Part shown: positions 1 through 64,000 of the stretch, piece after piece
Numbering within the stretch: position 1 is the stretch's first letter
Layout of the letters: the number at the start of each line of letters is the position of its first letter
Source: a virus
Virus record (IMG/VR): IMGVR_UViG_3300046459_000436
Location: 1 to 64,000 of that record
Length of the DNA: 64,000 bases
Strand: one strand, 5' to 3'
Translations under genes and position numbers: made by a program
The notes under the pieces: generated by a model
The model's input: the letters and a program-made list of their open reading frames with translations, nothing else
Databases searched by the model: none
What the model was told of the DNA's origin: nothing

Positions 1-576
1 GTCGTAGCCGACGGCCATGACGCAGTGGCCGCCCTCGATGCGGGCGCCCTTGACGACGTCCCAGACCTGGCCCGCGTTGAACTGGTCCATCGCGGAGTCG
101 GGGAAGTTCATGCCGATGTTCAGCGAGCCGAACAGGGCGATGGCCTGCTTGACCTCGGCGGTCTTGGAGACGTCCACCGCCGCGTAGGCGATGATTTTGT
201 GGCCGATGAGGCCGTTCTTCCGCCAGTAGGCGAGGACGTCCTGGATGTAGGCGCCCTGGTCCGTGGACGGCTTGGCCGGGTTGTAGCCGGTGATCGCCGA
301 GTAGAACGCGAGTACCTGCGTGGTGGTCGGCTTGACCTCGGTGCCGGATCCGTACCAGGTGAGCTGGTTGATCTGGTGGCCGACCTCGGCGCACGTACAG
401 TCTCCGACCGCGTCATTGCCGAGCATGTCCCAGGTGATCGCCGGATCGGCGAACAGGCACTGCGCCGGGGGCGCGGCGAGGATGCGTTGCCGGTGCTCGG
501 CGAGGACGGCGGAGAGCTTCAGGTGCGGTCTGGCGGGCTGGGCGGGAAGCTTCCCGCCTTGGAAGACGATGGTCAC
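1..576 (-). CDS. Papain-like cysteine peptidase-fold protein, partial (first 192 residues)
   Basis: The first 192 residues are visible and the gene runs off the left edge. Two blocks fit a papain/C39-like fold: a Cys in the context VGDCTCAEVGHQ (Cys60) and a His in GGHCVMAVGYD (His184), the expected order of nucleophile and base. Similar proteins follow the tail genes in actinophages, where a role in cell-wall or virion protein cleavage is plausible. The start is a GTG with CGGAG five to six bases upstream. It lies last among the visible late genes, after the tail-tip cluster. Endolysin is possible, but no peptidoglycan-binding domain is in view, so the substrate is open. Confidence 0.7.
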   Translation of the reverse strand, partial: MTIVFQGGKLPAQPARPHLKLSAVLAEHRQRILAAPPAQCLFADPAITWDMLGNDAVGDCTCAEVGHQINQLTWYGSGTEVKPTTTQVLAFYSAITGYNPAKPSTDQGAYIQDVLAYWRKNGLIGHKIIAYAAVDVSKTAEVKQAIALFGSLNIGMNFPDSAMDQFNAGQVWDVVKGARIEGGHCVMAVGYD

Positions 577-655
577 GAGGGCTCCGGAAGGGCGTGATGG
601 GGCATACGAAAGCCCCCGGGCTGGTGACCGAGGGGCGGGCGAAGACGAGGTTGGA

Positions 656-910
656 TCAGGTGAACGACGGCGGGGTGCTGGCCAGGTTGGGCGCGTAGAC
701 GACCGCCGTGTCCACGACCTTCGAGACCGACACCGGGTTGGTGACACCGGTCGGCCAGTCGACGCCCTTGAGGGCCTGGAGGATTTCCAGCGCGAGGGCG
801 TCATTGCTGTCGGCGCCGGTGGACATCTGGAAACCGCCGTTGATGCTGAGCGTGCCGCTGTCGACGTTCATGGAGAACGTGTAGTTCGTGCCGGTGTTGC
901 TGCTGCTCAC
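656..910 (-). CDS. Small tail-region protein of unknown function (84 aa)
   Basis: An 84-residue protein starting at a GTG just after the jelly-roll gene. It is rich in Ser, Thr, Asn and Gly at the N-terminus and contains ALALEILQALKGVDWPTG in the middle. No family is recognised. It lies between a predicted receptor-binding protein and a peptidase, so a tail-tip or lysis-cluster role is likely. The 79-base gap before the next gene has only a weak 5-bp GC stem. Confidence 0.6.
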   Translation of the reverse strand: MSSSNTGTNYTFSMNVDSGTLSINGGFQMSTGADSNDALALEILQALKGVDWPTGVTNPVSVSKVVDTAVVYAPNLASTPPSFT

Positions 911-926
911 GCGGGGGCCTTTCGGG

Positions 927-1457
927 TCAGGCGGAGATGCGGACAATGCACGCGGTGCTGCTCGTGCTGGTGCCGGTCGAGGTCGCGAGGGTTCCGCCGG
1001 AGTTCTGCCATCCGGCGAGCTCGATGTAGTCGCCGACGGCCAGTTGCACGAAGCAGGTGCAGCACACGGAGCCGTTGTTGGTGCTGGTGGCGGCGGCCTG
1101 GATGGCGCTGCCTTGGATGGCGGCACCGTTGAGGAGGAATTGCAGGGTGCGGGTGCCGGTGCCGCTGGTGGCCCAGCAGGCGCTGCCGGTTGCGAAGTAC
1201 AGGCCGGCGGTCTGGCAGGTGTAGCGGCTGGTGTTGGTGACGGTGGAGTGGCCGCCGTCGGAGTCGACGATCTCGGTGTCGAGGGTGATGGGTACCGCGG
1301 ACGTGCCGGTGGTGAAGGACTGGGCGGCCGAGGAGTAGGCCTTGAAGCGGACGGGGGCGAACAGGTAGGTGAAGCCCCCGAGGATGTTGGCGTTCCACAG
1401 GGCCGAGGTGTTGAAGTTGCCCGGGACCTCGGTGGGAACGGTAGGGATCGTGGCCAC
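927..1457 (-). CDS. Jelly-roll (C1q/TNF-like) tail-tip protein
   Basis: A 176-residue protein. After a short N-terminal arm (residues 1-35) comes a beta-rich domain with the C1q-like pattern: an alternating hydrophobic start (FKAYSSAAQSF), a central YTCQTAGLYFATG, a later LQFLLNG and a closing VQLAVGDYIELAG. Such domains form trimers at the tips of phage fibres and baseplates and bind receptors. It sits directly after the large tail protein, 12 bases from that gene's stop, with a GTG start. A receptor-binding or adhesion role is inferred from fold and position; the ligand cannot be read from sequence. Confidence 0.75.
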   Translation of the reverse strand: MATIPTVPTEVPGNFNTSALWNANILGGFTYLFAPVRFKAYSSAAQSFTTGTSAVPITLDTEIVDSDGGHSTVTNTSRYTCQTAGLYFATGSACWATSGTGTRTLQFLLNGAAIQGSAIQAAATSTNNGSVCCTCFVQLAVGDYIELAGWQNSGGTLATSTGTSTSSTACIVRISA

Positions 1458-1469
1458 GGGTAACCCCTC

Positions 1470-4400
1470 TCAGTACGCGAAGGCGGTGGAGTCGAACGCC
1501 GAGGAGGCGTCGTAGGTGGTGGGGTCGGTGACGCCCGTCGGGAGGGGTTCACAGACGATGTCGCCGATGGCGTGGGTGTGAACGGTCGTACCGGTGAGGG
1601 TGATGACTGCGGTCGTCCAGCCAGGTGAGGTGGCGCCGACGCTGAGGATGGTGACGGTCTCTTGGTGCACCGAGTCGCCCATGCTGAGGACGATGGACTG
1701 TCCGGGGCCGAGTTGGGCGGCCAGCGGGTTGGTGTTGTCGGCGCTGGCGTTGACGGTGATCGTGCTGGCGCCGACGGACACGGCCGCGTTGAGCGTGGCG
1801 TGCCAGGCGGCGAAGAGCGCGTAGGGGGTGAGGTCGGCGGGCGAGCACTGGAGGGTCTGGAAGGCTTCGCCGTCGTCGCCGAAGTCCCAGGCGATGTTTT
1901 CGACGAAGCATTCGACCTGGGTGGCCGGCACGTTGGGTGCGCGGCGCATGATGCGGACGCGGGTGCCGAGCTCCAGGGCGAGACAGACGGGCCACATCGC
2001 GGGGTTCGCCGACGGGTGGAGCTTGATGGAACTGACTCGGGTGGCCGGGTTCTTGTAGCGGCTGAGCAGGTAGTTCGCTGCATCCTGACATTCCAGGGCG
2101 CTGCTGGAGTTGACCGTTCTGCTCATGGTGCGGGGGAAGAAGTTGGCGAGGGATGTCGCATCCGTGGCGTAGAACGCCTGGGACGTGGACTCCTGCGTGA
2201 CGGTGACCTGGTTCGACAGGTGGGTGCTGTCGAAGTCCAGGCTGACGTCCTCGTAGGGCCATTCGCCGGATGAGGTGTTCTCCCCGAAGGTGTAGGCGGG
2301 GGTGGTGGCGTTGTAGCGGGCGGACCGGGAGCGGAATGTGACTGTCCCGGCCCGGTTGACGAAGTGTTCGCCCGCCTCGGTGTCCACTACGGCCTGGAGG
2401 GCGCTGACGGCGTCCTGGCCGTCGATGGCCGCGGGTCCCATGGAGGTGGTGAGGCCGGTCTGTACGGAGCTCGGGCCGGTGTACCCGGAGTAGCGCAGGA
2501 TGCGGGCGTAGCGGGCCGCGCTAGAGTCCCCGGCGCAGGCGGAGCGCCAGGCCGTGTACAGGTTGGTGACGGTCGTGGAGCCGAGGAACGACGGGAATTC
2601 GGCGACGAATGAGATGTCGCCCTTGAAATTGAGGATGGTGCCGTTGCCGACGGTGGGGTCCACGTAGGTGCCGACGTTGTCGCTGATCAGCCCAGATGGG
2701 GCGGTGTTCGCCGCGCTGATGTAGGAGTAGACAACCCCGTCGAGGGCGATGAAGGTGGCCGTGGCGGTCGGGTCGAATCCGAAGATGACCAGGTGCCAGT
2801 CGCCGTCGCACACGTTGGTCGTGCCGGCTACTCGGGAGCCTCCCGCTCCCGTGGGGCCCGCCGACGCGAACTGGACGTACCCGGTGGCGCCGATAGTGAG
2901 GAGGAGGTCCGATCCCGCAGGGACGCCGAGGGCGCGCTGGTTGTCGAATCCCGACCAGAGCACAGCGCTGTTGGCCGGGACCGCTCCTCCCGTGTAGCGG
3001 AAGGCGATCATGCGCGTCCAGATGGTTGTCGCCGGGCCGAGGATGCCGGTCGAGCCGAGGCTGATGAACGTTGCTGCGCTGATCGTGTTGGTGCCCGGGT
3101 TGGCGTTGTTGAGCCTGGCGACAGTGCCGGAGCTGCCCGCGTAGGTGCCACCGGCGTCGTTCGCGGCGATCGCGTTGCCGAAGGTCAGGCTGCCCGCACC
3201 GTACTTGGAGGTGGCGAGCTGCGCGGCCAGGTAGGTGCCGGTGGTGTCCGATACGGACGTGGAGCCCGACGGGTCGTCGAGCTTGAACAGGAACCGCGGC
3301 GAGAGGGTGCTGATCTCCTGGGTGAGGGGGTCCGACAGGGTCTTCTGTGACAGCAGACTGAAGGCGTCCACGGCCGACGGGACGACCTTGCCGTAGGTGC
3401 CGGACATGTCCCAGGTCGACGGCCACCGCTCCATGAACCCTGCGTAAACCGGGTTCCACAGACCAGGGCAGGCCCACGCTGACGCGGTGGAGCCCTTCTC
3501 CAGTTGCCAGCCGTCGACCTGCAGCGAACATGTGGCCGCTGCCGACGATGCGAGGGCCACGCCCACGTCGATGCCCGCCGCGTTACTGGGGGCGGTCGCG
3601 GTGACCGTGATGGTCGTCCACGCGGCCGTCGTCGAGCCCGTCAGGGACGCCGACGAGCCGTAGGTGAACGACGTCGGTGTCGAGCCGCCGCCCGCGGTGT
3701 ACCAGCCGAGGAACGCCTGCACGCTCAGGCTCGTGGATGCGGTGACGTCCCGCACCCGCAGCTGCACCGTGTACGTCTGCCCCGGGATGACGCTGAACCG
3801 GGGCGTGTGGCAGGCGCGCGACGCCGACGCGGACCCGTTCGGCACCGCGAACTGCATGACCATGCCGCCAGCCCACGCCGTGGCGGTAGCGACGAACGAG
3901 CCGCCCGAGGTGTCGGTCGAGGAGAAGATGTCCGCGCCCGCCGAGCCAGATGGGATCGTGCCCGCCGAGTAGCCGCCCAGGTCGCCGCCCGTGGCGTGGA
4001 CCTGGTCCAGGAGGTTGCGGGTCGGCGGCCACTGTGCCCGGCGTCGGTACGGCTGGTACGGCTGAATGTGCCCGTACCAGGGCCCGGAGGCGTTGACCGG
4101 GTCGAGGGCGGCGTCCGTGTTGGCGAGCGTGAGGTTGGCCTCGCCGGAGCGCACCTGGTCCGTCTCGTACTGACGGCCGCGCGACGTCCCCATCGACCCG
4201 CGGGTTCGGTCGGAGACCTCCACGTAACGGTCGAGCGGCGAGTCGCCCGCGTTGGCGTTCCAGTACGGTGCCCACGCATCCTCGATGGTCGGCCAGTTCA
4301 GGTTGAAGGGGCCGCCGAGCATGGTGTTGACGTGCTGGATCGTGGCAGCGTTGCCTGCGGCTTCGGTCCCGCCGGCGCTGGTCTGGAACAGGAACTGCAT

Positions 4401-4892
4401 CGCGGTCGCCGACCACGAGTAGGTGCTGCTGCCGAGCGTCGTCCACGTGAAGCCGTCCGCCGATGCCTCCGCGAAGAATGTGCCGGACGCTTCCCGCAGC
4501 CGCCACCAGCCGTGGGCGTTGGGATCGTAGGTGGTCAGTGCCGTGTTGACCGTCACTCCGGCGGTGAGCACGGTCAGACGGAACACACCCGCTTCGAGGC
4601 GCATCGATACCGCGTTGCTGGCGTCGACCATCAGCTTGAAGATGGTTTTGGTGTTGCCGGAGCCGTTCGGGACCGCCCCCACCTCGGCGTACACGGCACT
4701 CGACGTTGCGTCGTACACACTGGTCGATCCGAAGGTGTTCGTTGTGCCGCTGACCGTGGGCTGCGCCAGTGACACGAGATCATTGACGCTGTCCAGGGCT
4801 GCTGCGCCGCCCGTGACGTTGTTCCACACCACGGCGTTGATGGCCGCTGCGGTGAACGGGTCGGCGAACGTGGACAGCTTGGGGTTGGGCAC
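1470..4892 (-). CDS. Large minor tail protein with LamG/concanavalin-like domains
   Basis: A 1140-residue protein immediately after the tape measure gene, the usual place of the distal-tail and hub proteins of siphophages. The N-terminus (about 30-190) reads as a concanavalin-like beta sandwich. Residues about 200-290 carry a PYWNANAGDSPLDRYVEVSDR segment typical of actinophage minor tail proteins. A second lectin/LamG-like domain spans about 550-830. The C-terminal third (about 870-1050, ending CFVENIAWDFGDDGEAF) resembles hub proteins. The product is extracellular virion material, likely built into the tail tip and touching the cell surface. Start GTG with GGAGG upstream. Confidence 0.85.
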   Translation of the reverse strand: MPNPKLSTFADPFTAAAINAVVWNNVTGGAAALDSVNDLVSLAQPTVSGTTNTFGSTSVYDATSSAVYAEVGAVPNGSGNTKTIFKLMVDASNAVSMRLEAGVFRLTVLTAGVTVNTALTTYDPNAHGWWRLREASGTFFAEASADGFTWTTLGSSTYSWSATAMQFLFQTSAGGTEAAGNAATIQHVNTMLGGPFNLNWPTIEDAWAPYWNANAGDSPLDRYVEVSDRTRGSMGTSRGRQYETDQVRSGEANLTLANTDAALDPVNASGPWYGHIQPYQPYRRRAQWPPTRNLLDQVHATGGDLGGYSAGTIPSGSAGADIFSSTDTSGGSFVATATAWAGGMVMQFAVPNGSASASRACHTPRFSVIPGQTYTVQLRVRDVTASTSLSVQAFLGWYTAGGGSTPTSFTYGSSASLTGSTTAAWTTITVTATAPSNAAGIDVGVALASSAAATCSLQVDGWQLEKGSTASAWACPGLWNPVYAGFMERWPSTWDMSGTYGKVVPSAVDAFSLLSQKTLSDPLTQEISTLSPRFLFKLDDPSGSTSVSDTTGTYLAAQLATSKYGAGSLTFGNAIAANDAGGTYAGSSGTVARLNNANPGTNTISAATFISLGSTGILGPATTIWTRMIAFRYTGGAVPANSAVLWSGFDNQRALGVPAGSDLLLTIGATGYVQFASAGPTGAGGSRVAGTTNVCDGDWHLVIFGFDPTATATFIALDGVVYSYISAANTAPSGLISDNVGTYVDPTVGNGTILNFKGDISFVAEFPSFLGSTTVTNLYTAWRSACAGDSSAARYARILRYSGYTGPSSVQTGLTTSMGPAAIDGQDAVSALQAVVDTEAGEHFVNRAGTVTFRSRSARYNATTPAYTFGENTSSGEWPYEDVSLDFDSTHLSNQVTVTQESTSQAFYATDATSLANFFPRTMSRTVNSSSALECQDAANYLLSRYKNPATRVSSIKLHPSANPAMWPVCLALELGTRVRIMRRAPNVPATQVECFVENIAWDFGDDGEAFQTLQCSPADLTPYALFAAWHATLNAAVSVGASTITVNASADNTNPLAAQLGPGQSIVLSMGDSVHQETVTILSVGATSPGWTTAVITLTGTTVHTHAIGDIVCEPLPTGVTDPTTYDASSAFDSTAFAY

Positions 4893-4938
4893 CGAGCACC
4901 TCCTGGATGTCGGCGCCCGGTGGCGCCCCTCGTGCTGG

Positions 4939-7900
4939 TCAGCGCTTGTACGGCACGTAGGTGCCCGAGTTCCGCATGCCGAGGCGCAGCATCGACTGCT
5001 CCACGACGTCCCGGAGATTGCGTTCGGTCATGACGTGGCCCTCGACCTGGATCGTCAGATGGTTGTGGACGACCGTCCCCCCGGCGCCTCGACCGCCACC
5101 CGCTAGTGCGAGCCCAGGGTTTCCTGGGGTACCTGCGGCCGTGACGGCGCCGGCAAGGTTCGACGCGGCCGTGGTGGCGTGGTGGGCGGCGCCCTCAATG
5201 CCCTTGGCGAGGCCTTGGGGAATGAACACGCCGAGGTCGGCGAAGACCTGCGACGGGCTCCTGATCCCCAACGCCTTCTTGATCGCTCTTTGCATGGCCT
5301 TGGCGATCCGCATCATCTGCCGCTCGATCGCCTTCTCCTGCGACTGCAGTCCCTTGACCAGGCCCTGCGCAGATTTGATGCCAGCCCCGTACATCGAGTC
5401 CGCCACCGACTTGCCAGCCGCGTTCGCCGCGCTCTTCGTGGCCGTCTGCAACTGATTGATCTGCTTGATCTGTGACTTCGACGCACCCGACAGGGCGGCG
5501 GCGGTCGCCCCGCCCTGGTCCACGCCGGCGCCAGCTATCTGCTCGATCAGGTCCGCGCGCAGGCCCTTCTTCTTCAAGGCCTGCAACTGGGCTGCGAACT
5601 GGGTGGCCTTGGCCATCTGGTCGCGCATCTTGTTGACCACGTCCTGCGCGGTCAACGCGAACCCCTCCTGGGGGGCGTCCGTGACGACGGAGAAGCCCTG
5701 CATGATCCCCGAGGCGACCGACTTGGCTTCGTCGGACCATGCCTTCTTCAGGTCGGCGAGCTTCTTCTGTGCAGCCTTCAGCCGGGTGGCCACGTCATCG
5801 CGCTTGTGCGCGAGGCCCATCAGCTCCTTCGACTCCCGGGCGACGTACCGCTGCAAACCCCTGTGGTGGCTTCCGAAGTCGACGTATAGATCCTTGGCCA
5901 GTCGGGTCGTTGCGGACTTCACCCGGGCCGTGGATCCGGTCAGGCCGTCTACGAGACCGTGGACCACCCACCCGCCGAGTTCCTTGAACTTTTTCGACGG
6001 CGACGCGATACCGAGGAACTTCTTCGCCGAGTTCAGCGCACCCTCGGCCAGTCCCTTCATCGCGCTGACCAGAGATGACCCGCCGTTTCGGACGCCCTGG
6101 ATGATGCCGTCGATGATCGCCTTGCCGATCTGCAGGAACCGGGATCCGATGCCCTTGACGGCACTCCATGCGGCGTTGAGGCCGCTGGTGATCGACCTCT
6201 TGATGTTGCCGACCGCGGTGGTGATGCTGCGCCACGCGGCGAGGAGGGGGGTGACCATCGCCGTTTTGATGGCGTTCCACGCGCTGCTCGCGATCGACTT
6301 GATTGCCATCCAGTTGGCGTGGAGAAAGCCGGCGACGGTCTGCCACACCGACTGGAGTCGGTGCCAGATCGCCATGACGGGGTTGATGATGGCGATCTGG
6401 ATGCCACGCCACACAGCGCCGGCGACGGCCTTGATTCCGTTCCATGTGGCATGGAGAAGCGCTTTGATTCCGTTCCAGGCGGCCTTCGCGACGTTGGTGA
6501 TCTGGGTGTGGAAGTGGTTCCAGGTCGCGACCAGGATGCCGATCGGCAGCGCAAAGATCAGCAGGAGGAGCGGCCACCACTTCCGGAAGAACCCGGTGAT
6601 GCCATTCCATACGGTGGCGGTGGTGCGCCCCACCCAGTGCCAGGCGCCCACGATGGGGTCGGCGACCATGTGCCACGCGGACGAGAAGAAACTCGCCACC
6701 GAGCGCCAGGCGCCGACCACCCAGTTGGTGATCGAATGCCAGATGCTGGCGGTGCCGTCGGCGACCCAATGCCACGCGGCGACGACTGCGTGGGCGACTG
6801 CCAGCCCGATGGTCTTGATGAAGCCCCAGACCTGCCGCCAGTGCATGGCCAGCATCACGAGTCCCGCGATGAGCAGGGCGATACCGATGACGATCTCGGG
6901 GATGCCGGTTGCCCACAGCGCTGCGGCCATGTTCCACAGGGAGACCGTGAAGGCATAGACCGCGGCCACCAGGAGTGTCCCGATGACCGCCGCCAAGGCC
7001 GCCGCGACGTCCTTGTGCTTCTCGAAGAACGTGACGGTCGCGAGAATCACCGGGATCAGCTTCAGGCCGAGGGCGATCGCCACAGTGACGATGGCTTCCT
7101 TGAGTCGGCTCATCTGCACGTTGAAGCTGGCCTGGGTGGTCTTCCAGCCTTCGACGTCCTTGGAGGCGTGGTTGAGCGATGTGGCGACCTTGTCGACGCG
7201 GTCCTTGAAGCCGTCGGTGTTCTCGCCGGTCAACTGAAGGGTGGTGTTCAGGCCGATGGCGCCGCCGGTCATCTTCTTGATGGCCTCGGTGTACGTCTGG
7301 GCCGCCGGGCCGCCACGCTTCAACTCGGCTGAGAATCCGTTGGTCTTGTTCTGGAGCGTCGCATACTGCGTCAAAAGGTTGGCCTGCTCGGGCGGGAGGG
7401 TCTTCAGCTCCTTGCGCCAGTCCCCCAGGGAGATGGAGCCCTTCGAGTAGGACTGGGCCAGCTTCTGCAGGTTCGCCGGCATGCTCTTGACCATCGCGTC
7501 CGCGTCCTGGGCGGCTTGCTTGGTCTTGTTGAACGCCGACAGCAGCAGGGTCCCGCTGGGCCCCATCTTGCCGAGGACGGTCTGGCTGAGCAGGTCCAGG
7601 GTGCCGGTAAGACCCCGCTTCCCGATCTTGGTTGCCACATCCGTGCTGGACAGACCGAGGCGCTGCATCTCCTGCACGGCAACACCATTGGGCGCGGCGA
7701 GAGAGCGGATGGTGGAGGCGAGTTCCTGCGTGGCCTCGCGGGCACTGGTGCCGTGCTGGGACAGCGTGGCGATGGCGCCACCGACCTCGGCGAACGAGAC
7801 CTTGTTGGCAGACGCGATGGGGATGACCGTGGACAGTGCGCCCGCGAACTCCTGCATCGTCATCTTGCCCTCGCCGGCCGCGGTCTTCAACGCGTTCATG

Positions 7901-8397
7901 ACCCGCACGCTGTCGGTGGCCTTGAGGTGGTAGGAGGCCATCACCGATGTCATGGCGTTGGTGACGTCCTTGAGGTCGGCGCCCTCCTCGCGGGCACCTT
8001 GTGCTGCGGCGCGCAATACTTTCAGGCCGTCCCCGGCGCGGTATCCGGCCTTCTCGACCTGATACATGCCCTCGGAGAGCACATCGGTGGAGGTGCCGGT
8101 CTCCCGGGCCATGGACAGGACGCCATTGGAGACCATCTTGAGGTTCTTCGTGGACTCGCCGCAGGCGGTAACCAGCAGGTTCATCTTCTGCTGAAAGTCG
8201 CCCGCCGCCTTGACCCCGTAGGCGAGGAATGCGGCGCCGACCAGGACGGTGGCCCCGCCGAGCTTGGTCATGGCGGCGCGAGCCCCGCCCATACTGGCGG
8301 TGAACGACTCGCCCTCCGTGGTGGCCCGGCGCATTCCCATCGTGAACGGCGCGGTCTCGGCTCGGAGCCGCACGAACAGGTCGGCGACGTCAGCCAT
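4939..8397 (-). CDS. Tape measure protein
   Basis: A 1152-residue protein that sets tail length and is ejected with the DNA. The N-terminal 380 residues match the TP901-type tape measure core (VADLFVRLRAETAPF, then KAAGDFQQKMNLLVTACGES). Hydrophobic helices follow at about 430-520, then many Trp-rich repeats of the form W(N/H)xI...AW(N/R), then an Ala/Lys-rich coiled region. The very C-terminus (HVMTERNLRDVVEQS, then LRLG and a Tyr-rich end) recurs in the small zinc-ribbon protein at 24.9 kb. Length predicts a tail of roughly 170 nm at 1.5 angstrom per residue. It lies between the gp10-like tail gene and the large minor tail gene. Confidence 0.95.
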   Translation of the reverse strand: MADVADLFVRLRAETAPFTMGMRRATTEGESFTASMGGARAAMTKLGGATVLVGAAFLAYGVKAAGDFQQKMNLLVTACGESTKNLKMVSNGVLSMARETGTSTDVLSEGMYQVEKAGYRAGDGLKVLRAAAQGAREEGADLKDVTNAMTSVMASYHLKATDSVRVMNALKTAAGEGKMTMQEFAGALSTVIPIASANKVSFAEVGGAIATLSQHGTSAREATQELASTIRSLAAPNGVAVQEMQRLGLSSTDVATKIGKRGLTGTLDLLSQTVLGKMGPSGTLLLSAFNKTKQAAQDADAMVKSMPANLQKLAQSYSKGSISLGDWRKELKTLPPEQANLLTQYATLQNKTNGFSAELKRGGPAAQTYTEAIKKMTGGAIGLNTTLQLTGENTDGFKDRVDKVATSLNHASKDVEGWKTTQASFNVQMSRLKEAIVTVAIALGLKLIPVILATVTFFEKHKDVAAALAAVIGTLLVAAVYAFTVSLWNMAAALWATGIPEIVIGIALLIAGLVMLAMHWRQVWGFIKTIGLAVAHAVVAAWHWVADGTASIWHSITNWVVGAWRSVASFFSSAWHMVADPIVGAWHWVGRTTATVWNGITGFFRKWWPLLLLIFALPIGILVATWNHFHTQITNVAKAAWNGIKALLHATWNGIKAVAGAVWRGIQIAIINPVMAIWHRLQSVWQTVAGFLHANWMAIKSIASSAWNAIKTAMVTPLLAAWRSITTAVGNIKRSITSGLNAAWSAVKGIGSRFLQIGKAIIDGIIQGVRNGGSSLVSAMKGLAEGALNSAKKFLGIASPSKKFKELGGWVVHGLVDGLTGSTARVKSATTRLAKDLYVDFGSHHRGLQRYVARESKELMGLAHKRDDVATRLKAAQKKLADLKKAWSDEAKSVASGIMQGFSVVTDAPQEGFALTAQDVVNKMRDQMAKATQFAAQLQALKKKGLRADLIEQIAGAGVDQGGATAAALSGASKSQIKQINQLQTATKSAANAAGKSVADSMYGAGIKSAQGLVKGLQSQEKAIERQMMRIAKAMQRAIKKALGIRSPSQVFADLGVFIPQGLAKGIEGAAHHATTAASNLAGAVTAAGTPGNPGLALAGGGRGAGGTVVHNHLTIQVEGHVMTERNLRDVVEQSMLRLGMRNSGTYVPYKR

Positions 8398-8463
8398 GGG
8401 AGCCCCCTCGGTTCTTGGAGTGGGGGCGCGGCGGGGCCACAGGCTGAGGGGTGTACTGGTGGG

Positions 8464-8922
8464 TTACCTCGCGCGCCAGCCGGGGCGGAATACCCGCTGG
8501 TACAGGGCCGGTGCGACGTGGGTGATGCCGAAGCGGTAGGCGGGCCCCAGGAATGGGTACGTCGCCCCGTTGCGGAGGCCCTCTTTCTCCAGGATCAGGC
8601 CGTAGCGGTTGGCCGGCGTGCGGCCGTAGGGCGGCGTGAACCCGACCGCGGTGCCGACCTTGGTCTCCCAGCCGCCGCCGACGAAGATGACCGGCGAGTG
8701 GGTGATGGCGCGGCGCAGCGTCCCGGAGATGACGGCCGGACCGGTGCCGGGCCGTGCTGGCGTCGGGGTGCCGCGTCGGTGCGCGCCGACGGAGGCGTTG
8801 ACCTTGGCCTGGCGTTCGATGGCGTTGGCCAGTTGGGTCAGGAAGGTCTTGGACTTGAGCTGGCCTTCGCGTTCGACCTCGGTGAAGATGCGCGTGAACT
8901 CGCCCGGCCGGAGTTCCGGCAC
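8464..8922 (-). CDS. HK97 gp10-like tail completion/minor tail protein
   Basis: A 152-residue basic protein between the tail chaperones and the tape measure gene. The pattern (an N-terminal helix with TRIFTEVEREGQLKSKTFL, a middle SGTLRRAITHS block, a closing GATYPFLGPAYRF with Arg-rich end) matches the HK97-gp10-like group, which acts at head-tail joining or tail completion. The start is a GTG that lies only a few bases after the frameshifted chaperone stop, so it is translationally linked to the GT product. Confidence 0.65.
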   Translation of the reverse strand: MPELRPGEFTRIFTEVEREGQLKSKTFLTQLANAIERQAKVNASVGAHRRGTPTPARPGTGPAVISGTLRRAITHSPVIFVGGGWETKVGTAVGFTPPYGRTPANRYGLILEKEGLRNGATYPFLGPAYRFGITHVAPALYQRVFRPGWRAR

Positions 8923-8926
8923 ATCC

Positions 8927-9591
8927 TCACCCCGCCCCCTGGCGCCTGGCCTTGCGTTCGGCGCGTTCGGCTTCGCGTTCCTCGTGGGTGCCGATCATGC
9001 CGAGGAAGTCGAGGGCGTAGCGGCGCACGTAGGCGGGGGTCTGCTGGAGTTCGTCCCACGACCAGTGCATGCGGCGCATGAGGATGAAGTCGGCCCACTC
9101 GGCGGGCGAACCGGTGCCGCCCCAGGTGCCCTCGATGATGGCTTCGACGGGCAGGAGGACGTCTTCGTAGTAGGGGCTGCCGGGCCCTACTGAGGGTCCA
9201 CGACGCGCTCAAGCTCCGCCATGATGCGCTTGATGATGACCATGGGGAGGCGGCCGATGTTCTCGATGGTGATGGCGCCCAGGCGCGGCTGTTGGCCGAC
9301 GCCGAGGGACTCGAAGAGCGCGACAGGGTCGGCATCCTCGGCAACGTCCGGCGTGTCGCCGCCGCTGAATGCCTCGTAGACCTTCCAGGCGACGATGATG
9401 CGCGCGAACACCGCATACATGGCCTCGTTGGCGCCCTGCGGATCGACCGGCTGCCCCTTGTCGTCGAGGGGCACATCCTCCGGGGTGATCTCCTTGGGTG
9501 GCAGGAGCTGCGGGTTCTTCATGAGGATCGAGCAGTCGTCGCCCAGTTCGGGGAACTGGAGCAGGACATACGGCTGGCTGTAGCCCGACAT
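8927..9591 (-). CDS. Tail assembly chaperone GT, made by a -1 ribosomal frameshift
   Basis: Reading on in the -1 frame from the end of G gives about 86 more residues with the typical T content (WADFILMRRMHWSWDELQQT, then VRRYALDFLGMIG and a Glu/Arg/Ala-rich end). This frame has a TGA at 9209-9211, so the slip must happen within the 20 or so bases before the G stop at 9187-9189. No perfect XXXYYYZ heptamer is present there. The best candidate is slippage of proline codon CCT back to CCC in GGACCCTCAG, two codons before the TAG. G/GT frameshifting is general in long-tailed phages; the exact site here is inferred. Confidence 0.75.
9187..9591 (-). CDS. Tail assembly chaperone G
   Basis: A 134-residue acidic protein in the G position, between tail tube and tape measure genes. 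It has a Pro-rich segment (LLPPKEITPEDVPLDDKG), then a helical core ending IENIGRLPMVIIKRIMAELERV. In siphophages G is made in excess and binds the tape measure with its frameshifted GT form while the tail tube polymerises. The reading frame that follows in -1 is open through this stop codon (next entry). Start ATG. Confidence 0.85.
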   Translation of the reverse strand: MSGYSQPYVLLQFPELGDDCSILMKNPQLLPPKEITPEDVPLDDKGQPVDPQGANEAMYAVFARIIVAWKVYEAFSGGDTPDVAEDADPVALFESLGVGQQPRLGAITIENIGRLPMVIIKRIMAELERVVDPQ

Positions 9592-9685
9592 GGATGGTTC
9601 TCCTTGCGGTGCGAGGGCGTTGAGGGCGTGAACCCTGGCCGTGCCGCGACGCCCTCACGCACGACACAGCCAGGGAGTAGGGCGG

Positions 9686-9877
9686 CTACAGGGTCGGTTC
9701 GCAGGTCAGAAGGTCATGACCCCTGACGCGATACCACTCGGCGAGGGCGACGCCGATGACATCGCCGATCTCCGCACAGACGTCGTCGGCGTACATCTGC
9801 TCGCCATCTTTGAGCGGCAGATGCTCTGACTTGTGCACGGTGAAGGCGACCGTCAACCGGTGGAACTCCCGGGCCAT
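9686..9877 (-). CDS. Small protein coupled to the tail tube gene (63 aa)
   Basis: A 63-residue protein whose ATG overlaps the tail tube TGA (TGATG), a layout that favours translational coupling. It holds a short basic N-terminus (REFHRLTVAFTVHKSEH) and an acidic middle (YADDVCAEIGDVIGVALAEWY). No family recognised. Its position between tube and chaperones suggests a minor tail or assembly role, but it may be dispensable. Confidence 0.6.
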   Translation of the reverse strand: MAREFHRLTVAFTVHKSEHLPLKDGEQMYADDVCAEIGDVIGVALAEWYRVRGHDLLTCEPTL

Positions 9878-11037
9878 CAGTAGGCGGCCGAAACGAAGTT
9901 CTTCAGCACGGCCTGCACGGACCCGGAGTCGGTGGCGTTGTAGACGCCGTTGACTTCGAAGTCGGCGGTCACGTAGGTGCCGGACACGTCGGGCTTGCCC
10001 TTAGACCAGCCGCCCTGGGTAGTGGTGATGGTCAGGGAGGCGCCGCCCGCATCGACTCCCGCGCCGACGGGCTGGACCAGGGCCATGCTGGTCGGGTTGC
10101 CCTGCAAGGCCTGCAGGTACAGGTTGTAGTCAGCGTCCGACTCGTAGATCGCCTTGTACGTGATGTCCGCGTCCAGAACGCCCGTGAACACCTCGCGCGG
10201 CTGCTGGGTGCCGTTGGACGCATGGATGGCCTCGCCCGGCCGCTTGAGCGCCAGGTCGTAGGACAGGCCGCGGGTGCTGGTGGCGCCGGCGTTGGTCATG
10301 GCGAACTGCCAGCCGAGGAACGGCGGCGGCTCGGAGAACGTGGGGGTCGCGGTCTGGACGGCGCCGATCCAGCCGATGTACTTCGCGCCGACGGTGCAGA
10401 TGCCCTTCGGGTCCACCTTGATGGCGACGTCCGTCAGCATGCAGCCGGGGTAGCCCCACGCCTCGAACCCGTTGTGCTCGGTGAGGGAGTACGTGGGCTT
10501 GACGGTGGACGCGGACTGCTTGAACGTGTGCGTGGTCTGGGTGGCAACGGCGACGCCCGAGGTGTGGCCGAAGGTCAGGCCGCCCGTGGCGGGTGTCGCC
10601 ACTGGGATCGTGTATGGACCCGATCCGGTGGGAGTGCCCGAGATGAAGTACTCGATCTTCGATCCGGTGTCGATCATGACTGTGGACCCCAGGGGGATCG
10701 ACACCGGCACGGAGATCGATACGGCCCCGGGGGTGGTCGTTGTCGACAGGGTCGTGGACACGCCTGCGGTGACGGTGTCCGGTCCGATGATCCGCAGCGC
10801 GTACCCGACGGAGTCCGGGTAGGCGTTCCACTCCAGGTCGACAGTCGAGTCGCCGGCGCCCTGGTACAGGCCCTGCAGGTTGGAGTCGTTGTTGCGGTAC
10901 GACTCATCCCGCAGCGGGTCGTAGCCGATCTCGAAGTCCAGCTTCGTGCACGGCAGGTAGTACGTCGGGGTGAGCCACGTCCCCTGGGTGACTTCCTTGG
11001 CCAGGCCCACATATGCGAGCCGTCCCAGCAGGGTCAT
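9877..11037 (-). CDS. Major tail tube protein
   Basis: A 386-residue protein upstream of the chaperones. The N-terminus (GRLAYVGLAKEVTQGTWLTP) is typical of actinophage tube subunits, and the C-terminal part (ITYKAIYESDADYNLYLQAL followed by beta strands) fits the tube fold. Residues about 95-165 (TTLSTTTTPGAVSISV and on) look like an inserted beta-sandwich. The subunit polymerises into hexameric rings that form the tail. The start ATG overlaps the preceding gene's TGA (ATGA). Confidence 0.88.
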   Translation of the reverse strand: MTLLGRLAYVGLAKEVTQGTWLTPTYYLPCTKLDFEIGYDPLRDESYRNNDSNLQGLYQGAGDSTVDLEWNAYPDSVGYALRIIGPDTVTAGVSTTLSTTTTPGAVSISVPVSIPLGSTVMIDTGSKIEYFISGTPTGSGPYTIPVATPATGGLTFGHTSGVAVATQTTHTFKQSASTVKPTYSLTEHNGFEAWGYPGCMLTDVAIKVDPKGICTVGAKYIGWIGAVQTATPTFSEPPPFLGWQFAMTNAGATSTRGLSYDLALKRPGEAIHASNGTQQPREVFTGVLDADITYKAIYESDADYNLYLQALQGNPTSMALVQPVGAGVDAGGASLTITTTQGGWSKGKPDVSGTYVTADFEVNGVYNATDSGSVQAVLKNFVSAAY

Positions 11038-11288
11038 CGCGGCTCACCTCCTTCGGTGTCCGCCGCGGTCGCCCGCCGGGTCTTGGTGATGGTCTTGGGC
11101 TGCGGCGCCTCGTCGGCGGCAGCCTCCTCGGGTTCGTCGTCGACAGCAGTCCAGCCGTCGAGGAGTACGGGGTGCTCATGAACCTCGCCGACCTCGACCC
11201 GGACGGGCGGCTCACTGGCAAAGGTCCAGGCACTACCCGTGGTGTTGCGTTGACGGACGGGCGGCTGTTCGGTGGGGTCGGGGCTCAC
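11034..11288 (-). CDS. Small acidic protein between tail terminator and tail tube genes (84 aa)
   Basis: An 84-residue Pro/Glu/Ala-rich protein with a basic end (KTITKTRRATAADTEGGEPR). It starts at GTG with AGGAG upstream and its stop overlaps the tail tube ATG. A central VRVEVGEVHEHPVLLDGW segment could form a small beta unit. No family recognised; likely a minor structural or assembly protein. Confidence 0.6.
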   Translation of the reverse strand: MSPDPTEQPPVRQRNTTGSAWTFASEPPVRVEVGEVHEHPVLLDGWTAVDDEPEEAAADEAPQPKTITKTRRATAADTEGGEPR

Positions 11289-11364
11289 GAGGACTCCTGC
11301 GACAGGAACGGAGGCATGGGAAAGGCCCCCGCGAGACGGGAGCCGGAGGAGAGGGTGGGGCAGG

Positions 11365-11886
11365 TCAGGACGTGTAGTCCTTGTCGTCCGCCACGTAGGC
11401 GATGGTTGCGCTCAGGTCTGCCTTGGCGAGCATCGACTGCTCCGGATCTGCGAAGTCGACGACGATGTCGTTGGGGTCCTGGGCGACGCTCATGAAGCGG
11501 GCGCCGTGGGTCTTGTCGAGCGGGAACGTGAGGACTGGCCCGTTGATGCGCCGAAGCACTAGTTCGACCGCGGCGTCGAAGTCCCGCTGTACCGACTCGG
11601 CTTGACCACTCGGTGACGACTGCGGCCAGTACAGACGCAGCACGAACGGATAGTGGTTGATCATCCGGTTGAACCCGAACCTCTCGGCCCGGATCTGTCC
11701 GCGAGTCACATACAGTCGGCGCTGCCGCTGCGCCGGAGTGCGGGGCACATACGCCTGCACCACATCGAACGGCCCCCCATACGCCCTCAGCAGCCCGGGC
11801 AGACCGTCCGTCGCGTCGTAGGCGGCCAGCCACGCCGCTTCGCGATCGACAGCGTCCGCGCTGCTCACCAGGTCCGGAGTGCTCAC
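11365..11886 (-). CDS. Tail terminator-like protein
   Basis: A 173-residue protein placed where siphophages keep the tail terminator, between the connector gene and the tail tube. It has an Arg-rich middle (RTPAQRQRRLYVTRGQ), then INHYPFVLRLYWPQSS, FDAAVELVLRRING and a beta-rich end (DPNDIVVDFADPEQ). Terminators form a hexameric ring that stops tube growth and docks the head. The call rests mainly on gene order and general pattern. Confidence 0.55.
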   Translation of the reverse strand: MSTPDLVSSADAVDREAAWLAAYDATDGLPGLLRAYGGPFDVVQAYVPRTPAQRQRRLYVTRGQIRAERFGFNRMINHYPFVLRLYWPQSSPSGQAESVQRDFDAAVELVLRRINGPVLTFPLDKTHGARFMSVAQDPNDIVVDFADPEQSMLAKADLSATIAYVADDKDYTS

Positions 11887-11899
11887 CAGTCGCCCCCGC

Positions 11900-12568
11900 T
11901 CACGTGCGCTGGTAGTTGCCGAGGATCTTCTCCGCCTGCTCGGCGAGCGCCCCCCGGTCGTGGGAGAACTGGGTTCCGGCCGGGTCGATCTCGCCCAGGA
12001 CCAGCGACGCGGCTTGGAGTTTGCACGCGCGCCCCAAGTCGGCCGGCACTGTGGTGTAGCCGCCGTCGTAATTCACGCGGATCAGCGAGCCGACGGGCAG
12101 GAAGGTGCCGAGGGTGAACCACACGTGGCCCGAGTCGGCTTCGGCGCCGATGAGCGACGTCGCGTTCACGACCTGGGATCCGCCATACGACCGCAGGATG
12201 GTTACCTGCAGGTTCGCGTAGGTCCACATCTCCGGATAGCGGCCGGCGAACTCGTTGAGCCACACGTGCCGGACCTGGTCGCCGGCTCCGAGCGCGTTGG
12301 AGTACGACCGGCCGAGAGTCCCCTGAAGGTCCATCGGGAGATTCGCGGCGTCGGTGTACTCGTCGGGGTCGATGCCGGTCGCCCGGTGCGTCTCGGGTAG
12401 GCCGGTGAAGGGCGCGAGTCGTCGCTCGCAGATGCCCTCGCACTGCCGGGTGGCCTCGATCATCAGCTGGCCGAGGGCTTCGGCGCTGTAGTCGCGGACC
12501 AGGTCGGCGAACTGCCCGGTCTGCATGTCCGCTGACGTTGCGAGCGGGACCGGGGAGTCCGCGGCCAT
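11900..12568 (-). CDS. Head-tail connector (adaptor) protein
   Basis: A 222-residue protein with an alpha-helical N-terminus (QFADLVRDYSAEALGQLMIEA, split by Cys residues in QCEGICERR) and a C-terminal helix (LGRACKLQAASLVLGEIDP). This arrangement fits gp6/gp15-type adaptors that bind below the portal ring. ATG start after GAGGAG, with the preceding gene's TAG inside the spacer. Gene order (after capsid and a small acidic gene, before terminator) supports the call. Confidence 0.7.
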   Translation of the reverse strand: MAADSPVPLATSADMQTGQFADLVRDYSAEALGQLMIEATRQCEGICERRLAPFTGLPETHRATGIDPDEYTDAANLPMDLQGTLGRSYSNALGAGDQVRHVWLNEFAGRYPEMWTYANLQVTILRSYGGSQVVNATSLIGAEADSGHVWFTLGTFLPVGSLIRVNYDGGYTTVPADLGRACKLQAASLVLGEIDPAGTQFSHDRGALAEQAEKILGNYQRT

Positions 12569-12571
12569 CGG

Positions 12572-12880
12572 CTACTCCTCGACGGGTGCGGGCTTGCGGG
12601 CGGCCGTCTTGCGGGCCGCGGTCTTCTTCGCGACAGGCTTGGCGCCCGGCTCGTCGGCCGGCGCGTCCGGGTCGACCTCGGAGAACTCCGGGTCCGGCTC
12701 GGGGTCCTGTGCGACCTCCTCGTCCTCCTCGGCGTCCGGCAGCACGAGGGTGAAGCCGCCGTCTGTGATGGCGAGGAGTGCCTCGGCTTCCTCGTGCGGC
12801 ATGTCGACGACCGAGCCGTCTTCGGGCCAGGAGTGGCCGAGCGAGTCGTTGCCCGCCCGGTCCTTGCGGATGAGCGGCAT
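12572..12880 (-). CDS. Small capsid-proximal protein with acidic linker and Lys/Ala tail
   Basis: A 102-residue protein directly after the capsid gene. An N-terminal globular half (LIRKDRAGNDSLGHSWPEDG and on to FTLVLPD) is followed by an acidic stretch (EEDEEVAQDPEPDPEFSEVD) and a basic end with KKTAARKTAARKP. Such short proteins are common between capsid and connector genes of actinophages. The basic tail could contact packaged DNA or scaffold. ATG with AAAGGAG upstream. Confidence 0.65.
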   Translation of the reverse strand: MPLIRKDRAGNDSLGHSWPEDGSVVDMPHEEAEALLAITDGGFTLVLPDAEEDEEVAQDPEPDPEFSEVDPDAPADEPGAKPVAKKTAARKTAARKPAPVEE

Positions 12881-12941
12881 GAGCGCTCCTTTCGGCGAAG
12901 GGGGCGGCGGCGCACGGTGAGGGCTGTGCGCCGCCGTTGGG

Positions 12942-14318
12942 TCAGCTGGTCAGCGACGAGGAGATGCGGTTGATCCGGCCGGTGTACTTCGGCGCCCGCA
13001 CCGCGAGCGTGGTGTCCGAGACGATGGCGTAGGGCATCTGGTCCGGGGCGGCCGTCGTCGGGTACACGTCGAGCGGCTCCAGCTCACGGACGTAGGGCCG
13101 CAGGAGGAACTGGGGGTCGCGGGCGATGAGGTAGATGTTCTCCGACCCGGACGCCTGCGGCTTCATGGCCGCGTTGGTGCCCACGTAGGCAGCCGGGACG
13201 CTGGCCGGGGCAGTGGCGCCGTTCTTCGGGGTGAGCTTCGCGCCGTCGTCCACGATCGAGGTGGTGAGGATCGGGGTGACGCCGTCGGCGGCGATACCGA
13301 CAGTGGCGTCGACGTAGCCGAGGAACGTCTCGGTGCCGGTCGCGGTGGACCGGAACACCTTGTACAGGTTGGGCTGCGCACCGTCGTAGGCCGCCGGGGT
13401 GGAGAACGACAGGGTGACCGTCGAGGTCGCGCCAGTGGTGGTCTGGGAGACCTCGGTGGACGGCAGGATCTCGCCCTGGCGGGCGATGACCGGCGCGATC
13501 TGGTAGTAGTACGTGGCCGCCGCCAGGGTGCCGCCCGTGGTCGCGGTCGCCGTGGTGACGGCGCCCATCTGGTACGACCGCGCGGACAGGAACGAGGACG
13601 TCACCATCGGGATGCCCCGGTAGGCCTGGACATTGAGTCCGGCGGCCACCTCGGTGGAGCTGAGGTAGCGCTGGTTGGCGATGGCGAGCTGCGCGATGCG
13701 GGACTCGGCGGTGGAGGACATGACGAACATCCACCCCGGCCCGTTGATCTTCATGGCGGCCTGCTGCTCCACCATGTCGATGAGCTTGTCGAGCCAGCCC
13801 AGCGACAGCGATGCGTTCGCGGCGTCCACCGCGTTCTGGGTGCCGCCGGAGAACGTCGACACGAGGCTGTCGAGACCGTCGAACTGCGGGTATCCGCCCA
13901 GCAGCGTGGAGCCGGAGTTGCCCCACAGGACGGCGTTCTCGATGTCCCAGTACAGGCCCTGGATGGAGCCCTCGATCTCCTGCGCCCGCAGGTCCCCGGC
14001 CAGGCCGCGGGTGACGGCCTGCGCGTAGCCGGTGACCGCGCCGACGGACTGCAGGTTGCGGATGGTGAAGTTGTTCTGCACGTAGGTCGAGTTGGTGACC
14101 GGGCGGGCGCCGCCGTCGGACACGAAGCCGCCGGCCGCGCGGGCGGTGCGCTGGTTGAAGTAGTAGACGTTGGAGTCCCACTTGCGGGTGGGGATGGCCC
14201 GCACGAGGGGGGCGTAGCGCCGCTGGTACTCCAGCAGCATCGGGTCGACGATGGTCGGCGTGAGGGCGGCTGCGCCTGCGGCGGTCAGCGCCTCGCGGAG
14301 TTCGGCCTGGCTGGACAT
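12942..14318 (-). CDS. Major capsid protein (HK97 fold) with inserted beta-sandwich
   Basis: A 458-residue capsid subunit. The N-terminal 245 residues give the HK97-type helix and spine (IVDPMLLEYQRRYAPLVRAI; GLYWDIENAVLWGN; GWMFVMSSTAESRIAQL). Residues about 253-370 (AATYYYQIAPVIARQGE ... LYKVFRSTATGTETFLGYV) read as a fibronectin-III/Ig-like insertion, probably displayed on the capsid surface. The C-terminus returns to the P-domain (IYLIARDPQFLLRP). I chose the ATG preceded by GAAGG rather than a frame extension 24 codons upstream. A 7-bp GC hairpin (14353-14379) lies in the leader. Confidence 0.93.
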   Translation of the reverse strand: MSSQAELREALTAAGAAALTPTIVDPMLLEYQRRYAPLVRAIPTRKWDSNVYYFNQRTARAAGGFVSDGGARPVTNSTYVQNNFTIRNLQSVGAVTGYAQAVTRGLAGDLRAQEIEGSIQGLYWDIENAVLWGNSGSTLLGGYPQFDGLDSLVSTFSGGTQNAVDAANASLSLGWLDKLIDMVEQQAAMKINGPGWMFVMSSTAESRIAQLAIANQRYLSSTEVAAGLNVQAYRGIPMVTSSFLSARSYQMGAVTTATATTGGTLAAATYYYQIAPVIARQGEILPSTEVSQTTTGATSTVTLSFSTPAAYDGAQPNLYKVFRSTATGTETFLGYVDATVGIAADGVTPILTTSIVDDGAKLTPKNGATAPASVPAAYVGTNAAMKPQASGSENIYLIARDPQFLLRPYVRELEPLDVYPTTAAPDQMPYAIVSDTTLAVRAPKYTGRINRISSSLTS

Positions 14319-14446
14319 GGTGTTGCCTTCCGGCAGTGGTGGGTATGACGAAGCCCCGCGCACGGGGTGTGGGCGGGGCGGCGTGACCATCTCTGCCGAG
14401 CGGCACCAGCGATGGGCTGGCGGTCAGGGTGAAGCGGGGTTGCGCG

Positions 14447-16054
14447 TCAGGCGCGGGCGCCGAGGATGGCGTTCACGGTCGCCGGGGAGACGTGCTGCCG
14501 GAACTCCTCGTCGGTGTACTCGTGGAGCGGCTTGGCGGGCCAGCCCTCCGGGAGGCCCCCGCCGGTGACGGGCGCGGTGTGCTCGGTGACCGGGGTGACG
14601 AGACCCTTGCGGGTCGGGCCGCCGGTGGCCTCGACGTGCTCCTGCACAGCCTTCGGCAGGGCGCCGGCGATACCTTCGGCGACGAGGCGCGCGATGCGCT
14701 GCTCGTCGGTCTCGGCGACCTCTGCGTTGGCCGGGGCCGCAGCCTCGACGACGGTCTCAGTCGGCGCGGACTCCACGGGCGCGACGGGCGCCGGAGTCAT
14801 TGCCGTGACGAAGCCCGCGAGGGCATCGCTCAGCTTGTCGATCTTCGCGCCGAGGGCGTGGATGCCGTCGGCGCTACCCGGGGTCTCGGCCGCCGGGGTG
14901 GGGGTGGACTCCGCCATGGCGGGCTCCTTCTCCTGGGTGGGGGTTTCGGCGGCCGGTGTCTCCGGTGCCGGGGTCTGCGGGAGGGCGTCTGCGGGGGCGG
15001 TCTCACCCATGTCGTCGTCGGCATCCTCGGCCGGGGCGCCGGCGAGGTCGATGTCGGCGTCCATGTCCGGGTCGATCGCGACCAGCGCGGTGCAGGCGCC
15101 TGCCATCGCGGCGCGGCCGACCGCGTCAAGGTCGTGCGGGTCGAGGAGCCGCGACGACACGGTGATGGTCGTCGGCCCGTTGGTGAGGCTCAGGTACACG
15201 TCGGCCCGGTCCGGGGCCATGTCCCAGCACTCAGCGAGAGCCTCGGTGACCGGAGCGGCCGGGTCTACCAGCCAGCCCTCCTCCGTGCGCGCCACGCCGT
15301 GGCCCCTGAGGGCCTTCGCCGCCCGGTCCTTGACGCGCTTGAGCTGCGCGGCCGTGTACTGCCGAGCGGTCGTCGACTCGCACAGGGCGAGCCAGGACGC
15401 CTTCGCCTGCGTGCGGGTGCCGACCGGCAGGCGAGGCTCGCCCAAGTACCCAAGGTCGGCATACGGGCCCGTTTCGGCGGCGGCGGTCTCGGTGATGGTC
15501 ACGGTCGCCTCCGGGGCGGACTCGGTAATCGGCACCCGGGCGGTGCCGTCGGATTCGCGGGGTTCGGAGGCCACCGGATCGACACTGTCGATGACCGCAC
15601 CGGCCACGCCCGGCTTGCGCGTGTAGTCCAAACCGTCGAGTTCCACGTCGTCCCCGGCCTCAACGACCTGGCCGTCAGGCCCGTTTTCGCGCCGCACCTT
15701 GCCGAGCCAGGCACCGCGGATGCTGACGCCCTTCAAGGTCGGCTTCAGGCCGGGCGCCGAGGGGGCGGCCAGGTTGGCGATATTCCGGCCGTGGGTGGTG
15801 TCGTCGATGACGGCTTCGAAACGGGCGGCGCCGTCGGTCTCCTGCCAGATGCGGGTCAGTTGGCCAACGAGCTGTGTGGAGTCGTCGTCGGCCGCGTGGT
15901 GGGTGAGCATGGTGATCGGCATGTCGTCACTGCTGCCGATGCGAGCTTGGGCTCGCTCTACCATCCGGCCGATGGCTTCGCTGGTGTAGAGCCGGTTGTT
16001 CTTGCTGATGCCGGGCCGGATCGCGGTCCCGGTGACGGTGGCGATCGCGGCCAC
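14447..16054 (-). CDS. Prohead protease fused to scaffold domain
   Basis: A 535-residue protein directly before the capsid gene. The N-terminal 120 residues carry the herpes/T4-gp21-like protease pattern: NNRLY at 19-23, a His pair in MLTHH (52-53) and KGVSIRG with the likely nucleophile Ser111. The C-terminal half is acidic, Pro/Ala/Glu-rich and helical (EDADDDMGETAPADA; SADGIHALGAKIDKLSDAL), ending in EFRQHVSPATVNAILGARA, a probable capsid-binding tail. Protease-scaffold fusions shape the procapsid and then degrade themselves. The start is a GTG with GGAGG five bases upstream; the frame stays open far upstream but without this composition. Confidence 0.85.
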   Translation of the reverse strand: MAAIATVTGTAIRPGISKNNRLYTSEAIGRMVERAQARIGSSDDMPITMLTHHAADDDSTQLVGQLTRIWQETDGAARFEAVIDDTTHGRNIANLAAPSAPGLKPTLKGVSIRGAWLGKVRRENGPDGQVVEAGDDVELDGLDYTRKPGVAGAVIDSVDPVASEPRESDGTARVPITESAPEATVTITETAAAETGPYADLGYLGEPRLPVGTRTQAKASWLALCESTTARQYTAAQLKRVKDRAAKALRGHGVARTEEGWLVDPAAPVTEALAECWDMAPDRADVYLSLTNGPTTITVSSRLLDPHDLDAVGRAAMAGACTALVAIDPDMDADIDLAGAPAEDADDDMGETAPADALPQTPAPETPAAETPTQEKEPAMAESTPTPAAETPGSADGIHALGAKIDKLSDALAGFVTAMTPAPVAPVESAPTETVVEAAAPANAEVAETDEQRIARLVAEGIAGALPKAVQEHVEATGGPTRKGLVTPVTEHTAPVTGGGLPEGWPAKPLHEYTDEEFRQHVSPATVNAILGARA

Positions 16055-16080
16055 GCGAACCTCCGAGGTGGTGGGGCCGG

Positions 16081-16488
16081 TCAGCGGCCGATGAGGCAGA
16101 TCGATGTCTGCGGGTAGACGGGGGTGGTGCCGCCGAGAGTCCAGGTGACGCGGCCGGTGTTCGGCAGTACGAGGGCGGCGCTGGTCGATGCCACGTTCGG
16201 CATGTGCAGGCCGGCGTAGGCCGATCCGCGTCCGGCCGTGGTGGTCAGTTGGGTGATTTTCGCGACGGCCGGGTACCAGTTGCCGTCCGGGTCCTGGATG
16301 TCCAGGCCGACGTCGAGTGTCGGCGTGGTGCCCGTCGGGGTGCCGGTGACGTTGACGGCCAGCCACACGTCGCTGATATCGGTCAGGCTGATGGCCGGAC
16401 CGTTCGTTGTCGCGGCGCCGGCCAAGGTGAGGATCGTTCCGGACGGGGTCAGGTTCCACAGGACCCGGGCCGGCTTGTAGCTGCTCAT
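16081..16488 (-). CDS. Small beta-rich virion protein (135 aa)
   Basis: A 135-residue protein made mostly of beta strands (VLWNLTPSGTILTLAG; DVWLAVNVTGTPTG; LDVGLDIQDPDGNWYPAV). No helices are obvious. It lies between the gpF-like gene and the protease, where several phages keep head decoration or head-completion proteins. ATG with CCGGAG upstream. The family was not recognised, so decoration is only an inference. Confidence 0.6.
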   Translation of the reverse strand: MSSYKPARVLWNLTPSGTILTLAGAATTNGPAISLTDISDVWLAVNVTGTPTGTTPTLDVGLDIQDPDGNWYPAVAKITQLTTTAGRGSAYAGLHMPNVASTSAALVLPNTGRVTWTLGGTTPVYPQTSICLIGR

Positions 16489-16501
16489 GGAATCTCCGGG
16501 A

Positions 16502-17494
16502 TCAGGTGAACCAGTTGGCGAAGTGAGCCAGCGAGACGTCAGCCGCAGGTACGCAGCGGCAAACGGGGTGGCTTGGCATTAGGGGGAAGTCGGTGATCGG
16601 CCACGGGCTGCCCGCCTCGTTGTCGATGCACGTAGGACAGACGCGGCCATCTCCCGCAGTGAGCCACGAGACGCTCTGCACGCCTTCGGATTGGTACAGC
16701 GACAGGGCGCCTTGGTCGGCGGCGGTGGTCATGGCCCAGTCGACAATGAACGCGACTGATTCCACGTCCGTGCCGGTGAGGACGTTCATCGCGTCCTCAA
16801 TCATCTGGTCGCGGCTGGCACCGTCCTCGGCCCCTTGCGCGAGTATCCGACCGAGGTCTGCCGCGGCCCGGTCGATAGTGCGGCCGAGCCAGCCGCCCGT
16901 GTCCGCCCAGATCTCGTCGAGGCGTTCCAGGGACTGGTAGGCGTCGCCGAAGGCGATGTTCCAGTCGAGGCCGATCCGGTTGGCGCGTTCGGCGGCGATG
17001 GCGACCGCGTTGACCATGCCCTCCGCCCGGCCGGCTGCGATGGCATTCCTCAGCGCGGTGCGCAGGGCATCCCATCCGGCGCCGGCTGCGTCGGCGATTG
17101 CGTGCAGCATGGCTTTGGCGGCTTCGAGTGCTTCAGTGCGGATGCTGGGCTTGCCGTGGTCGGCTTCGGTGAGTCCGGCCTGCTGCCGGAACCGGTCAAC
17201 CACGGCGGCGACCGCGTCCCGGCCGATGAGGTCGCGCCACGCATCGGCCACGAATGGTACGTGCTTGGCCTGCTGCTCCTCGCGGCGTTGGAACAGTAGC
17301 GCCCACATGCCTTCGAGCTTGCCGAGGTCGATGGTGACTTCGAGGATGCGCGGGTCGTCAGCGTGCTCGATGGCGAGCGCCACGGCTGCGGTGGAAGCGC
17401 GCCGCACGCGGTTCGTCATCGGCCCCCCGGAGACGGCCCAGCCTGCAGCGAACGCCTCGCGGGCGAAGCCCTCAATGGGGTGCGGCATGGGCAC
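16502..17494 (-). CDS. Mu gpF-like minor head protein
   Basis: A 330-residue helical protein with the C-terminal signature of Mu gpF / SPP1 gp7-type head morphogenesis proteins: DGRVCPTCIDNEAG followed by PLMPSHPVCRC, a Cys/His cluster near residues 290-320. These proteins join the procapsid with the portal and may enter the cell with the DNA. It stands two genes upstream of the protease in transcription order. The gap to the portal has been filled by the GIY-YIG/antitoxin insertion. Confidence 0.85.
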   Translation of the reverse strand: MPMPHPIEGFAREAFAAGWAVSGGPMTNRVRRASTAAVALAIEHADDPRILEVTIDLGKLEGMWALLFQRREEQQAKHVPFVADAWRDLIGRDAVAAVVDRFRQQAGLTEADHGKPSIRTEALEAAKAMLHAIADAAGAGWDALRTALRNAIAAGRAEGMVNAVAIAAERANRIGLDWNIAFGDAYQSLERLDEIWADTGGWLGRTIDRAAADLGRILAQGAEDGASRDQMIEDAMNVLTGTDVESVAFIVDWAMTTAADQGALSLYQSEGVQSVSWLTAGDGRVCPTCIDNEAGSPWPITDFPLMPSHPVCRCVPAADVSLAHFANWFT

Positions 17495-17540
17495 CCCCCT
17501 TCAGCGCCAGGATTGGAGACCCAAGAGGAAAGCAACGCCC

Positions 17541-18320
17541 TCATGGCTTCTGAGGCGAAGCCTGCCTCCGGGCTCGCGCCCGCTCCCGCAGGCAGGTTCG
17601 GCACTTGCGGCTGGGAGTCTTGCCATTACCGCTTCGCTCGATCACGGTATTTGCCTCGTCATAGGGGTGACCCTGAGGGCAGTGTGTCTTCCGCCCTGGC
17701 CGCCCCTGTGCGCGCCACTCTGCCCACCACTTTCGTTTCGCCTCTGCGACCTTCGCCCGCGAGGACGCGTTGGTCATCGGCTGAAGTGCGCGCGCCTTGG
17801 CTGCTTTGCTCAGCTTGCCCCGGGTCTCGTCCGAGGTGATGCTTCCCGCCGCTCGCCAGTCTGCCCAGCGTTTCGTCGTGGCCTCCGAGACCGCCTTCCG
17901 TGTGTTCGCTGGAATCGTCTTGCCCTTGTGCACGCGACTGACGGCCTGGCGCCGGACGGGGTCTTTCATCCGTTCGAGGGCGGCCTGCCGAATCCGCTCT
18001 CGGGTTTCGGGGGATGCGATGCGCCCCAGGGTTCCAGGGCCGCCATCAGTCGCGTTGGTCAGGCGAGCGCCCTGAGCTCTGTACGTGGTGATCCATCGCC
18101 GCTCGGCTTCTCCGTGGCTCTCGATCGGAACGATCTCAATCTCCGTCATGACTGGCGAGACACCGACTTTGAGCAATGAGCGGATCCACCGGCTCTTGTA
18201 GTCCTGGCGCCCAGTATCGGAGATGTGCCCTCGAAGCCGCTCGGCGAGCGAGCGTGTTGTGACCCCGACGTAGCGAACTTCACCGTTACGAGGGTCACTC
18301 AACGTGTAGATCCAGGCCAT
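17541..18320 (-). CDS. GIY-YIG homing endonuclease
   Basis: A 259-residue free-standing nuclease. The catalytic domain is at the N-terminus: WIYTLSDPRNGEVRYVGVT (GIY and YIG equivalents), then LAERLRGHIS and the later ERRWITTYRAQG with the essential Glu region. Two NUMOD3-like DNA-binding repeats follow (SPETRERIRQAALERM; SDETRGKLSKAAKAR), then a Cys/His finger (CPQGHPYD ... CRTC). It cuts a homing site, presumably in the gpF-portal interval of related phages lacking it. I chose the ATG before AWIY; two more in-frame ATGs lie upstream within an operator. It faces away from a YefM-like gene. Confidence 0.85.
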   Translation of the reverse strand: MAWIYTLSDPRNGEVRYVGVTTRSLAERLRGHISDTGRQDYKSRWIRSLLKVGVSPVMTEIEIVPIESHGEAERRWITTYRAQGARLTNATDGGPGTLGRIASPETRERIRQAALERMKDPVRRQAVSRVHKGKTIPANTRKAVSEATTKRWADWRAAGSITSDETRGKLSKAAKARALQPMTNASSRAKVAEAKRKWWAEWRAQGRPGRKTHCPQGHPYDEANTVIERSGNGKTPSRKCRTCLRERARARRQASPQKP

Positions 18321-18335
18321 CCGCTCATGCACGTC

Positions 18336-18355
18336 CATGTACATCAATGTACATG
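18336..18355. promoter_or_regulatory. Palindromic operator with two TGTACA cores
   Basis: A perfect inverted repeat: CATGTACAT, then CA, then ATGTACATG. It holds two TGTACA hexamers with centres 10 bp apart. TGTACA is the core known to be bound by E. coli YefM at the yefM-yoeB operator. It lies between the divergent nuclease and YefM-like genes, overlapping the alternative ATG codons of the nuclease and the probable -35 region of the antitoxin gene. Confidence 0.75.
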
Positions 18356-18375
18356 AGTGGCTCTCTCTGTACTCT
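18348..18375 (+). promoter_or_regulatory. Probable leaderless promoter of the YefM-like gene
   Basis: TGTACA (-35, four of six matches to TTGACA) is followed after 16 bp by TACTCT (-10, TANNNT form). The ATG is six bases past the -10 box, which points to a leaderless transcript, common in Streptomyces. The -35 box is itself half of the palindromic operator, so binding there should block transcription. Confidence 0.5.
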
Positions 18376-18381
18376 GGCGTT

Positions 18382-18576
18382 ATGAAGGAAGAACCAGTCG
18401 AGATGAGTACCGCTGAAGTTCGCACGAACCTTGCGGACGTGGTCAACGCGGCAGTCCGAAACCGGATCACTTTCGTGACCAGTCGCGGGCGCCGCGTGGC
18501 GGCGGTTGTCCCGCTATCCATCGCCGAGGAGGCAGTGGAACGCGAAGACGGGGGCCCTAGCCGACCCGCTTCTTGA
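18382..18576 (+). CDS. YefM/Phd-like antitoxin
   Basis: A 64-residue protein with the Phd/YefM N-terminal DNA-binding pattern: STAEVRTNLADVVNAAVRNR, then ITFVTSRGRRVAAVVPL. These proteins bind their own operator and a toxin (RelE, YoeB or Doc families). Here no toxin gene follows; the divergent neighbour is a GIY-YIG nuclease. It is the only plus-strand gene inside the late operon. The 3' end overlaps the microgene after the portal by 20 bases. It may control the nuclease, or be left from a toxin-antitoxin pair carried in with it. Confidence 0.8.
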   Translation: MKEEPVEMSTAEVRTNLADVVNAAVRNRITFVTSRGRRVAAVVPLSIAEEAVEREDGGPSRPAS

Positions 18577-18652
18577 TGAGCGGCAGCACATCCTTGGCGC
18601 GCAGCGGATGGTTCGGAGGATCGGGCGGCAGCGGTTCAGGCGGCACGCTCAT
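18557..18652 (-). CDS. 31-residue microprotein after the portal gene
   Basis: A 31-codon frame with ATG seven bases after GGAGG, starting inside the last codons of the portal gene. The sequence is Pro-rich and then basic (PLRAKDVLPLIKKRVG). The strong ribosome binding site and tight overlap argue that it is translated. Function unknown; it is overlapped at its 3' end by the antitoxin gene on the other strand. Confidence 0.5.
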   Translation of the reverse strand: MSVPPEPLPPDPPNHPLRAKDVLPLIKKRVG

Positions 18653-20201
18653 CGACACCTCCTGGCAGCGTGGCCAGCGCCTCCCGCAGCCGAGCCCTGT
18701 ACCGGGCATGCAGCGCCTCGACGGGCGGCTCCTTCTCCGGCTCAGCTGGCTCCTCGGATTGCCCTGGGGGCGCCTTGCCCGCGAACGCGGCGAGCTGGGG
18801 CGGCACGGGGGCGGGCTCGGGCTTCTCCACCGCGATCGGCTCGCCGTGCTCTGGCGCAGCTGGCTCCAGAGCGGTGCCGCGGAGTCTGTTGGCGATGAAC
18901 GCCTTGGATGCGGCATCCATGTCGGCCCACTTCACCAGGTTGGTGCGGTCGATCAGGACCGGCTGGTCGCCGCCGTCGACAGGGGGTTCGCCGATGTCGG
19001 CTCGGGCCCGGTTGAGGGTCCATTCACCGTTGCGGATCCGCATGTCACGGATGTCCTCAACGGTCTTGGAGTCACGCATGTCGACATCACGGAACTTGAG
19101 CTTCCAGCCTTCGACGCCGAAGCCGTTCTTCGCGAGGTGGAAGTTCAGGGCCTCCAGCACCAGTTCGGCCAACGGCTGGCATGTGTTGACCATGAACGTG
19201 CGGTCCTGCGCCTCGCCGGTGCCGCCGCCGAGGTTCCCGGACTCGATGATGCCGACCTTGGATGGCGGAACCCCGTAGGCGGCGATGATCTCGTCGCGCT
19301 TCTGGTTGAGGAACTGCAGGTAGTCCATGGTGCGGGACTGCGACAGTTCGTTGACGCCGGCGCCGCCCTTGGTGTTGATCGGGTTGCCGATGTTGCGCGG
19401 GCCGATGTTGCGCTGCTGGTACTGGGCGTTCCACCGGTTGATGTCCGACGGGGAGGCGCCCGCCGGGTGGTCCACATGGAGGACCGGGGGGCAGCCCTTC
19501 CGGAAGATCTCCTTCGAGGTTGCTGCCGAGAACAGCCAGGACACGATCGGCAGCATCGCCGCCTGCGTCGGGCTGACACCGAACACCCCGGACCGCGGCG
19601 AATCCAGCGAAATGTGGATGACGTCGCGCGGCTCGAACGTCGCCCGCTGGCCGAGTTCGGTGACCTGCACGTAGCTGGTGATCGTGCCATGTTCGTCGGC
19701 GATCGGCAGCATGCTCGGGCAGTCCAGCGAGTACAGGGCGACCGGCTGCTGGCCGAGCCAGACGACCTCGATGAACGCGTCACCGAACACGAGCAGGTCG
19801 GTGATGACGCCGCGGAGGATCTGCCGGACATTCTCCCGCGGGTTGCAGTAGGCCAGCATCCGCTCCAGCAGGAGCACCTGCTGTGGCTTGTCCGGCTGCT
19901 CCTCGTCGCCCTCACCGTTGTCGTTGTCCCAGTCGGTGACGAGGCCGCCCGCAGTGATGGTGCGCGCGATGGCGTTCACGGATGCCCACGACCAGGGACA
20001 GGCGAGGTACGCCTCGTAGAGCTGGTTCAGCATCGATCGGCGGTCGGACTGGGTGGCTGCGCCGATGCCCTGATTGGACTCGGTCAGGCCACCCGGGCTG
20101 ATGCCGTACTCGAAGCCCGAACGCTCCGGGAGCTTCGCCGGGGCCGTCTCCAGCACCTCGGTCTCCGACCGCAGACTGTTCCACCAGGTGCGCAGACTCA
20201 C
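18636..20201 (-). CDS. Portal protein
   Basis: A 521-residue portal subunit (dodecameric ring at the packaging vertex). Evidence: WASVNAIARTITAGG, ILRGVITDLLVFGDAFIEV, the stretch FEPRDVIHISLDSPRSGVFG, and QKRDEIIAAYGVPPSKVGI, which is the conserved portal core with the long tunnel-helix region. The C-terminal 100 residues are Pro/Glu-rich. It follows the terminase gene with a 4-base overlap, standard for head modules. Length is normal for the HK97/SPP1-like portal families. Confidence 0.95.
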   Translation of the reverse strand: MSLRTWWNSLRSETEVLETAPAKLPERSGFEYGISPGGLTESNQGIGAATQSDRRSMLNQLYEAYLACPWSWASVNAIARTITAGGLVTDWDNDNGEGDEEQPDKPQQVLLLERMLAYCNPRENVRQILRGVITDLLVFGDAFIEVVWLGQQPVALYSLDCPSMLPIADEHGTITSYVQVTELGQRATFEPRDVIHISLDSPRSGVFGVSPTQAAMLPIVSWLFSAATSKEIFRKGCPPVLHVDHPAGASPSDINRWNAQYQQRNIGPRNIGNPINTKGGAGVNELSQSRTMDYLQFLNQKRDEIIAAYGVPPSKVGIIESGNLGGGTGEAQDRTFMVNTCQPLAELVLEALNFHLAKNGFGVEGWKLKFRDVDMRDSKTVEDIRDMRIRNGEWTLNRARADIGEPPVDGGDQPVLIDRTNLVKWADMDAASKAFIANRLRGTALEPAAPEHGEPIAVEKPEPAPVPPQLAAFAGKAPPGQSEEPAEPEKEPPVEALHARYRARLREALATLPGGVDERAA

Positions 20202-21711
20202 GGGACGTTCACCGTCCCCCCAGCGCGCGGCGCCTCATCGTCATCGAACCACCAGGCGTCGTCGCTCGGCGCAGACTCGGACGGGCGCACGGCCATCGTC
20301 GGCCCGAGCGGCTTCAGAACCTCCGTGGTGGCGACCGGGGCTGCGTCGTCGAGGATGACGAACTCTGGGCCGGAGCCAAGGTTGGACAGGAGGTACCTGA
20401 CCGCGTCGGCCAAGTGGTCATCTGCGGTGGTGTCGGCGTCTTCCGGGTCACCCTTGGTGGCGTGCGGCAGATCCGACAGTTCCCGGTAGAGATCGGGGCA
20501 CGTCGTGAAGATGTGCATTTTCGGGCAGGTGTCCCAGCCCTGCGCCCGGTGATGCGGGCAGGCCGGCGCCTCGGCAAGGTAGGAACGCACCCGCTGCCAG
20601 CCGATGACGCGGGAGCCCGCTCCCTTGCCGGCCTGGGCCAGGTGCACTCCGTTGTCGGCGTACACCGCGGCAATGGGCTTCGCATCGCCGCGGGTGGCCC
20701 ACATCGCGTCATCGGCGTACCGCACGGCGATGTGTTCGCCGTGCGCTTCGGCCGCGAGGATGCTCTGGGCCTGCTCCGCTTCGCCGACTCCGCGCCGGTA
20801 GATCTCGCGGTAGACCCAGACGCGACCGTCTTCGTCGACGGCAGCCCATAGGACTGCCCAGGGGGCTGCGAAGCCCCAGTCGATGCCGTTGTATCGCTTC
20901 CACGTCGCGGGCAGTGCGATCGGCTCGATGACGTGCCGGTCGCGCTTGAGTTGGAACATCTGGCCTTGGAACACGTCCCAGTCCCCGTCCAGGAATGCGG
21001 CCCGCAACTTTTCGGGCAGCGCCTTGAGGTCGGCGGCGTATTCAGGGTTGACGTGGGGGTTGTCGGACAGCTTCGACGGGATGAAGCGCACCGTGCGCCC
21101 GCGCTCATCGACGATGACCTTGCTGCCGTAGCCAGTGGGCTTGATGTAGCGGGTCTTCACCGCGCCGTGGCCCGGGCCGCCCGGGTTGGTGCCGGAGCGG
21201 ATGCCGAGAACGGGGATGTCGCGGCGTCCGGACCGCAGCCGGGATTCGAGGAAGCTGCACACGTCGGGTGGGGTGAGGGTCCGCTCGTCGAAGATAAGCA
21301 GCTGGTACTGGCCGCCCTGCCTGCGGGTGGCGTCCTGGACGGTCTCGGCGTACCGAAACATGATCAGGCTGCCGTTGGGGAACCGGAGCTCGTACTCGGT
21401 GCCGTTCCAGCGGGCCCCGAGGTCTTTGGCGAAGTTGAGGTTCACCAGTTCGGCGATCAGTGACTCTTTGAGTTCGCCGTAGGTGCGGCGGAAAGCCCCG
21501 ACGCGCAGCCCCGGGTAGCGGACGCATTCCCGGATGGCGTGCGCTGTCAGGGCCCGGCTTTTCCCCCGCCCGCAGCGCCGCCGAACAGGACGTCGAACTC
21601 TTCTGCACTGTGGAAGGTCAGCTGCTTCGGGGTGGGGGTGTAGCCGAGGGCGCCGAAGACGTCCTGTGGGGGTGCTTCCAGCATCTGGGCGGCGAGGATG
21701 AGGGCGTCCAC
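20198..21711 (-). CDS. Terminase large subunit, interrupted by a -1 frame change in Walker A
   Basis: From the GTG at 21711 (GGAAGGGG upstream) the first 51 codons encode the expected N-terminus, ending FDVLFGGAAGGGK. That frame then stops at 21547-21549. The rest (SRALTAHAIRECVRY and on) lies in the -1 frame. The junction is GGGAAAA (21559-21565), a canonical slippery heptamer read G-GGA-AAA; slipping back one base restores GGAAGGGKS exactly, for 504 residues in all. Walker B is LLIFDE; nuclease motifs follow (NGIDWGF, VYADNG, DDHLADAVRY). Either a programmed shift or a one-base deletion in the A run (real or sequencing) explains it. A second GTG at 21718 opens the main frame but gives a non-homologous Arg-rich start. 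Confidence 0.85.
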
Positions 21712-21728
21712 GACTCACCCCTTCCTGA

Positions 21729-22442
21729 TCAGACGGCGCGGAGGTGGCGGGCGGCGACTTGCTTGGCCGCGGCAGCAGATTCGCCGGTCACGCCAGCCGC
21801 GATGAGTGCCGCGTCGATGGCCCGCAACACGGTCTCGGCCTGCTTCTCGGTGATTGCCGCAAGCCTCTCGTCGATGTTGAGGCGGGCGATGTTGGCGAGC
21901 AGCGTTCCGGCCTGGTTGACGGCCCTTTCGTACAGGGCGACTTCGGCGCGGAGTTGCTCGCCGGCGCCGCCCTTGTAGCGGATCTCTTCGAGTTCGTTGA
22001 CCTTGGCGCCGAGCGCGTTCTTGAACGCGAGCACTTCGCCGGCCAGCTCGCTGAGTGCGGTGAGCGGGTTGTCGACGGGGCTGGCGCCGATCTGGACGAG
22101 CAGCTTGTTGGCTTCCTTCATCAGCTTCACCTCCGCGATCCGCTTCCCCGCCGCTTTGAGGGCGTTGGGTGCTTTGCCGCCGTGCGCCTTGCAGACGTCC
22201 TGGCCCCTCATGGCCCAGTCGGTGCAGCGCTGTCCGGCGTTGTGGCCGTTCTTGGTGGTGCCGGTGCAGCGGCGTTCGTCGGGTGCTTTGCCGATGAGGC
22301 CTTGGCCGCTGTGGCGGTGGCAGACGTCGTAGCCGGGGAGCGTCCAGAGTTGGCAGCGTCCGCGGGGGTCGCCGCTGGGGTAGAGGCGGATGGTGACGCA
22401 TTGCCGGTCTGGGGGTGGCTTGCGGGGGCCGGGGTGTGCCAT
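21729..22442 (-). CDS. Terminase small subunit-like protein
   Basis: A 237-residue protein just before the large subunit. The N-terminal third has paired Cys/His motifs (RCQLWTLPGYDVCHRH; RCTGTTKNGHNAGQRC; DVCKAHGG), a pattern seen in Gram-positive phage small terminases. The rest is helical (IAEVKLMKEANKLLVQIG; LNIDERLAAITEKQAETVL), suited to oligomerisation. It would recognise the packaging site and load the large subunit. The ATG overlaps the preceding stop. Confidence 0.75.
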   Translation of the reverse strand: MAHPGPRKPPPDRQCVTIRLYPSGDPRGRCQLWTLPGYDVCHRHSGQGLIGKAPDERRCTGTTKNGHNAGQRCTDWAMRGQDVCKAHGGKAPNALKAAGKRIAEVKLMKEANKLLVQIGASPVDNPLTALSELAGEVLAFKNALGAKVNELEEIRYKGGAGEQLRAEVALYERAVNQAGTLLANIARLNIDERLAAITEKQAETVLRAIDAALIAAGVTGESAAAAKQVAARHLRAV

Positions 22443-22867
22443 TAGCTGCTGCCGGTAGTCCAGTGCTCGGGCAGCAGTGTCGGCGCGGGTTCGTCGACCG
22501 GCTCGGGCTCGGGCAGCGGCTCGGGGGTGCAGTCGCAGCCGGGCAGGTCCGCCTCGCTGGGCGCGGTGCAGCTGCTGGCATGGACGAGTGCGGCGGCGTC
22601 CATGTCGATGGCGTGCGGTCCGCAGGCGAAGACGGGGGTGGTGCACTCGTCGGCCTGCGGGAGCGGCCCGAACTCGGGGGCCGGGAGCTGAGGGTCGGCG
22701 AGGAGGAGCCGCTCGTCGCGCTTCTCCTGTTCGAGGGTGATGTGCGCGGCGAGTTCGGCGGCGGTGAGGCGCCGCCGCCACTGCACGATCGCCCGGTCGG
22801 GGCAGGCCGTACACCGCGGGCCTGCGGGCGCCGGAGCGGCCGGGGTGGTGTCGGCAGGGCTGGTCAC
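22442..22867 (-). CDS. Cys-containing protein before the terminase (141 aa)
   Basis: A 141-residue protein with a CxxC near the start (RCTACPDRAIVQWRRRL), a helical stretch (LEQEKRDERLLLADPQL) and scattered Cys pairs (CTTPVFACG, GCDCTPEP). The end is Pro/Glu-rich. GTG start with GGAGG five bases upstream. No family recognised. Its place between fibre and terminase suggests a virion or packaging accessory. Confidence 0.6.
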   Translation of the reverse strand: MTSPADTTPAAPAPAGPRCTACPDRAIVQWRRRLTAAELAAHITLEQEKRDERLLLADPQLPAPEFGPLPQADECTTPVFACGPHAIDMDAAALVHASSCTAPSEADLPGCDCTPEPLPEPEPVDEPAPTLLPEHWTTGSS

Positions 22868-22877
22868 AGTGGCCTCC

Positions 22878-24284
22878 TCAGGCGGGTTCTGGGCCGATGT
22901 TTTCGAGGCGCATCCGGAACGGGTACGCGGTGTGGGCGTAGACGACTCCGGAGCCGGTGCCCTGATGCGCGAGCGCGACCGTGATGCTGCCCGCGTTGAT
23001 GTGACCGGCGCCGATGGTGAACATCTCAACCATCTCCTCGTACCCGAAGCTCAGCGAGGGGTACAGGTCCGGGTCACCCTCAGGGAGCGGGCTGCTGGTG
23101 AAAGTGCCCGCATAGATGGCGATCGCGCCCGCGTTGTCGAGGAGGGCCCAGTCGAGGAAGTGGCTGCCGGCGCGCATGAACCCGCCGTGGACCTTGATGC
23201 GGTCGCCCACGGCCGCCGCAATCGAGCACTGGAGCTTCGTCGTCGCGGACGTCTGCACGATCGTCCACGACGCGGCCGACGGCAGGCCACCCAGGTTGTC
23301 GTCGGTGATGCGAATGCTGGCCGTGCGGGTCGATGAGCCGCCGCTACCAGCCGGGAGCACTACCCCGATCGTCCCGGATGCCGACCGGACCTTGAGGACG
23401 CCACCCTCGACGTACAGCACTGCACCGGAGGCCGGGTTGCTGTCGGGGATAGTGACTGCATTGGGCAGGTGCAGCACCCCAACGCCGTCGCCGAAGTCGA
23501 CACCGCCGTCCAGCAGCGCAACATTTGGCCCGCTCACCCCGGGCTGCACGCGCAGCACGGGCACACCGTTGGCCGAGTCGACGAGGTACAGGTCTTGTGA
23601 CCCCGGACCCATCTGCCAGGCCCAGCGGTCCACGCCCGCCGTGCGCAGTCCGTAGGCGGCGTAGTTGGTGGTGGCACCGCGGTCCACGGCGTTGATGGCG
23701 GTGCCGGTGGAGTCGACGATGAGGTTGCCGTCGGCGATGGTGACGGTGCCATCGACGGTGCCGCCGCCATCAAGGGCGAGGTACTTCGCGGCGGCGTCAG
23801 CTTCGGCAGCCGCTGTTGCGGCATCGGCCTTCGTCGTGGCATCCGTGGCCGCCGCGCCGATCGCCGCCGCCTGGGCCGCGTTGGCCTTGGTGGTCGCATC
23901 GGTTGCCGCTGCGGCCTGGGCGGCTGCTGCTGCTCCGATCGTGTCGAAGTCGCCGACCGCATGGGTGGCCGCCGTGCCGAGACCGAGGTTGTTGCGGGAG
24001 GTAGTGGCGTTCTGTACGTCGGACAGATTGTTCTCGGCGAGCAGCGCCCCGACCGTGCCGGCGCCGCCGAAGGTGATGCCGCTGCCTGGCCATGCTCCGG
24101 CCACCTTGGGTCCGTACAGGACTGCAGAGGTGGGGTAGTTGGTGGTGTCCACGTAGTAGTCGCCGTCGATGCCCGTACCGCTGGACGGTGCGCCGACGCC
24201 GTTGAGAACGGCGTTGCCGCGCGGGCCTTGTGCGCCGGTTGGGGAGACGATGACGGTGGGTGGGGCGGTGACGGTGACGGGCAC
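22878..24284 (-). CDS. Tail fibre protein with collagen-like start
   Basis: A 468-residue fibre. It begins with a short GAQGPRG collagen-type segment, the common actinophage fibre motif VLNGVGAPSSGTGIDGDYYVDT and LYGPKVAGAWP, then Ala-rich heptads (about 105-165, AAAQAAAATDATTKANAAQ) that form a coiled coil. A beta-rich shaft and a C-terminal receptor domain follow. I chose the GTG four bases after AGGAGGT, two codons inside the longest frame. Unusually it is placed upstream of the terminase rather than after the tail genes. Confidence 0.85.
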   Translation of the reverse strand: MPVTVTAPPTVIVSPTGAQGPRGNAVLNGVGAPSSGTGIDGDYYVDTTNYPTSAVLYGPKVAGAWPGSGITFGGAGTVGALLAENNLSDVQNATTSRNNLGLGTAATHAVGDFDTIGAAAAAQAAAATDATTKANAAQAAAIGAAATDATTKADAATAAAEADAAAKYLALDGGGTVDGTVTIADGNLIVDSTGTAINAVDRGATTNYAAYGLRTAGVDRWAWQMGPGSQDLYLVDSANGVPVLRVQPGVSGPNVALLDGGVDFGDGVGVLHLPNAVTIPDSNPASGAVLYVEGGVLKVRSASGTIGVVLPAGSGGSSTRTASIRITDDNLGGLPSAASWTIVQTSATTKLQCSIAAAVGDRIKVHGGFMRAGSHFLDWALLDNAGAIAIYAGTFTSSPLPEGDPDLYPSLSFGYEEMVEMFTIGAGHINAGSITVALAHQGTGSGVVYAHTAYPFRMRLENIGPEPA

Positions 24285-24293
24285 GGTCACCTC

Positions 24294-24665
24294 CTACTGT
24301 GCGGCGACGAGGGAGCTGTTGAAGGTGCCCTCGACCCAGCAGGTTGCCGTGGTGAGACCGGGATTGGCCCACAGCGCGTGCGGGCGGGCACCCTTGCCGA
24401 GGAGCGTGGTGGCCGCCGGGGTCAGAGTCACGGTCACGGTGGCGGTGGGGATGTCCACGGCGATCTGACCCTGTGCGGTCGCGGTGGTGGTGACCTTGAC
24501 GAGCGGGGGCACGGTGGCGTCGGTGACGTTCGACCGGATGACGAACTCCCACGTCATCCCCGTCAGGTTCACGAGGGTGCCGTCACCGTTCTTGAGGGTG
24601 AACGACTGCACCCACTGCGATCCGGCGGCCGTAAAGGTGTTCCACTGCATCGGTAGCGCGGCCAC
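24294..24665 (-). CDS. BppU-N-like Ig-fold fibre base protein
   Basis: A 123-residue protein with the pattern of the BppU N-terminal (DUF2479) Ig-like domain: FTLKNGDGTLVNLTGMTWEFVIR, then alternating strands ending GTFNSSLVAAQ. Such domains attach fibres to the baseplate. It immediately precedes the fibre gene, nine bases away, so the two products probably assemble together. GTG start. Confidence 0.65.
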   Translation of the reverse strand: MAALPMQWNTFTAAGSQWVQSFTLKNGDGTLVNLTGMTWEFVIRSNVTDATVPPLVKVTTTATAQGQIAVDIPTATVTVTLTPAATTLLGKGARPHALWANPGLTTATCWVEGTFNSSLVAAQ

Positions 24666-24677
24666 GATCCACCGCCC

Positions 24678-24839
24678 TTAGCTGAGGTGCTGTCCGGCGT
24701 GAATCACGAACGGGATCCCGAAGGCGACGAGCCCGGCGGCGACCATCCGTACCCGGTCGAGGGCCGGTGTCGCATTGGGGGCGATCGCGGCGAGGCCCCA
24801 GATGACGACGGCGATCAGGTAGCAGATCAGGTCAAGCAC
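24678..24839 (-). CDS. Two-helix small membrane protein, possible holin
   Basis: A 53-residue protein: LDLICYLIAVVIWGLAAIAP, a short charged turn (ALDRVR), then MVAAGLVAFGIPFVIHAG. Two membrane segments and small size fit class II holins. The short turn and lack of a strongly basic tail are less typical. GTG start with GAGGAGG upstream. It lies at the 5' end of the late operon, away from the papain-like peptidase, so a holin role is only inferred. Confidence 0.6.
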   Translation of the reverse strand: MLDLICYLIAVVIWGLAAIAPNATPALDRVRMVAAGLVAFGIPFVIHAGQHLS

Positions 24840-24849
24840 GGTGGCCTCC

Positions 24850-25164
24850 TCAGCTCTTAGCGCGGCGCAGGTATGCGGACCCCGGCGAACCGTGAATGCC
24901 GAGGCTCCGCAGTTCTCGCTGCACGACGTCACGGAGGTCACGTTCGTTGAGGACGCCGCCGTGGACGTGGATGGTGATCGCGGTCGGCGGGCCGTCCGAC
25001 TCGGTAGCGGTCTGCTCGTGCGCCGCGTCGATGTGCTCGCGGATCCCGTCCGCGATCGCCCCGCAGGGGATGCGCAGGTTGCGTTCGTCGCCGCCGTCGA
25101 TGAGGACGCTCAGCGGGCAGTCGCAGACGGGGCACAGGACTCGGATCGCGCGAATGTCGGGCAC
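24850..25164 (-). CDS. Zinc-ribbon protein sharing the tape-measure C-terminal motif
   Basis: A 104-residue protein. The N-terminus has a CPVCDCPL zinc knuckle and a later Cys/His (PCGAIADGIREHIDAAH). The last 40 residues, HVHGGVLNERDLRDVVQREL then RSLGIHGSPGSAYLRRAKS, parallel the C-terminus of this phage's tape measure protein (same spacing of ERxLRDVV and a Tyr-rich basic end). This suggests a shared binding partner in tail assembly. GTG start. The zinc site is inferred from spacing. Confidence 0.65.
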   Translation of the reverse strand: MPDIRAIRVLCPVCDCPLSVLIDGGDERNLRIPCGAIADGIREHIDAAHEQTATESDGPPTAITIHVHGGVLNERDLRDVVQRELRSLGIHGSPGSAYLRRAKS

Positions 25165-25167
25165 GGG

Positions 25168-25392
25168 CTACGCCTCCTGCTCGGCGTGCGCCGTGACGAA
25201 TGCGACCGCATCCGCTTCGATATCGAGGATCGCGGCGGGGACGGTGAGCCGGGCCTCGGCCTGCCCGTTCACGTCGAGGACGAGTTCCACGCGGGACACG
25301 AAGGTCAGCGGCTCGCCGTCGAGTTCGATGGTTGCCGTGGTGGGGTCGCCGTCGCAGCGGACGACGAGGCGGTGGCGTTCGGGTTGGGGCAT
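25168..25392 (-). CDS. Small beta-rich protein at the head of the late operon (74 aa)
   Basis: A 74-residue protein with strands RLVVRCDGDP, ATIELDGEPLTFVSRVELVLD and a short helix (VPAAILDIEADAVAFV). ATG start. It is the first gene downstream of the hairpin-rich region and so probably the first of the late cluster. No family recognised. Confidence 0.6.
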   Translation of the reverse strand: MPQPERHRLVVRCDGDPTTATIELDGEPLTFVSRVELVLDVNGQAEARLTVPAAILDIEADAVAFVTAHAEQEA

Positions 25393-25624
25393 GCAGGTCT
25401 CCAGGGTGTGCGGTAGCCCCGGCGCCTGGAACGCCGGGGCCGCCTACCCGGCCGCGATCAACGGCGGGCGATGGGGGGTGTTGGGGCCCGCTGCCCGGCG
25501 GGCTCGGTGAAGTACCGGGCAGCGGGGTTCCGGCACGCTCGGGGGGGGGCGTTGAGCGCCGGTTGTGTCCTCGCGGCCGGGAGCGACCCGCAAGCGCTCA
25601 ACCGGACCGCGAGGAGCGTGGGGG
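25393..25624. other. Structured non-coding region: three GC hairpins and a pseudoknot-like element
   Basis: No gene is visible. Stem 1: GCCCCGGCG (25416-25424) pairs with 25432-25440 around a 7-nt loop. Stem 2: CCCGCTGCCCGG (25487-25498) pairs with 25515-25526, 16-nt loop. Stems 3 and 4 interleave: GTTGAGCGC (25551-25559) with 25594-25602, and TCCTCGCGG (25568-25576) with 25607-25615, an H-type pseudoknot layout. The stretch separates the late operon from an HTH gene. It could be a terminator cluster, a late-gene control RNA or a cos/pac site; nothing seen settles it. Confidence 0.5.
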
Positions 25625-25867
25625 TTACGCGGCCTGTAAGGCGACGCGACGGGCGTGCGGACCGGTGGCCGCCTGCTGCCGCTCTTCGGCGATCGCTTCT
25701 ATCTCCGGCCTGGCGTACATGGTGCCGTCACAGCGGCGTTGCCCCGGGAACCTGTGGATCTTCCCGCGAGTGGCCCACTGTCGGACCGCCGCCTCAGAGA
25801 CGCCAGCAATCTCGGCGGCCTCGCTGGCAGAGATGAGGTCCTCGGGATCAAGATGCCAGATATCCAT
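25625..25867 (-). CDS. AlpA/MerR-type helix-turn-helix protein
   Basis: An 80-residue DNA-binding protein. The HTH is LISASEAAEIAGVSEAAVRQW followed by ATRGKIHRFPG and an Arg-rich wing (QRRCDGTMYARPEIEAI), the excisionase/HTH_17 pattern. It stands upstream of the late operon and may act as a late or excision-type regulator. No integrase is seen nearby, so regulation is the likelier role. ATG start. Confidence 0.75.
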   Translation of the reverse strand: MDIWHLDPEDLISASEAAEIAGVSEAAVRQWATRGKIHRFPGQRRCDGTMYARPEIEAIAEERQQAATGPHARRVALQAA

Positions 25868-25885
25868 GGCACCCCCTACATGGCA

Positions 25886-25914
25886 GAACCCCCGCCGCTG
25901 TGCGACAGGGGTTC
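25886..25914. terminator. 7-bp hairpin upstream of the HTH gene
   Basis: GAACCCC and GGGGTTC pair perfectly around a 15-nt loop. No U tract follows on either strand. It lies between a zinc-ribbon gene's 3' end and the HTH gene's start, so it may attenuate read-through. Confidence 0.4.
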
Positions 25915-25955
25915 AAAGGCATAGATGTTGCGCTGGTGCCGATTGTGACATCCGG

Positions 25956-25984
25956 GGTAGATCTTTGTCTAGCGGGTCTGTCAA
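25956..25984 (-). promoter_or_regulatory. Possible promoter for the HTH gene and perhaps late genes
   Basis: On the minus strand a perfect TTGACA is followed by 17 bases and TCTACC. The -35 box is consensus, the -10 box is weak. The 88-base leader contains the 7-bp hairpin described above. Confidence 0.35.
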
Positions 25985-25996
25985 GGGGTGCGCCGG

Positions 25997-26695
25997 TCAA
26001 GCTGCGACCGATTCTCCAGGGGTGCCGTGGAGGGCATCGCGGAGCTTCTCCCACGCTTCACGGTCGGGCCATTCGGTGCCGCAGCCCTGACACTTGATGG
26101 CCTCCTTCCGGGTGGACGCGGTGAGTTGGCGTTTGCACGGGCCGTCAACGGTGAGGACCGGGCAGGCGCCAATGCGGATGGGCCCGATCCTCCGATCCGG
26201 CGACAGAGCAGCCGTGCACTCGGAGTGCAGCCGCCGGATCTCCTCCACGTCCTGCCCGACCTCCGCGTACCGTTCGCACGCCCACCCGAGGTTGTTGGTC
26301 AGGAACTCGATCTGCTTGGGCAGGGATTGGCCGGCGTTGCCGCGCCACGGTGTGACCGTCCAGCCGAGGGTCTGCCGCCACGCGTCCTCAATTACCTGCA
26401 GACGGGTGGCGACTCCTCCAGCCGCGGCGAGGTTGAGGACTTCGGCGTTGGCGGGGATCGGCGGCACGCGCGACCCGGTGGGCATCCCGGTTCCACGCCG
26501 GGAGCCCCGGACGAGCGCGGCGGTCGTGTTGACGCGGGCGAAGAGGGCGGGGAGTTCGGCGAGCCGCTTCCCGGTGCGGTCCTGACAGGGACGGCACGCC
26601 CAGCGGTCGGTCTCGTCGGCCCACAGGTCTTTGCTGCAGGCCACGCAGCGCGGCCACACGTAGCTGGAGTCTTCGGCGGTAGCAAGGTCGTGCAC
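25997..26695 (-). CDS. Protein with two zinc-ribbon-like clusters (232 aa)
   Basis: A 232-residue protein. The N-terminus has CVACSKDLWADETDRWACRP with another Cys soon after, a four-Cys ribbon. The C-terminus has ACPVLTVDGPCKRQLTAS and IKCQGCGTEWPDREAW. Between them is a helical region (KQIEFLTNNLGWACERYAEVG; VEEIRRLHSECTAAL). Proteins of this layout are frequent in Streptomyces phages and prophages; a nucleic-acid-binding role is likely. GTG start after GGAGACCCGCC, a leader shared with two later genes. Confidence 0.65.
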   Translation of the reverse strand: MHDLATAEDSSYVWPRCVACSKDLWADETDRWACRPCQDRTGKRLAELPALFARVNTTAALVRGSRRGTGMPTGSRVPPIPANAEVLNLAAAGGVATRLQVIEDAWRQTLGWTVTPWRGNAGQSLPKQIEFLTNNLGWACERYAEVGQDVEEIRRLHSECTAALSPDRRIGPIRIGACPVLTVDGPCKRQLTASTRKEAIKCQGCGTEWPDREAWEKLRDALHGTPGESVAA

Positions 26696-26725
26696 GGCGG
26701 GTCTCCTTGCGGTGGTGCGGGCAGT

Positions 26726-27064
26726 TCAATGGCTGATGTAGATGGTCGCCTTGGTGTGGGCGGCGCAGGCATCACGGAGGCGACGCAGATAGTCGAGGGC
26801 GCCGTCGTAGTTGCCCCAGCCATTGGTGGGGTTCATGGCCTCGTACTTGGCGGGGTTGGCTTCCATATCCGCAACGGCGCGGCTGAGGTCGCCGATGCAG
26901 TCGCCAGCCGTCTTGTCCTTCAACTCGGCAAGTCGGTAGCCGAGGGCTTCGGTCCACATGCTGGAGACGTTGGCGGTGTAGTTGCCGATGTCGGCGGGGC
27001 AGAACTCGTGGGGCTCGGGGCCGCCCGTGTCGACTGTGACGTAGAGGGCGATGTCGTAGCTCAC
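26726..27064 (-). CDS. Conserved-looking phage protein (112 aa)
   Basis: A 112-residue soluble protein: ALYVTVDTGGPEPHEF, FCPADIGNYTANVSSMW, then LSRAVADMEANPAKYEAMN, GWGNYDGALDYLRRLRDACA. The pattern is one I associate with actinophage proteins of unknown function. GTG start. No catalytic motif is evident. Confidence 0.65.
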   Translation of the reverse strand: MSYDIALYVTVDTGGPEPHEFCPADIGNYTANVSSMWTEALGYRLAELKDKTAGDCIGDLSRAVADMEANPAKYEAMNPTNGWGNYDGALDYLRRLRDACAAHTKATIYISH

Positions 27065-27132
27065 GGGCGGTGCTCCTCGGGTGCGGGCGGTACGAGGTGC
27101 TCAGTCTCTGACTGTAATCATGCACACAGCGC

Positions 27133-27381
27133 GTGACATCCAGGCCAATGGCTGCGCAGATTGCACAATCTCCCCACCGTGCGCCGGTTCCCCCCGCCAC
27201 ACTCGACCTCATGGCGGTCGCGTTGTGGGCGTTGGGTGATGACGAGGCGGAGCTGGCCGAGTGGCTGGCTGCTCACGGCATGCTGCCGGTGGGGCAGCCG
27301 GTGCACGGGATCACGGCACGGGCCCGGCTGATGCAACGCTGCGAGCCACGGGGCGGCGTACCCGAGCCCACCGACGGCTGA
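27133..27381 (+). CDS. Small plus-strand protein with its own terminator
   Basis: Up to 82 residues, on the opposite strand to its neighbours. The convincing part is MAVALWALGDDEAELAEWLA and GITARARLMQRC; the true start may be the ATG at 27148 or 27211 since no good ribosome binding site precedes any of them. An 11-bp stem terminator follows the stop at once. A 5-bp inverted repeat (CAGTC, TCT, GACTG at 27102-27114) is in the upstream gap. Function unknown. Confidence 0.5.
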   Translation: MTSRPMAAQIAQSPHRAPVPPATLDLMAVALWALGDDEAELAEWLAAHGMLPVGQPVHGITARARLMQRCEPRGGVPEPTDG

Positions 27382-27406
27382 GGCCCCCGCTTTCGGCGGG
27401 GGCCTC
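27380..27406 (+). terminator. Strong bidirectional terminator hairpin
   Basis: GAGGCCCCCGC pairs perfectly with GCGGGGGCCTC around TTTCG. It overlaps the stop codon of the plus-strand gene and faces the 3' end of the next minus-strand gene, so it can serve both. Confidence 0.75.
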
Positions 27407-27435
27407 GATGTGGCGGGGCGGGCTCGGGGTGGGGC

Positions 27436-27633
27436 TCAGATGCGGGTGAGTCCGATGACGCTGGGAGCCCAGCCGCTCCACTCGCGCCACTCGGCGGGGT
27501 TGTTCAGGTCGGTCTCGGCGACGAGCATCGGCCCGCGCTCCTCGGTGAAGATCAGCGCGTAGATGTCACCCAGTCGATCACGGAAGCGGACGAGGATTTC
27601 GGGGGCCTCGGATTCGGCGCTCACGGCGGTCAC
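27436..27633 (-). CDS. Small protein (65 aa)
   Basis: A 65-residue protein with ILVRFRDRLGDIYALIFTEE and LNNPAEWREWSGWAP. GTG start overlapping the stop of the gene before it (GTGA). No family recognised; probably a single small beta-rich domain. Confidence 0.55.
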   Translation of the reverse strand: MTAVSAESEAPEILVRFRDRLGDIYALIFTEERGPMLVAETDLNNPAEWREWSGWAPSVIGLTRI

Positions 27634-27839
27634 CTTCCGATCGCGTTACCGGGGGCCATGCGGATGCGCCCGTCGGGTTCGTCGAGGACCAGCCAGTCGT
27701 GGTGCGGCTGGCAGTGGAACAGGCCGCGGACCTTGGGTTCGCCGCAGTACGAGGCGCGGGAGTCCCAGCCCGATTCGCTGATCTGGTAGCCGCACGTCTG
27801 GCTGCTGCGCGGCGGCTCGCGGTCGAGGGTCTTCGCCAC
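27630..27839 (-). CDS. Small Cys/His-containing protein (69 aa)
   Basis: A 69-residue protein with Cys at TCGYQISESGWDSRASYCGE and Cys/His at GLFHCQPHHDWL, a likely zinc site. GTG start two bases after the previous stop. Function unknown. Confidence 0.55.
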   Translation of the reverse strand: MAKTLDREPPRSSQTCGYQISESGWDSRASYCGEPKVRGLFHCQPHHDWLVLDEPDGRIRMAPGNAIGR

Positions 27840-27841
27840 GG

Positions 27842-28063
27842 TCAGATGCCCTTGCGGAGGTGCTTGAGGTGCTTGGGCAGCTTCTTCCCGGCGTCGCGGA
27901 CGGCCTCCTGGAGGCGGTCGTCTTCCTCGTTCTCGATGAGGATCCCGGCCCGGGACTGCTTGGCGGTGTTGTCGTACAGGTCGGCCTGCGCGCGACGGAA
28001 GTCGGCGAGGGCCTCGTTGTGGTCGGCGTATTCCGCGAGTTCGTCGCGGGTGGGCTTGGACAT
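27842..28063 (-). CDS. Small helical charged protein (73 aa)
   Basis: A 73-residue helical protein: TRDELAEYADHNEALADFRR, RAGILIENEEDDRLQ, then a Lys-rich end (GKKLPKHLKHLRKGI). ATG after GGAGACCACC. It may be a coiled-coil DNA- or protein-binding factor; no family recognised. Confidence 0.55.
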   Translation of the reverse strand: MSKPTRDELAEYADHNEALADFRRAQADLYDNTAKQSRAGILIENEEDDRLQEAVRDAGKKLPKHLKHLRKGI

Positions 28064-28072
28064 GGTGGTCTC

Positions 28073-28273
28073 CTAGTAGCTGGGCTTGATGCGGGTCGTG
28101 CCGAGGGGCGTGACGTGGCGGTGTTCGCCGTTTCGGTCGGCGTCGCGGATGGCTCGGTCGATTTCCTGCTGGGTCCACATGCACGCGTCGCGCAGGTGGG
28201 CGCGGAGGTTGGCCTCATTGAAGGACTGCCGGGAGTCGGGCGAGCTGATGACGTCGTAGTAGGCGGTGGGCAT
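28073..28273 (-). CDS. Small protein (66 aa)
   Basis: A 66-residue protein: YYDVISSPDSRQSFNEANLR, then AHLRDACMWTQQEIDRAIRD and a basic end. Probably helical. ATG after AGGAGGGG. Function unknown. Confidence 0.55.
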   Translation of the reverse strand: MPTAYYDVISSPDSRQSFNEANLRAHLRDACMWTQQEIDRAIRDADRNGEHRHVTPLGTTRIKPSY

Positions 28274-28303
28274 TGCGTCCCCTCCTTGTGCGGTTGGCGG
28301 TGT

Positions 28304-28846
28304 TCAGATGTTGCGCGAGCCAGCGAGGTCGGCGGCCTGGTCCAGGAGGCGAAGGGGCACGGTGGGCCTGCCCCACGCGTCGTTGAATCCGGGCACGCTG
28401 TCCGCGTTGGTGAACTGCCGGCGGATGGCGTCCAGCAGAACGTCCAGCCCCTCGCTCGCCAGCCCGTAGTTGCCGCGGGCTTCCTTGTAGATCGCGGATT
28501 GCAGGCAGTCGGGGCCCGGCACGCTGGTCGTCGGGGTGTGGCCGCACCATCCGTCGCGGGTGAGCCGCTGGAGGGCCCGCTGGAGGAGGGCTGCGACGGG
28601 TGTCGGGTACAGGTCGACGGGCGTCCGGGGGGAGTCGACGGGGCCGCGGATGACGTCGGCTAAGTCGACGGGCTCGGTGGCGATGTGGGCGGTGTTGATG
28701 TCGTTGGCGAGGCTGGCTTCTTCGAGGCGGATGGTCATGGCCGCGTCCACGGCCGCCATCCGCGCTTCCAGGCTCAGTACCGGGGCGGGGGTGGTGCGGG
28801 CCGCGGGCTGAACCTGGGCGGCGAGGGTGACGGTCGTGGCGGGCAT
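28304..28846 (-). CDS. DUF6197-like protein
   Basis: A 180-residue protein whose C-terminal half has the DUF6197 pattern: AALLQRALQRLTRDGWCG, a later CLQSAIYKEA, and FNDAWGRPTVPLRLLDQAA. A second member lies at 63.3-63.6 kb. DUF6197 proteins are common in Streptomyces phages and plasmids; their function is unknown to me. ATG start. Confidence 0.65.
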   Translation of the reverse strand: MPATTVTLAAQVQPAARTTPAPVLSLEARMAAVDAAMTIRLEEASLANDINTAHIATEPVDLADVIRGPVDSPRTPVDLYPTPVAALLQRALQRLTRDGWCGHTPTTSVPGPDCLQSAIYKEARGNYGLASEGLDVLLDAIRRQFTNADSVPGFNDAWGRPTVPLRLLDQAADLAGSRNI

Positions 28847-28849
28847 GGA

Positions 28850-29002
28850 TCAGCCTTCCTGGGACTTCGCGCGCTCGTCGGCTTCGCGGGTGATCCGGTC
28901 GGCTTCGGCGTGGTCGGCGGGGTCGCTGGAAAGGTTGAGTTTCACGGTCTTGACCAGGTCGCGGACGTTGTCCGCGCCCCAGACGGCGGGGTTGAGTTTC
29001 AT
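28850..29002 (-). CDS. 50-residue protein
   Basis: A 50-codon frame starting ATG after GGAGACCCGCC: MKLNPAVWGADNVRDLVKTV, then a helical end rich in Asp, Glu and Arg. The leader and tight packing between neighbours support expression. Function unknown. Confidence 0.5.
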   Translation of the reverse strand: MKLNPAVWGADNVRDLVKTVKLNLSSDPADHAEADRITREADERAKSQEG

Positions 29003-29012
29003 GGCGGGTCTC

Positions 29013-29156
29013 CTATCGCTGGAAGGGGTTGTTGGCGCGCTGTCGTTCGCGGCGTTGCTGGACGGGGCAGGTGTCGGGGTGTTCGACGTCGCGCGGGCTG
29101 CAGCACCCGCAGTGGGGCCAGCGCGCGCGCTGGCCTTTGCCGCAGTGGTCGCACAT
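29013..29156 (-). CDS. 47-residue zinc-ribbon protein
   Basis: A 47-codon frame: MCDHCGKGQRARWPHCGCC, then HPDTCPVQQRRERQR. The Cys pairs predict one zinc site, and the end is basic. The ATG lies just inside the end of the preceding gene. Probably nucleic-acid binding. Confidence 0.5.
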   Translation of the reverse strand: MCDHCGKGQRARWPHCGCCSPRDVEHPDTCPVQQRRERQRANNPFQR

Positions 29157-29158
29157 GG

Positions 29159-29341
29159 TCAGTTGCCGAGGTGGTCGAGGCCGTGGCGGCGTTCCCACTC
29201 GCGGGTAAGGCCCTGGGCGACATCGCGGTTGCCGTCGAGCCCGGCGCGCTCGTAGACGTCCATGGCGTCGAGGAGTTCGGCGTCGGTGTAGTTGGGGATC
29301 GTCTTGTTCGCCCAGCTCTTGCCGGAGAAGTCGATGGCCAT
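29159..29341 (-). CDS. 60-residue helical protein
   Basis: A 60-residue protein: IPNYTDAELLDAMDVYERAG, then DVAQGLTREWERRHG. ATG start. Helical and charged; no family recognised. Confidence 0.55.
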   Translation of the reverse strand: MAIDFSGKSWANKTIPNYTDAELLDAMDVYERAGLDGNRDVAQGLTREWERRHGLDHLGN

Positions 29342-29346
29342 GGCGG

Positions 29347-29547
29347 TCAGGCCTTCGTGAGTTCTTCGGCGTAGAAGCCGATGTAGCCGCCGACGGCCTC
29401 GCGAACGCGGCCTTCGATTCCCTTGACGGCGATCAGGCCGCCGGACTTTGATCCGTCGTCAACGACCGTGCCGGTCTTGCCGTGGTGGGCGAGGTTGTCC
29501 AAGTTGGGGCGGCTGACGGTGACGCGGTCACCGGGCTGGAACTGCAT
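29347..29547 (-). CDS. KOW/SH3-like small protein (66 aa)
   Basis: A 66-residue protein with QPGDRVTVSRPNLDNLAHHG, then KTGTVVDDGSKSGGLIAVKG, the pattern of a small SH3/KOW-like barrel. ATG after AAGGAGACCCGC, the leader shared with other genes here. May bind RNA or protein. Confidence 0.55.
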   Translation of the reverse strand: MQFQPGDRVTVSRPNLDNLAHHGKTGTVVDDGSKSGGLIAVKGIEGRVREAVGGYIGFYAEELTKA

Positions 29548-29557
29548 GCGGGTCTCC

Positions 29558-29755
29558 TTAGCCCTGCGGAAGGAATGAGCAGGTGTTGGCGTGGTCCTGG
29601 GCCTGCTGCGTGATCTGGAAGTCGTAACCGCCACCGATGTTCGTGTCGCTGCAGCCGGTGCACCGCCAGCCGAGATAGGCGGCACCGTCCTCCTTGACGA
29701 CGTTGACGTGGGCTCCGGATTTGTTCGGGACCGTGGAGAGGATCTTTGGTTCCAT
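29558..29755 (-). CDS. Small Cys-containing protein (65 aa)
   Basis: A 65-residue protein with WRCTGCSDTNIGGGYDFQIT and HANTCSF, a likely CxxC...H...C zinc site. ATG after AAGGAGAAACACC. The fold may be a minimal zinc finger; function unknown. Confidence 0.55.
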   Translation of the reverse strand: MEPKILSTVPNKSGAHVNVVKEDGAAYLGWRCTGCSDTNIGGGYDFQITQQAQDHANTCSFLPQG

Positions 29756-29844
29756 GGTGTTTCTCCTTGGGTTACTGGGGCCGGACTGTCCGGCCGCCGA
29801 ACCCCACACCGGTCGGGGCGTGTGGAGCACGGCGGGTGGGCAGG

Positions 29845-30144
29845 TCAGTACCAGGACCAGGGCTGACCGTTGCTGGCGTGGCGTTCGGCGACGACGGCGA
29901 GTTCGCGGGCGCTGACGGCCCAGAACGCGGGCATTCGGGGACTTGCTGCCGCCGTTCGGAAGATCTGCGCCATACGGGCCGCATCACGGACTGCAATGTC
30001 GAACGGGCCGTCGCCACGGTTGGCGTTGTGGAACAGCGGCTGAATGGTCCGCCAGTCTGCGGCGGGCACGATGTGGGCGATGTGCTGGCCGAGTTCGACC
30101 ATTGCGGTTGCGGACCGGTAGGCGCCGCCGTTACTCCATCCCAT
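29845..30144 (-). CDS. Conserved-looking helical protein (99 aa)
   Basis: A 99-residue protein: AMVELGQHIAHIVPAADWRT, GPFDIAVRDAARMAQIF, then MPAFWAVSARELAVVAERHA. ATG start with AGGAG. No family recognised and no catalytic motif seen. Confidence 0.6.
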   Translation of the reverse strand: MGWSNGGAYRSATAMVELGQHIAHIVPAADWRTIQPLFHNANRGDGPFDIAVRDAARMAQIFRTAAASPRMPAFWAVSARELAVVAERHASNGQPWSWY

Positions 30145-30156
30145 GACGAACTCCTC

Positions 30157-30558
30157 TCAGGCGGCGCGTCGGCCGCGCTTGGGCTGGGTGGAGTAGTCGT
30201 TGAGGTTGCCGCCGCGAATGTTGGGCCCGTCGTCCTCGTTGAGCCATTCGCGGTACTGGCTCAGGGTCATGAGGCCCTTGCAGGGGGCGGCGTTGCGGTT
30301 GTCGTAGACGGGGCCGGCGCACGCCCACAGGTCGGGGGCGCCTTCGGGCAGGCCGGTGAAGGTCGAGATCTTCGTGAAGACGTGCTCGTCGAGGTACTGC
30401 CGAGCGCCCGGCCCGTTGTCCGACTTGATCGTGTAGTAGGTCTTGCCGAGCACGACCTTCTTCGCGAAGCGCTTGGCTTCGTTGCTGGCGCCGGACTTGT
30501 GGATGGCGTCGGTGAGCTTGCAGTCGAGGTAGTTGGTGGCGCGGTACCAGGTGCCCAT
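30157..30558 (-). CDS. Hypothetical protein next to the transfer locus (133 aa)
   Basis: A 133-residue protein: MGTWYRATNYLDCKLTDAIH, KRFAKKVVLGKTYYTIKS, ARQYLDEHVFTKISTFTG and a basic end (QPKRGRRAA). ATG with AAAGGAG. It is the first gene beyond the iteron array at the 3' side of the TraB-like gene. Function unknown. Confidence 0.6.
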   Translation of the reverse strand: MGTWYRATNYLDCKLTDAIHKSGASNEAKRFAKKVVLGKTYYTIKSDNGPGARQYLDEHVFTKISTFTGLPEGAPDLWACAGPVYDNRNAAPCKGLMTLSQYREWLNEDDGPNIRGGNLNDYSTQPKRGRRAA

Positions 30559-30580
30559 GACGGGCTCCTTTCGGGTTGGT

Positions 30581-30601
30581 CCGGGGTGATCCCCGGTTTT
30601 T
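30581..30601 (+). terminator. Intrinsic terminator pointing away from the neighbouring gene
   Basis: CCGGGG, TGAT, CCCCGG is followed by five T on the plus strand, a textbook intrinsic terminator and a rare T run in this genome. It lies just upstream of a minus-strand start, so it would stop antisense transcripts rather than any gene I can see. Confidence 0.55.
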
Positions 30602-30616
30602 GGGTGTGCTGAGGGA

Positions 30617-30633
30617 AGCCCCCGGCGGGGGCT
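30617..30633 (-). terminator. GC hairpin after the transfer operon
   Basis: AGCCCCC and GGGGGCT pair around a 3-base loop. It lies beyond the iteron array at the end of the TraB-like transcript. No T run, as is usual in Streptomyces. Confidence 0.5.
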
Positions 30634-30657
30634 GGTGGTTTGTGATGGTTTGTGGGG

Positions 30658-30823
30658 CGTACACCCCCCGTACAGTGACCGCTATATGCCGGTATGCGGG
30701 GCGTACAGTCGGGGCGGTCAGCCGTACAGGTGGACGGCTCCAGGTGGCCGGTGAGCGGGGGGTGTACGGGTCACATACCGGCATCTACCTGGGCAAACAG
30801 CCGCCCTGTACGGGGGGTGTACG
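30658..30823. repeat. Dyad-arranged CGTACA iteron array, clt or origin candidate
   Basis: A 17-bp sequence, TGTACGGGGGGTGTACG, at 30807-30823 has a perfect inverted copy at 30658-30674. Each copy holds two cores 11 bp apart. Inside lies a perfect 11-bp inverted pair, ATGCCGGTATG (30686-30696) and its complement (30774-30784). Single cores add to seven: CGTACA at 30658, 30669, 30702 and 30723 on the left, TGTACG at 30763, 30807 and 30818 on the right, all pointing to the centre near 30741. No gene is present. In Streptomyces plasmids the cis-acting transfer locus clt, with direct repeats bound by TraB, lies by traB; here the array is four bases past its stop. Confidence 0.75.
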
Positions 30824-30828
30824 GCCTA

Positions 30829-33057
30829 TCAGGCAGCCTCCGGGGAGGCGAACTGGTCCCGCTTGAAGCCCTTCAGGCGCTTCCCGGCACCGAAGGTCAC
30901 GATGTTCGTTGTTGTGATCCCATCCCGGCGCAGACGCTCCCGCAGAGCATCCACATCAACGCCCAGCTCCTCGGCCAGCAACTCAGCCGTCAGCCCCTGC
31001 GTCTCCGGAACCCCCAGCCGATCGAACACCGCCACCGCATCCCGGCGCATCTCCGCCGCACGCGCCACCGCCTCATCGACACGACTACGCGACGCCGCCT
31101 GACCCGTCAGCGTCCCGGCCTTCACCCGCAGGTCGTAGCCGCGCTCCACGATCTCCCGGAACTCCGGCAGCTCGATCACATCGGACTTCTGCGTGATGTG
31201 ACCCGACTCCGCACCCTGGTCCAAGACCACGACACCCTTGTGGTGCTCCAGCAGCTTGTGCGGCGCCGCGCCGGCCTGCACGGCGTCGTCGCCGAGAACC
31301 ATCCGCGCGGAGGCGTCGCCCTTGACCCGAAAGCAGGCGCGCTTCACGCACACCCCGCGCAGCTTGGTCGGGACGCTGTCGGAGTCGGGGCGCTGGGTGA
31401 TGAACACGCCCATGCCGCCGACGAACCGGGCCACGCGCACGTACCGGGCGAGGGTCTCGACCAGCACGTCCTTGCCGTTGCGGTGCTTCGCGCCCTTGCC
31501 GTCCTCGTCCTCCTCGACGACCTTGACGCGGGTGTTCGCGGCGGCGTCCAGGAGTTCCTGGAGCTCGTCGACGATGAGGAGGGTGAGCCTCTTGTCGGGC
31601 TGCCGGGCAAGCGCCGGGGTGAGCTTGCCTTCGGGGCACTGCTGGGGGTCGGTCTCGGACAGGCTCTCCAGCTGCTCGCCGAGGTTCTGCATGCTGCCGA
31701 TCAGGTCGTCCAGCACCTCGTGGACTTCGACGAGGGTGTCCGGCTTGGAGCCGGAAATGTAGGCGTGGGCGATCTTCTTGAGGGCTGCCCAGTCCGGCCC
31801 GGACTTGCCGGTGATGACGATGATCCGCACGTAGGGGTCGAGGGCAGCTGCAGCAGCGATCAGCCGTGCCAGGTACGACTTGCCGTAGTCCTGCAGTCCG
31901 CCGATCAGCAGCGACGACCACAGCAGGTGCAGTGCCTGCCGGTCATGCCGGGCGTCCTGGCCGAGCGGTACGCCGTGCTGCCAGAAGTTCCACTCGGGGG
32001 CGTTGATCAGGGGGGACGGGGTCTTTCCGGCGCCGAACGGGTTGTCGGCGTCGGCGACCCAGATGGTGAATCGGCTCTCGTGCCCCTCGGCGCTGGTGTC
32101 CTTCTTCAGTTCGATGCGGGACGCCTTGACGCGCAGTGCGCCGGCGAGCGGTACGAGGCGGGCGATGGCCTGCTCTGCGGTGCGTCCGCCGGGCAGTTCG
32201 ATGGTGGCGGTCCAGCCGGGGCCGTCGGTGCGCAGGCCGAGGACGCTGGTCTCTTCGCGGTCGGCCTCCTCGATGATCTTCGCTTTGACGAGGGCGGTGA
32301 CCAGGTCGTTCGCACCCCGCACCTGCACGTCCTCGGACTTCGTGAGCACGACCGGACCCGCAGCACTCGCGGAGGCCGCGGCGGCGATGGTGGCGGGCGA
32401 CTCAGCGGCCAGCGTCACCGGAGACGACTCCTTGTCGTCGGCTTCGCGGTTCCGCCCCGCCCACCAGGCCGCACCGAACCCTCCGAGGAGGACGGCGAGG
32501 AGGCCGAGGATGGGGTGCTGCATCTTCCCCAGCAGCATCCAGCCGGCCACCACGCCCGCGGCGACCATGGCGCACCGACTGGCCTGCTGGGTGCGCTTGT
32601 GGCGCTTGATGTCCTTCTCGGTGACGTCGTCGTCGGCGTGCGGGAGGACGGGGCCGACGGTGACGCGCGTGGCGAACGCCTGGTTGAAGCGGTCCGCCTG
32701 CCCGGGGTGCCCCTGGTTGGCGGCGGTGGCGGCCTGCTTCTGCAGGTCCCGGACTTCGCTGTGGTGCTGGCGGATGGCCTTGCGGTTCTCGGCAGCCCGC
32801 TTGTGGATGACGTCCTTGGCGAGGTTCTCCTCGTCGACACCTTCAAGGAGCACCCAGGCGCGGCCCTGCTGGTAGAGGGTCTGGCAGCCGCGCTTGGTCT
32901 GCGCCCACACGGTCAGCTTGACGACCGGCGGCGGGGCATCGGCGGGCACCGGCTTGAGGAGTACGTGGGCGGGCGGGTTGGTGGGCATGGGCGGGACGTG
33001 ATTCTGGACCGGGATCTGGGGGCCCGCCGTCTCGGGCGGGGTGGCGTGCGTGGTCAT
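30829..33057 (-). CDS. traB-like: TraB-like FtsK/SpoIIIE conjugative DNA translocase
   Basis: A 742-residue membrane ATPase. Residues 1-160 are cytoplasmic and charged, two membrane segments lie at about 163-200, and an FtsK/SpoIIIE motor follows. Walker A is GLQDYGKS (387-394), Walker B LTLLIVDE (491-498), and the FtsK-type VFITQRPDSDSVP is at 551-563. The C-terminal 60 residues (LTAELLAEELGVDVDALRERL) form a winged-helix gamma-like domain for DNA recognition. Streptomyces TraB moves double-stranded DNA between mycelia as a hexamer. Length, order (Spd-like genes before it, iterons after it) and the wHTH support transfer rather than chromosome segregation. ATG start; the open frame upstream is not conserved-looking. 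Confidence 0.88.
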   Translation of the reverse strand: MTTHATPPETAGPQIPVQNHVPPMPTNPPAHVLLKPVPADAPPPVVKLTVWAQTKRGCQTLYQQGRAWVLLEGVDEENLAKDVIHKRAAENRKAIRQHHSEVRDLQKQAATAANQGHPGQADRFNQAFATRVTVGPVLPHADDDVTEKDIKRHKRTQQASRCAMVAAGVVAGWMLLGKMQHPILGLLAVLLGGFGAAWWAGRNREADDKESSPVTLAAESPATIAAAASASAAGPVVLTKSEDVQVRGANDLVTALVKAKIIEEADREETSVLGLRTDGPGWTATIELPGGRTAEQAIARLVPLAGALRVKASRIELKKDTSAEGHESRFTIWVADADNPFGAGKTPSPLINAPEWNFWQHGVPLGQDARHDRQALHLLWSSLLIGGLQDYGKSYLARLIAAAAALDPYVRIIVITGKSGPDWAALKKIAHAYISGSKPDTLVEVHEVLDDLIGSMQNLGEQLESLSETDPQQCPEGKLTPALARQPDKRLTLLIVDELQELLDAAANTRVKVVEEDEDGKGAKHRNGKDVLVETLARYVRVARFVGGMGVFITQRPDSDSVPTKLRGVCVKRACFRVKGDASARMVLGDDAVQAGAAPHKLLEHHKGVVVLDQGAESGHITQKSDVIELPEFREIVERGYDLRVKAGTLTGQAASRSRVDEAVARAAEMRRDAVAVFDRLGVPETQGLTAELLAEELGVDVDALRERLRRDGITTTNIVTFGAGKRLKGFKRDQFASPEAA

Positions 33058-33080
33058 GGCGGCGGGGCTCCAGGCTTGGG

Positions 33081-33620
33081 TTAGAAGTTGGTGAGGGTGT
33101 TGGCGGCAGCGGTGACGGCGGAGTTGGTGAGCTGCTTGATCAGCGGGCCGACGAACGTCCCGTCCAGGAGCACCCCGAGCGCGACGAGCGTGATCGCCCA
33201 GCTGGCGGCGACCTTCCGGCCCTTGATGCCGATGAACACGATCACGCCGATCAGCATCAGGCCGACGATGCCAACGCCGATCGTGCCGCCGCTGACGTTC
33301 GCCGGCGTGACGTTGTTGACGGCCGGGGTGACGTTCGTGTCGACCACGGGGGCGACGGACGGCTGGACGGCGGCCACGGTGACGACCGCAGCCGAGTGGT
33401 CGGCGGTGGCCGTGTAGTGGGTGGTGGGCAGGCCCCGGACGGTCATGGCGCGGGTGCCGTCGGCGAGGCGGACGCTGGTGTCGGTGGCGGCCTGGACGGA
33501 GGTCACGGTCGCGGTGTGCTGGGTGGCTGCGGCGACCGCCGGGGTGGCGATCCCGAGCGCCGCCAGAGCAGCACCCGACAGGGCCACGGAGCGGACGATA
33601 CGGATGGACTGGCGGGACAT
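33081..33620 (-). CDS. Exported/membrane protein of the transfer module (Spd-like)
   Basis: A 179-residue protein with an N-terminal signal (SIRIVRSVALSGAALAALG, then ATPAVAAAT), a Thr/Val-rich external part, and membrane segments near residues 113-133 (GVGIVGLMLIGVIVFIGIKG) and 140-160. It lies 24 bases before the TraB-like start. Proteins of this form accompany tra genes in Streptomyces and may help plasmid spread across septa. Assignment to Spd is by context. Confidence 0.65.
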   Translation of the reverse strand: MSRQSIRIVRSVALSGAALAALGIATPAVAAATQHTATVTSVQAATDTSVRLADGTRAMTVRGLPTTHYTATADHSAAVVTVAAVQPSVAPVVDTNVTPAVNNVTPANVSGGTIGVGIVGLMLIGVIVFIGIKGRKVAASWAITLVALGVLLDGTFVGPLIKQLTNSAVTAAANTLTNF

Positions 33621-33640
33621 GATGGGGACTCCTTCGAGGG

Positions 33641-35062
33641 TCAGTTCTGGTCGGTGTTTGAGGTGTTCTCGGTGGCGAGCCGACGACGTACATCGACGGC
33701 CTGCGCGCGCTTTGCGATGGGGTGGAACGGGGCGCTGTCGCCGCGTGTCCGGCGGGGCGGAATCGGCTTCGGTCGGGGACTGGTTCGGGGCTTCGCGGGA
33801 GAGGGGGATAGATGGGAGCTACGCTGCGCGTTCGTGACCTTGCTGGGTGTGTTCCCGGGGGCTTCTGAGAGGGCCGCTGCGACGCGTCGTGCGGCGACGT
33901 TGCGGGTGCGGATGACGTCGACGCTGTCGCCCGGGTCGGTGCCCTCGATGTCTCTGTAGGCGCGGATCCAAACGGCTTCGGTCACGGTCGTCTCGCCGAG
34001 CGCGGCAGCCAGCTTCAGTGCGTGCTCCCACACCTCCTGGAACTCCTTAGCGCGGTCAGTGGCGAGCTTGTTCGCGGCTTCCTCGGCAGCCTTGAGATCC
34101 GCCGCCTTCGCGTCGTCGGCAGCCTTCTTCTCTGCGGCCTTCCCGGCCGCCGCGCGGGCCTCGGCCTTCTCCTTCGCCTTGCGCTCCCGACGGGTGAGCG
34201 CGCCGTCACGCTTACGGATCCGGCCGTGCTCGTGGAGATCCCAGACGCCCGGGCCGGCGACGGACGCGAACGCGGTACCGATGGCGGTCGCCGGGTCGAA
34301 GGCGTTCAGGCCGTGCCACAGGTTGACCCCGGCGGCGATGAACGCCAGCAGCCACGCGATGAGCCGGTAGTGCCAGTGCGGACGGTGCCCGGCGACCGCG
34401 GCGGCAGCACCCTTGAGGACGACCGCCGCACCACCTTCGAGCATGAGCGGGGCGATCACGAGCCACGGGGCGACGGGGGTCCAGAACGCGGCGATCTGCA
34501 CAGGCAGGGCGACGACGGCGCACACGATGTAGAAGCCGAGGGCGTACCGGCGCCACCGGGCGTCGGCGACGGCGATCTCCTTCGCCGCCTTGTCGGCGGC
34601 TTCCTGCTGAATCCGCTGCTCCTCAGCGGCGGACTGCGCTTCGTCGTCGGCCTCCTTGCGGGAGGCGGCGGCCTGCCGGTCGATCTCCTCCTGCTCGGCC
34701 TGGAGTTCGGCGAGCTTCCGGGCGTGCGCGGCCTGCTTCTCCTCCATGGCCATGCGGTTGCGCTCGTTGGCGAGCCGCAGACGCTCCGCCTCAGCCTCGG
34801 CCTTGGCGCGGATCGCGTCGGCCTCGGCGAGGGCCTTCACGCGGGCGGCCTCGACGGCGGCGGCGGTCTGGGCCCGGATCGCCTCGGCCTCAGCCTCGGC
34901 GCGCGGGTCGACGATGGGGACGGGAGTGGCGGCAGGCTCAAGCTCGGGGGCGGTCTGCTCGTCCTGGATGACGCCGTTGATGATCGGGAACGACTGCCAG
35001 CCCTCATACACGGGCACGGCAAGCCGCTTGGTGCCGTTCACCTGGGCCGGGTTGGCGCTCAC
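33641..35062 (-). CDS. DUF2637-type plasmid spread protein (SpdB-like)
   Basis: A 473-residue protein. Residues 55-165 are a long Ala/Glu/Arg coiled coil (AEADAIRAKAEAEAERLRLA). About four membrane helices follow between 173 and 275 (YALGFYIVCAVVALPVQIAA; LVIAPLMLEGGAAVVLKG; LIAWLLAFIAAGVNLWHG), the DUF2637 pattern. The C-terminus is a second charged coiled coil and a basic tail. DUF2637 proteins are hallmarks of Streptomyces plasmids and integrative conjugative elements, where they interact with TraB in intramycelial spreading. GTG start after AAGGAGA. Confidence 0.8.
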   Translation of the reverse strand: MSANPAQVNGTKRLAVPVYEGWQSFPIINGVIQDEQTAPELEPAATPVPIVDPRAEAEAEAIRAQTAAAVEAARVKALAEADAIRAKAEAEAERLRLANERNRMAMEEKQAAHARKLAELQAEQEEIDRQAAASRKEADDEAQSAAEEQRIQQEAADKAAKEIAVADARWRRYALGFYIVCAVVALPVQIAAFWTPVAPWLVIAPLMLEGGAAVVLKGAAAAVAGHRPHWHYRLIAWLLAFIAAGVNLWHGLNAFDPATAIGTAFASVAGPGVWDLHEHGRIRKRDGALTRRERKAKEKAEARAAAGKAAEKKAADDAKAADLKAAEEAANKLATDRAKEFQEVWEHALKLAAALGETTVTEAVWIRAYRDIEGTDPGDSVDVIRTRNVAARRVAAALSEAPGNTPSKVTNAQRSSHLSPSPAKPRTSPRPKPIPPRRTRGDSAPFHPIAKRAQAVDVRRRLATENTSNTDQN

Positions 35063-35097
35063 GGGAGATCTCCTTGTCTGGTCGGGCGGTTCGGGGT

Positions 35098-35373
35098 TCA
35101 GGCGGTCGCGGTCTTGGACTGGCGCTGCTGCACCACGTACTGGCGGCCCAGCAGGGCGACCGTCAGCAGGGCCTTCGGGTTGAAGCGGGCGATGACCACG
35201 ATCAGCAGCGCGGGTACCGTGATCCACGGCTGGTGGAGCATCCACACGGGCACGGCCAGCAGGGACGGCGCGGATCCGAGGACGGCGACCAGCAGCACCC
35301 ACAGGGCGACGGTCGACGCGCTGAGCCTGCGCGGCGGCGGGGTGGGGGCGGTCGGGGCGGCTGGAGTAGACAC
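35098..35373 (-). CDS. Small two-helix membrane protein of the transfer module
   Basis: A 91-residue protein with a Pro-rich start and two membrane helices (ASTVALWVLLVAVLGSAPSL; MLHQPWITVPALLIVVIA), ending basic (GRQYVVQQRQSKTATA). GTG after GGAAGGA. It resembles small Spd proteins by size and position before the DUF2637 gene. Confidence 0.65.
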   Translation of the reverse strand: MSTPAAPTAPTPPPRRLSASTVALWVLLVAVLGSAPSLLAVPVWMLHQPWITVPALLIVVIARFNPKALLTVALLGRQYVVQQRQSKTATA

Positions 35374-35451
35374 GGGGGTTCCTTCCGGTGGTCGGGTCGG
35401 GGTTACTGCGGTCGGATCTCCTGGCGGCCCGTGCGGGACGGGCATCCAGGG

Positions 35452-35817
35452 CTACCGGCCGGCAGGGACGGTCAGGCCAAGGAGGTGGTACGGGAACGGG
35501 TCGGATTCGGTCCGGGCGCTGGCCCACTTGATCCAGTACCAGTGGAACGGGAACGACTCGACGCCCATCTCCATGAGGGCGATCGCCCGGTGGTGCCCGT
35601 CGCCGACGTACACATCGAAGTACCGGTCGTCGACGCCCAGCAGGATCGGCACCTGAAGCCCGCGCACCGCGATCGACGCCTTCAGCTCATCGACCTTCAC
35701 GCGGTCCTTCCCGGGCCGGCCGAACTGGCGTCGGGCGTGATCCCACTTCCGGAACTCCGTCGGGTGGATCTGCTGGTCGTTGAGGAACGCGGTGGGCATC
35801 TGGCCGAAGTACTTCAT
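35452..35817 (-). CDS. ParB-like N-terminal domain protein
   Basis: A 121-residue protein with the ParB/sulfiredoxin-like box: VDELKASIAVRGLQVPILLG and FDVYVGDGHHRAIALMEMG (the GxxRR-like motif as GDGHHR). In stand-alone form this domain can bind DNA, hydrolyse CTP or act as nuclease. No HTH follows, so it is not a standard partition ParB. It lies in the transfer module; a role in DNA processing is possible. ATG start. Confidence 0.7.
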   Translation of the reverse strand: MKYFGQMPTAFLNDQQIHPTEFRKWDHARRQFGRPGKDRVKVDELKASIAVRGLQVPILLGVDDRYFDVYVGDGHHRAIALMEMGVESFPFHWYWIKWASARTESDPFPYHLLGLTVPAGR

Positions 35818-35957
35818 CGAGACGGACTCCTCTCAGGTCGGTGGTGCGGTCGGGTGGTGTACCGCCACCCCGGGCCGCGGGGGAACACCCCGGGGTGACG
35901 GCGGTTCTTGCCGGGCTTGACGGGTCGTCGGAGCGGTCCCCGCGAAACCCGGCGGTC

Positions 35958-36260
35958 TCAGGCGAGCCGAAGCTCTTCGTTGGCCTCGTACAGCAGCCGG
36001 TCGACCTGCTTGAGCAGCCGCTCCCGGGTCGTGGCGGCGTCGTCGCCGAGGTGCTGCACGGTTCGGAGCAGGTCGGCGGCCTCGGTCAGCCACTCGCGGG
36101 TCTGGCCGAGCGAGCCGAGCCGGTTGGCCGCGGTGTCGAGGAAGCCGATGAACCCGGCCTCGGTGCAGTCGTCGGCGTCGAGGGTGATACCGACGGCGTC
36201 GGCGATTGTTACGGCGTAGTCGGTGATCAGGGTGTCGATGGTGATGGGCGTGGTCTTCAC
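35958..36260 (-). CDS. Helical protein of the microgene cluster (100 aa)
   Basis: A 100-residue helical protein: VTIADAVGITLDADDCTEAG, LGQTREWLTEAADLLRTVQH, then ERLLKQVDRLLYEANEELRL. GTG start. A 9-bp GC hairpin (35866-35874 with 35889-35897) lies in the gap to the ParB-like gene. Function unknown. Confidence 0.55.
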   Translation of the reverse strand: MKTTPITIDTLITDYAVTIADAVGITLDADDCTEAGFIGFLDTAANRLGSLGQTREWLTEAADLLRTVQHLGDDAATTRERLLKQVDRLLYEANEELRLA

Positions 36261-36337
36261 TTCGGCTCCTCGATGACTGGCGGCGGCGGAACGGGCGTCT
36301 CCTGGTTGGCGCCGTAGTCATCAAGCGGGGTGCTCAC
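36257..36337 (-). CDS. 26-residue microprotein
   Basis: A 26-codon frame starting GTG six bases after GGGAGG and overlapping both neighbours. Acidic and Pro-rich (NQETPVPPPPVIEEPK). Only the ribosome binding site and the overlaps support it. Confidence 0.4.
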   Translation of the reverse strand: MSTPLDDYGANQETPVPPPPVIEEPK

Positions 36338-36453
36338 GACCGGCCTCCCTGCTGGCGTCGGGCGGCCTCGGCTGCCTTCGCGGCGGCCATGGCGTTGGCG
36401 ATCCGCTGCTGGGCGAGCGCGTCGGCGGCCTGCTGCTCCGGGTTCTCGGCCAC
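36334..36453 (-). CDS. 39-residue helical microprotein
   Basis: A 39-codon frame from GTG after GGGGGTGAG: AENPEQQAADALAQQRIANA, then MAAAKAAEAARRQQGG. One long Ala-rich helix. Its TGA overlaps the next GTG by four bases (GTGA). Confidence 0.45.
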   Translation of the reverse strand: MAENPEQQAADALAQQRIANAMAAAKAAEAARRQQGGRS

Positions 36454-36455
36454 CG

Positions 36456-36704
36456 TCACTCACCCCCGCCCACGAGAGCGGCGGCGGCGGTGGGCAGGTC
36501 CCGGTTGGCGGCGCTCAGGAATGCGAGCGTCATGGCCGGTGTCAGCCGGTACGTGGTCTGCCAGAACGCGCCACGCTCGTCCCGGCTCGTCAGGGTGAGC
36601 AGGCCGCCACCATCGGGGGTCTCCTCGACCTTGAACATCGTCAGGTCGTCGATCAGCGGGGCCGGGGCCGCGGCAGTGGTGGGCTGGATCGCGTACACCG
36701 TCAC
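36456..36704 (-). CDS. Small protein (82 aa)
   Basis: An 82-residue protein: APLIDDLTMFKVEETPDGGG, LTLTSRDERGAFWQTTYRLT, then AMTLAFLSAANRDL. The GTG chosen forms a GTGA overlap with the previous stop; two other GTGs lie within four codons. Function unknown. Confidence 0.5.
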   Translation of the reverse strand: MTVYAIQPTTAAAPAPLIDDLTMFKVEETPDGGGLLTLTSRDERGAFWQTTYRLTPAMTLAFLSAANRDLPTAAAALVGGGE

Positions 36705-36796
36705 CACCCCCGCACGGCGGCGGCCAGTCGACGCAGCGCCCTGGCGAACGCGAACCTCGGCGGCAGGTCCGGGATGATCGGGGGGAGGCCGCTCAT
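36701..36796 (-). CDS. 31-residue microprotein
   Basis: A 31-codon frame from an ATG that overlaps the previous TGA (ATGA): SGLPPIIPDLPPRFAFARAL and then RRLAAAVRGW. Pro-rich start and amphipathic basic end. It ends in a GTGA overlap with the next gene. Real expression is inferred from this overlap chain. Confidence 0.45.
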   Translation of the reverse strand: MSGLPPIIPDLPPRFAFARALRRLAAAVRGW

Positions 36797-37005
36797 CGCG
36801 CACCCGCCTCGGTCTCGGCGAGCCGGTCCGCAGACTCCCGGAGCCTGGCCGCCCGCTCAAGCAGCACGAGCAGCTGCTCCCGAAGCGCAGGCCGCTCGCC
36901 AGCCGGAACCGTGAAGTAGTTCAGCCCGTTCTGCAGCTTCCGGGCCTCGTCCTGGACGATGCGCAACTCGGCGTAGAGGTCACTCGATGTCAACTGCTCG
37001 CTCAT
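36793..37005 (-). CDS. Helical small protein (70 aa)
   Basis: A 70-residue coiled-coil-like protein: SSDLYAELRIVQDEARKLQN, then ALREQLLVLLERAARLRESA. ATG with GGTGTCC upstream, ATGA overlaps at both ends. Function unknown. Confidence 0.5.
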   Translation of the reverse strand: MSEQLTSSDLYAELRIVQDEARKLQNGLNYFTVPAGERPALREQLLVLLERAARLRESADRLAETEAGAR

Positions 37006-37196
37006 CGGACACCCCCGGGCTGCTCGCCGTGCTTGGCGGCGTTCCCCGACGCGTCCTGGTAGGCGGCCTGGTAGTGGCCGACGCTCCCGGCCGACGGGTG
37101 ACCCGGCGTGGCCTGGATCTCCACGATCCGCGCGGCCAGACCGTTGGCACGGCTCTGCTCCTCGGCGGCGAAGGCCGGAGACGGAAGGTGGCTCAC
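37002..37196 (-). CDS. Small protein (64 aa)
   Basis: A 64-residue protein: AFAAEEQSRANGLAARIVEI, then HYQAAYQDASGNAAKHGEQ. The GTG overlaps the stop of the gene before it by four bases. Function unknown. Confidence 0.5.
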   Translation of the reverse strand: MSHLPSPAFAAEEQSRANGLAARIVEIQATPGHPSAGSVGHYQAAYQDASGNAAKHGEQPGGVR

Positions 37197-37414
37197 AGGT
37201 CCTCACCACCGGCGGCGAGCTCGTAGGCGACCTGCTCGGGGATCCGGGCAGCCCACGCGGAGTCCTGGAGGTCAAGCTCCTGGTACGCGGCCTCGATCTG
37301 CTCGGCCGGCGACAGGGTGGCGCCCGGGGCGCGCTTCGGCAGGCGGACGTGCGAGGCGGCGGCGTGCGCGGCGGCATCGGCCTGAGACATCGGGGCGGCG
37401 TAGGCGGTGGTCAC
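37193..37414 (-). CDS. Small protein (73 aa)
   Basis: A 73-residue protein: MSQADAAAHAAASHVRLPKR, then LSPAEQIEAAYQELDLQDS and IPEQVAYELAAGG. I chose the GTG forming a GTGA overlap with the previous stop rather than one three codons upstream. Function unknown. Confidence 0.5.
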   Translation of the reverse strand: MTTAYAAPMSQADAAAHAAASHVRLPKRAPGATLSPAEQIEAAYQELDLQDSAWAARIPEQVAYELAAGGEDL

Positions 37415-37533
37415 TGCGACCACCGGTCCGTCGCGACGAGAAGCCGCTGGAGCGCCGCGAGACCCGAGGCGGAAAGGCCCGAGGCGACGACGATGGGGGA
37501 CGGTACGGGGGCGGTGCGGGGGGTCGTGCTCAT
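37411..37533 (-). CDS. 40-residue microprotein
   Basis: A 40-codon frame from an ATG overlapping the end of the HTH gene: STTPRTAPVPSPIVVASGLS, then SGLAALQRLLVATDRW. First link of the overlapping chain after the HTH gene. Function unknown. Confidence 0.45.
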   Translation of the reverse strand: MSTTPRTAPVPSPIVVASGLSASGLAALQRLLVATDRWSQ

Positions 37534-37736
37534 GACGCGAGCTCCTCGGGGGTCGGGTCGACGCCCGTCAGGGCGGCTTCGGGGACACGGATCGCTCCGC
37601 CGCCGCGCTGGGCGGGGGCGCCTACGGCCTGCGGCTTTCCGTACCGGATCGCCTCTAGGCGACCCTCCTGGATCCACCGGTAGACGGTGGCGGGGTGCAC
37701 GTTGAGGCGCTTGGCGACCTCCTTTACGCGCAGCAT
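37530..37736 (-). CDS. BldC/excisionase-type helix-turn-helix protein
   Basis: A 68-residue DNA-binding protein: MLRVKEVAKRLNVHPATVYRW, then IQEGRLEAIRYGKPQ, the MerR-like/excisionase HTH and wing. I chose the ATG five bases after GGAG rather than an upstream GTG. It is the first gene of the minus-strand transfer transcript and sits opposite the GntR pair. It may activate transfer genes. Confidence 0.75.
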   Translation of the reverse strand: MLRVKEVAKRLNVHPATVYRWIQEGRLEAIRYGKPQAVGAPAQRGGGAIRVPEAALTGVDPTPEELAS

Positions 37737-37770
37737 GCGGGCTCCAATCGTTGGTTTCGCAACTGCCGCA

Positions 37771-37800
37771 ACCATAACTGTTTAATCGGAGATGTAGCAA
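37771..37800 (-). promoter_or_regulatory. Probable promoter of the transfer operon
   Basis: On the minus strand TTGCTA, 18 bases, TATGGT (TANNNT). The region it shares with the divergent regulator genes contains a direct repeat, CGCAAC at 37758-37763 and 37767-37772, just after the -10 box, a possible operator. The GntR pair is the likely repressor, as KorSA is in pSAM2. Confidence 0.5.
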
Positions 37801-37902
37801 GCTTCTGAGTCCATGAATGTCCGCCTCAGAGTCGCTGCGCGTAATCATCAAGGGCTTAAGGTTGAGGTCAGCGCCGCAACGACCTTCGAGAGGGGCCCGC
37901 CA

Positions 37903-38430
37903 GTGACTGCGAAGTGGACCAGTACGTCTACGCCATACCTGCTACCACGCAGGCCCGGACAGGTAGACGCCTGGACGCAGGAGGCCGGAGCGCGCGGGGG
38001 TCAGCGCCTCATCGAGGTGGCCATCAAGGTGCCGCCGGCCGAGGTTGCGGAATCCCTCGGTCTCGCCGTTGGAGAGAGTGCGGTAGCGCGTCGGCGGGTG
38101 ATGACCCTCGACGGGCAGCCCGTTGAACTCACCGACTCGTACTACCCGCAGAGCGTTGCGGTGGGGACGCAACTCGCTGAGCACGCCAAGATCCGGGGTG
38201 GCGCTCCAACACTCCTCCGCAGCCTCGGCTACGAGGTGCACCGAGTAGCCGAAGAGGTAGAGGCGCGGGCGACAACGCCTGACGAGGCCGAAGCTCTCGG
38301 CCTTGAACCGGGAACTCCCGTACTCACGCTGCTGCGAGTGACCTACTCCTGCAGTGAACAACCCATCGAGGCATCACTGATGGTCATGAAGGGCCCTCAC
38401 CGCCTCCGGTACGAAATGGAGATCGGCTGA
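37903..38430 (+). CDS. UTRA-domain protein lacking the GntR DNA-binding domain
   Basis: A 175-residue protein aligned by eye with the C-terminal two-thirds of the GntR protein that follows: VPPAEVAESLGLAVGESAVA, VELTDSYYPQSVAVGTQLAE, IRGGAPTLLRSLGYE, EQPIEASLMVM. The winged-helix start is absent; residues 1-55 are unrelated. UTRA domains bind small effectors and dimerise. It ends one base before the next GTG, so the two are co-translated and may form mixed dimers. Start GTG with GAGAGGGG upstream; an ATG at 37813 is possible. Confidence 0.75.
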   Translation: MTAKWTSTSTPYLLPRRPGQVDAWTQEAGARGGQRLIEVAIKVPPAEVAESLGLAVGESAVARRRVMTLDGQPVELTDSYYPQSVAVGTQLAEHAKIRGGAPTLLRSLGYEVHRVAEEVEARATTPDEAEALGLEPGTPVLTLLRVTYSCSEQPIEASLMVMKGPHRLRYEMEIG

Positions 38431-38431
38431 C

Positions 38432-39193
38432 GTGGTCAAGCACAAGGACAAGCGCGCCGTGGCTGAGCGCATCGCCGCGAACATCAGATTCCTGATCATG
38501 TCCGGCGAGTGGGAGCCCGGAAAGAAGCTCCCGACCAACAGCGAACTCATGGCGGACTACGGCACATCCAACGTCACCGTGCAGCGCGCCCTCGGAATCC
38601 TCAAGGACGAACTCCTCCTCGAAGGCCGGGCAGGCAGCGGCGTCTACGTCCGCGCGCGGGCACCTCAGACCATCATCCCAGCGTCCTACATGGCACCCTC
38701 GGACCCCGGACATCCATACCGGTGGGTCACCGAAGCCAGCAACCGCGACCAGCACGGAAGTAACAGGATCCTCCAGGTCGCCGAGGTCGAACCGCCCAAG
38801 CGCGTCGCAAAGATCCTGGGCCTGGAGCCCGGCGACACGGCGGTTCTCCGGACGCGGGTCGGCCTCCTGGACGACGAGCCGGCGGAGATGACGTACTCGT
38901 ACTACCCGGCCAACCTTGCGCGGGGTACGCGCCTCGCTGACCGTCGGAAGATCCCTGGCGGATCGCCGACGCTGCTCGCAGAGATGGGCTACCCGCCCCG
39001 CGAGCAGGAGGACGAGGTGGCCGCCCGGATGGCGACGACCGAGGAGTACGAGCTGCTGGAGATCCCCGGCGATACGCCAGTGATCGAGGTCTTCCGGGTG
39101 GTCTACAGCGACGGCCGGCGCCCGATCGAGGTGACCGTGATGGTGAAGCCCGGCCACCTGTACAAGATGGGCTATCACCTGCCGGTTTCCTGA
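38432..39193 (+). CDS. GntR/UTRA (HutC-type) transcriptional regulator, KorSA-like
   Basis: A 253-residue regulator. The winged helix is at 1-75 (VAERIAANIRFLIMSGEWEP; SELMADYGTSNVTVQRAL; EGRAGSGVYVR) and the UTRA effector domain at 110-253 (EPAEMTYSYYPANLARGTRL). KorSA of pSAM2 and similar GntR regulators repress transfer and replication genes of Streptomyces elements. Adjacent to a divergent transfer operon it is the obvious candidate for that role. GTG start one base after the UTRA-only gene. Confidence 0.88.
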   Translation: MVKHKDKRAVAERIAANIRFLIMSGEWEPGKKLPTNSELMADYGTSNVTVQRALGILKDELLLEGRAGSGVYVRARAPQTIIPASYMAPSDPGHPYRWVTEASNRDQHGSNRILQVAEVEPPKRVAKILGLEPGDTAVLRTRVGLLDDEPAEMTYSYYPANLARGTRLADRRKIPGGSPTLLAEMGYPPREQEDEVAARMATTEEYELLEIPGDTPVIEVFRVVYSDGRRPIEVTVMVKPGHLYKMGYHLPVS

Positions 39194-39206
39194 CTCGGCA
39201 AGCCTC

Positions 39207-39232
39207 AGCCCCCGTCCGATGCGGCGGGGGCT
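39207..39232 (+). terminator. Terminator after the GntR gene
   Basis: AGCCCCCG pairs with CGGGGGCT around a 10-base loop, 13 bases past the GntR stop. Confidence 0.7.
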
Positions 39233-39255
39233 CTGTGATGCATGGATGCGAAAGC

Positions 39256-39284
39256 TTGATACAAAAGCGAATACGCCCTACTGT
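39256..39284 (+). promoter_or_regulatory. Strong consensus-like promoter
   Basis: TTGATA, 17 bases, TACTGT: the best sigma-70-type promoter seen in the window. It reads into a leader of about 120 bases before the next start codon. It probably drives the two small genes that follow in the lysogen. Confidence 0.65.
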
Positions 39285-39319
39285 CGTTCCCGTGAAGGTG
39301 GCGCACGCCACAACACAAA

Positions 39320-39345
39320 GGCCGGACGGTTGCCACCGTCCGGCC
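39320..39345 (+). promoter_or_regulatory. Leader hairpin, possible attenuator
   Basis: GGCCGGACGG and CCGTCCGGCC pair perfectly around TTGCCA, about 30 bases after the predicted transcription start. No T run follows. It may terminate early, stabilise the mRNA, or bind a regulator. Confidence 0.5.
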
Positions 39346-39413
39346 TGGGATCAAAGCGGGGTGCAACCCGCCGATCAGCTGAGGCCCCATCCGCCTGGAA
39401 GGAACTCTCGCCT

Positions 39414-39746
39414 GTGAGCGTACAACAGAGCACATCCGTTCGACCCATCGAGACCCCTGAGGCATCCGTCACGCCGCCCGCCCTCACCCTGCTGGCGAAG
39501 CTGTGGCAGTCGACGCCGCTCCCCCTGCTCCTGGAGGCCGCGAACGCCCGCGTCCTCGACTCGGAAGAGATCGACGACGAATGGTTCATGGGCGCTGCGG
39601 TACAGCGCAAGGACGGCCGAATGTTCTTCGTGATGCCGCCCAACCGACCCGAGGTAGAGCGCGACACGATCGTTCGGGACCTGATGGCGCGGATGCTCCG
39701 CGTGCCACTGCCCGGGATGACACCCACCGGACGAGTAGCCGCATGA
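39414..39746 (+). CDS. Hypothetical protein (110 aa)
   Basis: A 110-residue protein: LTLLAKLWQSTPLPLLLEAA, DSEEIDDEWFMGAAVQRKDG, then FFVMPPNRPEVERDTIVRDL and MLRVPLPG. GTG start after GGAAGGA. It has a dedicated promoter and leader hairpin and is translationally coupled to the next gene. I do not recognise it; its promoter suggests expression in the lysogen. Confidence 0.65.
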   Translation: MSVQQSTSVRPIETPEASVTPPALTLLAKLWQSTPLPLLLEAANARVLDSEEIDDEWFMGAAVQRKDGRMFFVMPPNRPEVERDTIVRDLMARMLRVPLPGMTPTGRVAA

Positions 39747-40078
39747 CCGACGGCGGCATCCCCGACTACTACATGGAGCGCGCGCGCTTCCTCGCCACCG
39801 TCAAGGACATCGGCGAGGGGACCGAGGTGGCCGACGCGGCGCTCGACCTGATGATCAGGCTGGAGAGTTCCATCCAGTCACCCTGGGCCGTCACGGACCC
39901 GTTCGCCGCCGAGCGCTACCTCGTGGCACGCGGAGCCGACCCGGACGTCGCATCCGAGGAGGGTGTCGTCTTCGAGATCCAGATGCGCGCCCTCGTCGGC
40001 ATCGGCCTCGGACGCCCCGTCCAGTCGTTCGACGAGATCGCTGACTGGATCGCCGAACACGTCGACACCACCCCGTAG
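39743..40078 (+). CDS. Hypothetical protein coupled to the preceding gene (111 aa)
   Basis: A 111-residue acidic protein: YYMERARFLATVKDIGEGTE, VADAALDLMIRLESS, DVASEEGVVFEIQMRALVGI, DEIADWIAEHV. The ATG overlaps the previous TGA (ATGA). Helical. Function unknown; the pair could be a maintenance or immunity unit. Confidence 0.65.
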   Translation: MTDGGIPDYYMERARFLATVKDIGEGTEVADAALDLMIRLESSIQSPWAVTDPFAAERYLVARGADPDVASEEGVVFEIQMRALVGIGLGRPVQSFDEIADWIAEHVDTTP

Positions 40079-40130
40079 TTGTCAGTCCCTGCCCGTATCG
40101 TCCACCGTGCCGCACCCGAGAGGAGGCCCC

Positions 40131-41648
40131 GTGCAGACCGAGATCCTGAAGGCGTTCAAGTTCGCGCTCGACCCGACCAGCGCTCAGATCGAGGCCCTGT
40201 CGAGGCATGCGGGTGCGGCGCGGTGGGCGTTCAACCACGCACTCGCGGCGAAAGTCGCGGCGCACGAGCAATGGCGTAGCGAGGTTGCCGCGCTGGTCGA
40301 GGCTGGCACTCCCGAGACGGAAGCGCGCAAGAAAGTGCGCGTGCCGATCCCGATGAAGCCGTCGATCCAGAAGGCCTTGAACCAAGTCAAGGGCGACTCG
40401 CGCACGGGAATTGACGGTGTGTGCCCCTGGTGGCATGAGGTCAACACCTACGCCTTCCAGTCCGCATTCATCAACGCGGACCGCGCGTGGAAAAACTGGC
40501 TCGACTCCCTGTCCGGAAAGCGCGCTGGCCATCGAGTCGGCTATCCCCGATTCAAGAAGAAAGGGCGGACCCAGGACTCATTCCGTCTGCACCACGACGT
40601 AGACAAGCCAAGAATCCGGCTTGCTGGTTACCGTCGGCTGCGCCTGCCAACAATCGGCGAGATTCGGCTGCATGACTCGGCGAAGCGTCTGTCACGATTG
40701 ATCGACCGTGACAATGCGGTGGTGCAGTCGGTGACGGTGTCTCGTGGCGGTCATCGCTGGTACGCCTCCGTCCTGTGCAAGGTCGTCGTGGATGTCCCAG
40801 CGAAGCCGACTCGGCGACAGGCCGGGCGGGGCACCGTGGGAGTAGACCTCGGGGTGAAGTACCTCGCAGCACTGTCGCAACCGCTCACGGAAGGCAACGA
40901 GTCAACCCAACTAGTCCAGAATCCCCGTCATCTACGCCGCACGGAGAAGCGCCTGACGAAGGCGCAGCGCTCTCTATCTCGAACAGTCAAGGGTTCTGCG
41001 CGGCGAGAGAAGGCCAAGCGCCGCGTCGGCCGGCTGCACCACGAGGTGGCGGCACGCCGCGCAAGCGCCCTACATCAGGTGACCAAGCGACTCGCCACTG
41101 AATTCGCCGTGGTGGCCCTTGAGGACTTGAACGTCGCCGGGATGACGCGATCCTCTCGGGGCACCGTGGCGGCGCCGGGGAAACGGGTGCGACAGAAGGC
41201 CGGGCTGAACCGAAGCGTTTCGGATGCAGCTCTAGGTGAGTTCCGGCGGCAGGTCACCTACAAGACTTTCTGGTACGGGTCGAAGCTGGCGGTCTTGGAT
41301 CGCTGGTTCCCGTCGAGTAAGACCTGTTCGATGTGTGGGTGGCGAAACCCAAACCTCACGCTCAAGAACAGGGTGTTCCACTGCGACAACTGCGAGACGG
41401 CCATGGACCGGGACCTGAATGCAGCCCGGAACATCGCGCGCCATGCGGTGCCGATTGATCAACACGTCGCCTGCGATACGCGGGAGACGAAAAACGCCCG
41501 TGGAGCCCCTACAAGACCGACCATCCCTCGGGATGGCTGGCAAGGAGCGTCGAAGCGGGAAGACGCGGCTCGCAAGGCCGCGCCACCCCAGCGGAGTAAT
41601 CCGCTGGCACTCCCACCCGTGGGCCACGGACAGATCACGCTGTTCTAA
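40131..41648 (+). CDS. tnpB: TnpB RNA-guided nuclease of an IS605/IS607-type element
   Basis: A 505-residue TnpB with all catalytic parts: RuvC Asp239 (VGVDLGVKYLA), Glu331 (VVALEDLNVAG) and Asp428 (MDRDLNAARN), plus the zinc finger Cys399/402/418/421 (TCSMCGWRN, FHCDNC). The N-terminal helical and WED-like part is intact. No TnpA gene lies next to it, so it is a solitary tnpB that could only move with a transposase in trans, or that has been kept for another job. Start GTG after GAGAGGAGG. The last 100 bases contain hairpins expected of the guide RNA scaffold. Confidence 0.92.
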   Translation: MQTEILKAFKFALDPTSAQIEALSRHAGAARWAFNHALAAKVAAHEQWRSEVAALVEAGTPETEARKKVRVPIPMKPSIQKALNQVKGDSRTGIDGVCPWWHEVNTYAFQSAFINADRAWKNWLDSLSGKRAGHRVGYPRFKKKGRTQDSFRLHHDVDKPRIRLAGYRRLRLPTIGEIRLHDSAKRLSRLIDRDNAVVQSVTVSRGGHRWYASVLCKVVVDVPAKPTRRQAGRGTVGVDLGVKYLAALSQPLTEGNESTQLVQNPRHLRRTEKRLTKAQRSLSRTVKGSARREKAKRRVGRLHHEVAARRASALHQVTKRLATEFAVVALEDLNVAGMTRSSRGTVAAPGKRVRQKAGLNRSVSDAALGEFRRQVTYKTFWYGSKLAVLDRWFPSSKTCSMCGWRNPNLTLKNRVFHCDNCETAMDRDLNAARNIARHAVPIDQHVACDTRETKNARGAPTRPTIPRDGWQGASKREDAARKAAPPQRSNPLALPPVGHGQITLF

Positions 41649-41690
41649 CAGCATGATCGGCGAGTGCCCGACCTGGGTGTACAGGGAGCG
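41540..41690 (+). ncRNA. Candidate omega RNA region of TnpB
   Basis: TnpB guide RNAs overlap the 3' end of the gene and run into the element's right end. Here the gene's end holds an 8-bp hairpin, CCAGCGGA, GTAA, TCCGCTGG (41588-41607), and a second short one, CCCAC/GTGGG (41612-41623). The right end and guide boundary could not be fixed by eye. Confidence 0.3.
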
Positions 41691-41818
41691 ATCATCCGAG
41701 CATTGCGAGATGTGCCGCCGCCACTTGGACCTAACCCGGGCACGCACGGAGTGATCGGAGACCTCTGTGTCTCGTCGATGCACCTGGTGCTGTCCAGTCC
41801 AAGGGTGCAGGGAGCGAT
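41675..41818. repeat. Three degenerate repeats spaced about 64 bp
   Basis: The 335 bases between TnpB and the next gene hold no convincing gene. Three related blocks lie at 41675 (GGGTGTACAGGGAGCGAT), 41738 (a more diverged copy) and 41803 (GGGTGCAGGGAGCGAT). Steps are 63 and 65 bp. Their role is unknown. Confidence 0.5.
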
Positions 41819-41982
41819 TGAACTTCTCGCAGCCGCTGAGCCAAGAGGTGCCACCGTGTCCCCTGCGCCCCGTGTTGCCGCCCCGTCGGTGACGCCCGCC
41901 ACACTCTCCGCCCGCCCCGTTGCCACCCCCGCAACGCCCGGCCACCCTGGCGTCCTCACCGTGGCGACAAGGGGGCCGGGTC

Positions 41983-42306
41983 ATGATCTGTCCGTCAGGC
42001 AAATGCGGATCGTCGAACGTCGAGTCCCTGCCGCACTACTGGCAGAGTCTCCCCTCGGACAGCCCTCTGAAAGCGCAGTACGCGGAGCCGCCGGTCGTCG
42101 CGGCCCAGTACCTGTGGGCGGTCGGGGGCATCGTTCTGGGTGTGATGACGCTGGCTCGGAGCGTGGTGGCCGGCCTGCTGTTCGTGGCCCTGGGCGTGGC
42201 GTGGTGCGTCGCCACGCATCGGCAGGCGGAGGCTGCGGATTCTGCGCGCGCGGAGTGGGGCAGCTCGCTGATATGCCTGGCGTGCACCGGGCAGTTCCTG
42301 CCCTGA
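41983..42306 (+). CDS. Small membrane protein with terminal Cys pairs
   Basis: A 107-residue protein: CPSGKCG at the start, two membrane helices (YLWAVGGIVLGVMTLARSVV; AGLLFVALGVAWCVATH) and CLACTGQFLP at the end. The Cys pairs from both ends could form one zinc site at the membrane face. ATG after AAGGGGG. No family recognised. A terminator follows the stop. Confidence 0.6.
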   Translation: MICPSGKCGSSNVESLPHYWQSLPSDSPLKAQYAEPPVVAAQYLWAVGGIVLGVMTLARSVVAGLLFVALGVAWCVATHRQAEAADSARAEWGSSLICLACTGQFLP

Positions 42307-42328
42307 GCTACCCCCGAGCGCAGCAAAG

Positions 42329-42360
42329 AGCCCCCGGGCCCGTTGTGGGCGCCGGGGGCT
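42329..42360 (+). terminator. Terminator
   Basis: AGCCCCCGG pairs with CCGGGGGCT, with an inner GCCC/GGGC stem. It separates the membrane protein gene from the toxin-antitoxin locus. Confidence 0.7.
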
Positions 42361-42385
42361 TCGTCGGTTCTGCTGACCGTGGGGT

Positions 42386-42456
42386 TCGTAAGTAAATCGC
42401 GCACACTTTCGATTTGCTTACGATGCCGTCCCGGGTCTCCCTACTCACAGGTAGGG
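42386..42456. promoter_or_regulatory. Two inverted repeats upstream of the toxin-antitoxin genes
   Basis: TCGTAAGTAAATCG (42386-42399) and CGATTTGCTTACGA (42410-42423) are complementary at 13 of 14 positions. CCCTAC (42439-42444) and GTAGGG (42451-42456) form a second dyad. A TANNNT box, TAGTGT, follows at about 42461. These are likely operator sites for the antitoxin or its complex. The rest of the 260-base gap shows nothing else. Confidence 0.5.
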
Positions 42457-42566
42457 CCGTTAGTGTGGACTCGATTGGATGGTTCTCCGCACACCATGGG
42501 TCCGCCGAGTCGCATGTGGGGGCGACTCGACTACGGTGGAAGCGAGGAACGCAGAGGGGACCGATC

Positions 42567-43019
42567 ATGGCCAACGTCAACGACGTAGCCGCATACATTC
42601 TGGCCAAAGCCGCACCGATGACCGCCATGAAGCTGCAGAAGCTCTGCTACTTCGCCTACGGCTATCACCTGGCATGGGAAGACCGGCAGCTCTTCCCCGA
42701 ACGGTTCCAGGCCTGGGCGAACGGCCCCGTGTCCCCCACCCTGTACGACAGGCACCGCGGGCGGTTCCAGCTGAACCGCGGCGACATCGCCGGCGACCCG
42801 TCCGTACTGGACGAGGGCGAGTGCGAGACGGTCGACCTGGTCCTTGACGCGATGGGCGGCTTCTCCGCGCACGAGCTGTCGGGCATGACTCATCGGGCGG
42901 GCCCGTGGCTGGCCGCCCGCGAGAGGGCCGGTGCCGCCGATCTGGAGCGGTCCACCGAGGAACTCCGCGACGAGGACATAGAAGATTTCTTTGGGGCGCT
43001 GGCGGGCAGCGACGACTGA
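42567..43019 (+). CDS. Panacea (DUF4065/SocA-like) antitoxin
   Basis: A 150-residue protein with the Panacea domain pattern: VNDVAAYILAKAAPMTAMKL, LCYFAYGYHLAWEDRQLFPE, FQAWANGPVSPTLYDRHRG, then VLDAMGGFSAHELSGMTHR. This domain neutralises many unrelated toxins encoded next to it. The next gene overlaps its stop (TGATG), the usual bicistronic layout. ATG after AGAGGGG. Confidence 0.88.
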   Translation: MANVNDVAAYILAKAAPMTAMKLQKLCYFAYGYHLAWEDRQLFPERFQAWANGPVSPTLYDRHRGRFQLNRGDIAGDPSVLDEGECETVDLVLDAMGGFSAHELSGMTHRAGPWLAARERAGAADLERSTEELRDEDIEDFFGALAGSDD

Positions 43020-43489
43020 TGGTCAAGGGGGGAAAGCCGAAGAAGCGGCTCGCTGTGCCCCCGATGGGGCCTGCGAGCGGCAAGCAGATCGGCAACGCCA
43101 AGGGCCTGCTCCCCGGAGCGGGCAACTCGTCCGAGCGGTTGTGCTGGCGCTTCACCTATGTCGATCACGAGAGCCGCTGGGACTTCTGCGCCATCACGCC
43201 AGAGCTGATGTGCGAGATCTTGGGCAAGATGGCCGACTGCGAGTCCATGACCATCGACGAGCTGCGGAAGACCTGGCGGCTGTTCAAGGATTACGAGTTG
43301 CCGGGCGGCCTGTGCAAGGAAGCTCTCGACCGTTTGACGGCGACGGGCCGCGATGACCAGACGAAGATCCAGCGTCTGGAGTTCAAGGGCACGCAGCGGC
43401 TGTACGGCTTCCTCGAAGACAACGTCTTTCACGTCATCTGGTGGGACCCGGACCACGAGGTCTACCCGTCCACGCTGAAGCACACCTGA
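43019..43489 (+). CDS. Putative toxin partner of the Panacea antitoxin
   Basis: A 156-residue protein. The N-terminus is basic (MVKGGKPKKRLAVPPMGPAS), the middle has WRFTYVDHESRWDFCAITPE, and the C-terminus LEFKGTQRLYGFLEDNVFHV and IWWDPDHEVYP. The last part resembles short beta-rich domains found in toxin partners, but I do not recognise the family or a catalytic site. Assignment as toxin rests on one-base overlap with the antitoxin gene. Confidence 0.65.
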   Translation: MVKGGKPKKRLAVPPMGPASGKQIGNAKGLLPGAGNSSERLCWRFTYVDHESRWDFCAITPELMCEILGKMADCESMTIDELRKTWRLFKDYELPGGLCKEALDRLTATGRDDQTKIQRLEFKGTQRLYGFLEDNVFHVIWWDPDHEVYPSTLKHT

Positions 43490-43501
43490 CACCGACGGTT
43501 G

Positions 43502-43705
43502 TCACCCGAACAGCCCGTCCTGCGGCACGTCGAACCGCCCGACGCCCGGCCCGATCCGGATGCCGAGCTTCTGCCGACACCGCGGCCCGAGCCGGTACAA
43601 ACGCGAGATACGGTCGTGCAACTCCTCATCGCACTCGTCGCACGGAACGACGACGCGCCCCGTCGCCAGCTCGTGGGAGCGGGCGAGGAGCGCGTCAGGA
43701 GTCAT
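43502..43705 (-). CDS. DUF6011-like zinc-ribbon protein
   Basis: A 67-residue protein with VVPCDECDEELHDRISRLYR and LGPRCRQKLG, a three-Cys plus GP.CR pattern seen in DUF6011 proteins of Streptomyces plasmids and phages. ATG start. Converges with the toxin gene; only 12 bases lie between. Confidence 0.6.
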   Translation of the reverse strand: MTPDALLARSHELATGRVVVPCDECDEELHDRISRLYRLGPRCRQKLGIRIGPGVGRFDVPQDGLFG

Positions 43706-43720
43706 GCGTCCAGTGTGCGG

Positions 43721-45070
43721 CTACGCGGCGCTCTCGCGGCCGGGGAGGCGCATCTCCAGCGTATGGCCGCCGTCGACGTCCAGGAGCTTCGCCAGCGGGG
43801 CCGTGACGGCCTCGTGGCGCGGGATGGCCAGGGTCTGCGCCTGCTGCGGGATGCGCCCGGTAGCGGCCTGCCGCGTCCCCCACCCGTTGCGCCGCAGCGT
43901 CGCCAGCGCGTAGAGCCGGAGCGGGATGAGGAGTGTCAGGTTCATCAGCGCGTACAGCGGCGCCGCGGCGAACGTGAGCAGCCGGTCGGTACGCGGAACC
44001 TGGCCGGCTGAGCGGAGGTAGTGCAGCGACCGGAACCACGCGGCGGCCGAGACGTACACGGCGTACCAGGCGAACACCGTCCAGGCGTGCGGGTTGGACG
44101 CGAATACGGCGAGGGCGACCAGCAGGGCCGAGGTGAACGCGATCCACGTGGCGAGCTCGACGAGGTTGAGCCACCAGTAGGCGCGGCCCATCGAACTGAC
44201 CTTCAAGGCCAGGAGGACGCCCTCGCGGATGAAGCTCTTCGTCCACCTGCATTGTTGAACGAGATACTTCCGAAGATTCTCCGGCACGTCGGTCCAGGCG
44301 ACCGCGGTGGGCACGATCAGCGACTGGCCCTCCAGCAGGCAGTAGTACGTGAGCCTGCGGTCGTCGCCGAAGGTGCACTCCTTGCCGAGGAAGCGCTGCT
44401 GCAGGAAGTCATCGAGGTACTTCCGGACCGTCGAGCCGCGATAAAGGGCGAGGCTTCCGCAGGCGCACAGGACGGAGCCGAGGCGGGAGTAGGCCACCCG
44501 CTCGCCGAGGAACGCATTCTGATACCGCATGTCGATCAGCCGGGTGAGCAGGTTCTTCGAGCGATTCGCAGCCAGGACCAGCCCGGTAACCGCGTGGACG
44601 CGGCGGCGGGCGAACGGCCGGGCGGCCTCCTCGACGGCGTGCTCGTCCAGGACGGTGTCGGAGTCGATGCACAGGTAGATGTCCGCGTCCTGGCGGGCGT
44701 TGAACCCGGCCGCCAACCCGTGGCGTTTGCCTCTGTTGACGGGGAAGCGGATGAAGTCCAGGCGGATCCCGGCGGCGGCGAACGCCGGGCGCAGCAGGTC
44801 GATGACGCCGGCGGCCGAGCGGTCCTTCGAGCAGTCGTCGATGACGGTGAGACTGTCGGGCCGGCGGGTCTGGTCGAGGATCGATTCCAGGCAGCGGCGG
44901 AGGGCGGCAGGCGATTCGTTGAAGGTCGTGACAACTCCGTGAATGACATGGCCGGTCGGCCCTGCCGGCTGCTGTGCGGTGGGTCTGCGGCGCCGCTTCA
45001 TGGACGCGAGGAGCTTGATGGCGAGCAGGCTGCCCACGGCTATGCCGTACCAGCCCAGGTGGTTGTGCAC
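43721..45070 (-). CDS. Processive family 2 glycosyltransferase, hyaluronan/chitin-synthase-like
   Basis: A 449-residue membrane enzyme. One N-terminal helix (GWYGIAVGSLLAIKLLASMK), a cytoplasmic GT-A domain and three to four C-terminal helices (about 300-400). Catalytic motifs are complete: IDDCSKD (Asp78-79), DSDT (Asp136/138), TFGDDRRL (Asp236-237) and QQCRW (QxxRW, 272-276). That set defines processive synthases of hyaluronan, chitin or cellulose type using UDP-sugars. In a phage it would coat the host with a polysaccharide or change receptors. It is flanked by small genes with no other sugar enzymes. GTG start after GGGGGA; an upstream frame extension of 22 codons is Pro-rich. Confidence 0.85.
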   Translation of the reverse strand: MHNHLGWYGIAVGSLLAIKLLASMKRRRRPTAQQPAGPTGHVIHGVVTTFNESPAALRRCLESILDQTRRPDSLTVIDDCSKDRSAAGVIDLLRPAFAAAGIRLDFIRFPVNRGKRHGLAAGFNARQDADIYLCIDSDTVLDEHAVEEAARPFARRRVHAVTGLVLAANRSKNLLTRLIDMRYQNAFLGERVAYSRLGSVLCACGSLALYRGSTVRKYLDDFLQQRFLGKECTFGDDRRLTYYCLLEGQSLIVPTAVAWTDVPENLRKYLVQQCRWTKSFIREGVLLALKVSSMGRAYWWLNLVELATWIAFTSALLVALAVFASNPHAWTVFAWYAVYVSAAAWFRSLHYLRSAGQVPRTDRLLTFAAAPLYALMNLTLLIPLRLYALATLRRNGWGTRQAATGRIPQQAQTLAIPRHEAVTAPLAKLLDVDGGHTLEMRLPGRESAA

Positions 45071-45107
45071 AGGGGTCCCCCGTGTAGGTGGTTCGAGTGG
45101 TGGTTGG

Positions 45108-45320
45108 TCAGGTGCGGCGGGTCTTGGCCACGACAACGTCTACGCACGCCGCGGGCAGGTCCACGACGCGATCAAAGTCCCCGAGCCCCACGCCGTGTTG
45201 GGCTGCAGCGGCAAGCAGATCCCGGAGCAGCTCCAATGCAGCGGCGCGGGTCTCCGGGCTGATCGCCGGCCCGTGGCGGTGGACGGCGGCGATGGCCTCG
45301 GCCGGGGTGCGGGCGGTCAC
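45108..45320 (-). CDS. Small helical protein (70 aa)
   Basis: A 70-residue protein: TPAEAIAAVHRHGPAISPET, RAAALELLRDLLAAAAQHGV, then DFDRVVDLPAACVDVVV. GTG forming a GTGA overlap with the gene before it. Function unknown. Confidence 0.55.
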   Translation of the reverse strand: MTARTPAEAIAAVHRHGPAISPETRAAALELLRDLLAAAAQHGVGLGDFDRVVDLPAACVDVVVAKTRRT

Positions 45321-45478
45321 GGTTTCTCCCCGTATTCGGCGACGGTGTCGACGCTGACGGTGGCCTTGTATCCGGCGCCGCCGAGCGCCGACTCGATGAC
45401 GGCGGTGACATCCTCGGCCTCATCCTCGGAGTCGAGGTTGCTAACCCAGATGCTCAGGTTGGCGTAGTGGCTGCTCAC
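45317..45478 (-). CDS. 53-residue protein
   Basis: A 53-codon frame from GTG: SSHYANLSIWVSNLDSEDEA, EDVTAVIESALGGAGYKATV, then SVDTVAEYG. Alternating strand-helix-strand composition like a small ferredoxin-type fold. Overlaps the next gene by four bases. Confidence 0.5.
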   Translation of the reverse strand: MSSHYANLSIWVSNLDSEDEAEDVTAVIESALGGAGYKATVSVDTVAEYGEKP

Positions 45479-45489
45479 TGCTGGGCTCC

Positions 45490-45708
45490 TCAGGTGCGGT
45501 TGGATTCGAGGGAGAAGAACAGGACGACCGGATCCGTGGCACGGACTCGCTCCGAGGCGTCACCGAGGATTGCCTCGTACACGTCCTGCCGTGTGGTGCC
45601 AGGCGCGCGGTCGACGGTGCCGGATACGGTCCGCACCTCCTTTCCGGCTCGGCCTTCCCATTGGATGGTCAGGACCCAGAAGAGCCTTGCCGACGCGTGG
45701 CTGCTCAT
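45490..45708 (-). CDS. Small protein (72 aa)
   Basis: A 72-residue protein: SARLFWVLTIQWEGRAGKEV, RTVSGTVDRAPGTTRQDV, then YEAILGDASERVRATDPVVL and FFSLESNRT. I chose the ATG after GAGGAGC that overlaps the preceding TGA. Likely one alpha/beta domain; function unknown. Confidence 0.55.
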   Translation of the reverse strand: MSSHASARLFWVLTIQWEGRAGKEVRTVSGTVDRAPGTTRQDVYEAILGDASERVRATDPVVLFFSLESNRT

Positions 45709-45869
45709 CGCTGCTCCTCGTTGTCGCTCCACCGCGCGTCGGCGCTGGGGTCGTAGTGCTCGCGGTTCTCGGCGCTGCGGCTGTTGATGTGGCCCGGGGA
45801 CTTCCGGCAGATGAGGGTGCGGCCGTCCTCGGTGCGGGTGGCGAGGCAGAGGTCGCGGGTGCCAGTCAC
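45705..45869 (-). CDS. 54-residue protein with paired Cys
   Basis: A 54-codon frame from GTG: DLCLATRTEDGRTLICRKSP, then GHINSRSAENREHYD. Two Cys and a His suggest partial metal binding. ATGA overlap with the next gene supports translation. Confidence 0.5.
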   Translation of the reverse strand: MTGTRDLCLATRTEDGRTLICRKSPGHINSRSAENREHYDPSADARWSDNEEQR

Positions 45870-46147
45870 GCCGGGTCCCGTTCGGTGACGGGCTCGACCC
45901 GGAGGTCGCGCAGGCCGTGGTCGCGCATCAGGTCGGCAGCCGTCTCGACCAGGGCGCCGCTCAGTTCCACCTCAAGGGCGGCCAGCAACTCCGGATGCAC
46001 GGCGGGGTCGTGGCCCCACTCGGCGACCAGCGCGGCTCCGAGATCGCGCATCCCGCTGAGGGGTGAGAGGTAGCAGGCCTTCAGGTGTTCGTAGTCCCGA
46101 CGGCCGAGGGTGACGTACTCGCGGGAATCCAGGCCGTATCGGCTCAC
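45866..46147 (-). CDS. Hypothetical protein (93 aa)
   Basis: A 93-residue protein: REYVTLGRRDYEHLKACYLS, LSGMRDLGAALVAEWG, then LLAALEVELSGALVETAADL. GTG start with GTGA overlaps on both sides. Helical; function unknown. Confidence 0.55.
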   Translation of the reverse strand: MSRYGLDSREYVTLGRRDYEHLKACYLSPLSGMRDLGAALVAEWGHDPAVHPELLAALEVELSGALVETAADLMRDHGLRDLRVEPVTERDPA

Positions 46148-46503
46148 GTCGTCCTCCTAGCGTTCGGATGACAGTCGGCCGTCGGACCGTGCCCGCAGTC
46201 GCACGGGCTGCCGGTCGGGGAGTGGAACTGGCAGGCGTCGGCGGGGGCGTCGAGGCCCTCGGTGGGGCCGAACCGGGCGCGGGACCCGGTGGGCCATCCG
46301 GCGACCACGTCGGCGAAGAAGTGGCCGGCCTGGCTGGCGCGGTCGTCCACGTCGGGGAAGTTCGCGGCCTCCCGAAGGCGGGCGTCGTAGCGGGTCTCCA
46401 CGGCGCGGATGAGGAGGTCGAGGTTGGGGAGGCAGTGCTCACGGAATGCGGCCTCGCGTGCGTCCTCCACGGCCTGCTCGGCGCGCTCCAGCGGGGTGGT
46501 CAC
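46144..46503 (-). CDS. Hypothetical protein with C-terminal Cys/His cluster (119 aa)
   Basis: A 119-residue protein: ERAEQAVEDAREAAFREHCL, IRAVETRYDARLREA, then a tail with CQFHSPTGSPCDCGHGP and DCHP that looks like a zinc site. I chose the GTG overlapping the previous TGA. Function unknown. Confidence 0.55.
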   Translation of the reverse strand: MTTPLERAEQAVEDAREAAFREHCLPNLDLLIRAVETRYDARLREAANFPDVDDRASQAGHFFADVVAGWPTGSRARFGPTEGLDAPADACQFHSPTGSPCDCGHGPTADCHPNARRTT

Positions 46504-46682
46504 GACGTGCTCCGACCGGCGGGCGTGGCCCACTCCAGCAGCCGGTGCAGGGTGTCGCCAGCCACGCTGATGTCGCTGCCCCAAATGCCGCCCAAGTTCT
46601 CGCGGACATCGGCGGCTTCGGCGGCGGTCATGCGGATGGTGATCGCGCCGTCCGGTTCGATGCGGATGGATTCCACGTGCAT
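46500..46682 (-). CDS. Small protein (60 aa)
   Basis: A 60-residue protein: VESIRIEPDGAITIRMTAAE, AADVRENLGGIWGS, then DTLHRLLEWA. ATG directly after the 18-base leader cassette CGACAGCCCGAGGAGGGC. Function unknown. Confidence 0.55.
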   Translation of the reverse strand: MHVESIRIEPDGAITIRMTAAEAADVRENLGGIWGSDISVAGDTLHRLLEWATPAGRSTS

Positions 46683-46700
46683 GCCCTCCTCGGGCTGTCG
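46683..46700 (-). repeat. Start-associated leader cassette, copy 1 of 3
   Basis: CGACAGCCCGAGGAGGGC directly precedes an ATG. Identical copies are at 46968-46985 and 47224-47241, before a GTG and an ATG. The cassette contains the ribosome binding site (GAGGAGG) and 10 further conserved bases, more than translation needs. It may have spread by recombination, like the start-associated sequences of some mycobacteriophages. Confidence 0.7.
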
Positions 46701-46705
46701 GTCGG

Positions 46706-46963
46706 TTAGCGCGTGGTGTCTTCTGTGCACCAGGGCGCATCGGCGTCGTCGTAGATGACAGGGGGGTGGGTGTCGGCGCGGTGGCCTGTCGGGGCGAATG
46801 TGATGCGCGTCCTGGCTGTGGCGTCATCCGTCTCGGTGCTGGTGACGGTGCGGTCGTAGCCGGTGCCGTCAGAGATCCGCATGCCGGGTTTCAGGTCACG
46901 GGCCTTGTGCCAGGTGGTGTGGGGGAAGGGGCCGGGCTTTCCGGCGAGGTTGGCGCTTCTCAC
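46706..46963 (-). CDS. Small beta-rich protein (85 aa)
   Basis: An 85-residue protein: KARDLKPGMRISDGTGYDRT, VTSTETDDATARTRITFAP, then a short acidic end. Intein/hedgehog-like loops are not evident; a small barrel is likely. GTG after the same leader cassette plus CACC. Function unknown. Confidence 0.55.
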   Translation of the reverse strand: MRSANLAGKPGPFPHTTWHKARDLKPGMRISDGTGYDRTVTSTETDDATARTRITFAPTGHRADTHPPVIYDDADAPWCTEDTTR

Positions 46964-46986
46964 GGTGGCCCTCCTCGGGCTGTCGG

Positions 46987-47220
46987 TCAGGCGTCGGTGT
47001 CGTTGGCGGGCGGCATGTAGTGGACGATGTCGCCGGGCTGGAGCCAGGCGGGCGGCTCCCACAGGTGGGAGTCGATGTCGAGGAGGTCCAGGCGTAGGCG
47101 GGCGGGCTGACCCGGGCACGGGTCCGGAGTGACCTGGTCGACGATGGCGCAGCGGTCGCCGAGGTCGGCGATCGCGCCGACGGGGAGGCGGTCGGCGGTG
47201 TCGAGCGTCATGCGGGACAT
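46987..47220 (-). CDS. Small protein (77 aa)
   Basis: A 77-residue protein: LPVGAIADLGDRCAIVDQVT, RLRLDLLDIDSHLWEPPAWL, then QPGDIVHYMPP. Third gene in a row behind the leader cassette, here followed by CAC and ATG. Function unknown. Confidence 0.55.
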   Translation of the reverse strand: MSRMTLDTADRLPVGAIADLGDRCAIVDQVTPDPCPGQPARLRLDLLDIDSHLWEPPAWLQPGDIVHYMPPANDTDA

Positions 47221-47278
47221 GTGGCCCTCCTCGGGCTGTCGTCGGCACCCGGCCGCGAAGGACGGGCAGGGGCGGGGG

Positions 47279-47602
47279 TCAGGCGTCGAGCAGCGGGTCG
47301 CCGTGGTCGTCCAGGTACTGACGCTGGGCGGGCAGTTCCTCGCGGACGGTGAGCGGGTGCGGCTCCAGTGCCAACCAGTCGCATCCGGCGTCCAGGTGAA
47401 TGGATCCGTCGTCCTCCTGGCGGGCGTCGTCGATCGCGAAGGCCATGTTCTGCGCCTCGATGACGAACTGGCCGCGTGCAAGGTCGCGCTCGGCGAAGAC
47501 GCCGAGGACGCTGCCGCCCTCGTGGTGCTCGCCCTTGCTGAGGATCCACACGACCGGACCGGTCGGAGCCTGCTGCGGCTGGTGGCGGTCGAGTTCCTGC
47601 AT
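47279..47602 (-). CDS. Hypothetical protein (107 aa), first gene of its operon
   Basis: A 107-residue protein: APTGPVVWILSKGEHHEGGS, VLGVFAERDLARGQFVIEAQ, then FAIDDARQEDDGSIHLDAG. Beta-rich. It is the first gene after the divergent promoter at 47.65 kb. Start codon ATG. Function unknown. Confidence 0.6.
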   Translation of the reverse strand: MQELDRHQPQQAPTGPVVWILSKGEHHEGGSVLGVFAERDLARGQFVIEAQNMAFAIDDARQEDDGSIHLDAGCDWLALEPHPLTVREELPAQRQYLDDHGDPLLDA

Positions 47603-47641
47603 TGCGGGCTCCTCTGCGGTTGGCGTTTGCCTACTGACTCC

Positions 47642-47680
47642 ATAATTGCCAACTCACTTGCTATTGTCAACTCAGTTGGC
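47642..47680. promoter_or_regulatory. Divergent promoter with operator-like repeats
   Basis: Minus strand: TTGACA (47665-47670 complement), 17 bases, AATTAT (47642-47647 complement). A direct repeat CAACTCA at 47650-47656 and 47668-47674 (18 bp apart) and an inverted pair GCCAACT/AGTTGGC (47648-47654, 47674-47680) overlap it. On the plus strand TTGTCA overlaps and a weak AGTTAC lies 17 bases on. The small HTH protein encoded to the right is a candidate ligand. Confidence 0.55.
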
Positions 47681-47716
47681 ATTCACAGTTACAACCCGGT
47701 GTGGCACTATGACCGC

Positions 47717-47989
47717 ATGGACACCTCTGCGCTCGAAACCGCAGCCCACCGCTACAAGCGGGCTGACGACACCCTCAAGGCAGCCCGCGACACCCTCCAG
47801 GCCGAGGCGGTTGCCGCGCTGCGAGCCGGAGCGCGGCCCACCGACGTTGCCCGCATCACCGAATGGAGCCGTGAGTACCTGCGCCGCCTCCGCGACGATG
47901 CCGACAAGCGCGACGCCGAGGCGGAAGTTGCAACGCTGCGGCAGCAAGTCGCCGAACTCCGGGCCGCTGCCGACCAGCCCGACGCCTGA
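47717..47989 (+). CDS. Small HTH-like protein (90 aa)
   Basis: A 90-residue protein: YKRADDTLKAARDTLQAEAV, AALRAGARPTDVARITEWSR and EYLRRLRDDADKRD, an HTH in the middle (DVARITEWSREYLRRL), then a coiled coil (EAEVATLRQQVAELRAAA). This layout recurs in Streptomyces elements as a small regulator. It is the only plus-strand gene in this region and faces the divergent operator. ATG start. Its last 134 bases overlap an antisense membrane protein frame. Confidence 0.7.
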   Translation: MDTSALETAAHRYKRADDTLKAARDTLQAEAVAALRAGARPTDVARITEWSREYLRRLRDDADKRDAEAEVATLRQQVAELRAAADQPDA

Positions 47990-48152
47990 CCCACCACCGC
48001 CCGCCGACCTCGACCGCCGCGAACACGGCGAGGCCGACGGCGAGGATCAGCCACCACGGCGGGAGCGCGTGGCCGGTGACCACCCACGCCACGGCGGGTG
48101 ACATCCCGACGGCGAACCACGCGGTGAAGGTGACGGCGTGGCGGGCGGTCAC
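47856..48152 (-). CDS. Small membrane protein (98 aa)
   Basis: A 98-residue frame with two membrane helices (AVTFTAWFAVGMSPAVAWVV; PPWWLILAVGLAVFAAVEVG), followed by a very Arg-rich end. GTG forming a GTGA overlap with the previous gene. The C-terminal third runs antisense to the HTH gene, so either the two genes truly overlap tail to tail or the protein is shorter in a related form. Function unknown. Confidence 0.5.
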   Translation of the reverse strand: MTARHAVTFTAWFAVGMSPAVAWVVTGHALPPWWLILAVGLAVFAAVEVGGRWWVRRRAGRQRPGVRRLAAAALQLPPRRRACRHRRGGGAGTHGSIR

Positions 48153-49225
48153 GGGACGGCCGGCGGGGTGGTGTCGGCCGGGCCGTCGAGGGCGGTACGG
48201 ATGCAGTCGGCAGCCTTGCTGAAGCCGAGGACGGCGCCGAGCTGGTCCAGGTCGGCGAACTTGTCGGCGACAACGCGGACGGCGGCGAGCGTGGCCTCGG
48301 CGGTCTCGGCGCGGCGGACGGCAGCAACCCGGTCGGTCTCGTTGTCGGCGAGTTCGTCATGCCACCGGTCGCGGTCTCCCTCGGCGTCCAGGGCGCGGGC
48401 GCTGACGGTACGGCACCAGTCGCCGAGGCGCTCCACCTCGGCGGCGAGTTGCTTCATGCGGCGGTCGCGGACTGCGAGGACCGCCTCGGCGAGGTGGTGG
48501 TCCCAGTCGTACTCATCAGCGTCGCCGCCCTCGCGCCAGTCTCCGCATCGGCAGGGCATGTTGCCGTCGGCGTCGGCCTCGTCCCGGTTGGTGATGAGGT
48601 AGTGCTCGCGCATCGCCGCCGCGTACCGCTCGCGCAGCCCGTTGTCCGTCTCGTTGTTGCTGGCCGCCGGGTTGTCCGGGGCCGTCCGGGCGGTCGCCGC
48701 ACGCAGCAGCGCACCCGGTTCCCGTGCGCATGCCGTGCCGGGTTCCGGTGTCGGGCAGGTGACGCAGATGGTCAGTCCGGCCCATGTGGCGGCGGGGCAG
48801 GTGGACGTCGGCTTGTCCCGGCATCCGCACACCTGCCGCTGGTCGGGCATGGGCGTGGTGGGCTCCCCGAACTCGGTAGCGCGGACCTGTTCGGCGAGTT
48901 CCGCCTGCTGGCCGTCGGTGAGGCAGTCGGGCCAGACGCAGGCCGTCGGGTCGTACAGGGCGCACCGTCCGGCGTAGGCGTGGCCCTCGGCGCACTCCCC
49001 ACCGCAGGCCGTGGCGGGTAGGGCGGTGGCCTTGTGCGACTCGGCCAGGGCGGGACTGAAGACAGCCAGCGATTCCATCAGCAGCCGGTGAAACTCCTTC
49101 GTGGAAGCGAATGCGTCGGGGCTCGGGGTGAAGTCGTCGAGGATGTCGCAGATCTCGGCGGCGTTGATCTCGACGTGGATGCGTTGCTCGCCGTCGATGC
49201 GGTTCGTGTAGATGCGGGTTGGCAT
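48149..49225 (-). CDS. Cys-rich and coiled-coil protein (358 aa)
   Basis: A 358-residue protein. Residues 70-175 hold many Cys (TACGGECAEGHAYAGRCAL; VCGCRDKPTSTC; ICVTCPTPEPGTAC), likely several zinc sites. A central helix (LRERYAAAMREHYLITNRDE, CRCGDWREGGD) and a long C-terminal coiled coil (MKQLAAEVERLGDWCRTVSA) follow. The middle block is a motif I associate with Streptomyces phage proteins of unknown function. ATG start. Confidence 0.6.
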   Translation of the reverse strand: MPTRIYTNRIDGEQRIHVEINAAEICDILDDFTPSPDAFASTKEFHRLLMESLAVFSPALAESHKATALPATACGGECAEGHAYAGRCALYDPTACVWPDCLTDGQQAELAEQVRATEFGEPTTPMPDQRQVCGCRDKPTSTCPAATWAGLTICVTCPTPEPGTACAREPGALLRAATARTAPDNPAASNNETDNGLRERYAAAMREHYLITNRDEADADGNMPCRCGDWREGGDADEYDWDHHLAEAVLAVRDRRMKQLAAEVERLGDWCRTVSARALDAEGDRDRWHDELADNETDRVAAVRRAETAEATLAAVRVVADKFADLDQLGAVLGFSKAADCIRTALDGPADTTPPAVP

Positions 49226-49245
49226 GGCGCACGTCTTTCGGTTGG

Positions 49246-49270
49246 GCCCGGCCGGTCGTCCCGGCCGGGC
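49246..49270 (-). terminator. GC hairpin
   Basis: GCCCGGCCGG pairs with CCGGCCGGGC around TCGTC, just past the stop of the nucleotide-binding protein gene. Confidence 0.6.
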
Positions 49271-49283
49271 AACAGGTGGGCGG

Positions 49284-49673
49284 TCAGGCGGCGGGGTCGA
49301 CCTCGGGGTGCACGAACTCGACGGGCAGGCCGAGGCCTCGGGCGTAGGCGATCTCGGAGCGGGTCGAGTCGCCGATGCGCGTGCCGACGACGAGCACCCG
49401 GTCAGCGAGCCGGATCTTCGCCTTGTGCAGGCCGTCGAGGCGGAGCTTGAGGGCCTCGGCGTCGACCGGGTCGGCCCACAGCGGGTGCGGGAGCTTCATG
49501 TTGCAGCCGACGGACAGCACGATCCGGCCGAGCGCGGTCTGCTGGACGTTGGCCTCCGTGAACTCGTCCATGAACGCGGTGCTGCCGCAGAGGACGACGA
49601 TCTCCGGGATGTTGAGGCGCTCCTTGGCGTGGGCGAGCTTCTCTTCGGGGCTGAGCAGTTCGGGGTACGACAT
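49284..49673 (-). CDS. Nucleoside deoxyribosyltransferase/SLOG-like nucleotide-binding protein
   Basis: A 129-residue protein with a Rossmann-like layout: EIVVLCGSTAFMDEFTEANV (GST loop), GRIVLSVGCN, then LHKAKIRLADRVLVVGTRIG and DSTRSEIAYARGLGLPVEFV. This matches DUF4406-type relatives of nucleoside 2-deoxyribosyltransferases. It may act on nucleotides or sense them. ATG after AAGGACCC, chosen over an upstream GTG. Confidence 0.7.
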   Translation of the reverse strand: MSYPELLSPEEKLAHAKERLNIPEIVVLCGSTAFMDEFTEANVQQTALGRIVLSVGCNMKLPHPLWADPVDAEALKLRLDGLHKAKIRLADRVLVVGTRIGDSTRSEIAYARGLGLPVEFVHPEVDPAA

Positions 49674-49708
49674 GGTCGGGTCCTTCCGGGTGGGTTGGGT
49701 CGTGCGGG

Positions 49709-49789
49709 TCACAGGCGTTCCCCCCGCCGCCAGCCGGCGATGGCGCAGGCGGCGGCGAGGACGGACAGGGCGATGTGGGGCCAGGTCAC
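49709..49789 (-). CDS. 26-residue membrane microprotein
   Basis: A 26-codon frame from a GTG overlapping the previous TGA (GTGA): WPHIALSVLAAACAIAGWRR, then GERL. One membrane helix with a basic C-terminus. Supported only by the overlap and composition. Confidence 0.4.
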   Translation of the reverse strand: MTWPHIALSVLAAACAIAGWRRGERL

Positions 49790-50466
49790 GGCTGGTCCGG
49801 CTGCGGGTCGTTGCGGCGGAAGATGGCGCGGGCCGCTTCGAGGGCCAGGGCGCGCCCGTAGTCCTCGTCGTAGGGCAGCGCGAACCCCTCCTCGGGCGTG
49901 ATCAGCGCGGGGGCGATGAGGTCGGCGAGCTCCTGGGCGGTGTACGTGTCGAACCCGATCGCCGGGTGGCCGTCGGTGTCGGCGTAGACCCGGCTGATGC
50001 TGAGCGTGGGCTCGGACTCTCGGGCGTGGGCGCACTCGCCCCACACGAGGGTGTGCACTCCGGGCTTGCGGCAGGCGCGGGCGCAGCCGTCCCAGTCGCC
50101 AAGCCCCAGGCTGCGCTCGTAGCGGGGTTGGTAGTCCAGGCAGCCCGCGCAGGTCGCCTGCGTCCCAACGGGCAGCGCTCCCTGGGTCGTCGAATAGCCG
50201 CACAGCGCGGGCCCGGTGGCCCACTCCTGGAAGCCCGGCAGCCACTCGTACACCGACAGGTGGATCACGTCGGGCTGGTCCGGCAGGTCGAGGCGGGCGA
50301 CGGGTGCGAGGTAGCGACGGGACCGGTCGAGGCTCTGTGCGCCCGTCTGCGGCCCGTTCAGGCCCCCCGGTCGCCGCTCGGTGCCAACTGAGGGGGTTTC
50401 GTGGCTCTCAGCGGCGTACAGCGGGCTTCCTGGCGCCTCGGAAGCCCTGTCGCTAGATGCTGTCAT
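49786..50466 (-). CDS. Cys-containing hypothetical protein (226 aa)
   Basis: A 226-residue protein: VIHLSVYEWLPGFQEWATGP, ALCGYSTTQGALPVGTQATC and AGCLDY (zinc-ribbon-like), DGCARACRKPGVHTLVWGEC, then a helical end (GRALALEAARAIFRRND). The first 50 residues look disordered. ATG start. Function unknown. Confidence 0.6.
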   Translation of the reverse strand: MTASSDRASEAPGSPLYAAESHETPSVGTERRPGGLNGPQTGAQSLDRSRRYLAPVARLDLPDQPDVIHLSVYEWLPGFQEWATGPALCGYSTTQGALPVGTQATCAGCLDYQPRYERSLGLGDWDGCARACRKPGVHTLVWGECAHARESEPTLSISRVYADTDGHPAIGFDTYTAQELADLIAPALITPEEGFALPYDEDYGRALALEAARAIFRRNDPQPDQP

Positions 50467-50666
50467 CAGTCGGCCGTCCGTTCTGTAGTGGTTCGCGGCT
50501 TATCGAGGCCCAGTTGGATAGCGGCGAGTTCCACGGCCTCCCGGATCGACAGCCCGTCCTCCGAAGCGGCCCGGATCGCGAGCGCCCGGATGTGCAAGTC
50601 GTCGGCGATCACCTGCTGTTCGTCGGTCAGTTGCGGGCGGCCCTGGCGGTTGCGGTCCTTCGCCAT
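50466..50666 (-). CDS. Small helical protein (66 aa)
   Basis: A 66-residue protein: LTDEQQVIADDLHIRALAIR, AASEDGLSIREAVELAAIQ. One- to two-helix arrangement with charged ends. ATG overlaps the next gene's first bases. Function unknown. Confidence 0.55.
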   Translation of the reverse strand: MAKDRNRQGRPQLTDEQQVIADDLHIRALAIRAASEDGLSIREAVELAAIQLGLDKPRTTTERTAD

Positions 50667-50950
50667 CAGCTCTCGCCGCCCTTCGCGGCCACAGGAGCGC
50701 CGCTGAGCGCATCCGGGGCCGCTCGCTGGGGCTCAGGCACTCCCGACGCCTCCACGGCGCTCACAGCCCCGTCCTGCCCCCGCAGTCGCCGTACCTCCGC
50801 CGTCAGCCCGCCCACCGTCCGCCGCGCCTGCTCCAGACCCGCCACCAACTCCCGCACCCCAGCCCGCAGGCGGACCGCCTCATCCGGCAGCAGCGAACCG
50901 GCCTCCGCGCGGTCGATCAGGTGCATGAGATCCGACACGGCGGCGGTCAC
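50666..50950 (-). CDS. Coiled-coil protein (94 aa)
   Basis: A 94-residue protein with a coiled coil (LRAGVRELVAGLEQARRTVG, GLTAEVRRLRGQ) and a disordered tail. GTG start with GTGA overlap. Function unknown. Confidence 0.55.
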   Translation of the reverse strand: MTAAVSDLMHLIDRAEAGSLLPDEAVRLRAGVRELVAGLEQARRTVGGLTAEVRRLRGQDGAVSAVEASGVPEPQRAAPDALSGAPVAAKGGES

Positions 50951-51378
50951 TGGGCGTCCTGCCGTGGCTCAACGTCCGACGGGGCGGCGAACGCGGCCTC
51001 CTTGGGCGTGGTGTCGACGAACGACTGCAGCGGCAGCGGCGAGTTTGCGACGAGCAGCAGCCAGTCGCCATGGCACGGGTCGCCGACCTTGCACCAGCAC
51101 ATGAGCGTCTTGCCGGCCAGTTGCTCCCGGATTCGGCGCAGGTACTCGATGTCGTGGGTTCGGGCGTTGCGGTAGCTGTCGACGGCCTGCTGCTGGGTGA
51201 GCGGCTCGTGCGGTCGGCGGTCGATCCAGCCGCCGGGGAGGACGGTGTGTCCGGTGTCGCCGACCCTCCATGAGTTCGACCAGACCGACGGGCGGCCCAC
51301 GTACAGGGCGCCATCAGGGGCGGACCATCCGGCCGTGCGGCGGCGTTGGATGCGGGTGGGCTTGCTGGGTTCGGACAT
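50947..51378 (-). CDS. DUF4326 protein
   Basis: A 143-residue protein with the full DUF4326 pattern: TRIQRRRTAGWSAPDGALYV, GRPSVWSNSWRV, LRRIREQLAGKTLMCWCKVG, DPCHGDWLLLVANS. The CWC...CH set probably binds metal. The family is common in phages and is of unknown activity. ATG start. Confidence 0.8.
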   Translation of the reverse strand: MSEPSKPTRIQRRRTAGWSAPDGALYVGRPSVWSNSWRVGDTGHTVLPGGWIDRRPHEPLTQQQAVDSYRNARTHDIEYLRRIREQLAGKTLMCWCKVGDPCHGDWLLLVANSPLPLQSFVDTTPKEAAFAAPSDVEPRQDAQ

Positions 51379-51449
51379 CAGGTCACTCCGGTCTGGGTGG
51401 GCGGGGGTCAGGCGGCGGGTCGGTACGGCGGGGTGGTGTGCTGGGGATG

Positions 51450-51476
51450 CGCCGCCCGGCTAGGCCCCGGGCGGCG
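51450..51476 (-). terminator. Terminator after the methyltransferase gene
   Basis: CGCCGCCCGG and CCGGGCGGCG pair perfectly around a 7-base loop, eight bases past the stop. Confidence 0.7.
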
Positions 51477-51483
51477 TGCTGCG

Positions 51484-53211
51484 TCATGCGGCGGCGTCGA
51501 GGGCGCTGTGGATGACGGCTCGCAGCCGGGACCCGATCCATGCCCCGACCTGTGGGGATACGGCGTTGCCGAACCCGTCCACCTGGTTCCGGGCGGACCC
51601 CCAGACGGTGAAGCTGCCGCGGTAGTCGTTGAAGTCGACGTCGAAGCCGCAGCCGCGGCCGATCTCGTGCGCCGCCATCATTCGGTAGAAGCAGTCCTCA
51701 AGCGGAAGCTCGGCGAGCGACGCCTGCCACTGGGCCATGAGCAGCGCAGTCGTGTCATGGGAGGTGAGGGTGCCGAGCGGGTCCGTAACCGGGTGAGGCG
51801 CGGTCTCGTTCCCGGTGGGGCCGTTCTGCTTGTACCAGCCGGCGGCCGTCAGCACCGCCGGGATCTGCTCCGAGGTGAAGGTGGGCATCGCCTCGCTGTA
51901 CAGCGTGGGCAGCGTGTTCTTCCGGTACGGGATGACACCGGAGGACAGCAGGGCGAAGGTCTCCGACCCGACCTGGGTGGGCAGCGGCTCCCCGGCGCCA
52001 CGGGGGGCGCCCTGGTAGTTGTCCACCGCGAGGGCCATCGCCGGTGCGGCCAGTCCGTCAGCGGCGGCCTGTGCCCACAGCGGCTGGACGACCGGTCCGG
52101 TCGACAGGATCGCGGTCTCCTGCTGGCTGGTCTGCGTTGCCATCGGCTGCAGCAGGAGCCGCTCCGAGCCGTGCACGCCCTTCGCCGGCATGAGGATCGC
52201 CGGGAACTCGGCGAAGCGCTGGCGGCACCGTTCCGCGCGCGTCATCGAGGAGCGCGCGAGCGGTCCGACGAAGCCGTCCTTGAACGTCTTGGCCGGCTTG
52301 TCGCCGATGCGCGTGCCGAGATTGGTGAGGTCGAGCGCGGTCAGCGACGGCGTCATCGGCGGGACGACGGGGCGGCGGCAGGACGGGCACCGGTACTCGT
52401 ACTGCTTGCCGTACATCACCGTGCCGGTCGCCGGGATGCCGGTCTTCCACGTCCACACCGCCTCGACGTCCTTGTCGCAGTGCCCGCAGCGCGACACCGG
52501 CCGGTGCTCCAGGTCGGGTTCGGGCAGGGACCTGTCCCAGAACACCCAGTAGCCGCGGTCCCGGGACTGCGGGACCCCGAAGAACTGCGAGTTCAAGAAC
52601 CGGACCTTGTGGTCGTAGTTCAGGAGGTCGAACTGCTTGAGCCACCACCGATAGGCGGAGCCGTCACCGACCTTCGGGCGGTTCGGCAGCGCGGGCCCCC
52701 ACGAGATGAGCTGGGTGGTGCACTCGACCAGGATCAGCCGCGGGCGGTGCTGCTGCGCGTAGTGCAGCACGCAATTCGCAGTCGCCCGGTCCCGCTCCGA
52801 CTTCGTGACCCGCGCATCGAAGTCAGGATCGTCCAGCTCGAACAGCGTCATGCCCTGCTCGTAGGCCTTGACCGTGTTGGCGAGCGAGTGGTTGACGCAA
52901 CTCACTCCAGCGACCAAGAGGTCAGCCGGGGGAAGGTCGCGGGCGGAGTGGTAGTCCGCCGCTTCGGGGTCGACCAGGTCGGCGATCCAGTGTTCGGCGT
53001 TCGGGTGGTTCGCCTCGTGGACCTCGACCTTGTAGGCGTTGTGGTTCGCGGCCATGATCGTGGTGAACCCGGCGATCTCGATGCCCTTGGTGAGGCCCCC
53101 GAAGCCGCTGAAGAGGTCGACCGCGATGAGGTCGTCGTGGCGGAACCGACGCCGTCTGGTGGCCGGCCGGTGTGTGGCGGTGCGGATCTTCTGCGTGGAT
53201 GCGCGGGTCAT
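51484..53211 (-). CDS. Divergent DNA C5-cytosine methyltransferase
   Basis: A 575-residue protein. Motif I is VDLFSGFGGL (31-40). The catalytic motif IV reads GVSCVNHS (102-109): the Cys is kept but the usual Pro before it is Ser. Motif VI reads LVEC in place of ENV (161-164), so its Glu is kept. Motif VIII-like QSRDRGYWVFWDR is present. A four-Cys ribbon (CGHCDK ... YRCPSC) sits in the middle, probably for target recognition. Motif X is close to the end (VDGFGNAVSPQVG). Actinophage relatives with SPxCxxHS-type motifs are thought to be active. Likely role: protection from host restriction. Confidence 0.85.
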   Translation of the reverse strand: MTRASTQKIRTATHRPATRRRRFRHDDLIAVDLFSGFGGLTKGIEIAGFTTIMAANHNAYKVEVHEANHPNAEHWIADLVDPEAADYHSARDLPPADLLVAGVSCVNHSLANTVKAYEQGMTLFELDDPDFDARVTKSERDRATANCVLHYAQQHRPRLILVECTTQLISWGPALPNRPKVGDGSAYRWWLKQFDLLNYDHKVRFLNSQFFGVPQSRDRGYWVFWDRSLPEPDLEHRPVSRCGHCDKDVEAVWTWKTGIPATGTVMYGKQYEYRCPSCRRPVVPPMTPSLTALDLTNLGTRIGDKPAKTFKDGFVGPLARSSMTRAERCRQRFAEFPAILMPAKGVHGSERLLLQPMATQTSQQETAILSTGPVVQPLWAQAAADGLAAPAMALAVDNYQGAPRGAGEPLPTQVGSETFALLSSGVIPYRKNTLPTLYSEAMPTFTSEQIPAVLTAAGWYKQNGPTGNETAPHPVTDPLGTLTSHDTTALLMAQWQASLAELPLEDCFYRMMAAHEIGRGCGFDVDFNDYRGSFTVWGSARNQVDGFGNAVSPQVGAWIGSRLRAVIHSALDAAA

Positions 53212-53654
53212 CAGCTGGCCTTCCTGGCGTCGCGTGCGTCACAAACGCCCTGGTCGGGGGCCCGTCGCACGGTGAGGTGCGGGGGGTGGGGCGGGGTCAT
53301 GAGGTCGGCCAGTTCGGCGGCCAACCGGTGGATGCCGCCGGCGTGCGGGCTACCGAGCGACGTGGCTTCAAGGACCCAGCCGACCAAGATGTAGGCCTCG
53401 GTCGGGCTGAACCCGGGCGGACTCTGCGTGCACGGCCGGTGCGTGCCCCGGTCGATCTGCCCGAGCTCACGCCGGACCCGTTCCAGCCGCGGCACGTCGG
53501 CCACCGGGCGGTCCGTACCGCGGTTGGCGCGGATGACGCGGATGAGGATTTCCCGCATCGCCGGGTACGTGGCGTTCCACAGGTCGGCGAGGTGGTCGGC
53601 CTGGTCGGCGGTGAGGTGGCGGTAGGTGCGGAGGGTGGTGGGAGTGATGGTCAT
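53211..53654 (-). CDS. Hypothetical protein (147 aa)
   Basis: A 147-residue protein: LRTYRHLTADQADHLADLWN, AMREILIRVIRANRGTDRP, FSPTEAYILVGWVLEATSLG, then HRLAAELADLMTPPHPP. ATG after GGAGGACGTC. Helical, function unknown. Overlaps the methyltransferase ATG by one base. Confidence 0.6.
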   Translation of the reverse strand: MTITPTTLRTYRHLTADQADHLADLWNATYPAMREILIRVIRANRGTDRPVADVPRLERVRRELGQIDRGTHRPCTQSPPGFSPTEAYILVGWVLEATSLGSPHAGGIHRLAAELADLMTPPHPPHLTVRRAPDQGVCDARDARKAS

Positions 53655-53869
53655 GACGTCCTCCAGTGCCGGGTGTTGGGGGTGCAGCCGCATTCGCAGA
53701 CCGCGCGGGCTCGGCGCTCTTCATCAGTCATGGCCCGGAATTCGTCGACCGCGGCCTGCCACGCTTCGGGCGGCTGGGGCCGGACGGGGGTGGGGCGTCC
53801 GCACCCTGCGGGCCAGGCGCCGGGGCGGCGCGGCGGTTCTTCCGTGGCTTCCGTCTCGGCGGCGCTCAC
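53651..53869 (-). CDS. Small Cys-containing protein (72 aa)
   Basis: A 72-residue protein with a Pro-rich start and VDEFRAMTDEERRARAVCEC and GCTPNTRHWR. The CECGC cluster may bind metal. GTG start with GT GA-type overlap to the next gene. Function unknown. Confidence 0.55.
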   Translation of the reverse strand: MSAAETEATEEPPRRPGAWPAGCGRPTPVRPQPPEAWQAAVDEFRAMTDEERRARAVCECGCTPNTRHWRTS

Positions 53870-54159
53870 CGGTCGGGGTCCTTCCGGGCGAGGTGCTTGC
53901 GGGCCCGGTTGATCGCGGCCTGCTCGTAGACCTCGCCGGTCAGGTGGCGGTCGAACAGCGGGGCGTCGTTGGCCGGTTCGGGCGCGAGGATGCGGCCGGG
54001 GACGGCACCCCAGGAGCAGGTCCAGGTGTGGCGGCAGGCCGGGCAGCGGTAGCCGGCCACGATCCCGTCGGCGCCGTCGGCTATCGACGACTCGGGGATG
54101 ACGTCGTACTGGCCGCAGTTCTCGCAGGCGTCGGCGTACAGCGGGTTGAGGTCGGTCAC
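53866..54159 (-). CDS. Zinc-ribbon protein next to the helicase (97 aa)
   Basis: A 97-residue protein: ADACENCGQYDVIPESSIAD, then GYRCPACRHTWTCSW, a clear four-Cys zinc ribbon, and a helical basic end (EQAAINRARKHLARK). GTG overlapping the helicase TGA (GTGA). It may act with the helicase or primase; no catalytic motif is seen. Confidence 0.65.
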   Translation of the reverse strand: MTDLNPLYADACENCGQYDVIPESSIADGADGIVAGYRCPACRHTWTCSWGAVPGRILAPEPANDAPLFDRHLTGEVYEQAAINRARKHLARKDPDR

Positions 54160-55472
54160 CAGATCGCTCCCGTCGGGGAGAAACCGCTGTACGGGTCGGC
54201 GTCGACGGGCTGGTAGGACTCCCACGGCCAGCGGGTGCCCTGCTTGACGAACTGGGGCCAGTCGCGCTCGTCGCGCATGCCGCGCCACGGGACGACGCGG
54301 CGTCCTCGGCAGCCGTCGGTGTTGGCGGACGACTTGTCGTCCTCGACGGGGCGCAGGCCGAATCCGAACTCCGGCCAGCGCATCCACAGCGACGAGCCGA
54401 GGGGGCGCAGGGCTCGGGGTCCCATGCCGTTGCCGTGGGGGGCGTGGGCTTCCATGAGGACGGCGCAGCCGGAGGTGGCGCGGGCTTCGTCGATGACGAC
54501 GGATACCTTGCGGGCGAGCTCTTCGTCGTTGGGGTTGCCGGCGTGGAGCCGGTACACCGGACCGATGATCAGCACGTCGGGCTTGAGGCGTTCAACGCGG
54601 CGCATCATCCAGGCCCGGTCGACGGGCCGGCTCAGGTCGAGGCCCTCGGGGCGGCATTCGATGTGGAACATGCCTCGGCGGACGGACCGCTTGGTGTTGT
54701 CGGCCGATGCGAGCAGCGGGCGGAATGCGCGGCGGGAGGCGGGTGCTCCGTTTTCGCAGTCGAGGGCGAGGACGCGCCGGGGGTCGATGAGCTCGGTGGG
54801 CTTGAACGGGTGGATGCCCGCGGCGAGGGTCACGGCCAGTTGCCGCATCATGACGCTCTTTCCGCCGCCTTCGCTGGCGGTGAGGATGAGCCGGTCGCGG
54901 CGCTCCAGGAGGTTCGGGACGAGCCAGTCGTAGGTGTCCTGGTGGGCGACGAAGTCGTGGATATCTTCGGTGGGTACCTCTTCGGTGGCGCGGCCGCGGT
55001 CACGGAGTTCGCGGGCCATGGAGACGGCCTGCTCGACGAGCTCGAAGGTGTCCTGGTCCTGGCCGTAACCCATCCGAACCAGCTCGGTGCCGAGTTCGAC
55101 CAACGCACGACGCAGGGCCCGGTCCTGGACGATCTCGGCGTAGTACTCGGCGTTGGCGGCGGTGACTGTTTCGTTGGCCAGGGTGAAAAGTTGGGTCGTG
55201 CCGCCGACGCGGACGAGGTCGCCGGAGTCGGCGAGGTGCTTGCCGAGGGTGATCGGGTCGACGGGGTCGCCCTTTGCGTGCATGCGGCCGATGGCGTTGA
55301 AGATCGCGGTGTGAGCGGGCCGGTAGAAGTCGGCGGGGTCAAGGACGTCGAGGACTGCGCGGCATGCGTCGCGGCTGAGCATGCAGGCGCCGAGGACGGA
55401 CACTTCCGCGCCGAGATCCTGGGGCGGCGTGCGCTCGATGGCGTGAGGGTCGTGGTCGTACTGGTCGGTCAT
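54156..55472 (-). CDS. DnaB/RepA-type replicative helicase
   Basis: A 438-residue helicase. The DnaB N-terminal helical domain is at 14-125 (QDLGAEVSVLGACMLSRDAC; TAIFNAIGRMHAKG). A RecA-like motor follows, with Walker A ASEGGGKS (199-206), Walker B-like DVLIIGPVYRL (299-309) and EAHAPHG (341-347). It starts one base before the initiator's stop, so the two form an O-P-like pair. The C-terminal half resembles the RepA/AAA_25 group. ATG start chosen over a long upstream frame. Confidence 0.88.
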   Translation of the reverse strand: MTDQYDHDPHAIERTPPQDLGAEVSVLGACMLSRDACRAVLDVLDPADFYRPAHTAIFNAIGRMHAKGDPVDPITLGKHLADSGDLVRVGGTTQLFTLANETVTAANAEYYAEIVQDRALRRALVELGTELVRMGYGQDQDTFELVEQAVSMARELRDRGRATEEVPTEDIHDFVAHQDTYDWLVPNLLERRDRLILTASEGGGKSVMMRQLAVTLAAGIHPFKPTELIDPRRVLALDCENGAPASRRAFRPLLASADNTKRSVRRGMFHIECRPEGLDLSRPVDRAWMMRRVERLKPDVLIIGPVYRLHAGNPNDEELARKVSVVIDEARATSGCAVLMEAHAPHGNGMGPRALRPLGSSLWMRWPEFGFGLRPVEDDKSSANTDGCRGRRVVPWRGMRDERDWPQFVKQGTRWPWESYQPVDADPYSGFSPTGAIW

Positions 55473-56398
55473 CAGAAAACTCCGCGTTCTTCGGGTGAGG
55501 GTTGGTAGGCGCGGCCGTTGCCGCGTTGCGCTCGTTCGGACTTGTGGTTGGCGGAGTCGCGCATCCACTTCTGCCAGGCGTCGTGCCAGTTGCGCTTTCG
55601 CCGGCCTTCGGAACGCCAGTAGGAGATGAACTGTTCGGTCTCGAACTGGGGGTCGAGGGCCTGGCCGAAGGTCGAGACGGACCAGCGGCGCATCTGATCG
55701 TTGAGGTGGAAGTCGTCTGGAATGAGGTGAAGACCGGTGGTCCCAGGGCCCTCGCTGTGGCTAGGGCGCCCGCCCTCTCTTTCTTGTACTGGTGGTTGAT
55801 TGGTGGTTGGGCGCCAAGATTTTGGGTGTGTTTCCGCAGGTGGGGGCCCTGTGTCACAGGCTTTGCGCCTGTGAGTCACAGGCTTTGCGCCTGTGACGGC
55901 CAGGCTTTGCGCCTGTGACATCGCAGATTCGCTGTCCGGTATGTCGCCTGTCACAGACTCTGAGTGCGTGACCGTCACGGACTCTGCGCCCGTGACGGTC
56001 ACAGGCTTTGCGCCTGTGACGCGCTTCGCACGGGACCGCCGCTTGCGCTCGGCAGCCGCGGTGCGGAGTGCGTCCTCCTCGGCCTCCAACTCCTTCCAGT
56101 CCGAAGCCGGCCGACGCAGATCGACTGCAAGCCGCCAGCACGTCCGGCCGCCTACGACTCCGTCCCGCTTGATCAGCCCTGCCTGCTCCAGGCGGCGCAT
56201 CGCGCGTTCGGTTGTCGTCTTGTCGTAGCCGGTGCGGTACCTGATGCGGAGCATCGAGGGGTGCGCGTTCGAGCCGTCCTTGCGGGCATGCTCGGCGAGC
56301 GCTTGGAGGACGTGCCGGGCTGTGGTGTCCGGCTTACCTCCCACGGTGCGCAGCATGGGGGCGTCATCCATGGCCCACTGCACTGCCTCGTTGCTCAC
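55472..56398 (-). CDS. Replication initiator with wHTH start and iteron-encoded linker (lambda-O-like)
   Basis: A 308-residue protein. Residues 20-95 are a winged helix (ARHVLQALAEHARKDGSNAH; YDKTTTERAMRRLEQAGLIK). Residues 127-183 are a low-complexity linker with repeats of VTGAKPVT and related units, encoded by palindromic iterons. The C-terminus (FGQALDPQFETEQFISYWRS; RKRNWHDAWQKWMRDSA) is the DnaT/helicase-loader-like end of phage initiators. The next gene is the helicase. It should bind the iterons in its own gene and load the helicase. GTG start; a repressor gene faces it. Confidence 0.85.
   Translation of the reverse strand: MSNEAVQWAMDDAPMLRTVGGKPDTTARHVLQALAEHARKDGSNAHPSMLRIRYRTGYDKTTTERAMRRLEQAGLIKRDGVVGGRTCWRLAVDLRRPASDWKELEAEEDALRTAAAERKRRSRAKRVTGAKPVTVTGAESVTVTHSESVTGDIPDSESAMSQAQSLAVTGAKPVTHRRKACDTGPPPAETHPKSWRPTTNQPPVQEREGGRPSHSEGPGTTGLHLIPDDFHLNDQMRRWSVSTFGQALDPQFETEQFISYWRSEGRRKRNWHDAWQKWMRDSANHKSERAQRGNGRAYQPSPEERGVF
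55854..56019. repeat. Six palindromic iterons inside the initiator gene, probable origin
   Basis: The full unit is 21 bp with 8-bp arms TCACAGGC and GCCTGTGA around TTTGC. Copies: 55854-55874, 55876-55896, 55999-56019 (perfect); 55901-55918 (left arm shortened); 55951-55971 and 55975-55995 (arms altered, outer TCAC/GTGA kept). Steps are 22-24 bp. An ori made of iterons within the initiator gene is the layout of phage lambda. Confidence 0.8.
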
Positions 56399-56513
56399 GT
56401 ATCTCTTCTCTCGGGGTCATCCGTGCTGGTCAGGGCCGCTTTACGGCAGCACTCATGGGGGCTTCGAGAGGGAGGTCCCCACCCCTTTGGCACATCGCCA
56501 GCTTACCCCAGGG

Positions 56514-56590
56514 TGACCGGTCAGGTGATAGCCACGTGCAATCATTTTGCGGGCCAGGGGGTGATAGGTCACCGACCAGTCAGTTACAGT
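56514..56590. promoter_or_regulatory. Operator and leaderless promoter of the replication control locus
   Basis: Palindrome TGACCGGTCA (56514-56523) is followed at once by GGTGATAG (56524-56531). GGTGATAG recurs at 56560 as part of GGTGATAGGTCACC (56560-56573), itself a dyad. A -10-like TACAGT lies at 56585-56590, six bases before the ATG of the RHH gene, indicating a leaderless mRNA. The sites lie in the 198-base gap between the divergent initiator and RHH genes; the rest of the gap shows no gene. Confidence 0.6.
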
Positions 56591-56596
56591 GGCGTC

Positions 56597-56809
56597 ATGA
56601 CTACGAAAGGCACCCCGGGAAGAGTCGTCCGCATCGAGGACGATCTTTGGGATGACTTCGAACAGGTCTGCAAGGCGAAGGGTCTCGCCCGCGCCACGGA
56701 CATCCGCATGTACGTCGTGCGTGAGGTCACCGCCTGGCGCGAGAAGCAGGACCGCCAGGCCGCCATCAAGCGCCGGCTCGCGAAGACCGCCGAAGCCCCC
56801 GACGCCTGA
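56597..56809 (+). CDS. Ribbon-helix-helix repressor-like protein
   Basis: A 70-residue protein: GRVVRIEDDLWDDFEQVCKA, KGLARATDIRMYVVREVTAW, a beta strand followed by two helices as in CopG/Arc proteins, then a basic tail (AIKRRLAKTAE). It is divergent from the initiator gene across palindromic operators. By analogy with CopG it may repress initiator transcription and its own. Leaderless ATG. Confidence 0.8.
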   Translation: MTTKGTPGRVVRIEDDLWDDFEQVCKAKGLARATDIRMYVVREVTAWREKQDRQAAIKRRLAKTAEAPDA

Positions 56810-56824
56810 CCCCCGCTCCCCCTT

Positions 56825-56847
56825 CGCCCCGCCCCCGCGGCGGGGCG
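56825..56847. terminator. Convergent terminator
   Basis: CGCCCCGCC and GGCGGGGCG pair around CCCGC between the RHH gene and the converging WhiB-like gene. Confidence 0.7.
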
Positions 56848-56862
56848 TCCCCATGCCCGCGT

Positions 56863-57141
56863 TCACCGCGCACCGTCCTCGTCGCCCGAGGCCCCGGCTA
56901 TGGCGGCCCGTTCGGCCGCGCTCTTCCCGCCGAGGACTCCGGCTCTCCCGTTGGCGCCGGCGGTGCCTTCCTGCTCCAGTGCCCAGGTGAGGCAGCGCGC
57001 TTCGATCGGGCACCGGCCGCAGACGGTCTTCGCTGCGACAGCACGGGTGGCCCACGACATGCCCGGTACGCGCTTGTCGCCGAACAGCGGCATGTTGTCG
57101 GGGATGAGGCACAGGCCGGCGGCCTGCCAGTCGGCGGTCAT
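56863..57141 (-). CDS. WhiB-like protein, copy 2
   Basis: A 92-residue protein with the four-Cys WhiB pattern: GLCLIPDNMPLF, then TVCGRCPIEARCLTWALEQE. The later GVLGGKSAAER replaces the usual GVWGG. WhiB-like proteins bind an iron-sulfur cluster and interact with sigma-A; phage copies can redirect host transcription. ATG start overlapping the end of the previous gene. Confidence 0.88.
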   Translation of the reverse strand: MTADWQAAGLCLIPDNMPLFGDKRVPGMSWATRAVAAKTVCGRCPIEARCLTWALEQEGTAGANGRAGVLGGKSAAERAAIAGASGDEDGAR

Positions 57142-57413
57142 GCGGCACCTGCTGTCTGCTGCCGACGTTCGCGGCCGATGCGGTACCGCTGGTGTCGGTC
57201 GAGTCCGCCGTATACGCCGGCGCGGTATGCGGGGGTGCTGTCGCCTTCGCGTTCGAGGGCGTAGGCCAGGCATTCGGGCCGGACCCTGCAGTGCGCGCAG
57301 ACGGCCTTCGCCTCGCGGGTCTGGGTCAGGGCGACGTAGCCGACACCGTCGGGAAACATGACTTCCGGCCCGACGGTGACGCAGCGGGCGTCGAGCGTCC
57401 AGGCGGGGATCAT
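57138..57413 (-). CDS. WhiB-like protein, copy 1
   Basis: A 91-residue protein: DARCVTVGPEVMFPDG, then AKAVCAHCRVRPECLAYALE and AGVYGGLDRHQRYRIGRERR (GVYGG turn and basic end). Four Cys in the WhiB order. It is directly followed by a second WhiB-like gene. ATG start with a four-base overlap with the HNH gene. Confidence 0.88.
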   Translation of the reverse strand: MIPAWTLDARCVTVGPEVMFPDGVGYVALTQTREAKAVCAHCRVRPECLAYALEREGDSTPAYRAGVYGGLDRHQRYRIGRERRQQTAGAA

Positions 57414-58045
57414 GACGCCACCGCCTGCTTCTGGAGTTCTTTCTGCCGTGCACTGGTGGTGATGTCTTCGATGTGGGCGGGTTGGACGCACAGGTCATGG
57501 CCGCAGTGGGGGCGGGCTGATCCATGGGGGTCGTTGCCGGTGTGGAGTTGGTAGGCGATGCGGGCGGCGAGGTAGTTGCGGTTCCGGTAGCGGAACCGGG
57601 GGACGCCGCCAGTGGTGACGGAGCCGGTCCAGAGGAGGTGTCCGTCGTCGGCGGGCTGGGTGTAACTGGCCCACCGTTCTTCGATGAATTCCTGGGCTTT
57701 GGCGGGCTTGGCGTCGATGCGGCTGCCGTCGGGGTTGAAGTCGCGGTCGGGCCAGCCGTCCTTGTTCCAACGGAGGATGGTGCGGGCGTTGGCGCCGACG
57801 CGCTCGGCGACCAGCTTGTTGCGGCGGGCTATGTCGTCCTCGTAGGACAGGAGGGCGTAGAGGCGCCGCGCGGTCTCGTACTTCTCGGCCTCGTTGAGTT
57901 CGGCCGGCTCGCCGTTGAGGGCGCGTTCCATGGCCATGACGTCGTAGGGGCCGTCGTTGAGGGTTTCGGTGTCCCAGATGTAGAAGCGGGACCGGTGGCC
58001 CATCGGGTTGGAGCCGGCGAGGGGCTCCCAGTGGGCGGTGCTCAC
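57410..58045 (-). CDS. HNH endonuclease
   Basis: A 211-residue protein. An HTH-like part (NKLVAERVGANARTILRWNK) precedes a C-terminal HNH domain: HLLWTGSVTTGGVPRFRYRN, YQLHTGNDPHGSARPHCGHD, LCVQPAHIEDITTSARQKEL. This is the compact HNH seen in free-standing phage nucleases. Possibly a homing enzyme. GTG after GAGGAGG. Confidence 0.8.
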   Translation of the reverse strand: MSTAHWEPLAGSNPMGHRSRFYIWDTETLNDGPYDVMAMERALNGEPAELNEAEKYETARRLYALLSYEDDIARRNKLVAERVGANARTILRWNKDGWPDRDFNPDGSRIDAKPAKAQEFIEERWASYTQPADDGHLLWTGSVTTGGVPRFRYRNRNYLAARIAYQLHTGNDPHGSARPHCGHDLCVQPAHIEDITTSARQKELQKQAVAS

Positions 58046-58377
58046 CGCGGGTCCTCCTCGCCGATGTAGTCGTAGGCGGGCATCGCCCACAGCCGCTCGC
58101 ACAGGTCGAGCGCCTCGGCTGCGTCGATGTGCGCGTAGAGGTCGGCCTGTGCCTCGAGGTCGACCGGCCATCCGTCCCCGCCGCCGGCGTTGTCTGCCCA
58201 CGGCGCCCCGTTCTCCTCGGCGTCGCTCGCGGTGGCTTCGGTCCGCATGTCGCGCGGGTCACTGGTTCCGAGCCACACGCCGACCGCGAGACAGGCGGCG
58301 ACCAGGGCGGTGAGGTGCCAGGGGCTGGAGCAGAACCAGGCGAGGAAGCAGACGGCGGCCCAGACGTAGTCGCTCAT
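58042..58377 (-). CDS. Membrane-anchored acidic protein (111 aa)
   Basis: A 111-residue protein with two N-terminal hydrophobic segments (YVWAAVCFLAWFCSSPWHLT; ALVAACLAVGVWLGT) and an acidic rest (ATASDAEENGAPWADNAGGG; AAEALDLCERLWAMPAYDY). ATG start. Function unknown. Confidence 0.6.
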   Translation of the reverse strand: MSDYVWAAVCFLAWFCSSPWHLTALVAACLAVGVWLGTSDPRDMRTEATASDAEENGAPWADNAGGGDGWPVDLEAQADLYAHIDAAEALDLCERLWAMPAYDYIGEEDPR

Positions 58378-58745
58378 GCCGCCCTCCGCTCGGCCGCGCG
58401 GCCCGCACGCCGGTCAGTAAGGAACTTGCGTCCGGCGCCGGTCAGCCGGTAGATGCCGACCTTCTTGCCGTGGGCCTTCGGGTTGACGGAGGGGACTTCG
58501 CCGACGGGGCGGAGGATGAGCGGGCTTTCAAGCTCGATGAGACTGCGGAAGTACAGGCCGGCCCGCTTGCAGGCGTCCTCGGGGAGGACGGTCCGCAGGT
58601 CGTTCATGCCGAAGGGCTGGCCGTCGGAGGCGATGGCGAGGACGGCCTGGTCGAGGAGCGCGGTGTCCCAGTCGGTGACGGTCTTGTAGAGGGAGGCGAG
58701 GGTGGCGTTGGCTTCGGCGCGGGCCTGCTCGGGCGTGATGGTCAT
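58374..58745 (-). CDS. Winged-helix-like protein (123 aa)
   Basis: A 123-residue protein: LLDQAVLAIASDGQPFGMND, RTVLPEDACKRAGLYFRSLI and KKVGIYRLTGAGRKFLTDRR, the strand-helix order of a winged helix with a basic wing. Start ATG overlapping the previous gene. Probably DNA binding, possibly a regulator. Confidence 0.6.
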   Translation of the reverse strand: MTITPEQARAEANATLASLYKTVTDWDTALLDQAVLAIASDGQPFGMNDLRTVLPEDACKRAGLYFRSLIELESPLILRPVGEVPSVNPKAHGKKVGIYRLTGAGRKFLTDRRAGRAAERRAA

Positions 58746-59053
58746 GACGTGGCCCCCTCGTCGACAAGCTCGGCGTCCTGACCGACTGCGATCTCGGCGA
58801 TCTCGTCATCGGTCATCAGGTAGGCGGGGATGCGGCCGTTGATGAGGGCGTGTCGGATGTCGTTGCCGGCCTGCCGGGTCTGCATGGCCCGGGCTCGGCC
58901 GACGTCGGTGGTGGCCTGGTCGGCGATCTGCAGGTAGCGGTCGGAGAGGAGGCCGAGGGCGGTCTGCATCCGGACGGCCTCGTCGTGGATCGGGTCGTGG
59001 CTGGGTCCGTCGTGGGCGAGGGCTACGAGCAGTCGGCGGAGGAAGGTGCGCAT
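58742..59053 (-). CDS. Hypothetical protein (103 aa)
   Basis: A 103-residue helical protein: IHDEAVRMQTALGLLSDRYL, QIADQATTDVGRARAMQTRQ, then MTDDEIAEIAVGQDAEL. ATG start. Function unknown. Confidence 0.55.
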   Translation of the reverse strand: MRTFLRRLLVALAHDGPSHDPIHDEAVRMQTALGLLSDRYLQIADQATTDVGRARAMQTRQAGNDIRHALINGRIPAYLMTDDEIAEIAVGQDAELVDEGATS

Positions 59054-59072
59054 GGGAGACTCCTGGTGGTCT

Positions 59073-59109
59073 GCCGTGGCCGCGCTGTTTCGGGCAGCGC
59101 GGCCACGGC
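59073..59109 (-). terminator. 15-bp stem terminator
   Basis: GCCGTGGCCGCGCTG pairs perfectly with CAGCGCGGCCACGGC around a 7-base loop, ten bases past the exonuclease stop. It splits the recombination operon from the genes after it. Confidence 0.75.
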
Positions 59110-59119
59110 GAAGCGGGGG

Positions 59120-59881
59120 TTACGGGGTGGGCGGTTCGGCGTCAGCCGGGACCGTGGCGGGGATCAGCGGCCAGAACTGGTTGACGTTCACGTCGGGGTT
59201 CAGCCGGCGCAGGTGCTCCTGGAACGGGCCAGCCCAGCGGGTGTGCCACTTGATCTGCCAGGCGTGCAGCTGGTGGGCGTCGACCTGCAGCTCGGGGTAC
59301 TTCTCGCCGATGCGCACGGCGACCTCGAGCGCAGCCTGCGCATCGGCGGCAGCGGTGTGGGCGTCGGTCAGTTCGACGCCGTAGTGGGCGCAGAGCGCCT
59401 CGAGCCGCCGCTTGCCCTTGCGGTACTTGTCGGCCGCGCGGTCCAGAACGAGCGGGTCAACGATCGGCGCGACCGGTCCCCCGTTCCGGTCGGCCAGTGT
59501 CGGCAGACCGTGACGGGTGCATTCGCGGTCGAGGATGCTCAAATCGAACGGCGCATTCATGATCACGATCGAGGCGCGGGAGGCGAGTTCGTCGGCCAGG
59601 GCCTCGGCGATCTCGTCGATGACCAGCGCGGCGGGCTGCCCGTGCGCCCTGGCGTGCTCTGTCGTGATGCCGTGCACGTTGCTCGCCTCGACGGGGATGT
59701 CGACCTGCGGGTCGGCCAGCCACAGGCGCGGCTCCCGACCGGGCACCACCAGGGCGGCGCTGACGATGCGCGCCTCGTCGACATCCGTCCCCGTGGTCTC
59801 CGTGTCGAAGCCAGCGAGGTAGCCGAGGTGCCACGGGGCGCCGAGTACGCCGCCCTGCTCGGGCTGCACGAAGGCGGTCAT
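59120..59881 (-). CDS. DnaQ-like (DEDDh) 3'-5' exonuclease
   Basis: A 253-residue nuclease. Motif ExoI is FDTETTG (25-31), ExoII VIMNAPFDLSIL with the Asp (about 105-117), and ExoIII HTAAADAQAA (about 176-185) with His and Asp. It may proofread or trim ends in phage recombination. It follows RecT and a linked gene, suggesting a RecT-exonuclease unit in place of RecE. ATG overlapping the previous TGA. Confidence 0.9.
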   Translation of the reverse strand: MTAFVQPEQGGVLGAPWHLGYLAGFDTETTGTDVDEARIVSAALVVPGREPRLWLADPQVDIPVEASNVHGITTEHARAHGQPAALVIDEIAEALADELASRASIVIMNAPFDLSILDRECTRHGLPTLADRNGGPVAPIVDPLVLDRAADKYRKGKRRLEALCAHYGVELTDAHTAAADAQAALEVAVRIGEKYPELQVDAHQLHAWQIKWHTRWAGPFQEHLRRLNPDVNVNQFWPLIPATVPADAEPPTP

Positions 59882-60408
59882 GATGCGGCCTCCGTGACGG
59901 GCGCCGGTGCGATCTGCGGCAACTCGAGGTGGGCGAGCTTCCCGTCACGCCAGGCGGCGGCGATGGCCTCGCGGCCGTCCTTCGTGGGCCGCACCGAGTG
60001 GGTGAGGCTGCGGGTCGCGCGGACCTCGACGCCGGGCACGTCCTCGACGACGCCCGTCTCCTTGTCGGCCACGACGGCGACGCCGGCCGCGGTCATCTCC
60101 GCCAGCAGCGCGGTGGTGTAGGCGGGGCGGACTTCGGTGACGACGCGGGAGGTGACGTTGTGCGGCGAGTAGGTGCGGACGAACTCGAGGAACGCCTTGT
60201 CGTCGGTGACGACCGCGGCGGGCTTCGGGTCGGAGCGGGAGATCGTAGCGACCTTCGTGCCGTCGGGAAGGGCGGCTTCCACGCTCTTGGCGCCGGTGGT
60301 GATGAGGGCTTCCTGCATGCTGGCCTTCACCTCCTTCAGGCGATCGAGTACGGCGTCGGCGAGGGTCTTGAGGGCGGCCTCTTCGAGGGCGAGCTGGCTC
60401 AGGTCCAT
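59878..60408 (-). CDS. RecT-associated hypothetical protein (176 aa)
   Basis: A 176-residue protein: LEEAALKTLADAVLDRLKEV, VATISRSDPKPAAVV, FLEFVRTYSPHNVTSRVVTE, VRATRSLTHSVRPTKDGREA. ATG start. Proteins of this kind lie beside RecT in actinophages; the function is unknown to me. Confidence 0.6.
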   Translation of the reverse strand: MDLSQLALEEAALKTLADAVLDRLKEVKASMQEALITTGAKSVEAALPDGTKVATISRSDPKPAAVVTDDKAFLEFVRTYSPHNVTSRVVTEVRPAYTTALLAEMTAAGVAVVADKETGVVEDVPGVEVRATRSLTHSVRPTKDGREAIAAAWRDGKLAHLELPQIAPAPVTEAAS

Positions 60409-60430
60409 GGGCTGTGTTCTCCTGTTGGGT

Positions 60431-60459
60431 GGCCGCCCCCGATATCCGCGGGGGCGGCC
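60431..60459 (-). terminator. GC hairpin between RecT and the following gene
   Basis: GGCCGCCCCCG and CGGGGGCGGCC pair (11 bp) around a 7-base loop. It may be a partial terminator or an mRNA processing or stability element. Confidence 0.6.
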
Positions 60460-60476
60460 GTTGTGCGTGCGGGGGG

Positions 60477-61565
60477 TTAGGCAGCGGTGCCGCGGAGTTC
60501 GGTGAGGAAGCCGCGGATCTGGGCGGCGGTGGCCTCGGACAGGGGCAGGCCCTTGGCGCCCTCGAAGTCGGCGGCGATGCCCGGCAGTCCGGAGGCGTCG
60601 GCCCAGGCGCGCAGTTCGCGCTCGGCGGCCTGCGCGTCCGACTCGGGGTTGTCCGTCACAATCTCGGCGTCCACCGCGTCATCGCTCTGCTCGGCGGCGG
60701 CCTTCTGCTTGCCGACGTCGGCGATCTGCGCCAGGTACTCCGGCACCGCGCCCTCACCCTTGGCGTCCTGCCAGATGAGCCGCACCGTGGCGGCGTCCGG
60801 CGCGGCGAGCGCCTCGTGCAGGTAGTCGCGGCCTGCGGGGGTCAGCGATTCCGGCGGTACGTCCGCCGTGCCCGCCTGCACGGTCGCCGCGGGCGTGGCC
60901 CACTGGTCCGCCTGTCCGGCCGGGACCGAGCGGAGCTGCTGGACTTCCGCTTCCATCGGCAGACCCTCGGCGTCCACCCGGGCGCCCAACTCCTCGGGCG
61001 TGTAGATCGCGCCGTGCAGCACCTCGGGGCAGGCGGAGCGCACGCACTCGGAGATTGCGCGCGCCCGCAGCATCGCCCGCGGGTACTTCTCCCAACTCTG
61101 CTTCTCGCCCTTGCTGCTACGGGAGTAGGGACGGTTGTCGCGGATCTCGCACAGCCCGGCGGTGACGGCGTCGTCGAGGGTCCACTCGATGCGGTTCTCG
61201 AAGTCGGGGTCGTCGTTCCGCCAGATGCTTACCGCGCAGGACCCGTTGCCGGGGACGATGCGCACCTTGTGGCCGGCGGAGCGCGCCCGGGACAGCATCA
61301 GGTCGGCGGACTGCGAGGGCTTGCCCTTGATGACGTGGATGGTGGTGATGGTGGTGACGACGTCCAGGTTGAGGGCGCGGCCGTACTCGAGGGCCCACAG
61401 CACGGAGGCGGGCTGGCGGCGGTAGGCGTCGGGCAGGAGCGGCGTGTCGGCGAGGGCCTCGCAGAACAGCCACGCGTCGTGCGGGGTCATGTTGGCGAGG
61501 GAGAGGGCGCCTGCGCCACGGGGGGCGGGGGCTGTCGGCTGGCGGGTGGCGATTTCGGTGCTCAC
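60477..61565 (-). CDS. recT: RecT family single-strand annealing protein
   Basis: A 362-residue protein. The RecT core is at about 25-210: PHDAWLFCEALADTPLLPDA, YGRALNLDVVTTITTIHVIK, GKPSQSADLMLSRARSAGHK, PRAMLRARAISECVRSACPE. The C-terminus is acidic and variable. RecT anneals complementary single strands in recombination-dependent replication. GTG after GGAGACACC, chosen over an upstream frame. The exonuclease follows two genes later. Confidence 0.92.
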   Translation of the reverse strand: MSTEIATRQPTAPAPRGAGALSLANMTPHDAWLFCEALADTPLLPDAYRRQPASVLWALEYGRALNLDVVTTITTIHVIKGKPSQSADLMLSRARSAGHKVRIVPGNGSCAVSIWRNDDPDFENRIEWTLDDAVTAGLCEIRDNRPYSRSSKGEKQSWEKYPRAMLRARAISECVRSACPEVLHGAIYTPEELGARVDAEGLPMEAEVQQLRSVPAGQADQWATPAATVQAGTADVPPESLTPAGRDYLHEALAAPDAATVRLIWQDAKGEGAVPEYLAQIADVGKQKAAAEQSDDAVDAEIVTDNPESDAQAAERELRAWADASGLPGIAADFEGAKGLPLSEATAAQIRGFLTELRGTAA

Positions 61566-61630
61566 GGTGTCTCCGGTGGTTGATGTTCGGGTGATGCGGG
61601 TGGTGCGGTGGATGTGGCGTTGGCGATTGG

Positions 61631-61669
61631 GGCGGCCCACGCCCGTCAGGGGGTTGGGCGTGGGCCGCC
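61631..61669 (-). terminator. 14-bp stem terminator
   Basis: GGCGGCCCACGCCC pairs with GGGCGTGGGCCGCC around 11 bases. A second stem (GGCCCGGA at 61673-61680 with 61700-61707) adjoins. They end the transcript of the VWA cluster before the recT leader. The 191-base gap holds no gene. Confidence 0.75.
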
Positions 61670-61756
61670 TGTGGCCCGGAACCGTTGGGGGGAGGTCGGT
61701 CCGGGCCGTTGGCGCCGTCTACTGGCGGGGGAGCCAGGAGGCGCCGGTCGGGGTGG

Positions 61757-61930
61757 TCAGAGGTGGTCGTCGATCACGTCGGCGGCGAACTCGATGGCGG
61801 GCGGTCCGACCCACACGACGAGGGCTCCGGCGATCCCTGCGACGGCCGTCCACAGTCCGCTGTGGCTGAGGCCCCAGGTGATCCCCGATGCGGCGGCGGC
61901 GAGCCCGAGACCGGCGAGGAAGCGGGTCAC
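61757..61930 (-). CDS. 57-residue membrane protein
   Basis: A 57-codon frame from GTG: FLAGLGLAAAASGITWGLSH, then LWTAVAGIAGALVVWVGPPA and an acidic end (FAADVIDDHL). Two membrane helices. Overlaps the previous TGA by four bases (GTGA). Function unknown. Confidence 0.5.
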   Translation of the reverse strand: MTRFLAGLGLAAAASGITWGLSHSGLWTAVAGIAGALVVWVGPPAIEFAADVIDDHL

Positions 61931-62673
61931 CGGACGATCCCGGCGGCGGTGGCAGCTGCCAGCCAGCCGGCGTACTCGTGGGTAAGCCCGTCGTACAGGT
62001 CGGCGTCGCGGATACCGCGCGGGTTCGTACCGGCACCGAAGAACGAGGCGTTGTCGACGGCCCGGCCGCGCAGGTCGTCGAGCTTCTCCAGGAAGCTGAC
62101 CCGCCCGCCGAAGCCGACGAACGCCCAGTGGATCGGCAGGTTGGATGCCTCGCGGAGGAGACGCTCGACGGCGCCCCGGTCGTCGGGTTCGCCGTCGGTC
62201 TGGAAGATGACGAACGCCGGGGCGGTGGCGCCGGAGGCCTGGTGCTCGTCGATGACGTTGCGCATCGCGGCGACGTAGTTGGTGGTGCCCCAGCGGACCG
62301 CGCTGTGGGTGCGGTCGATGACGCCCTGGTAGTTGTCGAGGCGCACGTCGAGCATGGCTTCGGCGGTGGAGTGGAAGTAGCCGACGGGCACCACGCCGTC
62401 GTCGTCGAGGTTGACGGACAGTCCGAGGGCCTGCTCGGCGAGGTGCTGGACGGAGCCGTCGCGGTAGTACGGGCGCATGCTGCCGGAGTGGTCGAGGACC
62501 AGGTACACGGCGGCGCGCTGCCCGGTGAGGCCCTTCTTCTCCAGTGAGATGGCGGCGGTCTTGGCGAGCGACACGAGGCCGGGTGCGGTCTGCTGGACCT
62601 TCTCCAGGCTGATCGCGGGGCCGGTGCCGGTCGGGGCCGACGGGGTGGCGGTGGGGCGGCGGAACAGACTCAC
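61927..62673 (-). CDS. VWA-domain protein, TerF-like
   Basis: A 248-residue protein. The VWA fold starts at about residue 54: VYLVLDHSGSMRPYYRDGSV with the metal site DHSGS (Asp61, Ser63, Ser65), then GTTNYVAAMRN and FVIFQTDGEPDD. The series LAEQALGLSVNLDDDGVVPV and YFHSTAEAML is typical of TerF-type stress VWA proteins. Role in a phage is unclear; perhaps metal-dependent protein binding in host takeover. GTG after ACAGGAG. Confidence 0.85.
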   Translation of the reverse strand: MSLFRRPTATPSAPTGTGPAISLEKVQQTAPGLVSLAKTAAISLEKKGLTGQRAAVYLVLDHSGSMRPYYRDGSVQHLAEQALGLSVNLDDDGVVPVGYFHSTAEAMLDVRLDNYQGVIDRTHSAVRWGTTNYVAAMRNVIDEHQASGATAPAFVIFQTDGEPDDRGAVERLLREASNLPIHWAFVGFGGRVSFLEKLDDLRGRAVDNASFFGAGTNPRGIRDADLYDGLTHEYAGWLAAATAAGIVR

Positions 62674-62744
62674 GGGGAACTCCTGTTTGATGTCAGTGGT
62701 GTCGCGCCCGGATTCCGCCCGGGCGCGGCGCTTCGGGTGGTGGG

Positions 62745-63263
62745 TCAGGTGGCGGCGGCCCGTGGTCCGCCGGAGACGGTGACCTTGTTGGCCTCGTCGA
62801 GCAGCCGCGACAGGACTCGCGCGGTGGCGGGGAAGCGCTGCTCGGGCGTCGGGTCGCCGAGTTCGACGGCCAGGACCGCCGGCCCGACGGGGGCCTTGGC
62901 GAGCGGCGAGTCCTGCAGTGGCGTGGGTTGCCACTTCTCGCGCCGCTGGTCGAGGTAGTCGTCGGGGAATTCGTCGCCGACGTGCTGCACCCCTCGCGGC
63001 ACCGTTGCCTGGTCCTCGATGGCGCTGGTATCGCGGACGCCGATCTGCGTGGACACGGCGGTGGCGTACTTCTCGTTCGCGTCAAGCGCCCGTGCAAGCT
63101 GGGTCTGCAGCTCGTTGACTTCGACGACGGCGTTCCCGAGTTCGCTGGCGGTGTGTCGCAGCCGGTTCCGGAGGCGCCGGCACTCTTCGCGGGCGGCGTC
63201 CCGGTCGTGGCGGAGGTGTCGTTTGGTGTAGCGGTGTGCGCCCGCTCCGGTGAAGGGCCTCAT
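62745..63263 (-). CDS. Coiled-coil protein (172 aa)
   Basis: A 172-residue protein: RHDRDAAREECRRLRNRLRH, TASELGNAVVEVNELQTQLA, RALDANEKYA form a coiled coil; the rest is Pro/Ala-rich (PTPLQDSPLAKAPVG) with a helical end. ATG start. An 8-bp hairpin (62704-62726) lies past its stop. Function unknown. Confidence 0.6.
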   Translation of the reverse strand: MRPFTGAGAHRYTKRHLRHDRDAAREECRRLRNRLRHTASELGNAVVEVNELQTQLARALDANEKYATAVSTQIGVRDTSAIEDQATVPRGVQHVGDEFPDDYLDQRREKWQPTPLQDSPLAKAPVGPAVLAVELGDPTPEQRFPATARVLSRLLDEANKVTVSGGPRAAAT

Positions 63264-63640
63264 ACCGCCACCTCCGGCGCCTCGACGCTGGCCGGGCGGA
63301 GGCTCGCGGCGGTCTCCCGCATCGCCGCGATGACCTCCTCGACCGTGCGTCCGTCGGCGTCGTTGAAGGCAAAGGCGTTCCACCCGAGGTGCTCGTGGAG
63401 GGCCACCAGCGCGAAGTCGACGACGGCGAGATCGTCGGCGTCCCCGCCGAAGCGCGGCTCGCCGAGTACGACCGCCTTGAGCGCGCCGTAGATGTCGGTG
63501 CGGCACTCGGCCAGCAGTGCGCCTGCGGCGAGTTGCTTGCCGTCGTACATGGCGCCCTGAATCCACCCCCACTCGGCGAGGTGGTCGGCGGCCTTGTCGA
63601 GGACATCGGCCTGCGCGGCGGGGGTGGGGAAGGTGGTCAC
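63260..63640 (-). CDS. DUF6197 protein
   Basis: A 126-residue protein with the clear DUF6197 pattern: VLDKAADHLAEWGWIQGAMY, LLAECRTDIYGALKAVVLGE, VDFALVALHEHLGWNAFAFN, then VEEVIAAMRETAASL. Second member in the window (other at 28.3 kb). GTG overlapping the stop before it. Function unknown. Confidence 0.75.
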   Translation of the reverse strand: MTTFPTPAAQADVLDKAADHLAEWGWIQGAMYDGKQLAAGALLAECRTDIYGALKAVVLGEPRFGGDADDLAVVDFALVALHEHLGWNAFAFNDADGRTVEEVIAAMRETAASLRPASVEAPEVAV

Positions 63641-63897
63641 AGCGATCGACCTCGGTTCGTCTGGTGCGGGATCTGGGAGACGTGGCGGGCGATGCGCGCC
63701 CCGCCGGCCTTCGGGTTGTCGACGGCGGGGAGCGCGTTGTACGGCTCGGGCTCCGGCGGCGCCATCCCGGCGGGCCCGGTGGGCTTCGCGCCGGTGATGA
63801 CGTTCAGGCCGGGGACGCGGGAGGCGCAGATGAGGACTGCGCAGCCGACCACGATCACGACCAGGGCGGAGAGGAAGAGGATCGTGGAGGTGCTCAC
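63637..63897 (-). CDS. Small membrane protein (86 aa)
   Basis: An 86-residue protein: one N-terminal helix (TILFLSALVVIVVGCAVLIC) and a Pro-rich, basic end (IARHVSQIPHQTNRGRSL). GTG start with GTGA overlap. Function unknown. Confidence 0.6.
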   Translation of the reverse strand: MSTSTILFLSALVVIVVGCAVLICASRVPGLNVITGAKPTGPAGMAPPEPEPYNALPAVDNPKAGGARIARHVSQIPHQTNRGRSL

Positions 63898-64000
63898 GCG
63901 GCACTCCCCGTCTCGGCGTCGAGCGTTGCCTGAGTCGTGTCGCCCTTGATGTGCGGGCATCGCTTCGCGAGGTCGATGTCGGCCCGGTAGCGGTCCCAGC
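63894..64000 (-). CDS. C-terminal end of a gene that begins beyond the window
   Basis: The last 34 codons are seen: WDRYRADIDLAKRCPHIKGD, then TTQATLDAETGSAA. The stop overlaps the next gene's GTG (GTGA). Too little for a function call. Confidence 0.55.
   Translation of the reverse strand, partial: WDRYRADIDLAKRCPHIKGDTTQATLDAETGSAA

Follow-up and report, generated by a model that had tools for sequence, protein, structure and literature searches.

The stretch of DNA analysed here (the window, 64.0 kb) probably belongs to a temperate siphophage with a working TraB-type conjugation module and its own clt site, which would give it a conjugation route beside the virion route. Conjugative plasmids and phages tend to be viewed as different vehicles. 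In Streptomyces plasmids, a gene set with a single motor moves double-stranded DNA from mycelium to mycelium. In the window, such a transfer module, with a likely docking site, lies immediately upstream of the packaging genes; a single element may therefore use both virions and conjugation for its spread. The co-occurrence of a head-tail cassette and a TraB/FtsK module on one stretch, proposed earlier in a sequence-only reading, was borne out by PHROGs matches and by analysis of the motor.

Virion and replication genes

The viral record that contains the window has 80,673 bases with an exact terminal repeat of 127 bases, and was considered circular because of this repeat (genome about 80.5 kb). 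The sequence-only reading had called the siphophage genome complete, which is correct for the circular record, but the window covers only 64.0 of the 80.7 kb. A PHROGs profile search showed that the siphophage head-tail cassette is intact, with a full virion gene set. On the minus strand, it included the terminase large subunit (20198..21445; phrog_2, E 1e-24), the portal protein (18636..20156; phrog_12, E 3e-47), a MuF-like head morphogenesis protein (16502..17488; phrog_4728, E 5e-7), the major capsid protein (12942..14318; phrog_752, E 1e-47), and the tail tape measure protein (4939..8397; phrog_2723, E 1e-71). Terminase, portal and capsid proteins were 72%, 60% and 64% identical, respectively, to those of the Amycolatopsis japonica plasmid pAmyja1.

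An ORF for a phage O-like initiator, itself containing iterons of the GTCACAGGCTTTGCGCCTGTGAC type (55472..56420, minus strand), adjoins DnaB (54156-55472), and this arrangement is likely the origin of replication. Integrase-type genes are also present in the record, alongside the clues to an extrachromosomal state: the circular record, the O-like initiator with iterons, and the plasmid relative. The host element is probably a temperate actinobacterial siphophage, living as a circular phage-plasmid and/or an integrated prophage. A relaxase search, covering the TrwC-type family only, found none in the record.

The motor groups with plasmid Tra proteins

The motor gene (30829..33057, minus strand) encodes a TraB-type FtsK-like dsDNA translocase of 742 aa (phrog_1358, FtsK/SpoIIIE-like, E 3e-25); a longer ORF of 954 aa was regarded as having an overlong start. 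The protein is predicted to consist of hydrophobic N-terminal helices, a motor domain and a C-terminal winged helix. A chromosomal FtsK origin, which the sequence-only reading had named as a possible objection, was contradicted by three results. The only NCBIfam match of the motor was plasmid_TraB (NF041214; E 2e-7, below the cut-off), its relatives in tblastn came from 48 plasmid records, mostly of Streptomyces, and chromosomal FtsK rows formed a separate clade (100/100, on long branches) in the motor tree. Judged from its sequence, the motor belongs with the Tra proteins of conjugative plasmids, apart from chromosomal FtsK. GenBank phages gave no motor match in tblastn. Neither Pfam FtsK_SpoIIIE (PF01580) nor Pfam DUF2637 (PF10935) matched anything in the record, and plain domain searches therefore miss the module.

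The Walker A and B residues, G387/G392-K393 and D497-E498, were invariant or nearly so among the motors. A sequence search of solved structures with the motor gave no match, but a fold search with its AF2 model did, the top matches being the FtsK motor (6t8o, E 3e-15) and the conjugation protein TcpA (6o1w, E 6e-13). Membrane insertion of the motor is predicted from a single hydropathy peak at 183-201 and from AF2 helices at 147-210 of low confidence; the same crude hydropathy test found no transmembrane segment in the Tra protein of pSG5. A helix-helix-wing was modelled at 691-737 with pLDDT of about 67-85, and this C-terminal winged helix is a putative reader of the repeat array described below.

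Partner genes and regulators of the module

The module begins with GntR and HTH genes, continues with small ORFs and the gene of a DUF2637-like membrane protein, and ends with the FtsK/TraB motor. On the minus strand, the operon starts with an HTH_17/excisionase-like DNA-binding protein (37530..37736; Pfam HTH_17, E 2.5e-12; phrog_66, E 2e-7), followed by small ORFs with no positive match to the known families tested (35958..37533), a protein weakly similar to ParB (35452..35817; phrog_1033, E 5e-4; TIGR00180, E 1e-3), and a 91-aa membrane protein with hydrophobic segments (35098..35373) that is 96-97% identical in two related metagenome contigs, G001 and G002. Next come a 473-aa membrane protein with hydrophobic segments, a Spd-type candidate (33641..35062), and a 179-aa protein without a family, which has a signal-like N-terminus and two hydrophobic segments and is 85-93% conserved in G001 and G002 (33081..33620).

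The DUF2637 partner proposed earlier was supported as a remote homolog, since hhalign aligned the 473-aa protein with annotated plasmid DUF2637 proteins at a probability of 99.4% (E 5e-22), but not as a member of the Pfam family. Its identity to proteins of Streptomyces plasmids was 50% across 202 aa. The gene evolves fast: two of its three pairs, poorly aligned, had a dN/dS close to 1. The divergent GntR regulator had been assigned to the stretch 30829-37736; it is real, but lies outside it, at 38432..39193 on the plus strand. It is a GntR-UTRA protein (GntR, E 2e-16; UTRA, E 5e-22) and a candidate kor/tra repressor, with 34% identity (E 1e-29) to the GntR of pAmyja1 and a further match to the GntR of a S. 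albidoflavus plasmid. A UTRA-domain ORF without the GntR HTH (37813..38430, plus strand; UTRA, E 1e-24) lies beside it and may be a regulator or a remnant.

The FtsK fold of the motor and the weak ParB-like gene in its operon are also consistent with another role, in which a plasmid-derived motor has been re-used for stable inheritance of an extrachromosomal prophage at closing septa or spores, with the array as a loading or orientation site and without intermycelial transfer; spd genes have been discussed in plasmid stability too (PMC4170104). However, the whole module, including the regulator and the position of the clt, is common to the conjugative plasmid pSG5, and a motor for segregation only would need neither plasmid-type GntR control nor Spd-type partners. 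We consider this role rather unlikely.

A repeat array downstream of the motor gene

Directly 3' of the motor gene is a spacer of 270 bases (30559-30828), in which we found eight copies of GCCGTACA with one mismatch at most (30656..30825, minus strand), seven of them with exact CGTACA/TGTACG. The 8-base repeats are helically phased with a spacing of about 10.5 bp and oriented as ++++ ----. None of 300 shuffled spacers matched the array, and this spacer had 8 copies against 2-4 copies in 11 other spacers (Poisson, 7.5e-10). This clt-like array had been missed in the sequence-only reading.

The same spacer carries repeats in pSG5, pFP11 and about 90 relatives, with a motif specific to each element. 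In an exact 7-mer test, 27 of 90 loci were significant at 0.05; this test was too strict and was replaced by a one-mismatch test, in which the spacer repeats of motor loci were enriched over 662 control spacers. A single switch from + to - repeats holds in the window, G001, G002, pSG5, pFP11 and some others, but was rejected as a general clt signature because 222 switches were counted family-wide against 216 expected. In pWTY27, experimental mapping placed the clt at the end of traA and in the adjacent 159 bp (PMC3583192), and 8-bp TRS repeats are recognised by TraB (PMC4170104). By its sequence pattern and position, the array is arranged like a clt transfer site and is a candidate docking site of the motor.

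Iteron-like arrays serve as origins too, and the array could be an origin of replication or act as an operator for the genes that follow it, in which case the motor may still be a Tra protein. This is unlikely, because the repeat-bearing spacer was kept in 90 of 90 loci regardless of the genes downstream, and because a separate origin candidate, which has different repeats, is located beside DnaB at 55.85-56.02 kb.

Conservation and recurrence of the module

The motor is under purifying selection as estimated by dN/dS, which was 0.17-0.20 across three contigs, and spacer identity was 94-98%. These values, together with the related modules in several phage lineages, argue against the view that a phage captured an integrated plasmid or AICE of which the module is a drifting relic with no present role. 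Although the UTRA-only ORF beside the GntR gene and the quick divergence of some module genes would be expected of such a relic, we find it very unlikely.

G001 and G002 carry the same module, with motors 94-95% identical, beside a different head cassette. Related modules were found near the terminase in other phages and prophages with different heads, and such a module also stands beside packaging genes, in the same order, in Streptomyces tricolor and in the isolate-derived genomes G003 and G006. Hybrids of this kind, described as few in the sequence-only reading, thus recur. One further locus, with a TraB gene near a tape measure gene 79% identical to that of the window, was left out of the hybrid count because it may be two neighbouring elements. 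That the window is an assembly join of a plasmid and a phage, the other objection named in the sequence-only reading, as a metagenomic contig with different nearest relatives for head cassette and backbone might suggest, is extremely unlikely, since the record is circular, G001 and G002 each have the module and packaging genes on a single contig, and the isolate genomes show the same order.

This distribution suggests that phages with a TraB module are a recurrent, modular form of conjugative plasmid-phage. We see about an even chance that dual-mode temperate phages form a broad class in actinobacteria. In that class, a TraB/DUF2637/GntR module, equipped with its own clt, would have been inserted repeatedly between replication genes and terminase in phages of at least four head types, and head cassettes would reassort with transfer cassettes.

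A model for two routes of spread

From gene content, gene order, homology, constraint and the repeat array, which are present in the sequence itself, we infer how repression, loading, transfer and the choice of route would proceed in a phage of this kind. As long as the phage is a prophage, the operon would be repressed by the divergent GntR regulator. Once repression is lifted, hexamers of TraB would load on the phased array just 3' of their gene and pump the circular dsDNA genome through the envelopes of touching hyphae; neither a relaxase nor a type IV secretion system would be required. Within the recipient mycelium, the DUF2637-like protein and the further small membrane proteins would aid the spread of DNA through the septa. 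When the lytic cycle is induced, the same genome would be packaged into virions by the products of the neighbouring terminase and head-tail genes. With the candidate clt near the packaging genes, conjugation and packaging may compete for the same circular genome.

The data supply testable candidate docking sites for a transfer machine for which few plasmid sites are known; clt sites of the archetype AICE pSAM2 are not described (PMC9513070). In its main text, a prophage survey that covered 844 plasmids and 2,406 chromosomes of actinobacteria says nothing about conjugation or FtsK (PMC10023795).

Comparison with known systems

AICEs likewise combine TraB-type dsDNA transfer with an integrase, and related motors appeared in 114 genome hits in this comparison. 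Unlike the window, however, they have no virion genes; AICEs of one population were 11.9-36.2 kb (PMC9513070), and a genome of about 80.5 kb with a head-tail cassette does not fit the compact integrase-rep-tra form.

The circular plasmid pAmyja1 (92.5 kb, NZ_CP008954) has a head-tail cassette colinear with that of the window. It also has FtsK-like, DUF2637-like and GntR genes of its own, with 20 CGGGGAC repeats arrayed 3' of the motor gene. Its FtsK/GntR module is, however, a different one, with a very divergent motor (family-HMM E 0.0025), and it is located at the tail end, not ahead of the terminase as in the window.

The order GntR, small ORF, DUF2637, (small ORF), FtsK is common to the window, pSG5, pFP11 and other Streptomyces plasmids. 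The conjugative plasmid pSG5 (Streptomyces viridosporus/ghanaensis, NC_008792) likewise has a divergent GntR, two small ORFs, a DUF2637-type protein, a small ORF and an FtsK-type Tra of similar size, followed by a spacer of 241 bases with a +++--- repeat array. It differs in its repeat motif (CCCGGACG), in having no phage genes, and in its motor, which is about 23% identical over the full motor.

The sequence-only reading had cited pZL12 (Streptomyces phage ZL12, NC_013420) as a precedent. As a circular actinobacterial element with phage genes, an FtsK-like gp71, a membrane protein gp73 and a divergent GntR gp80, it does serve as a precedent for the class. We rejected it, however, as the closest relative: gp71 is barely related to the window motor (family-HMM E 0.29), far more distant than the motors of pSG5 and pFP11, and the other gene matches are few and scattered. 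No repeat array was found in the pZL12 spacer examined. Conjugal transfer of pZL12 is reported to need a major tra gene and two neighbours (PMC3583192); PMC7157519 calls it a singleton without close relatives and cites a title that refers to its plasmid and lytic cycle. The class of conjugative plasmid-phages was thus already known from pZL12, and what the present analysis adds is its recurrent, modular form with a clt-like array.

The phage genome

The full IMG/VR record is 80,673 bases long (GC about 68%), and the window covers bases 1-64,000. An identical stretch of 127 bases at both record ends fits a circular contig closed at the assembler k-mer, so the genome size would be about 80,546 bp. 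Genes were called by codon statistics, and no tRNA was found in the window. PHROGs matches within 4.9-21.4 kb included terminase large subunit, portal, MuF-like, major capsid and tape measure proteins, and an endolysin was matched at the far end of the record (L002:15386-16192; L002 is the remainder past base 64,000). Further genes encode DnaB, a DNA methylase and two integrase-type proteins, and one gives a weak match to RecT. By this gene content the record is a complete, temperate, long-tailed phage.

A tyrosine integrase and, after it, an additional C-terminal integrase fragment lie at L002:11545-12794 (record 75545-76794), and the integrase of the Streptomyces plasmid-phage pZL12 matches both. 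An O-like initiator ORF at 55472-56420 (-) adjoins DnaB and carries several imperfect palindromes, GTCACAGGCTTTGCGCCTGTGAC. Its repeats at 55850-56020 lie inside the initiator gene as in lambda-type origins and form a denser cluster of exact 8-mers than any other in the record; this region is a probable replication origin. At 42567-43489 (+), a protein with a SocA-like Panacea antitoxin domain (E 1.5e-15) and the unassigned 156-aa protein after it are likely a toxin-antitoxin pair, with homologues near a TraB gene in Protofrankia. The Glycosyltransferase 2 family membrane protein at 43721-45070 (-), 97% identical in the related viral contig G001, is conserved cargo of the phage backbone. A TerF-type vWA domain protein lies in the early region (61927-62673 (-), E 1e-56).

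The transfer module and its motor

The sequence-only reading placed a transfer module with an FtsK-like motor inside a genome with head-tail genes, and this was confirmed: the motor is the last gene of the minus-strand operon at 30829-37736. Its sole NCBIfam match was plasmid transfer protein TraB (E 2e-7, far under that equivalog's cut-off), and its sole PHROG was an FtsK/SpoIIIE-like family. With tblastn, relatives were found in 48 plasmid records (37 from Streptomyces) and in none of 50,697 GenBank phage records. Maximum-likelihood analysis separated the chromosomal FtsK proteins (four actinobacteria and E. coli) at 100/100 and put the window motor on the side of plasmids and actinomycete integrative and conjugative elements (AICEs), together with one Streptomyces tricolor and one isolate-phage protein (100/100); long branches limit the finer branching order. 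These results indicated that the motor is not of chromosomal FtsK kinship. The AlphaFold motor domain was confident, and its structural matches were dsDNA-bound FtsK and the conjugation protein TcpA; a C-terminal winged helix was modelled with moderate confidence. No TrwC-type relaxase was found in the record.

The order divergent GntR, small ORFs, DUF2637-type protein, motor is common to the window, pSG5, pFP11 and two other Streptomyces plasmids, mostly with a small ORF between the last two. Conjugation of pSG5 is published, according to the reference list of PMC4170104. The proposed DUF2637 partner held as a remote relative, a 473-aa protein recognized by profile comparison, and failed as a Pfam match. 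A UTRA-only ORF lacking the GntR helix-turn-helix lies directly before the GntR gene (37813-38430 (+)); it could act as an antagonist or be a remnant.

Motor dN/dS was 0.17-0.20 among the window and two close viral contigs, G001 and G002, and the spacer 3' of the motor was 94-98% identical among them, which argues that the module is maintained by selection.

A candidate docking site

The 270-base spacer directly 3' of the motor gene holds seven exact CGTACA/TGTACG, or eight 8-mers when one mismatch is allowed, with the orientation reversed between the first four repeats and the last four. The Poisson chance of this array against the record's own background was 7.5e-10, before motif choice. Comparable repeat density is rare in the record, the probable origin being one of the few places that reach it, and other window spacers had 2-4 copies versus 8 here. 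The corresponding spacers of pSG5, pFP11 and other plasmids hold such arrays as well, built from different motifs. Across related loci, the spacer was at least 120 bases in 90/90, and motor spacers averaged 5.9 repeat copies, whereas 662 intergenic spacers elsewhere in these loci averaged 3.8 (p 8e-36, uncorrected for relatedness). Spacings in eight phage and plasmid loci were phased at about 10.5-10.8 bp (resultant 0.68), and 0/5,000 sets under a simple jitter null were as high. Since the clt (transfer site) of pWTY27 was mapped to the traA end and the next 159 bases (PMC3583192), the window array has the expected appearance of a clt and is a candidate docking site.

In Streptomyces genome loci L079-L106, AICE-like TraB genes have TCGCTACC/CTGCTACC-type arrays about 10-160 bases downstream, which are candidate clt motifs for AICEs.

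Exchange of head and transfer cassettes

The module also occurs in G001 and G002, whose motors share 94-95% identity with the window's but whose terminase, portal, protease and capsid are of different families (phrog_9, phrog_104, phrog_1522, phrog_1357). The DUF2637-type protein and motor are followed by terminase in two phages from isolate genomes (G003, 60 kb; G006, 42 kb) and in a Streptomyces tricolor contig, all with heads of other types than the window's. Conversely, a sequenced Amycolatopsis strain has a circular plasmid, pAmyja1 (92.5 kb), with head-tail genes colinear to the window's; the plasmid's FtsK-like, DUF2637-like and GntR genes show only distant kinship to those of the window. 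Because the module occurs with other heads and the window head with another module, exchange of these cassettes appears to have happened repeatedly. In the phage-plasmid pAmyja1, a 1,177-base non-coding region directly after the divergent FtsK-like gene (NZ_CP008954 3613-4789) contains 20 CGGGGAC versus 0.8 expected.

An assembly join of two replicons, raised earlier as a risk, was contradicted by the co-occurrence of such modules and phage packaging genes on these independent contigs (G001/G002, G003, G006 and Streptomyces tricolor).

In Actinacidiphila oryziradicis (L049 9344-21182), a tape measure gene with 79% identity to that of the window is separated by about 6 kb from TraB/DUF2637 genes, which suggests that the host range of such tails lies in the Streptomycetaceae.

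Comparison with known systems

With anatomy, kinship, repeat array and constraint as observed, the most likely reading is that this temperate phage or phage-plasmid can also spread by a second route, driven by TraB. TraB is a hexameric dsDNA pump acting at 8-bp TRS recognition repeats (PMC4170104), and double-stranded transfer proceeds without a type IV secretion system (PMC3218068). By TraB biology, GntR would repress the module, the motor would load on the repeat array and drive DNA transfer, a Spd-like spreading step would take part, and the element could choose between two routes of spread.

Transfer and a lytic cycle are published for pZL12, as cited in PMC7157519 and PMC3583192. The window element follows this precedent as a class, yet the two are not close relatives. 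By analogy, its module would work like that of a pSG5-type plasmid, but inside a phage.

Follow-up and report, generated by a model that had tools for sequence, protein, structure and literature searches.

The window, meaning the whole 64,000-nucleotide stretch analysed here (positions 1–64000 of an 80,673-base virus record), carries on its minus strand a gene for a GT2 polysaccharide synthase of the hyaluronan synthase (HAS) type, flanked by two small genes. The features of the locus are as follows.

45108–45320, minus strand: upstream cassette gene, 70 aa, no assigned family, conserved with the synthase in L003–L005 (71–89% identity)
45076–45081, minus strand: ribosome-binding site GGGGGA of the synthase gene, read from the sequence; the GGGGGACCCCTGTG stretch is identical in L003–L005
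43721–45070, minus strand: HAS-type GT2 polysaccharide synthase gene, 449 aa, GTG start at 45070 (translation, Pfam/NCBIfam and PDB matches, AlphaFold (AF2) fold, dN/dS)
45002–45067, minus strand: N-terminal transmembrane helix, residues 2–23 (AF2/DSSP), aligning with the second N-terminal helix of relatives such as L015
44285–44953, minus strand: cytoplasmic GT-A catalytic domain, residues 40–262 (Pfam PF13641 and AF2 model)
44657–44665, minus strand: DSD (DxD) metal/UDP motif, residues 136–138, invariant in a 46-sequence alignment
44357–44368, minus strand: GDDR motif, residues 235–238 (GEDR in NodC, SDDS in Kromp-type synthases)
44243–44257, minus strand: QxxRW motif (QQCRW), residues 272–276, followed by TKSFIRE, as in HAS
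44096–44182, minus strand: hydrophobic helix 297–325, predicted transmembrane (AF2 model)
44030–44086, minus strand: hydrophobic helix 329–347, predicted transmembrane (AF2 model)
43871–43882, minus strand: WGTR gating-loop motif, residues 397–400 (function of the HAS motif from PMC11750622)
43745–43807, minus strand: C-terminal tail with a PLxKLLD...TLE motif, residues 422–442 (APLAKLLDVDGGHTLEMRL region), common to phage and prophage synthases of other subclades
43502–43705, minus strand: downstream cassette gene, 67 aa, DUF6011-like (Pfam PF19474, E=7e-5, weak and below the cut-off), 52–92% identity in L003–L005

The coordinates 43721–45070 given in the preliminary description are correct, and the gene sits on the minus strand; a plus-strand reading of this interval was rejected, the frame being interrupted. 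A TTG start at 45136 was also rejected, because the stretch upstream of the GTG overlaps the 70-aa gene; the GTG at 45070 is preferred on account of the conserved ribosome-binding site before it. GC at the three codon positions (0.67/0.50/0.90) is typical of a high-GC coding gene.

The protein contains a single GT2 (GT-A) module, seen both with Pfam (best GT2 match E = 3e-20; PF13641 at residues 46–277) and in the AlphaFold model, which was built from 46 sequences (mean pLDDT 84, pTM 0.83). Its motifs are DD (78–79), GKR (114–116), DSD (136–138), GDDR (235–238), QxxRW (272–276) and WGTR (397–400). All of the GT2 synthase motifs named earlier are thus present, QxxRW included, and WGTR is an addition to that list. 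The DxD/GDDR/QxxRW/WGTR set is taken from work on the Chlorella virus enzyme CvHAS, which requires the WGTR gating loop (PMC11750622).

In a PDB sequence search, only hyaluronan synthases were matched at E < 0.01 (CvHAS 119 bits, Xenopus HAS1 105 bits). The model superimposes on CvHAS over 376 residues (Z 34.7, rmsd 2.6 Å, 26% identity), and Foldseek ranks 1–13 are HAS throughout, among the matches listed, which leave room for other families. HAS structures score Z 30.9–34.7 (Xenopus HAS1 33.2), the best chitin synthase 27.9 and cellulose synthase 25.0; an archaeal mannosyltransferase at Z 31.2 falls within the HAS range, so that the fold alone is suggestive, short of decisive. Sequence and predicted fold together bear out the proposal of a processive-type GT2 polysaccharide synthase, and PBCV-1 HAS, cited as a precedent, proved to be the best structural match of the model. 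The enzyme can be placed more narrowly than as a generic GT2 protein: it is HAS-type by sequence and predicted fold.

Genes for GtrB-type serotype conversion are common phage morons, and the GtrB-like phrog_841 is the sole PHROG match of the synthase. That match is marginal rather than clear (E=0.008, residues 46–139 only, 94 residues). QxxRW, the gating loop and the channel helices are marks of processive synthases, and the HAS fold match extends over 376 residues at 2.6 Å; a non-processive enzyme that, like GtrB, transfers sugars one at a time to a lipid carrier or wall polymer is very unlikely.

NodC, the chito-oligosaccharide synthase, shares the fold class and ~33–35% identity. The best NCBIfam model for the phage synthase is NodC (TIGR04242, 213 bits), far under its cut-off of 550 bits, and a control, the streptococcal hasA of a hasABC locus (L073), scores 229 bits, so that the NodC-model score does not tell the two families apart. 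At 13 positions the four reference HAS have one residue in common and the five NodC another; here the phage synthase has the HAS residue in 11, the NodC residue in 0 and neither in 2; for Kromp gp79, from a Streptomyces phage, the counts are six for HAS and one for NodC (n=13). GDDR and WGTR in the phage protein stand against GEDR and WLSR in NodC, which also has RWARS. NodC as the family was rejected on the cut-off, the separating columns and the hasABC control. The picture is less clear-cut at the 105 columns separating streptococcal HAS from NodC (33 HAS, 25 NodC, 47 neither), which would place the protein on the HAS side, yet not as a streptococcal-type HAS. The PgaC/IcaA poly-GlcNAc synthase model (TIGR03937) gave 58 bits, under its cut-off of 422.3 bits.

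These results bear on the possibility that the enzyme, though processive and of this fold, is NodC-like and builds a polymer of GlcNAc alone (chitin or chito-oligosaccharide) on the host surface. UDP-GlcNAc is available at all times, the phage has no UDP-glucose dehydrogenase, NodC is the top-scoring model, and some chloroviruses have exchanged HAS for chitin synthase (PMC5408694). With a streptococcal hasA scoring equally on that model, no NodC-like residue at the 13 separating columns, HAS-type GDDR and WGTR motifs, and sugar dehydrogenases adjoining the cellular relatives (see below), such a product seems unlikely.

Compared with class I HAS of the streptococcal type (HasA; class I-R), the phage enzyme has the same GT2 domain, GDDR, QxxRW with xKSFxRE, and core end at WGTR, and its cellular relatives are likewise paired with UDP-glucose dehydrogenase. 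It differs in its ~33–34% identity, in one N-terminal helix rather than two, in a long tail past WGTR, and in the absence of hasB/hasC from the phage. CvHAS of PBCV-1 (class I-NR) is also virus-borne, and its UDP-sugar contact residues are identical: K177, R341, W342 and R348, reported to contact UDP-GlcA or the priming loop (PMC12987647), correspond to K115, R275, W276 and R282, all conserved. Since these residues are mostly common to NodC, they are no proof of UDP-GlcA use. CvHAS differs in its algal host, in extra helices before and after the core, and in that PBCV-1 also encodes a UDP-glucose dehydrogenase (PMC5408694); it is no close relative of the phage synthase, which makes a separate capture likely.

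Fewer membrane helices are predicted by the AF2 model for the phage synthase than are found in CvHAS or streptococcal HAS. The latter has a pair of hydrophobic stretches at its N-terminus and likewise ends after WGTR. Helix 370–390 of the model is the counterpart of the HAS interface helix that precedes the gating loop (naming after PMC11750622). The tail past WGTR (397–400) is modelled with low confidence and, by comparison with HAS structures, is probably cytoplasmic. With a single N-terminal helix and none of the post-gating-loop helices of CvHAS in the model, a secretion channel would need an oligomer. In streptococcal HAS the channel has been proposed to lie at the dimer interface (PMC10939387), and if that proposal holds, the phage enzyme would need a dimer-interface channel or more.

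The gene had been described as virus-borne, and this is confirmed by the phage genes of the record (tape measure, major head, portal, terminase, RecT, integrase and endolysin) and by an exact 127-base direct repeat at both ends (1–127 and 80547–80673). The identical ends indicate that the phage genome is most likely complete and circularly closed, which places the synthase gene outside host flanking DNA. Two integrase-like genes (phrog_1), at record positions 69204–70562 (+) and 75545–76588 (+), are consistent with a temperate lifestyle. A phrog_2 search of whole records overlooked the window's own terminase, which a protein scan detects, so negatives from that search carry little weight. Streptomyces is a plausible host, suggested by the GC content of the record (~68%), the closest cellular relatives of the synthase, a plasmid-like FtsK gene, and an endolysin whose counterpart in Streptomyces phage Kromp is 41% identical across 120 residues. 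At the DNA level, isolate phages gave 47-base matches only.

Several other genes of the window may be mentioned here. The FtsK/SpoIIIE-like protein (954 aa; 30829–33693, minus strand) is kin to Streptomyces plasmid genes, and together with GntR/UTRA regulators at 37813–39193 it is reminiscent of Streptomyces plasmid transfer systems. These regulators belong to a plus-strand island (37813–43489) in an otherwise mostly minus-strand genome. One of the two UTRA regulators there has a GntR domain; the island also codes for a TnpB-like OrfB_IS605 protein and a SocA/Panacea-like protein. A 575-aa C5 cytosine methyltransferase (51484–53211, minus strand) has a long insertion separating its conserved parts.

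Synthase copies of 95–97% identity occur on three IMG/VR contigs, and a search of IMG/VR with A2 as query returned the same three only. In all four phage contigs the synthase is flanked by the same 70-aa and 67-aa genes; similarity extends from the first codon of the upstream gene to shortly past the downstream gene. The synthase thus travels as a three-gene cassette, which is a new observation. Within codons 250–300, L004 is 77–79% identical, as against mostly 84–96% over the remaining gene, which suggests intragenic recombination in that copy.

The accessory position of the synthase in a variable region would suit inactive, host-derived cargo in decay, and a recent cargo pseudogene had been named as the finding that would count against a functional synthase. 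Four intact copies in differing flanking DNA, with all catalytic motifs retained and pairwise dN/dS of 0.10–0.21, make decay highly improbable. The gene is under purifying selection.

The closest cellular relatives, found in one pass over 84,980 species genomes, are in Streptomyces, Streptacidiphilus and Actinomadura (top matches 62–66% identity). A maximum-likelihood tree of 66 proteins groups the four phage copies with 100/100 support, inside a clade of 11, likewise supported at 100/100, that they share with Streptomyces and Actinomadura genes. The phylogeny proposed earlier, against NodC/HasA and Streptomyces CslA-like proteins, is answered in part: the synthase groups with actinomycete hasA-like genes, apart from NodC, in a tree that excluded CslA. 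The best reading of the sequence relationships is that a hasA-type gene was captured by the phage from an actinomycete. The nearest of these genes (L051, L054–L056; 64–66% identity, same 100/100 clade) differ from it in lying outside any recognised phage, in being mostly dehydrogenase-adjacent, and in lacking the PLxKLLD...TLE tail. Similar genes lie downstream of two of the cellular synthases (L051:7599-9101 and L054:7283-8998); a CBM3 cellulose-binding domain in the L051 product is a hint that these cellular systems deal with an extracellular polysaccharide.

A nucleotide-sugar dehydrogenase gene adjoins the synthase in L054, L055 and L056, within the clade of 11, and in L059 and L060, just outside it; in all five the best substrate-specific model is UDP-glucose 6-dehydrogenase. 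At L067 and L068 the adjoining enzyme is of the UDP-ManNAc/GlcNAc type, and at some other nearby relatives no dehydrogenase was detected beside the synthase. Among 295 sampled Streptomyces genomes, 16 had a synthase match at E < 1e-60, of which at least two (G009, G011) were genomes already selected for their match; a dehydrogenase-like gene lay close by in 14 of the 16 loci, mostly with ~25% identity to HasB. No UDP-sugar dehydrogenase was found in the phage or in 17 related virus records (18 searched; positive controls detected). Most chloroviruses with HAS carry their own dehydrogenase, unlike this phage (PMC5408694). Homologues of UDP-glucose dehydrogenase occur in every one of 61 Streptomyces sampled, and a host of this kind could therefore provide UDP-GlcA.

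We know of no characterised member of this actinomycete clade, and several actinomycete and Bacillota relatives may be HAS-fold synthases of another uronic-acid heteropolymer. That the phage enzyme is one of these would agree with the UDP-ManNAc/GlcNAc-type dehydrogenases of L067 and L068 and with the many Streptomyces relatives (42–43% identity) whose dehydrogenases are only ~25% identical to HasB. It agrees less well with the closest chromosomal relatives that have a typed neighbour (L054–L056), which score as UDP-glucose 6-dehydrogenase, and with the conserved HAS collar and priming-loop residues. It is a minority possibility, though one to be taken seriously.

The reading that we favour, and consider probable though far from assured, is that the phage acquired a hasA-like gene from an actinomycete, now carried in a small cassette, whose product, a GT2 enzyme of the class I hyaluronan synthase type, would turn host UDP-sugars into hyaluronan, or a polymer closely related to it, at the cell surface. 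The data show an intact and conserved gene in a phage genome, HAS-type sequence and fold, dehydrogenase-linked cellular relatives and a phage-associated tail; activity, product, expression in infection or lysogeny, and a role at the surface are inferred. By analogy with HAS, the cytoplasmic GT-A domain would bind UDP-sugars via DSD, GKR and GDDR, QxxRW and the WGTR gating loop would hold acceptor and UDP, and the growing chain would exit through a membrane channel. Most likely the host would provide the substrates, UDP-GlcNAc and a UDP-uronic acid (UDP-GlcA), and the product would be hyaluronan or a close uronic-acid/GlcNAc polymer. Such a polymer would probably alter the host surface to the benefit of the phage, for example by hindering the adsorption of other phages; phage exclusion and mating contact, both suggested earlier, are possible but speculative roles of the putative coat. 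For mating contact, the one relevant feature of the phage is its plasmid-related FtsK/SpoIIIE-like gene, which is no proof of anything concerning the synthase. In PBCV-1 infection, hyaluronan-covered cells bind other viruses less, although the authors doubt that this is the reason for the coat (PMC5408694).

Hyaluronan synthesis is known from vertebrates, a few bacterial pathogens and an algal virus (PMC10939387). A literature search, with most subscription journals outside its coverage, turned up neither a phage-borne HAS-type enzyme nor a paper about synthases of Streptomyces lysogens. As kinds, both HAS-type enzymes and HAS carried by viruses were known before; what is new is a bacteriophage-borne member, borne on a cassette and with a phage-associated tail. 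If the enzyme is active, this would be a phage gene coating a soil bacterium in polysaccharide, and a sign that Streptomyces has an uncharacterised hasA-hasB-like pathway. Streptomyces phages would then offer a tractable system for asking why a virus makes its host secrete hyaluronan, a question still standing for chloroviruses (PMC5408694).

The C-terminal tail is also found on Kromp gp79 and on L017–L022, L026, L034, L037, L038, L049, L029 and L052. It is present in 12 of 26 virus-borne rows of the tree and in none of 39 cellular or plasmid rows, these rows being related and non-randomly drawn, so that the p-value serves as a rough guide. Its carriers are on different branches, with at least four changes of presence on the tree. 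Among Streptomyces phages and prophages, one tail is thus attached to differing synthase bodies, a new observation; as a common element of otherwise different synthases it is a concrete, testable handle.

One such body is that of L052, in a prophage of S. blattellae; judged by eye from their sequences, genes ~20 kb downstream presumably encode portal, capsid and prohead protease. Between L052 and L017, similarity of the DNA begins ~214 bases before the stop codon, near the WGTR codons, and continues into the downstream gene. It appears from this comparison that a HAS-type body replaced a Kromp-type body in situ, with the tail and the downstream gene retained. Retention of the tail could be by hitch-hiking with the gene end. 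The residues K, L, D, T and L of the tail are kept in the diverged window copy, which argues for a function. In S. echinoruber (L151:8670-11063), a GT2 protein of ~797 aa has a LAGLIDADG-containing, intein-like insert and the same C-terminal tail, and its downstream gene is the same as in L017/L018-type elements. It may be suggested, tentatively and with more doubt than confidence, that Streptomyces temperate phages keep a polysaccharide-synthase slot, in which HAS-, Kromp-, L029/SGAir-type and intein-bearing GT2 bodies would be exchanged upstream of a conserved cytoplasmic tail (PLxKLLDPxTExTL) acting as a phage-specific docking or control signal, and that the resulting coats (hyaluronan in the window) would remodel the host surface.

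Kromp gp79 and its prophage relatives resemble the window enzyme in being phage-borne GT2 synthases with the same C-terminal tail motif. They differ in sequence (~35% identity), forming a separate subclade with SDDS and MRWMRG motifs, and in being preceded by an LAxTG microprotein, which the window lacks. In Kromp this is gp78 (L006:29385-29552), directly upstream of the GT2 gene; in general it has ~40–60 aa, an LAxTG/LPxTG sortase-type motif, one hydrophobic helix and a basic end. It adjoins nearly all Kromp-type synthases, on phages, plasmids and chromosomes, and is absent beside the window gene. The short protein lies upstream of the GT2 gene in L017–L024, L026, L027, L029, L030, L034, L037, L038, L041 and L049, and also in L058, L061, L070–L072, L083, L008, L009 and L151. 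A class E sortase is beside it on a Pseudonocardia plasmid, and the protein could anchor a peptide or polymer to the wall. A frame-broken remnant of a Kromp-type synthase, with a remnant of the tail, is present in a Streptomyces genome (G058:C1, ~84000; L133).
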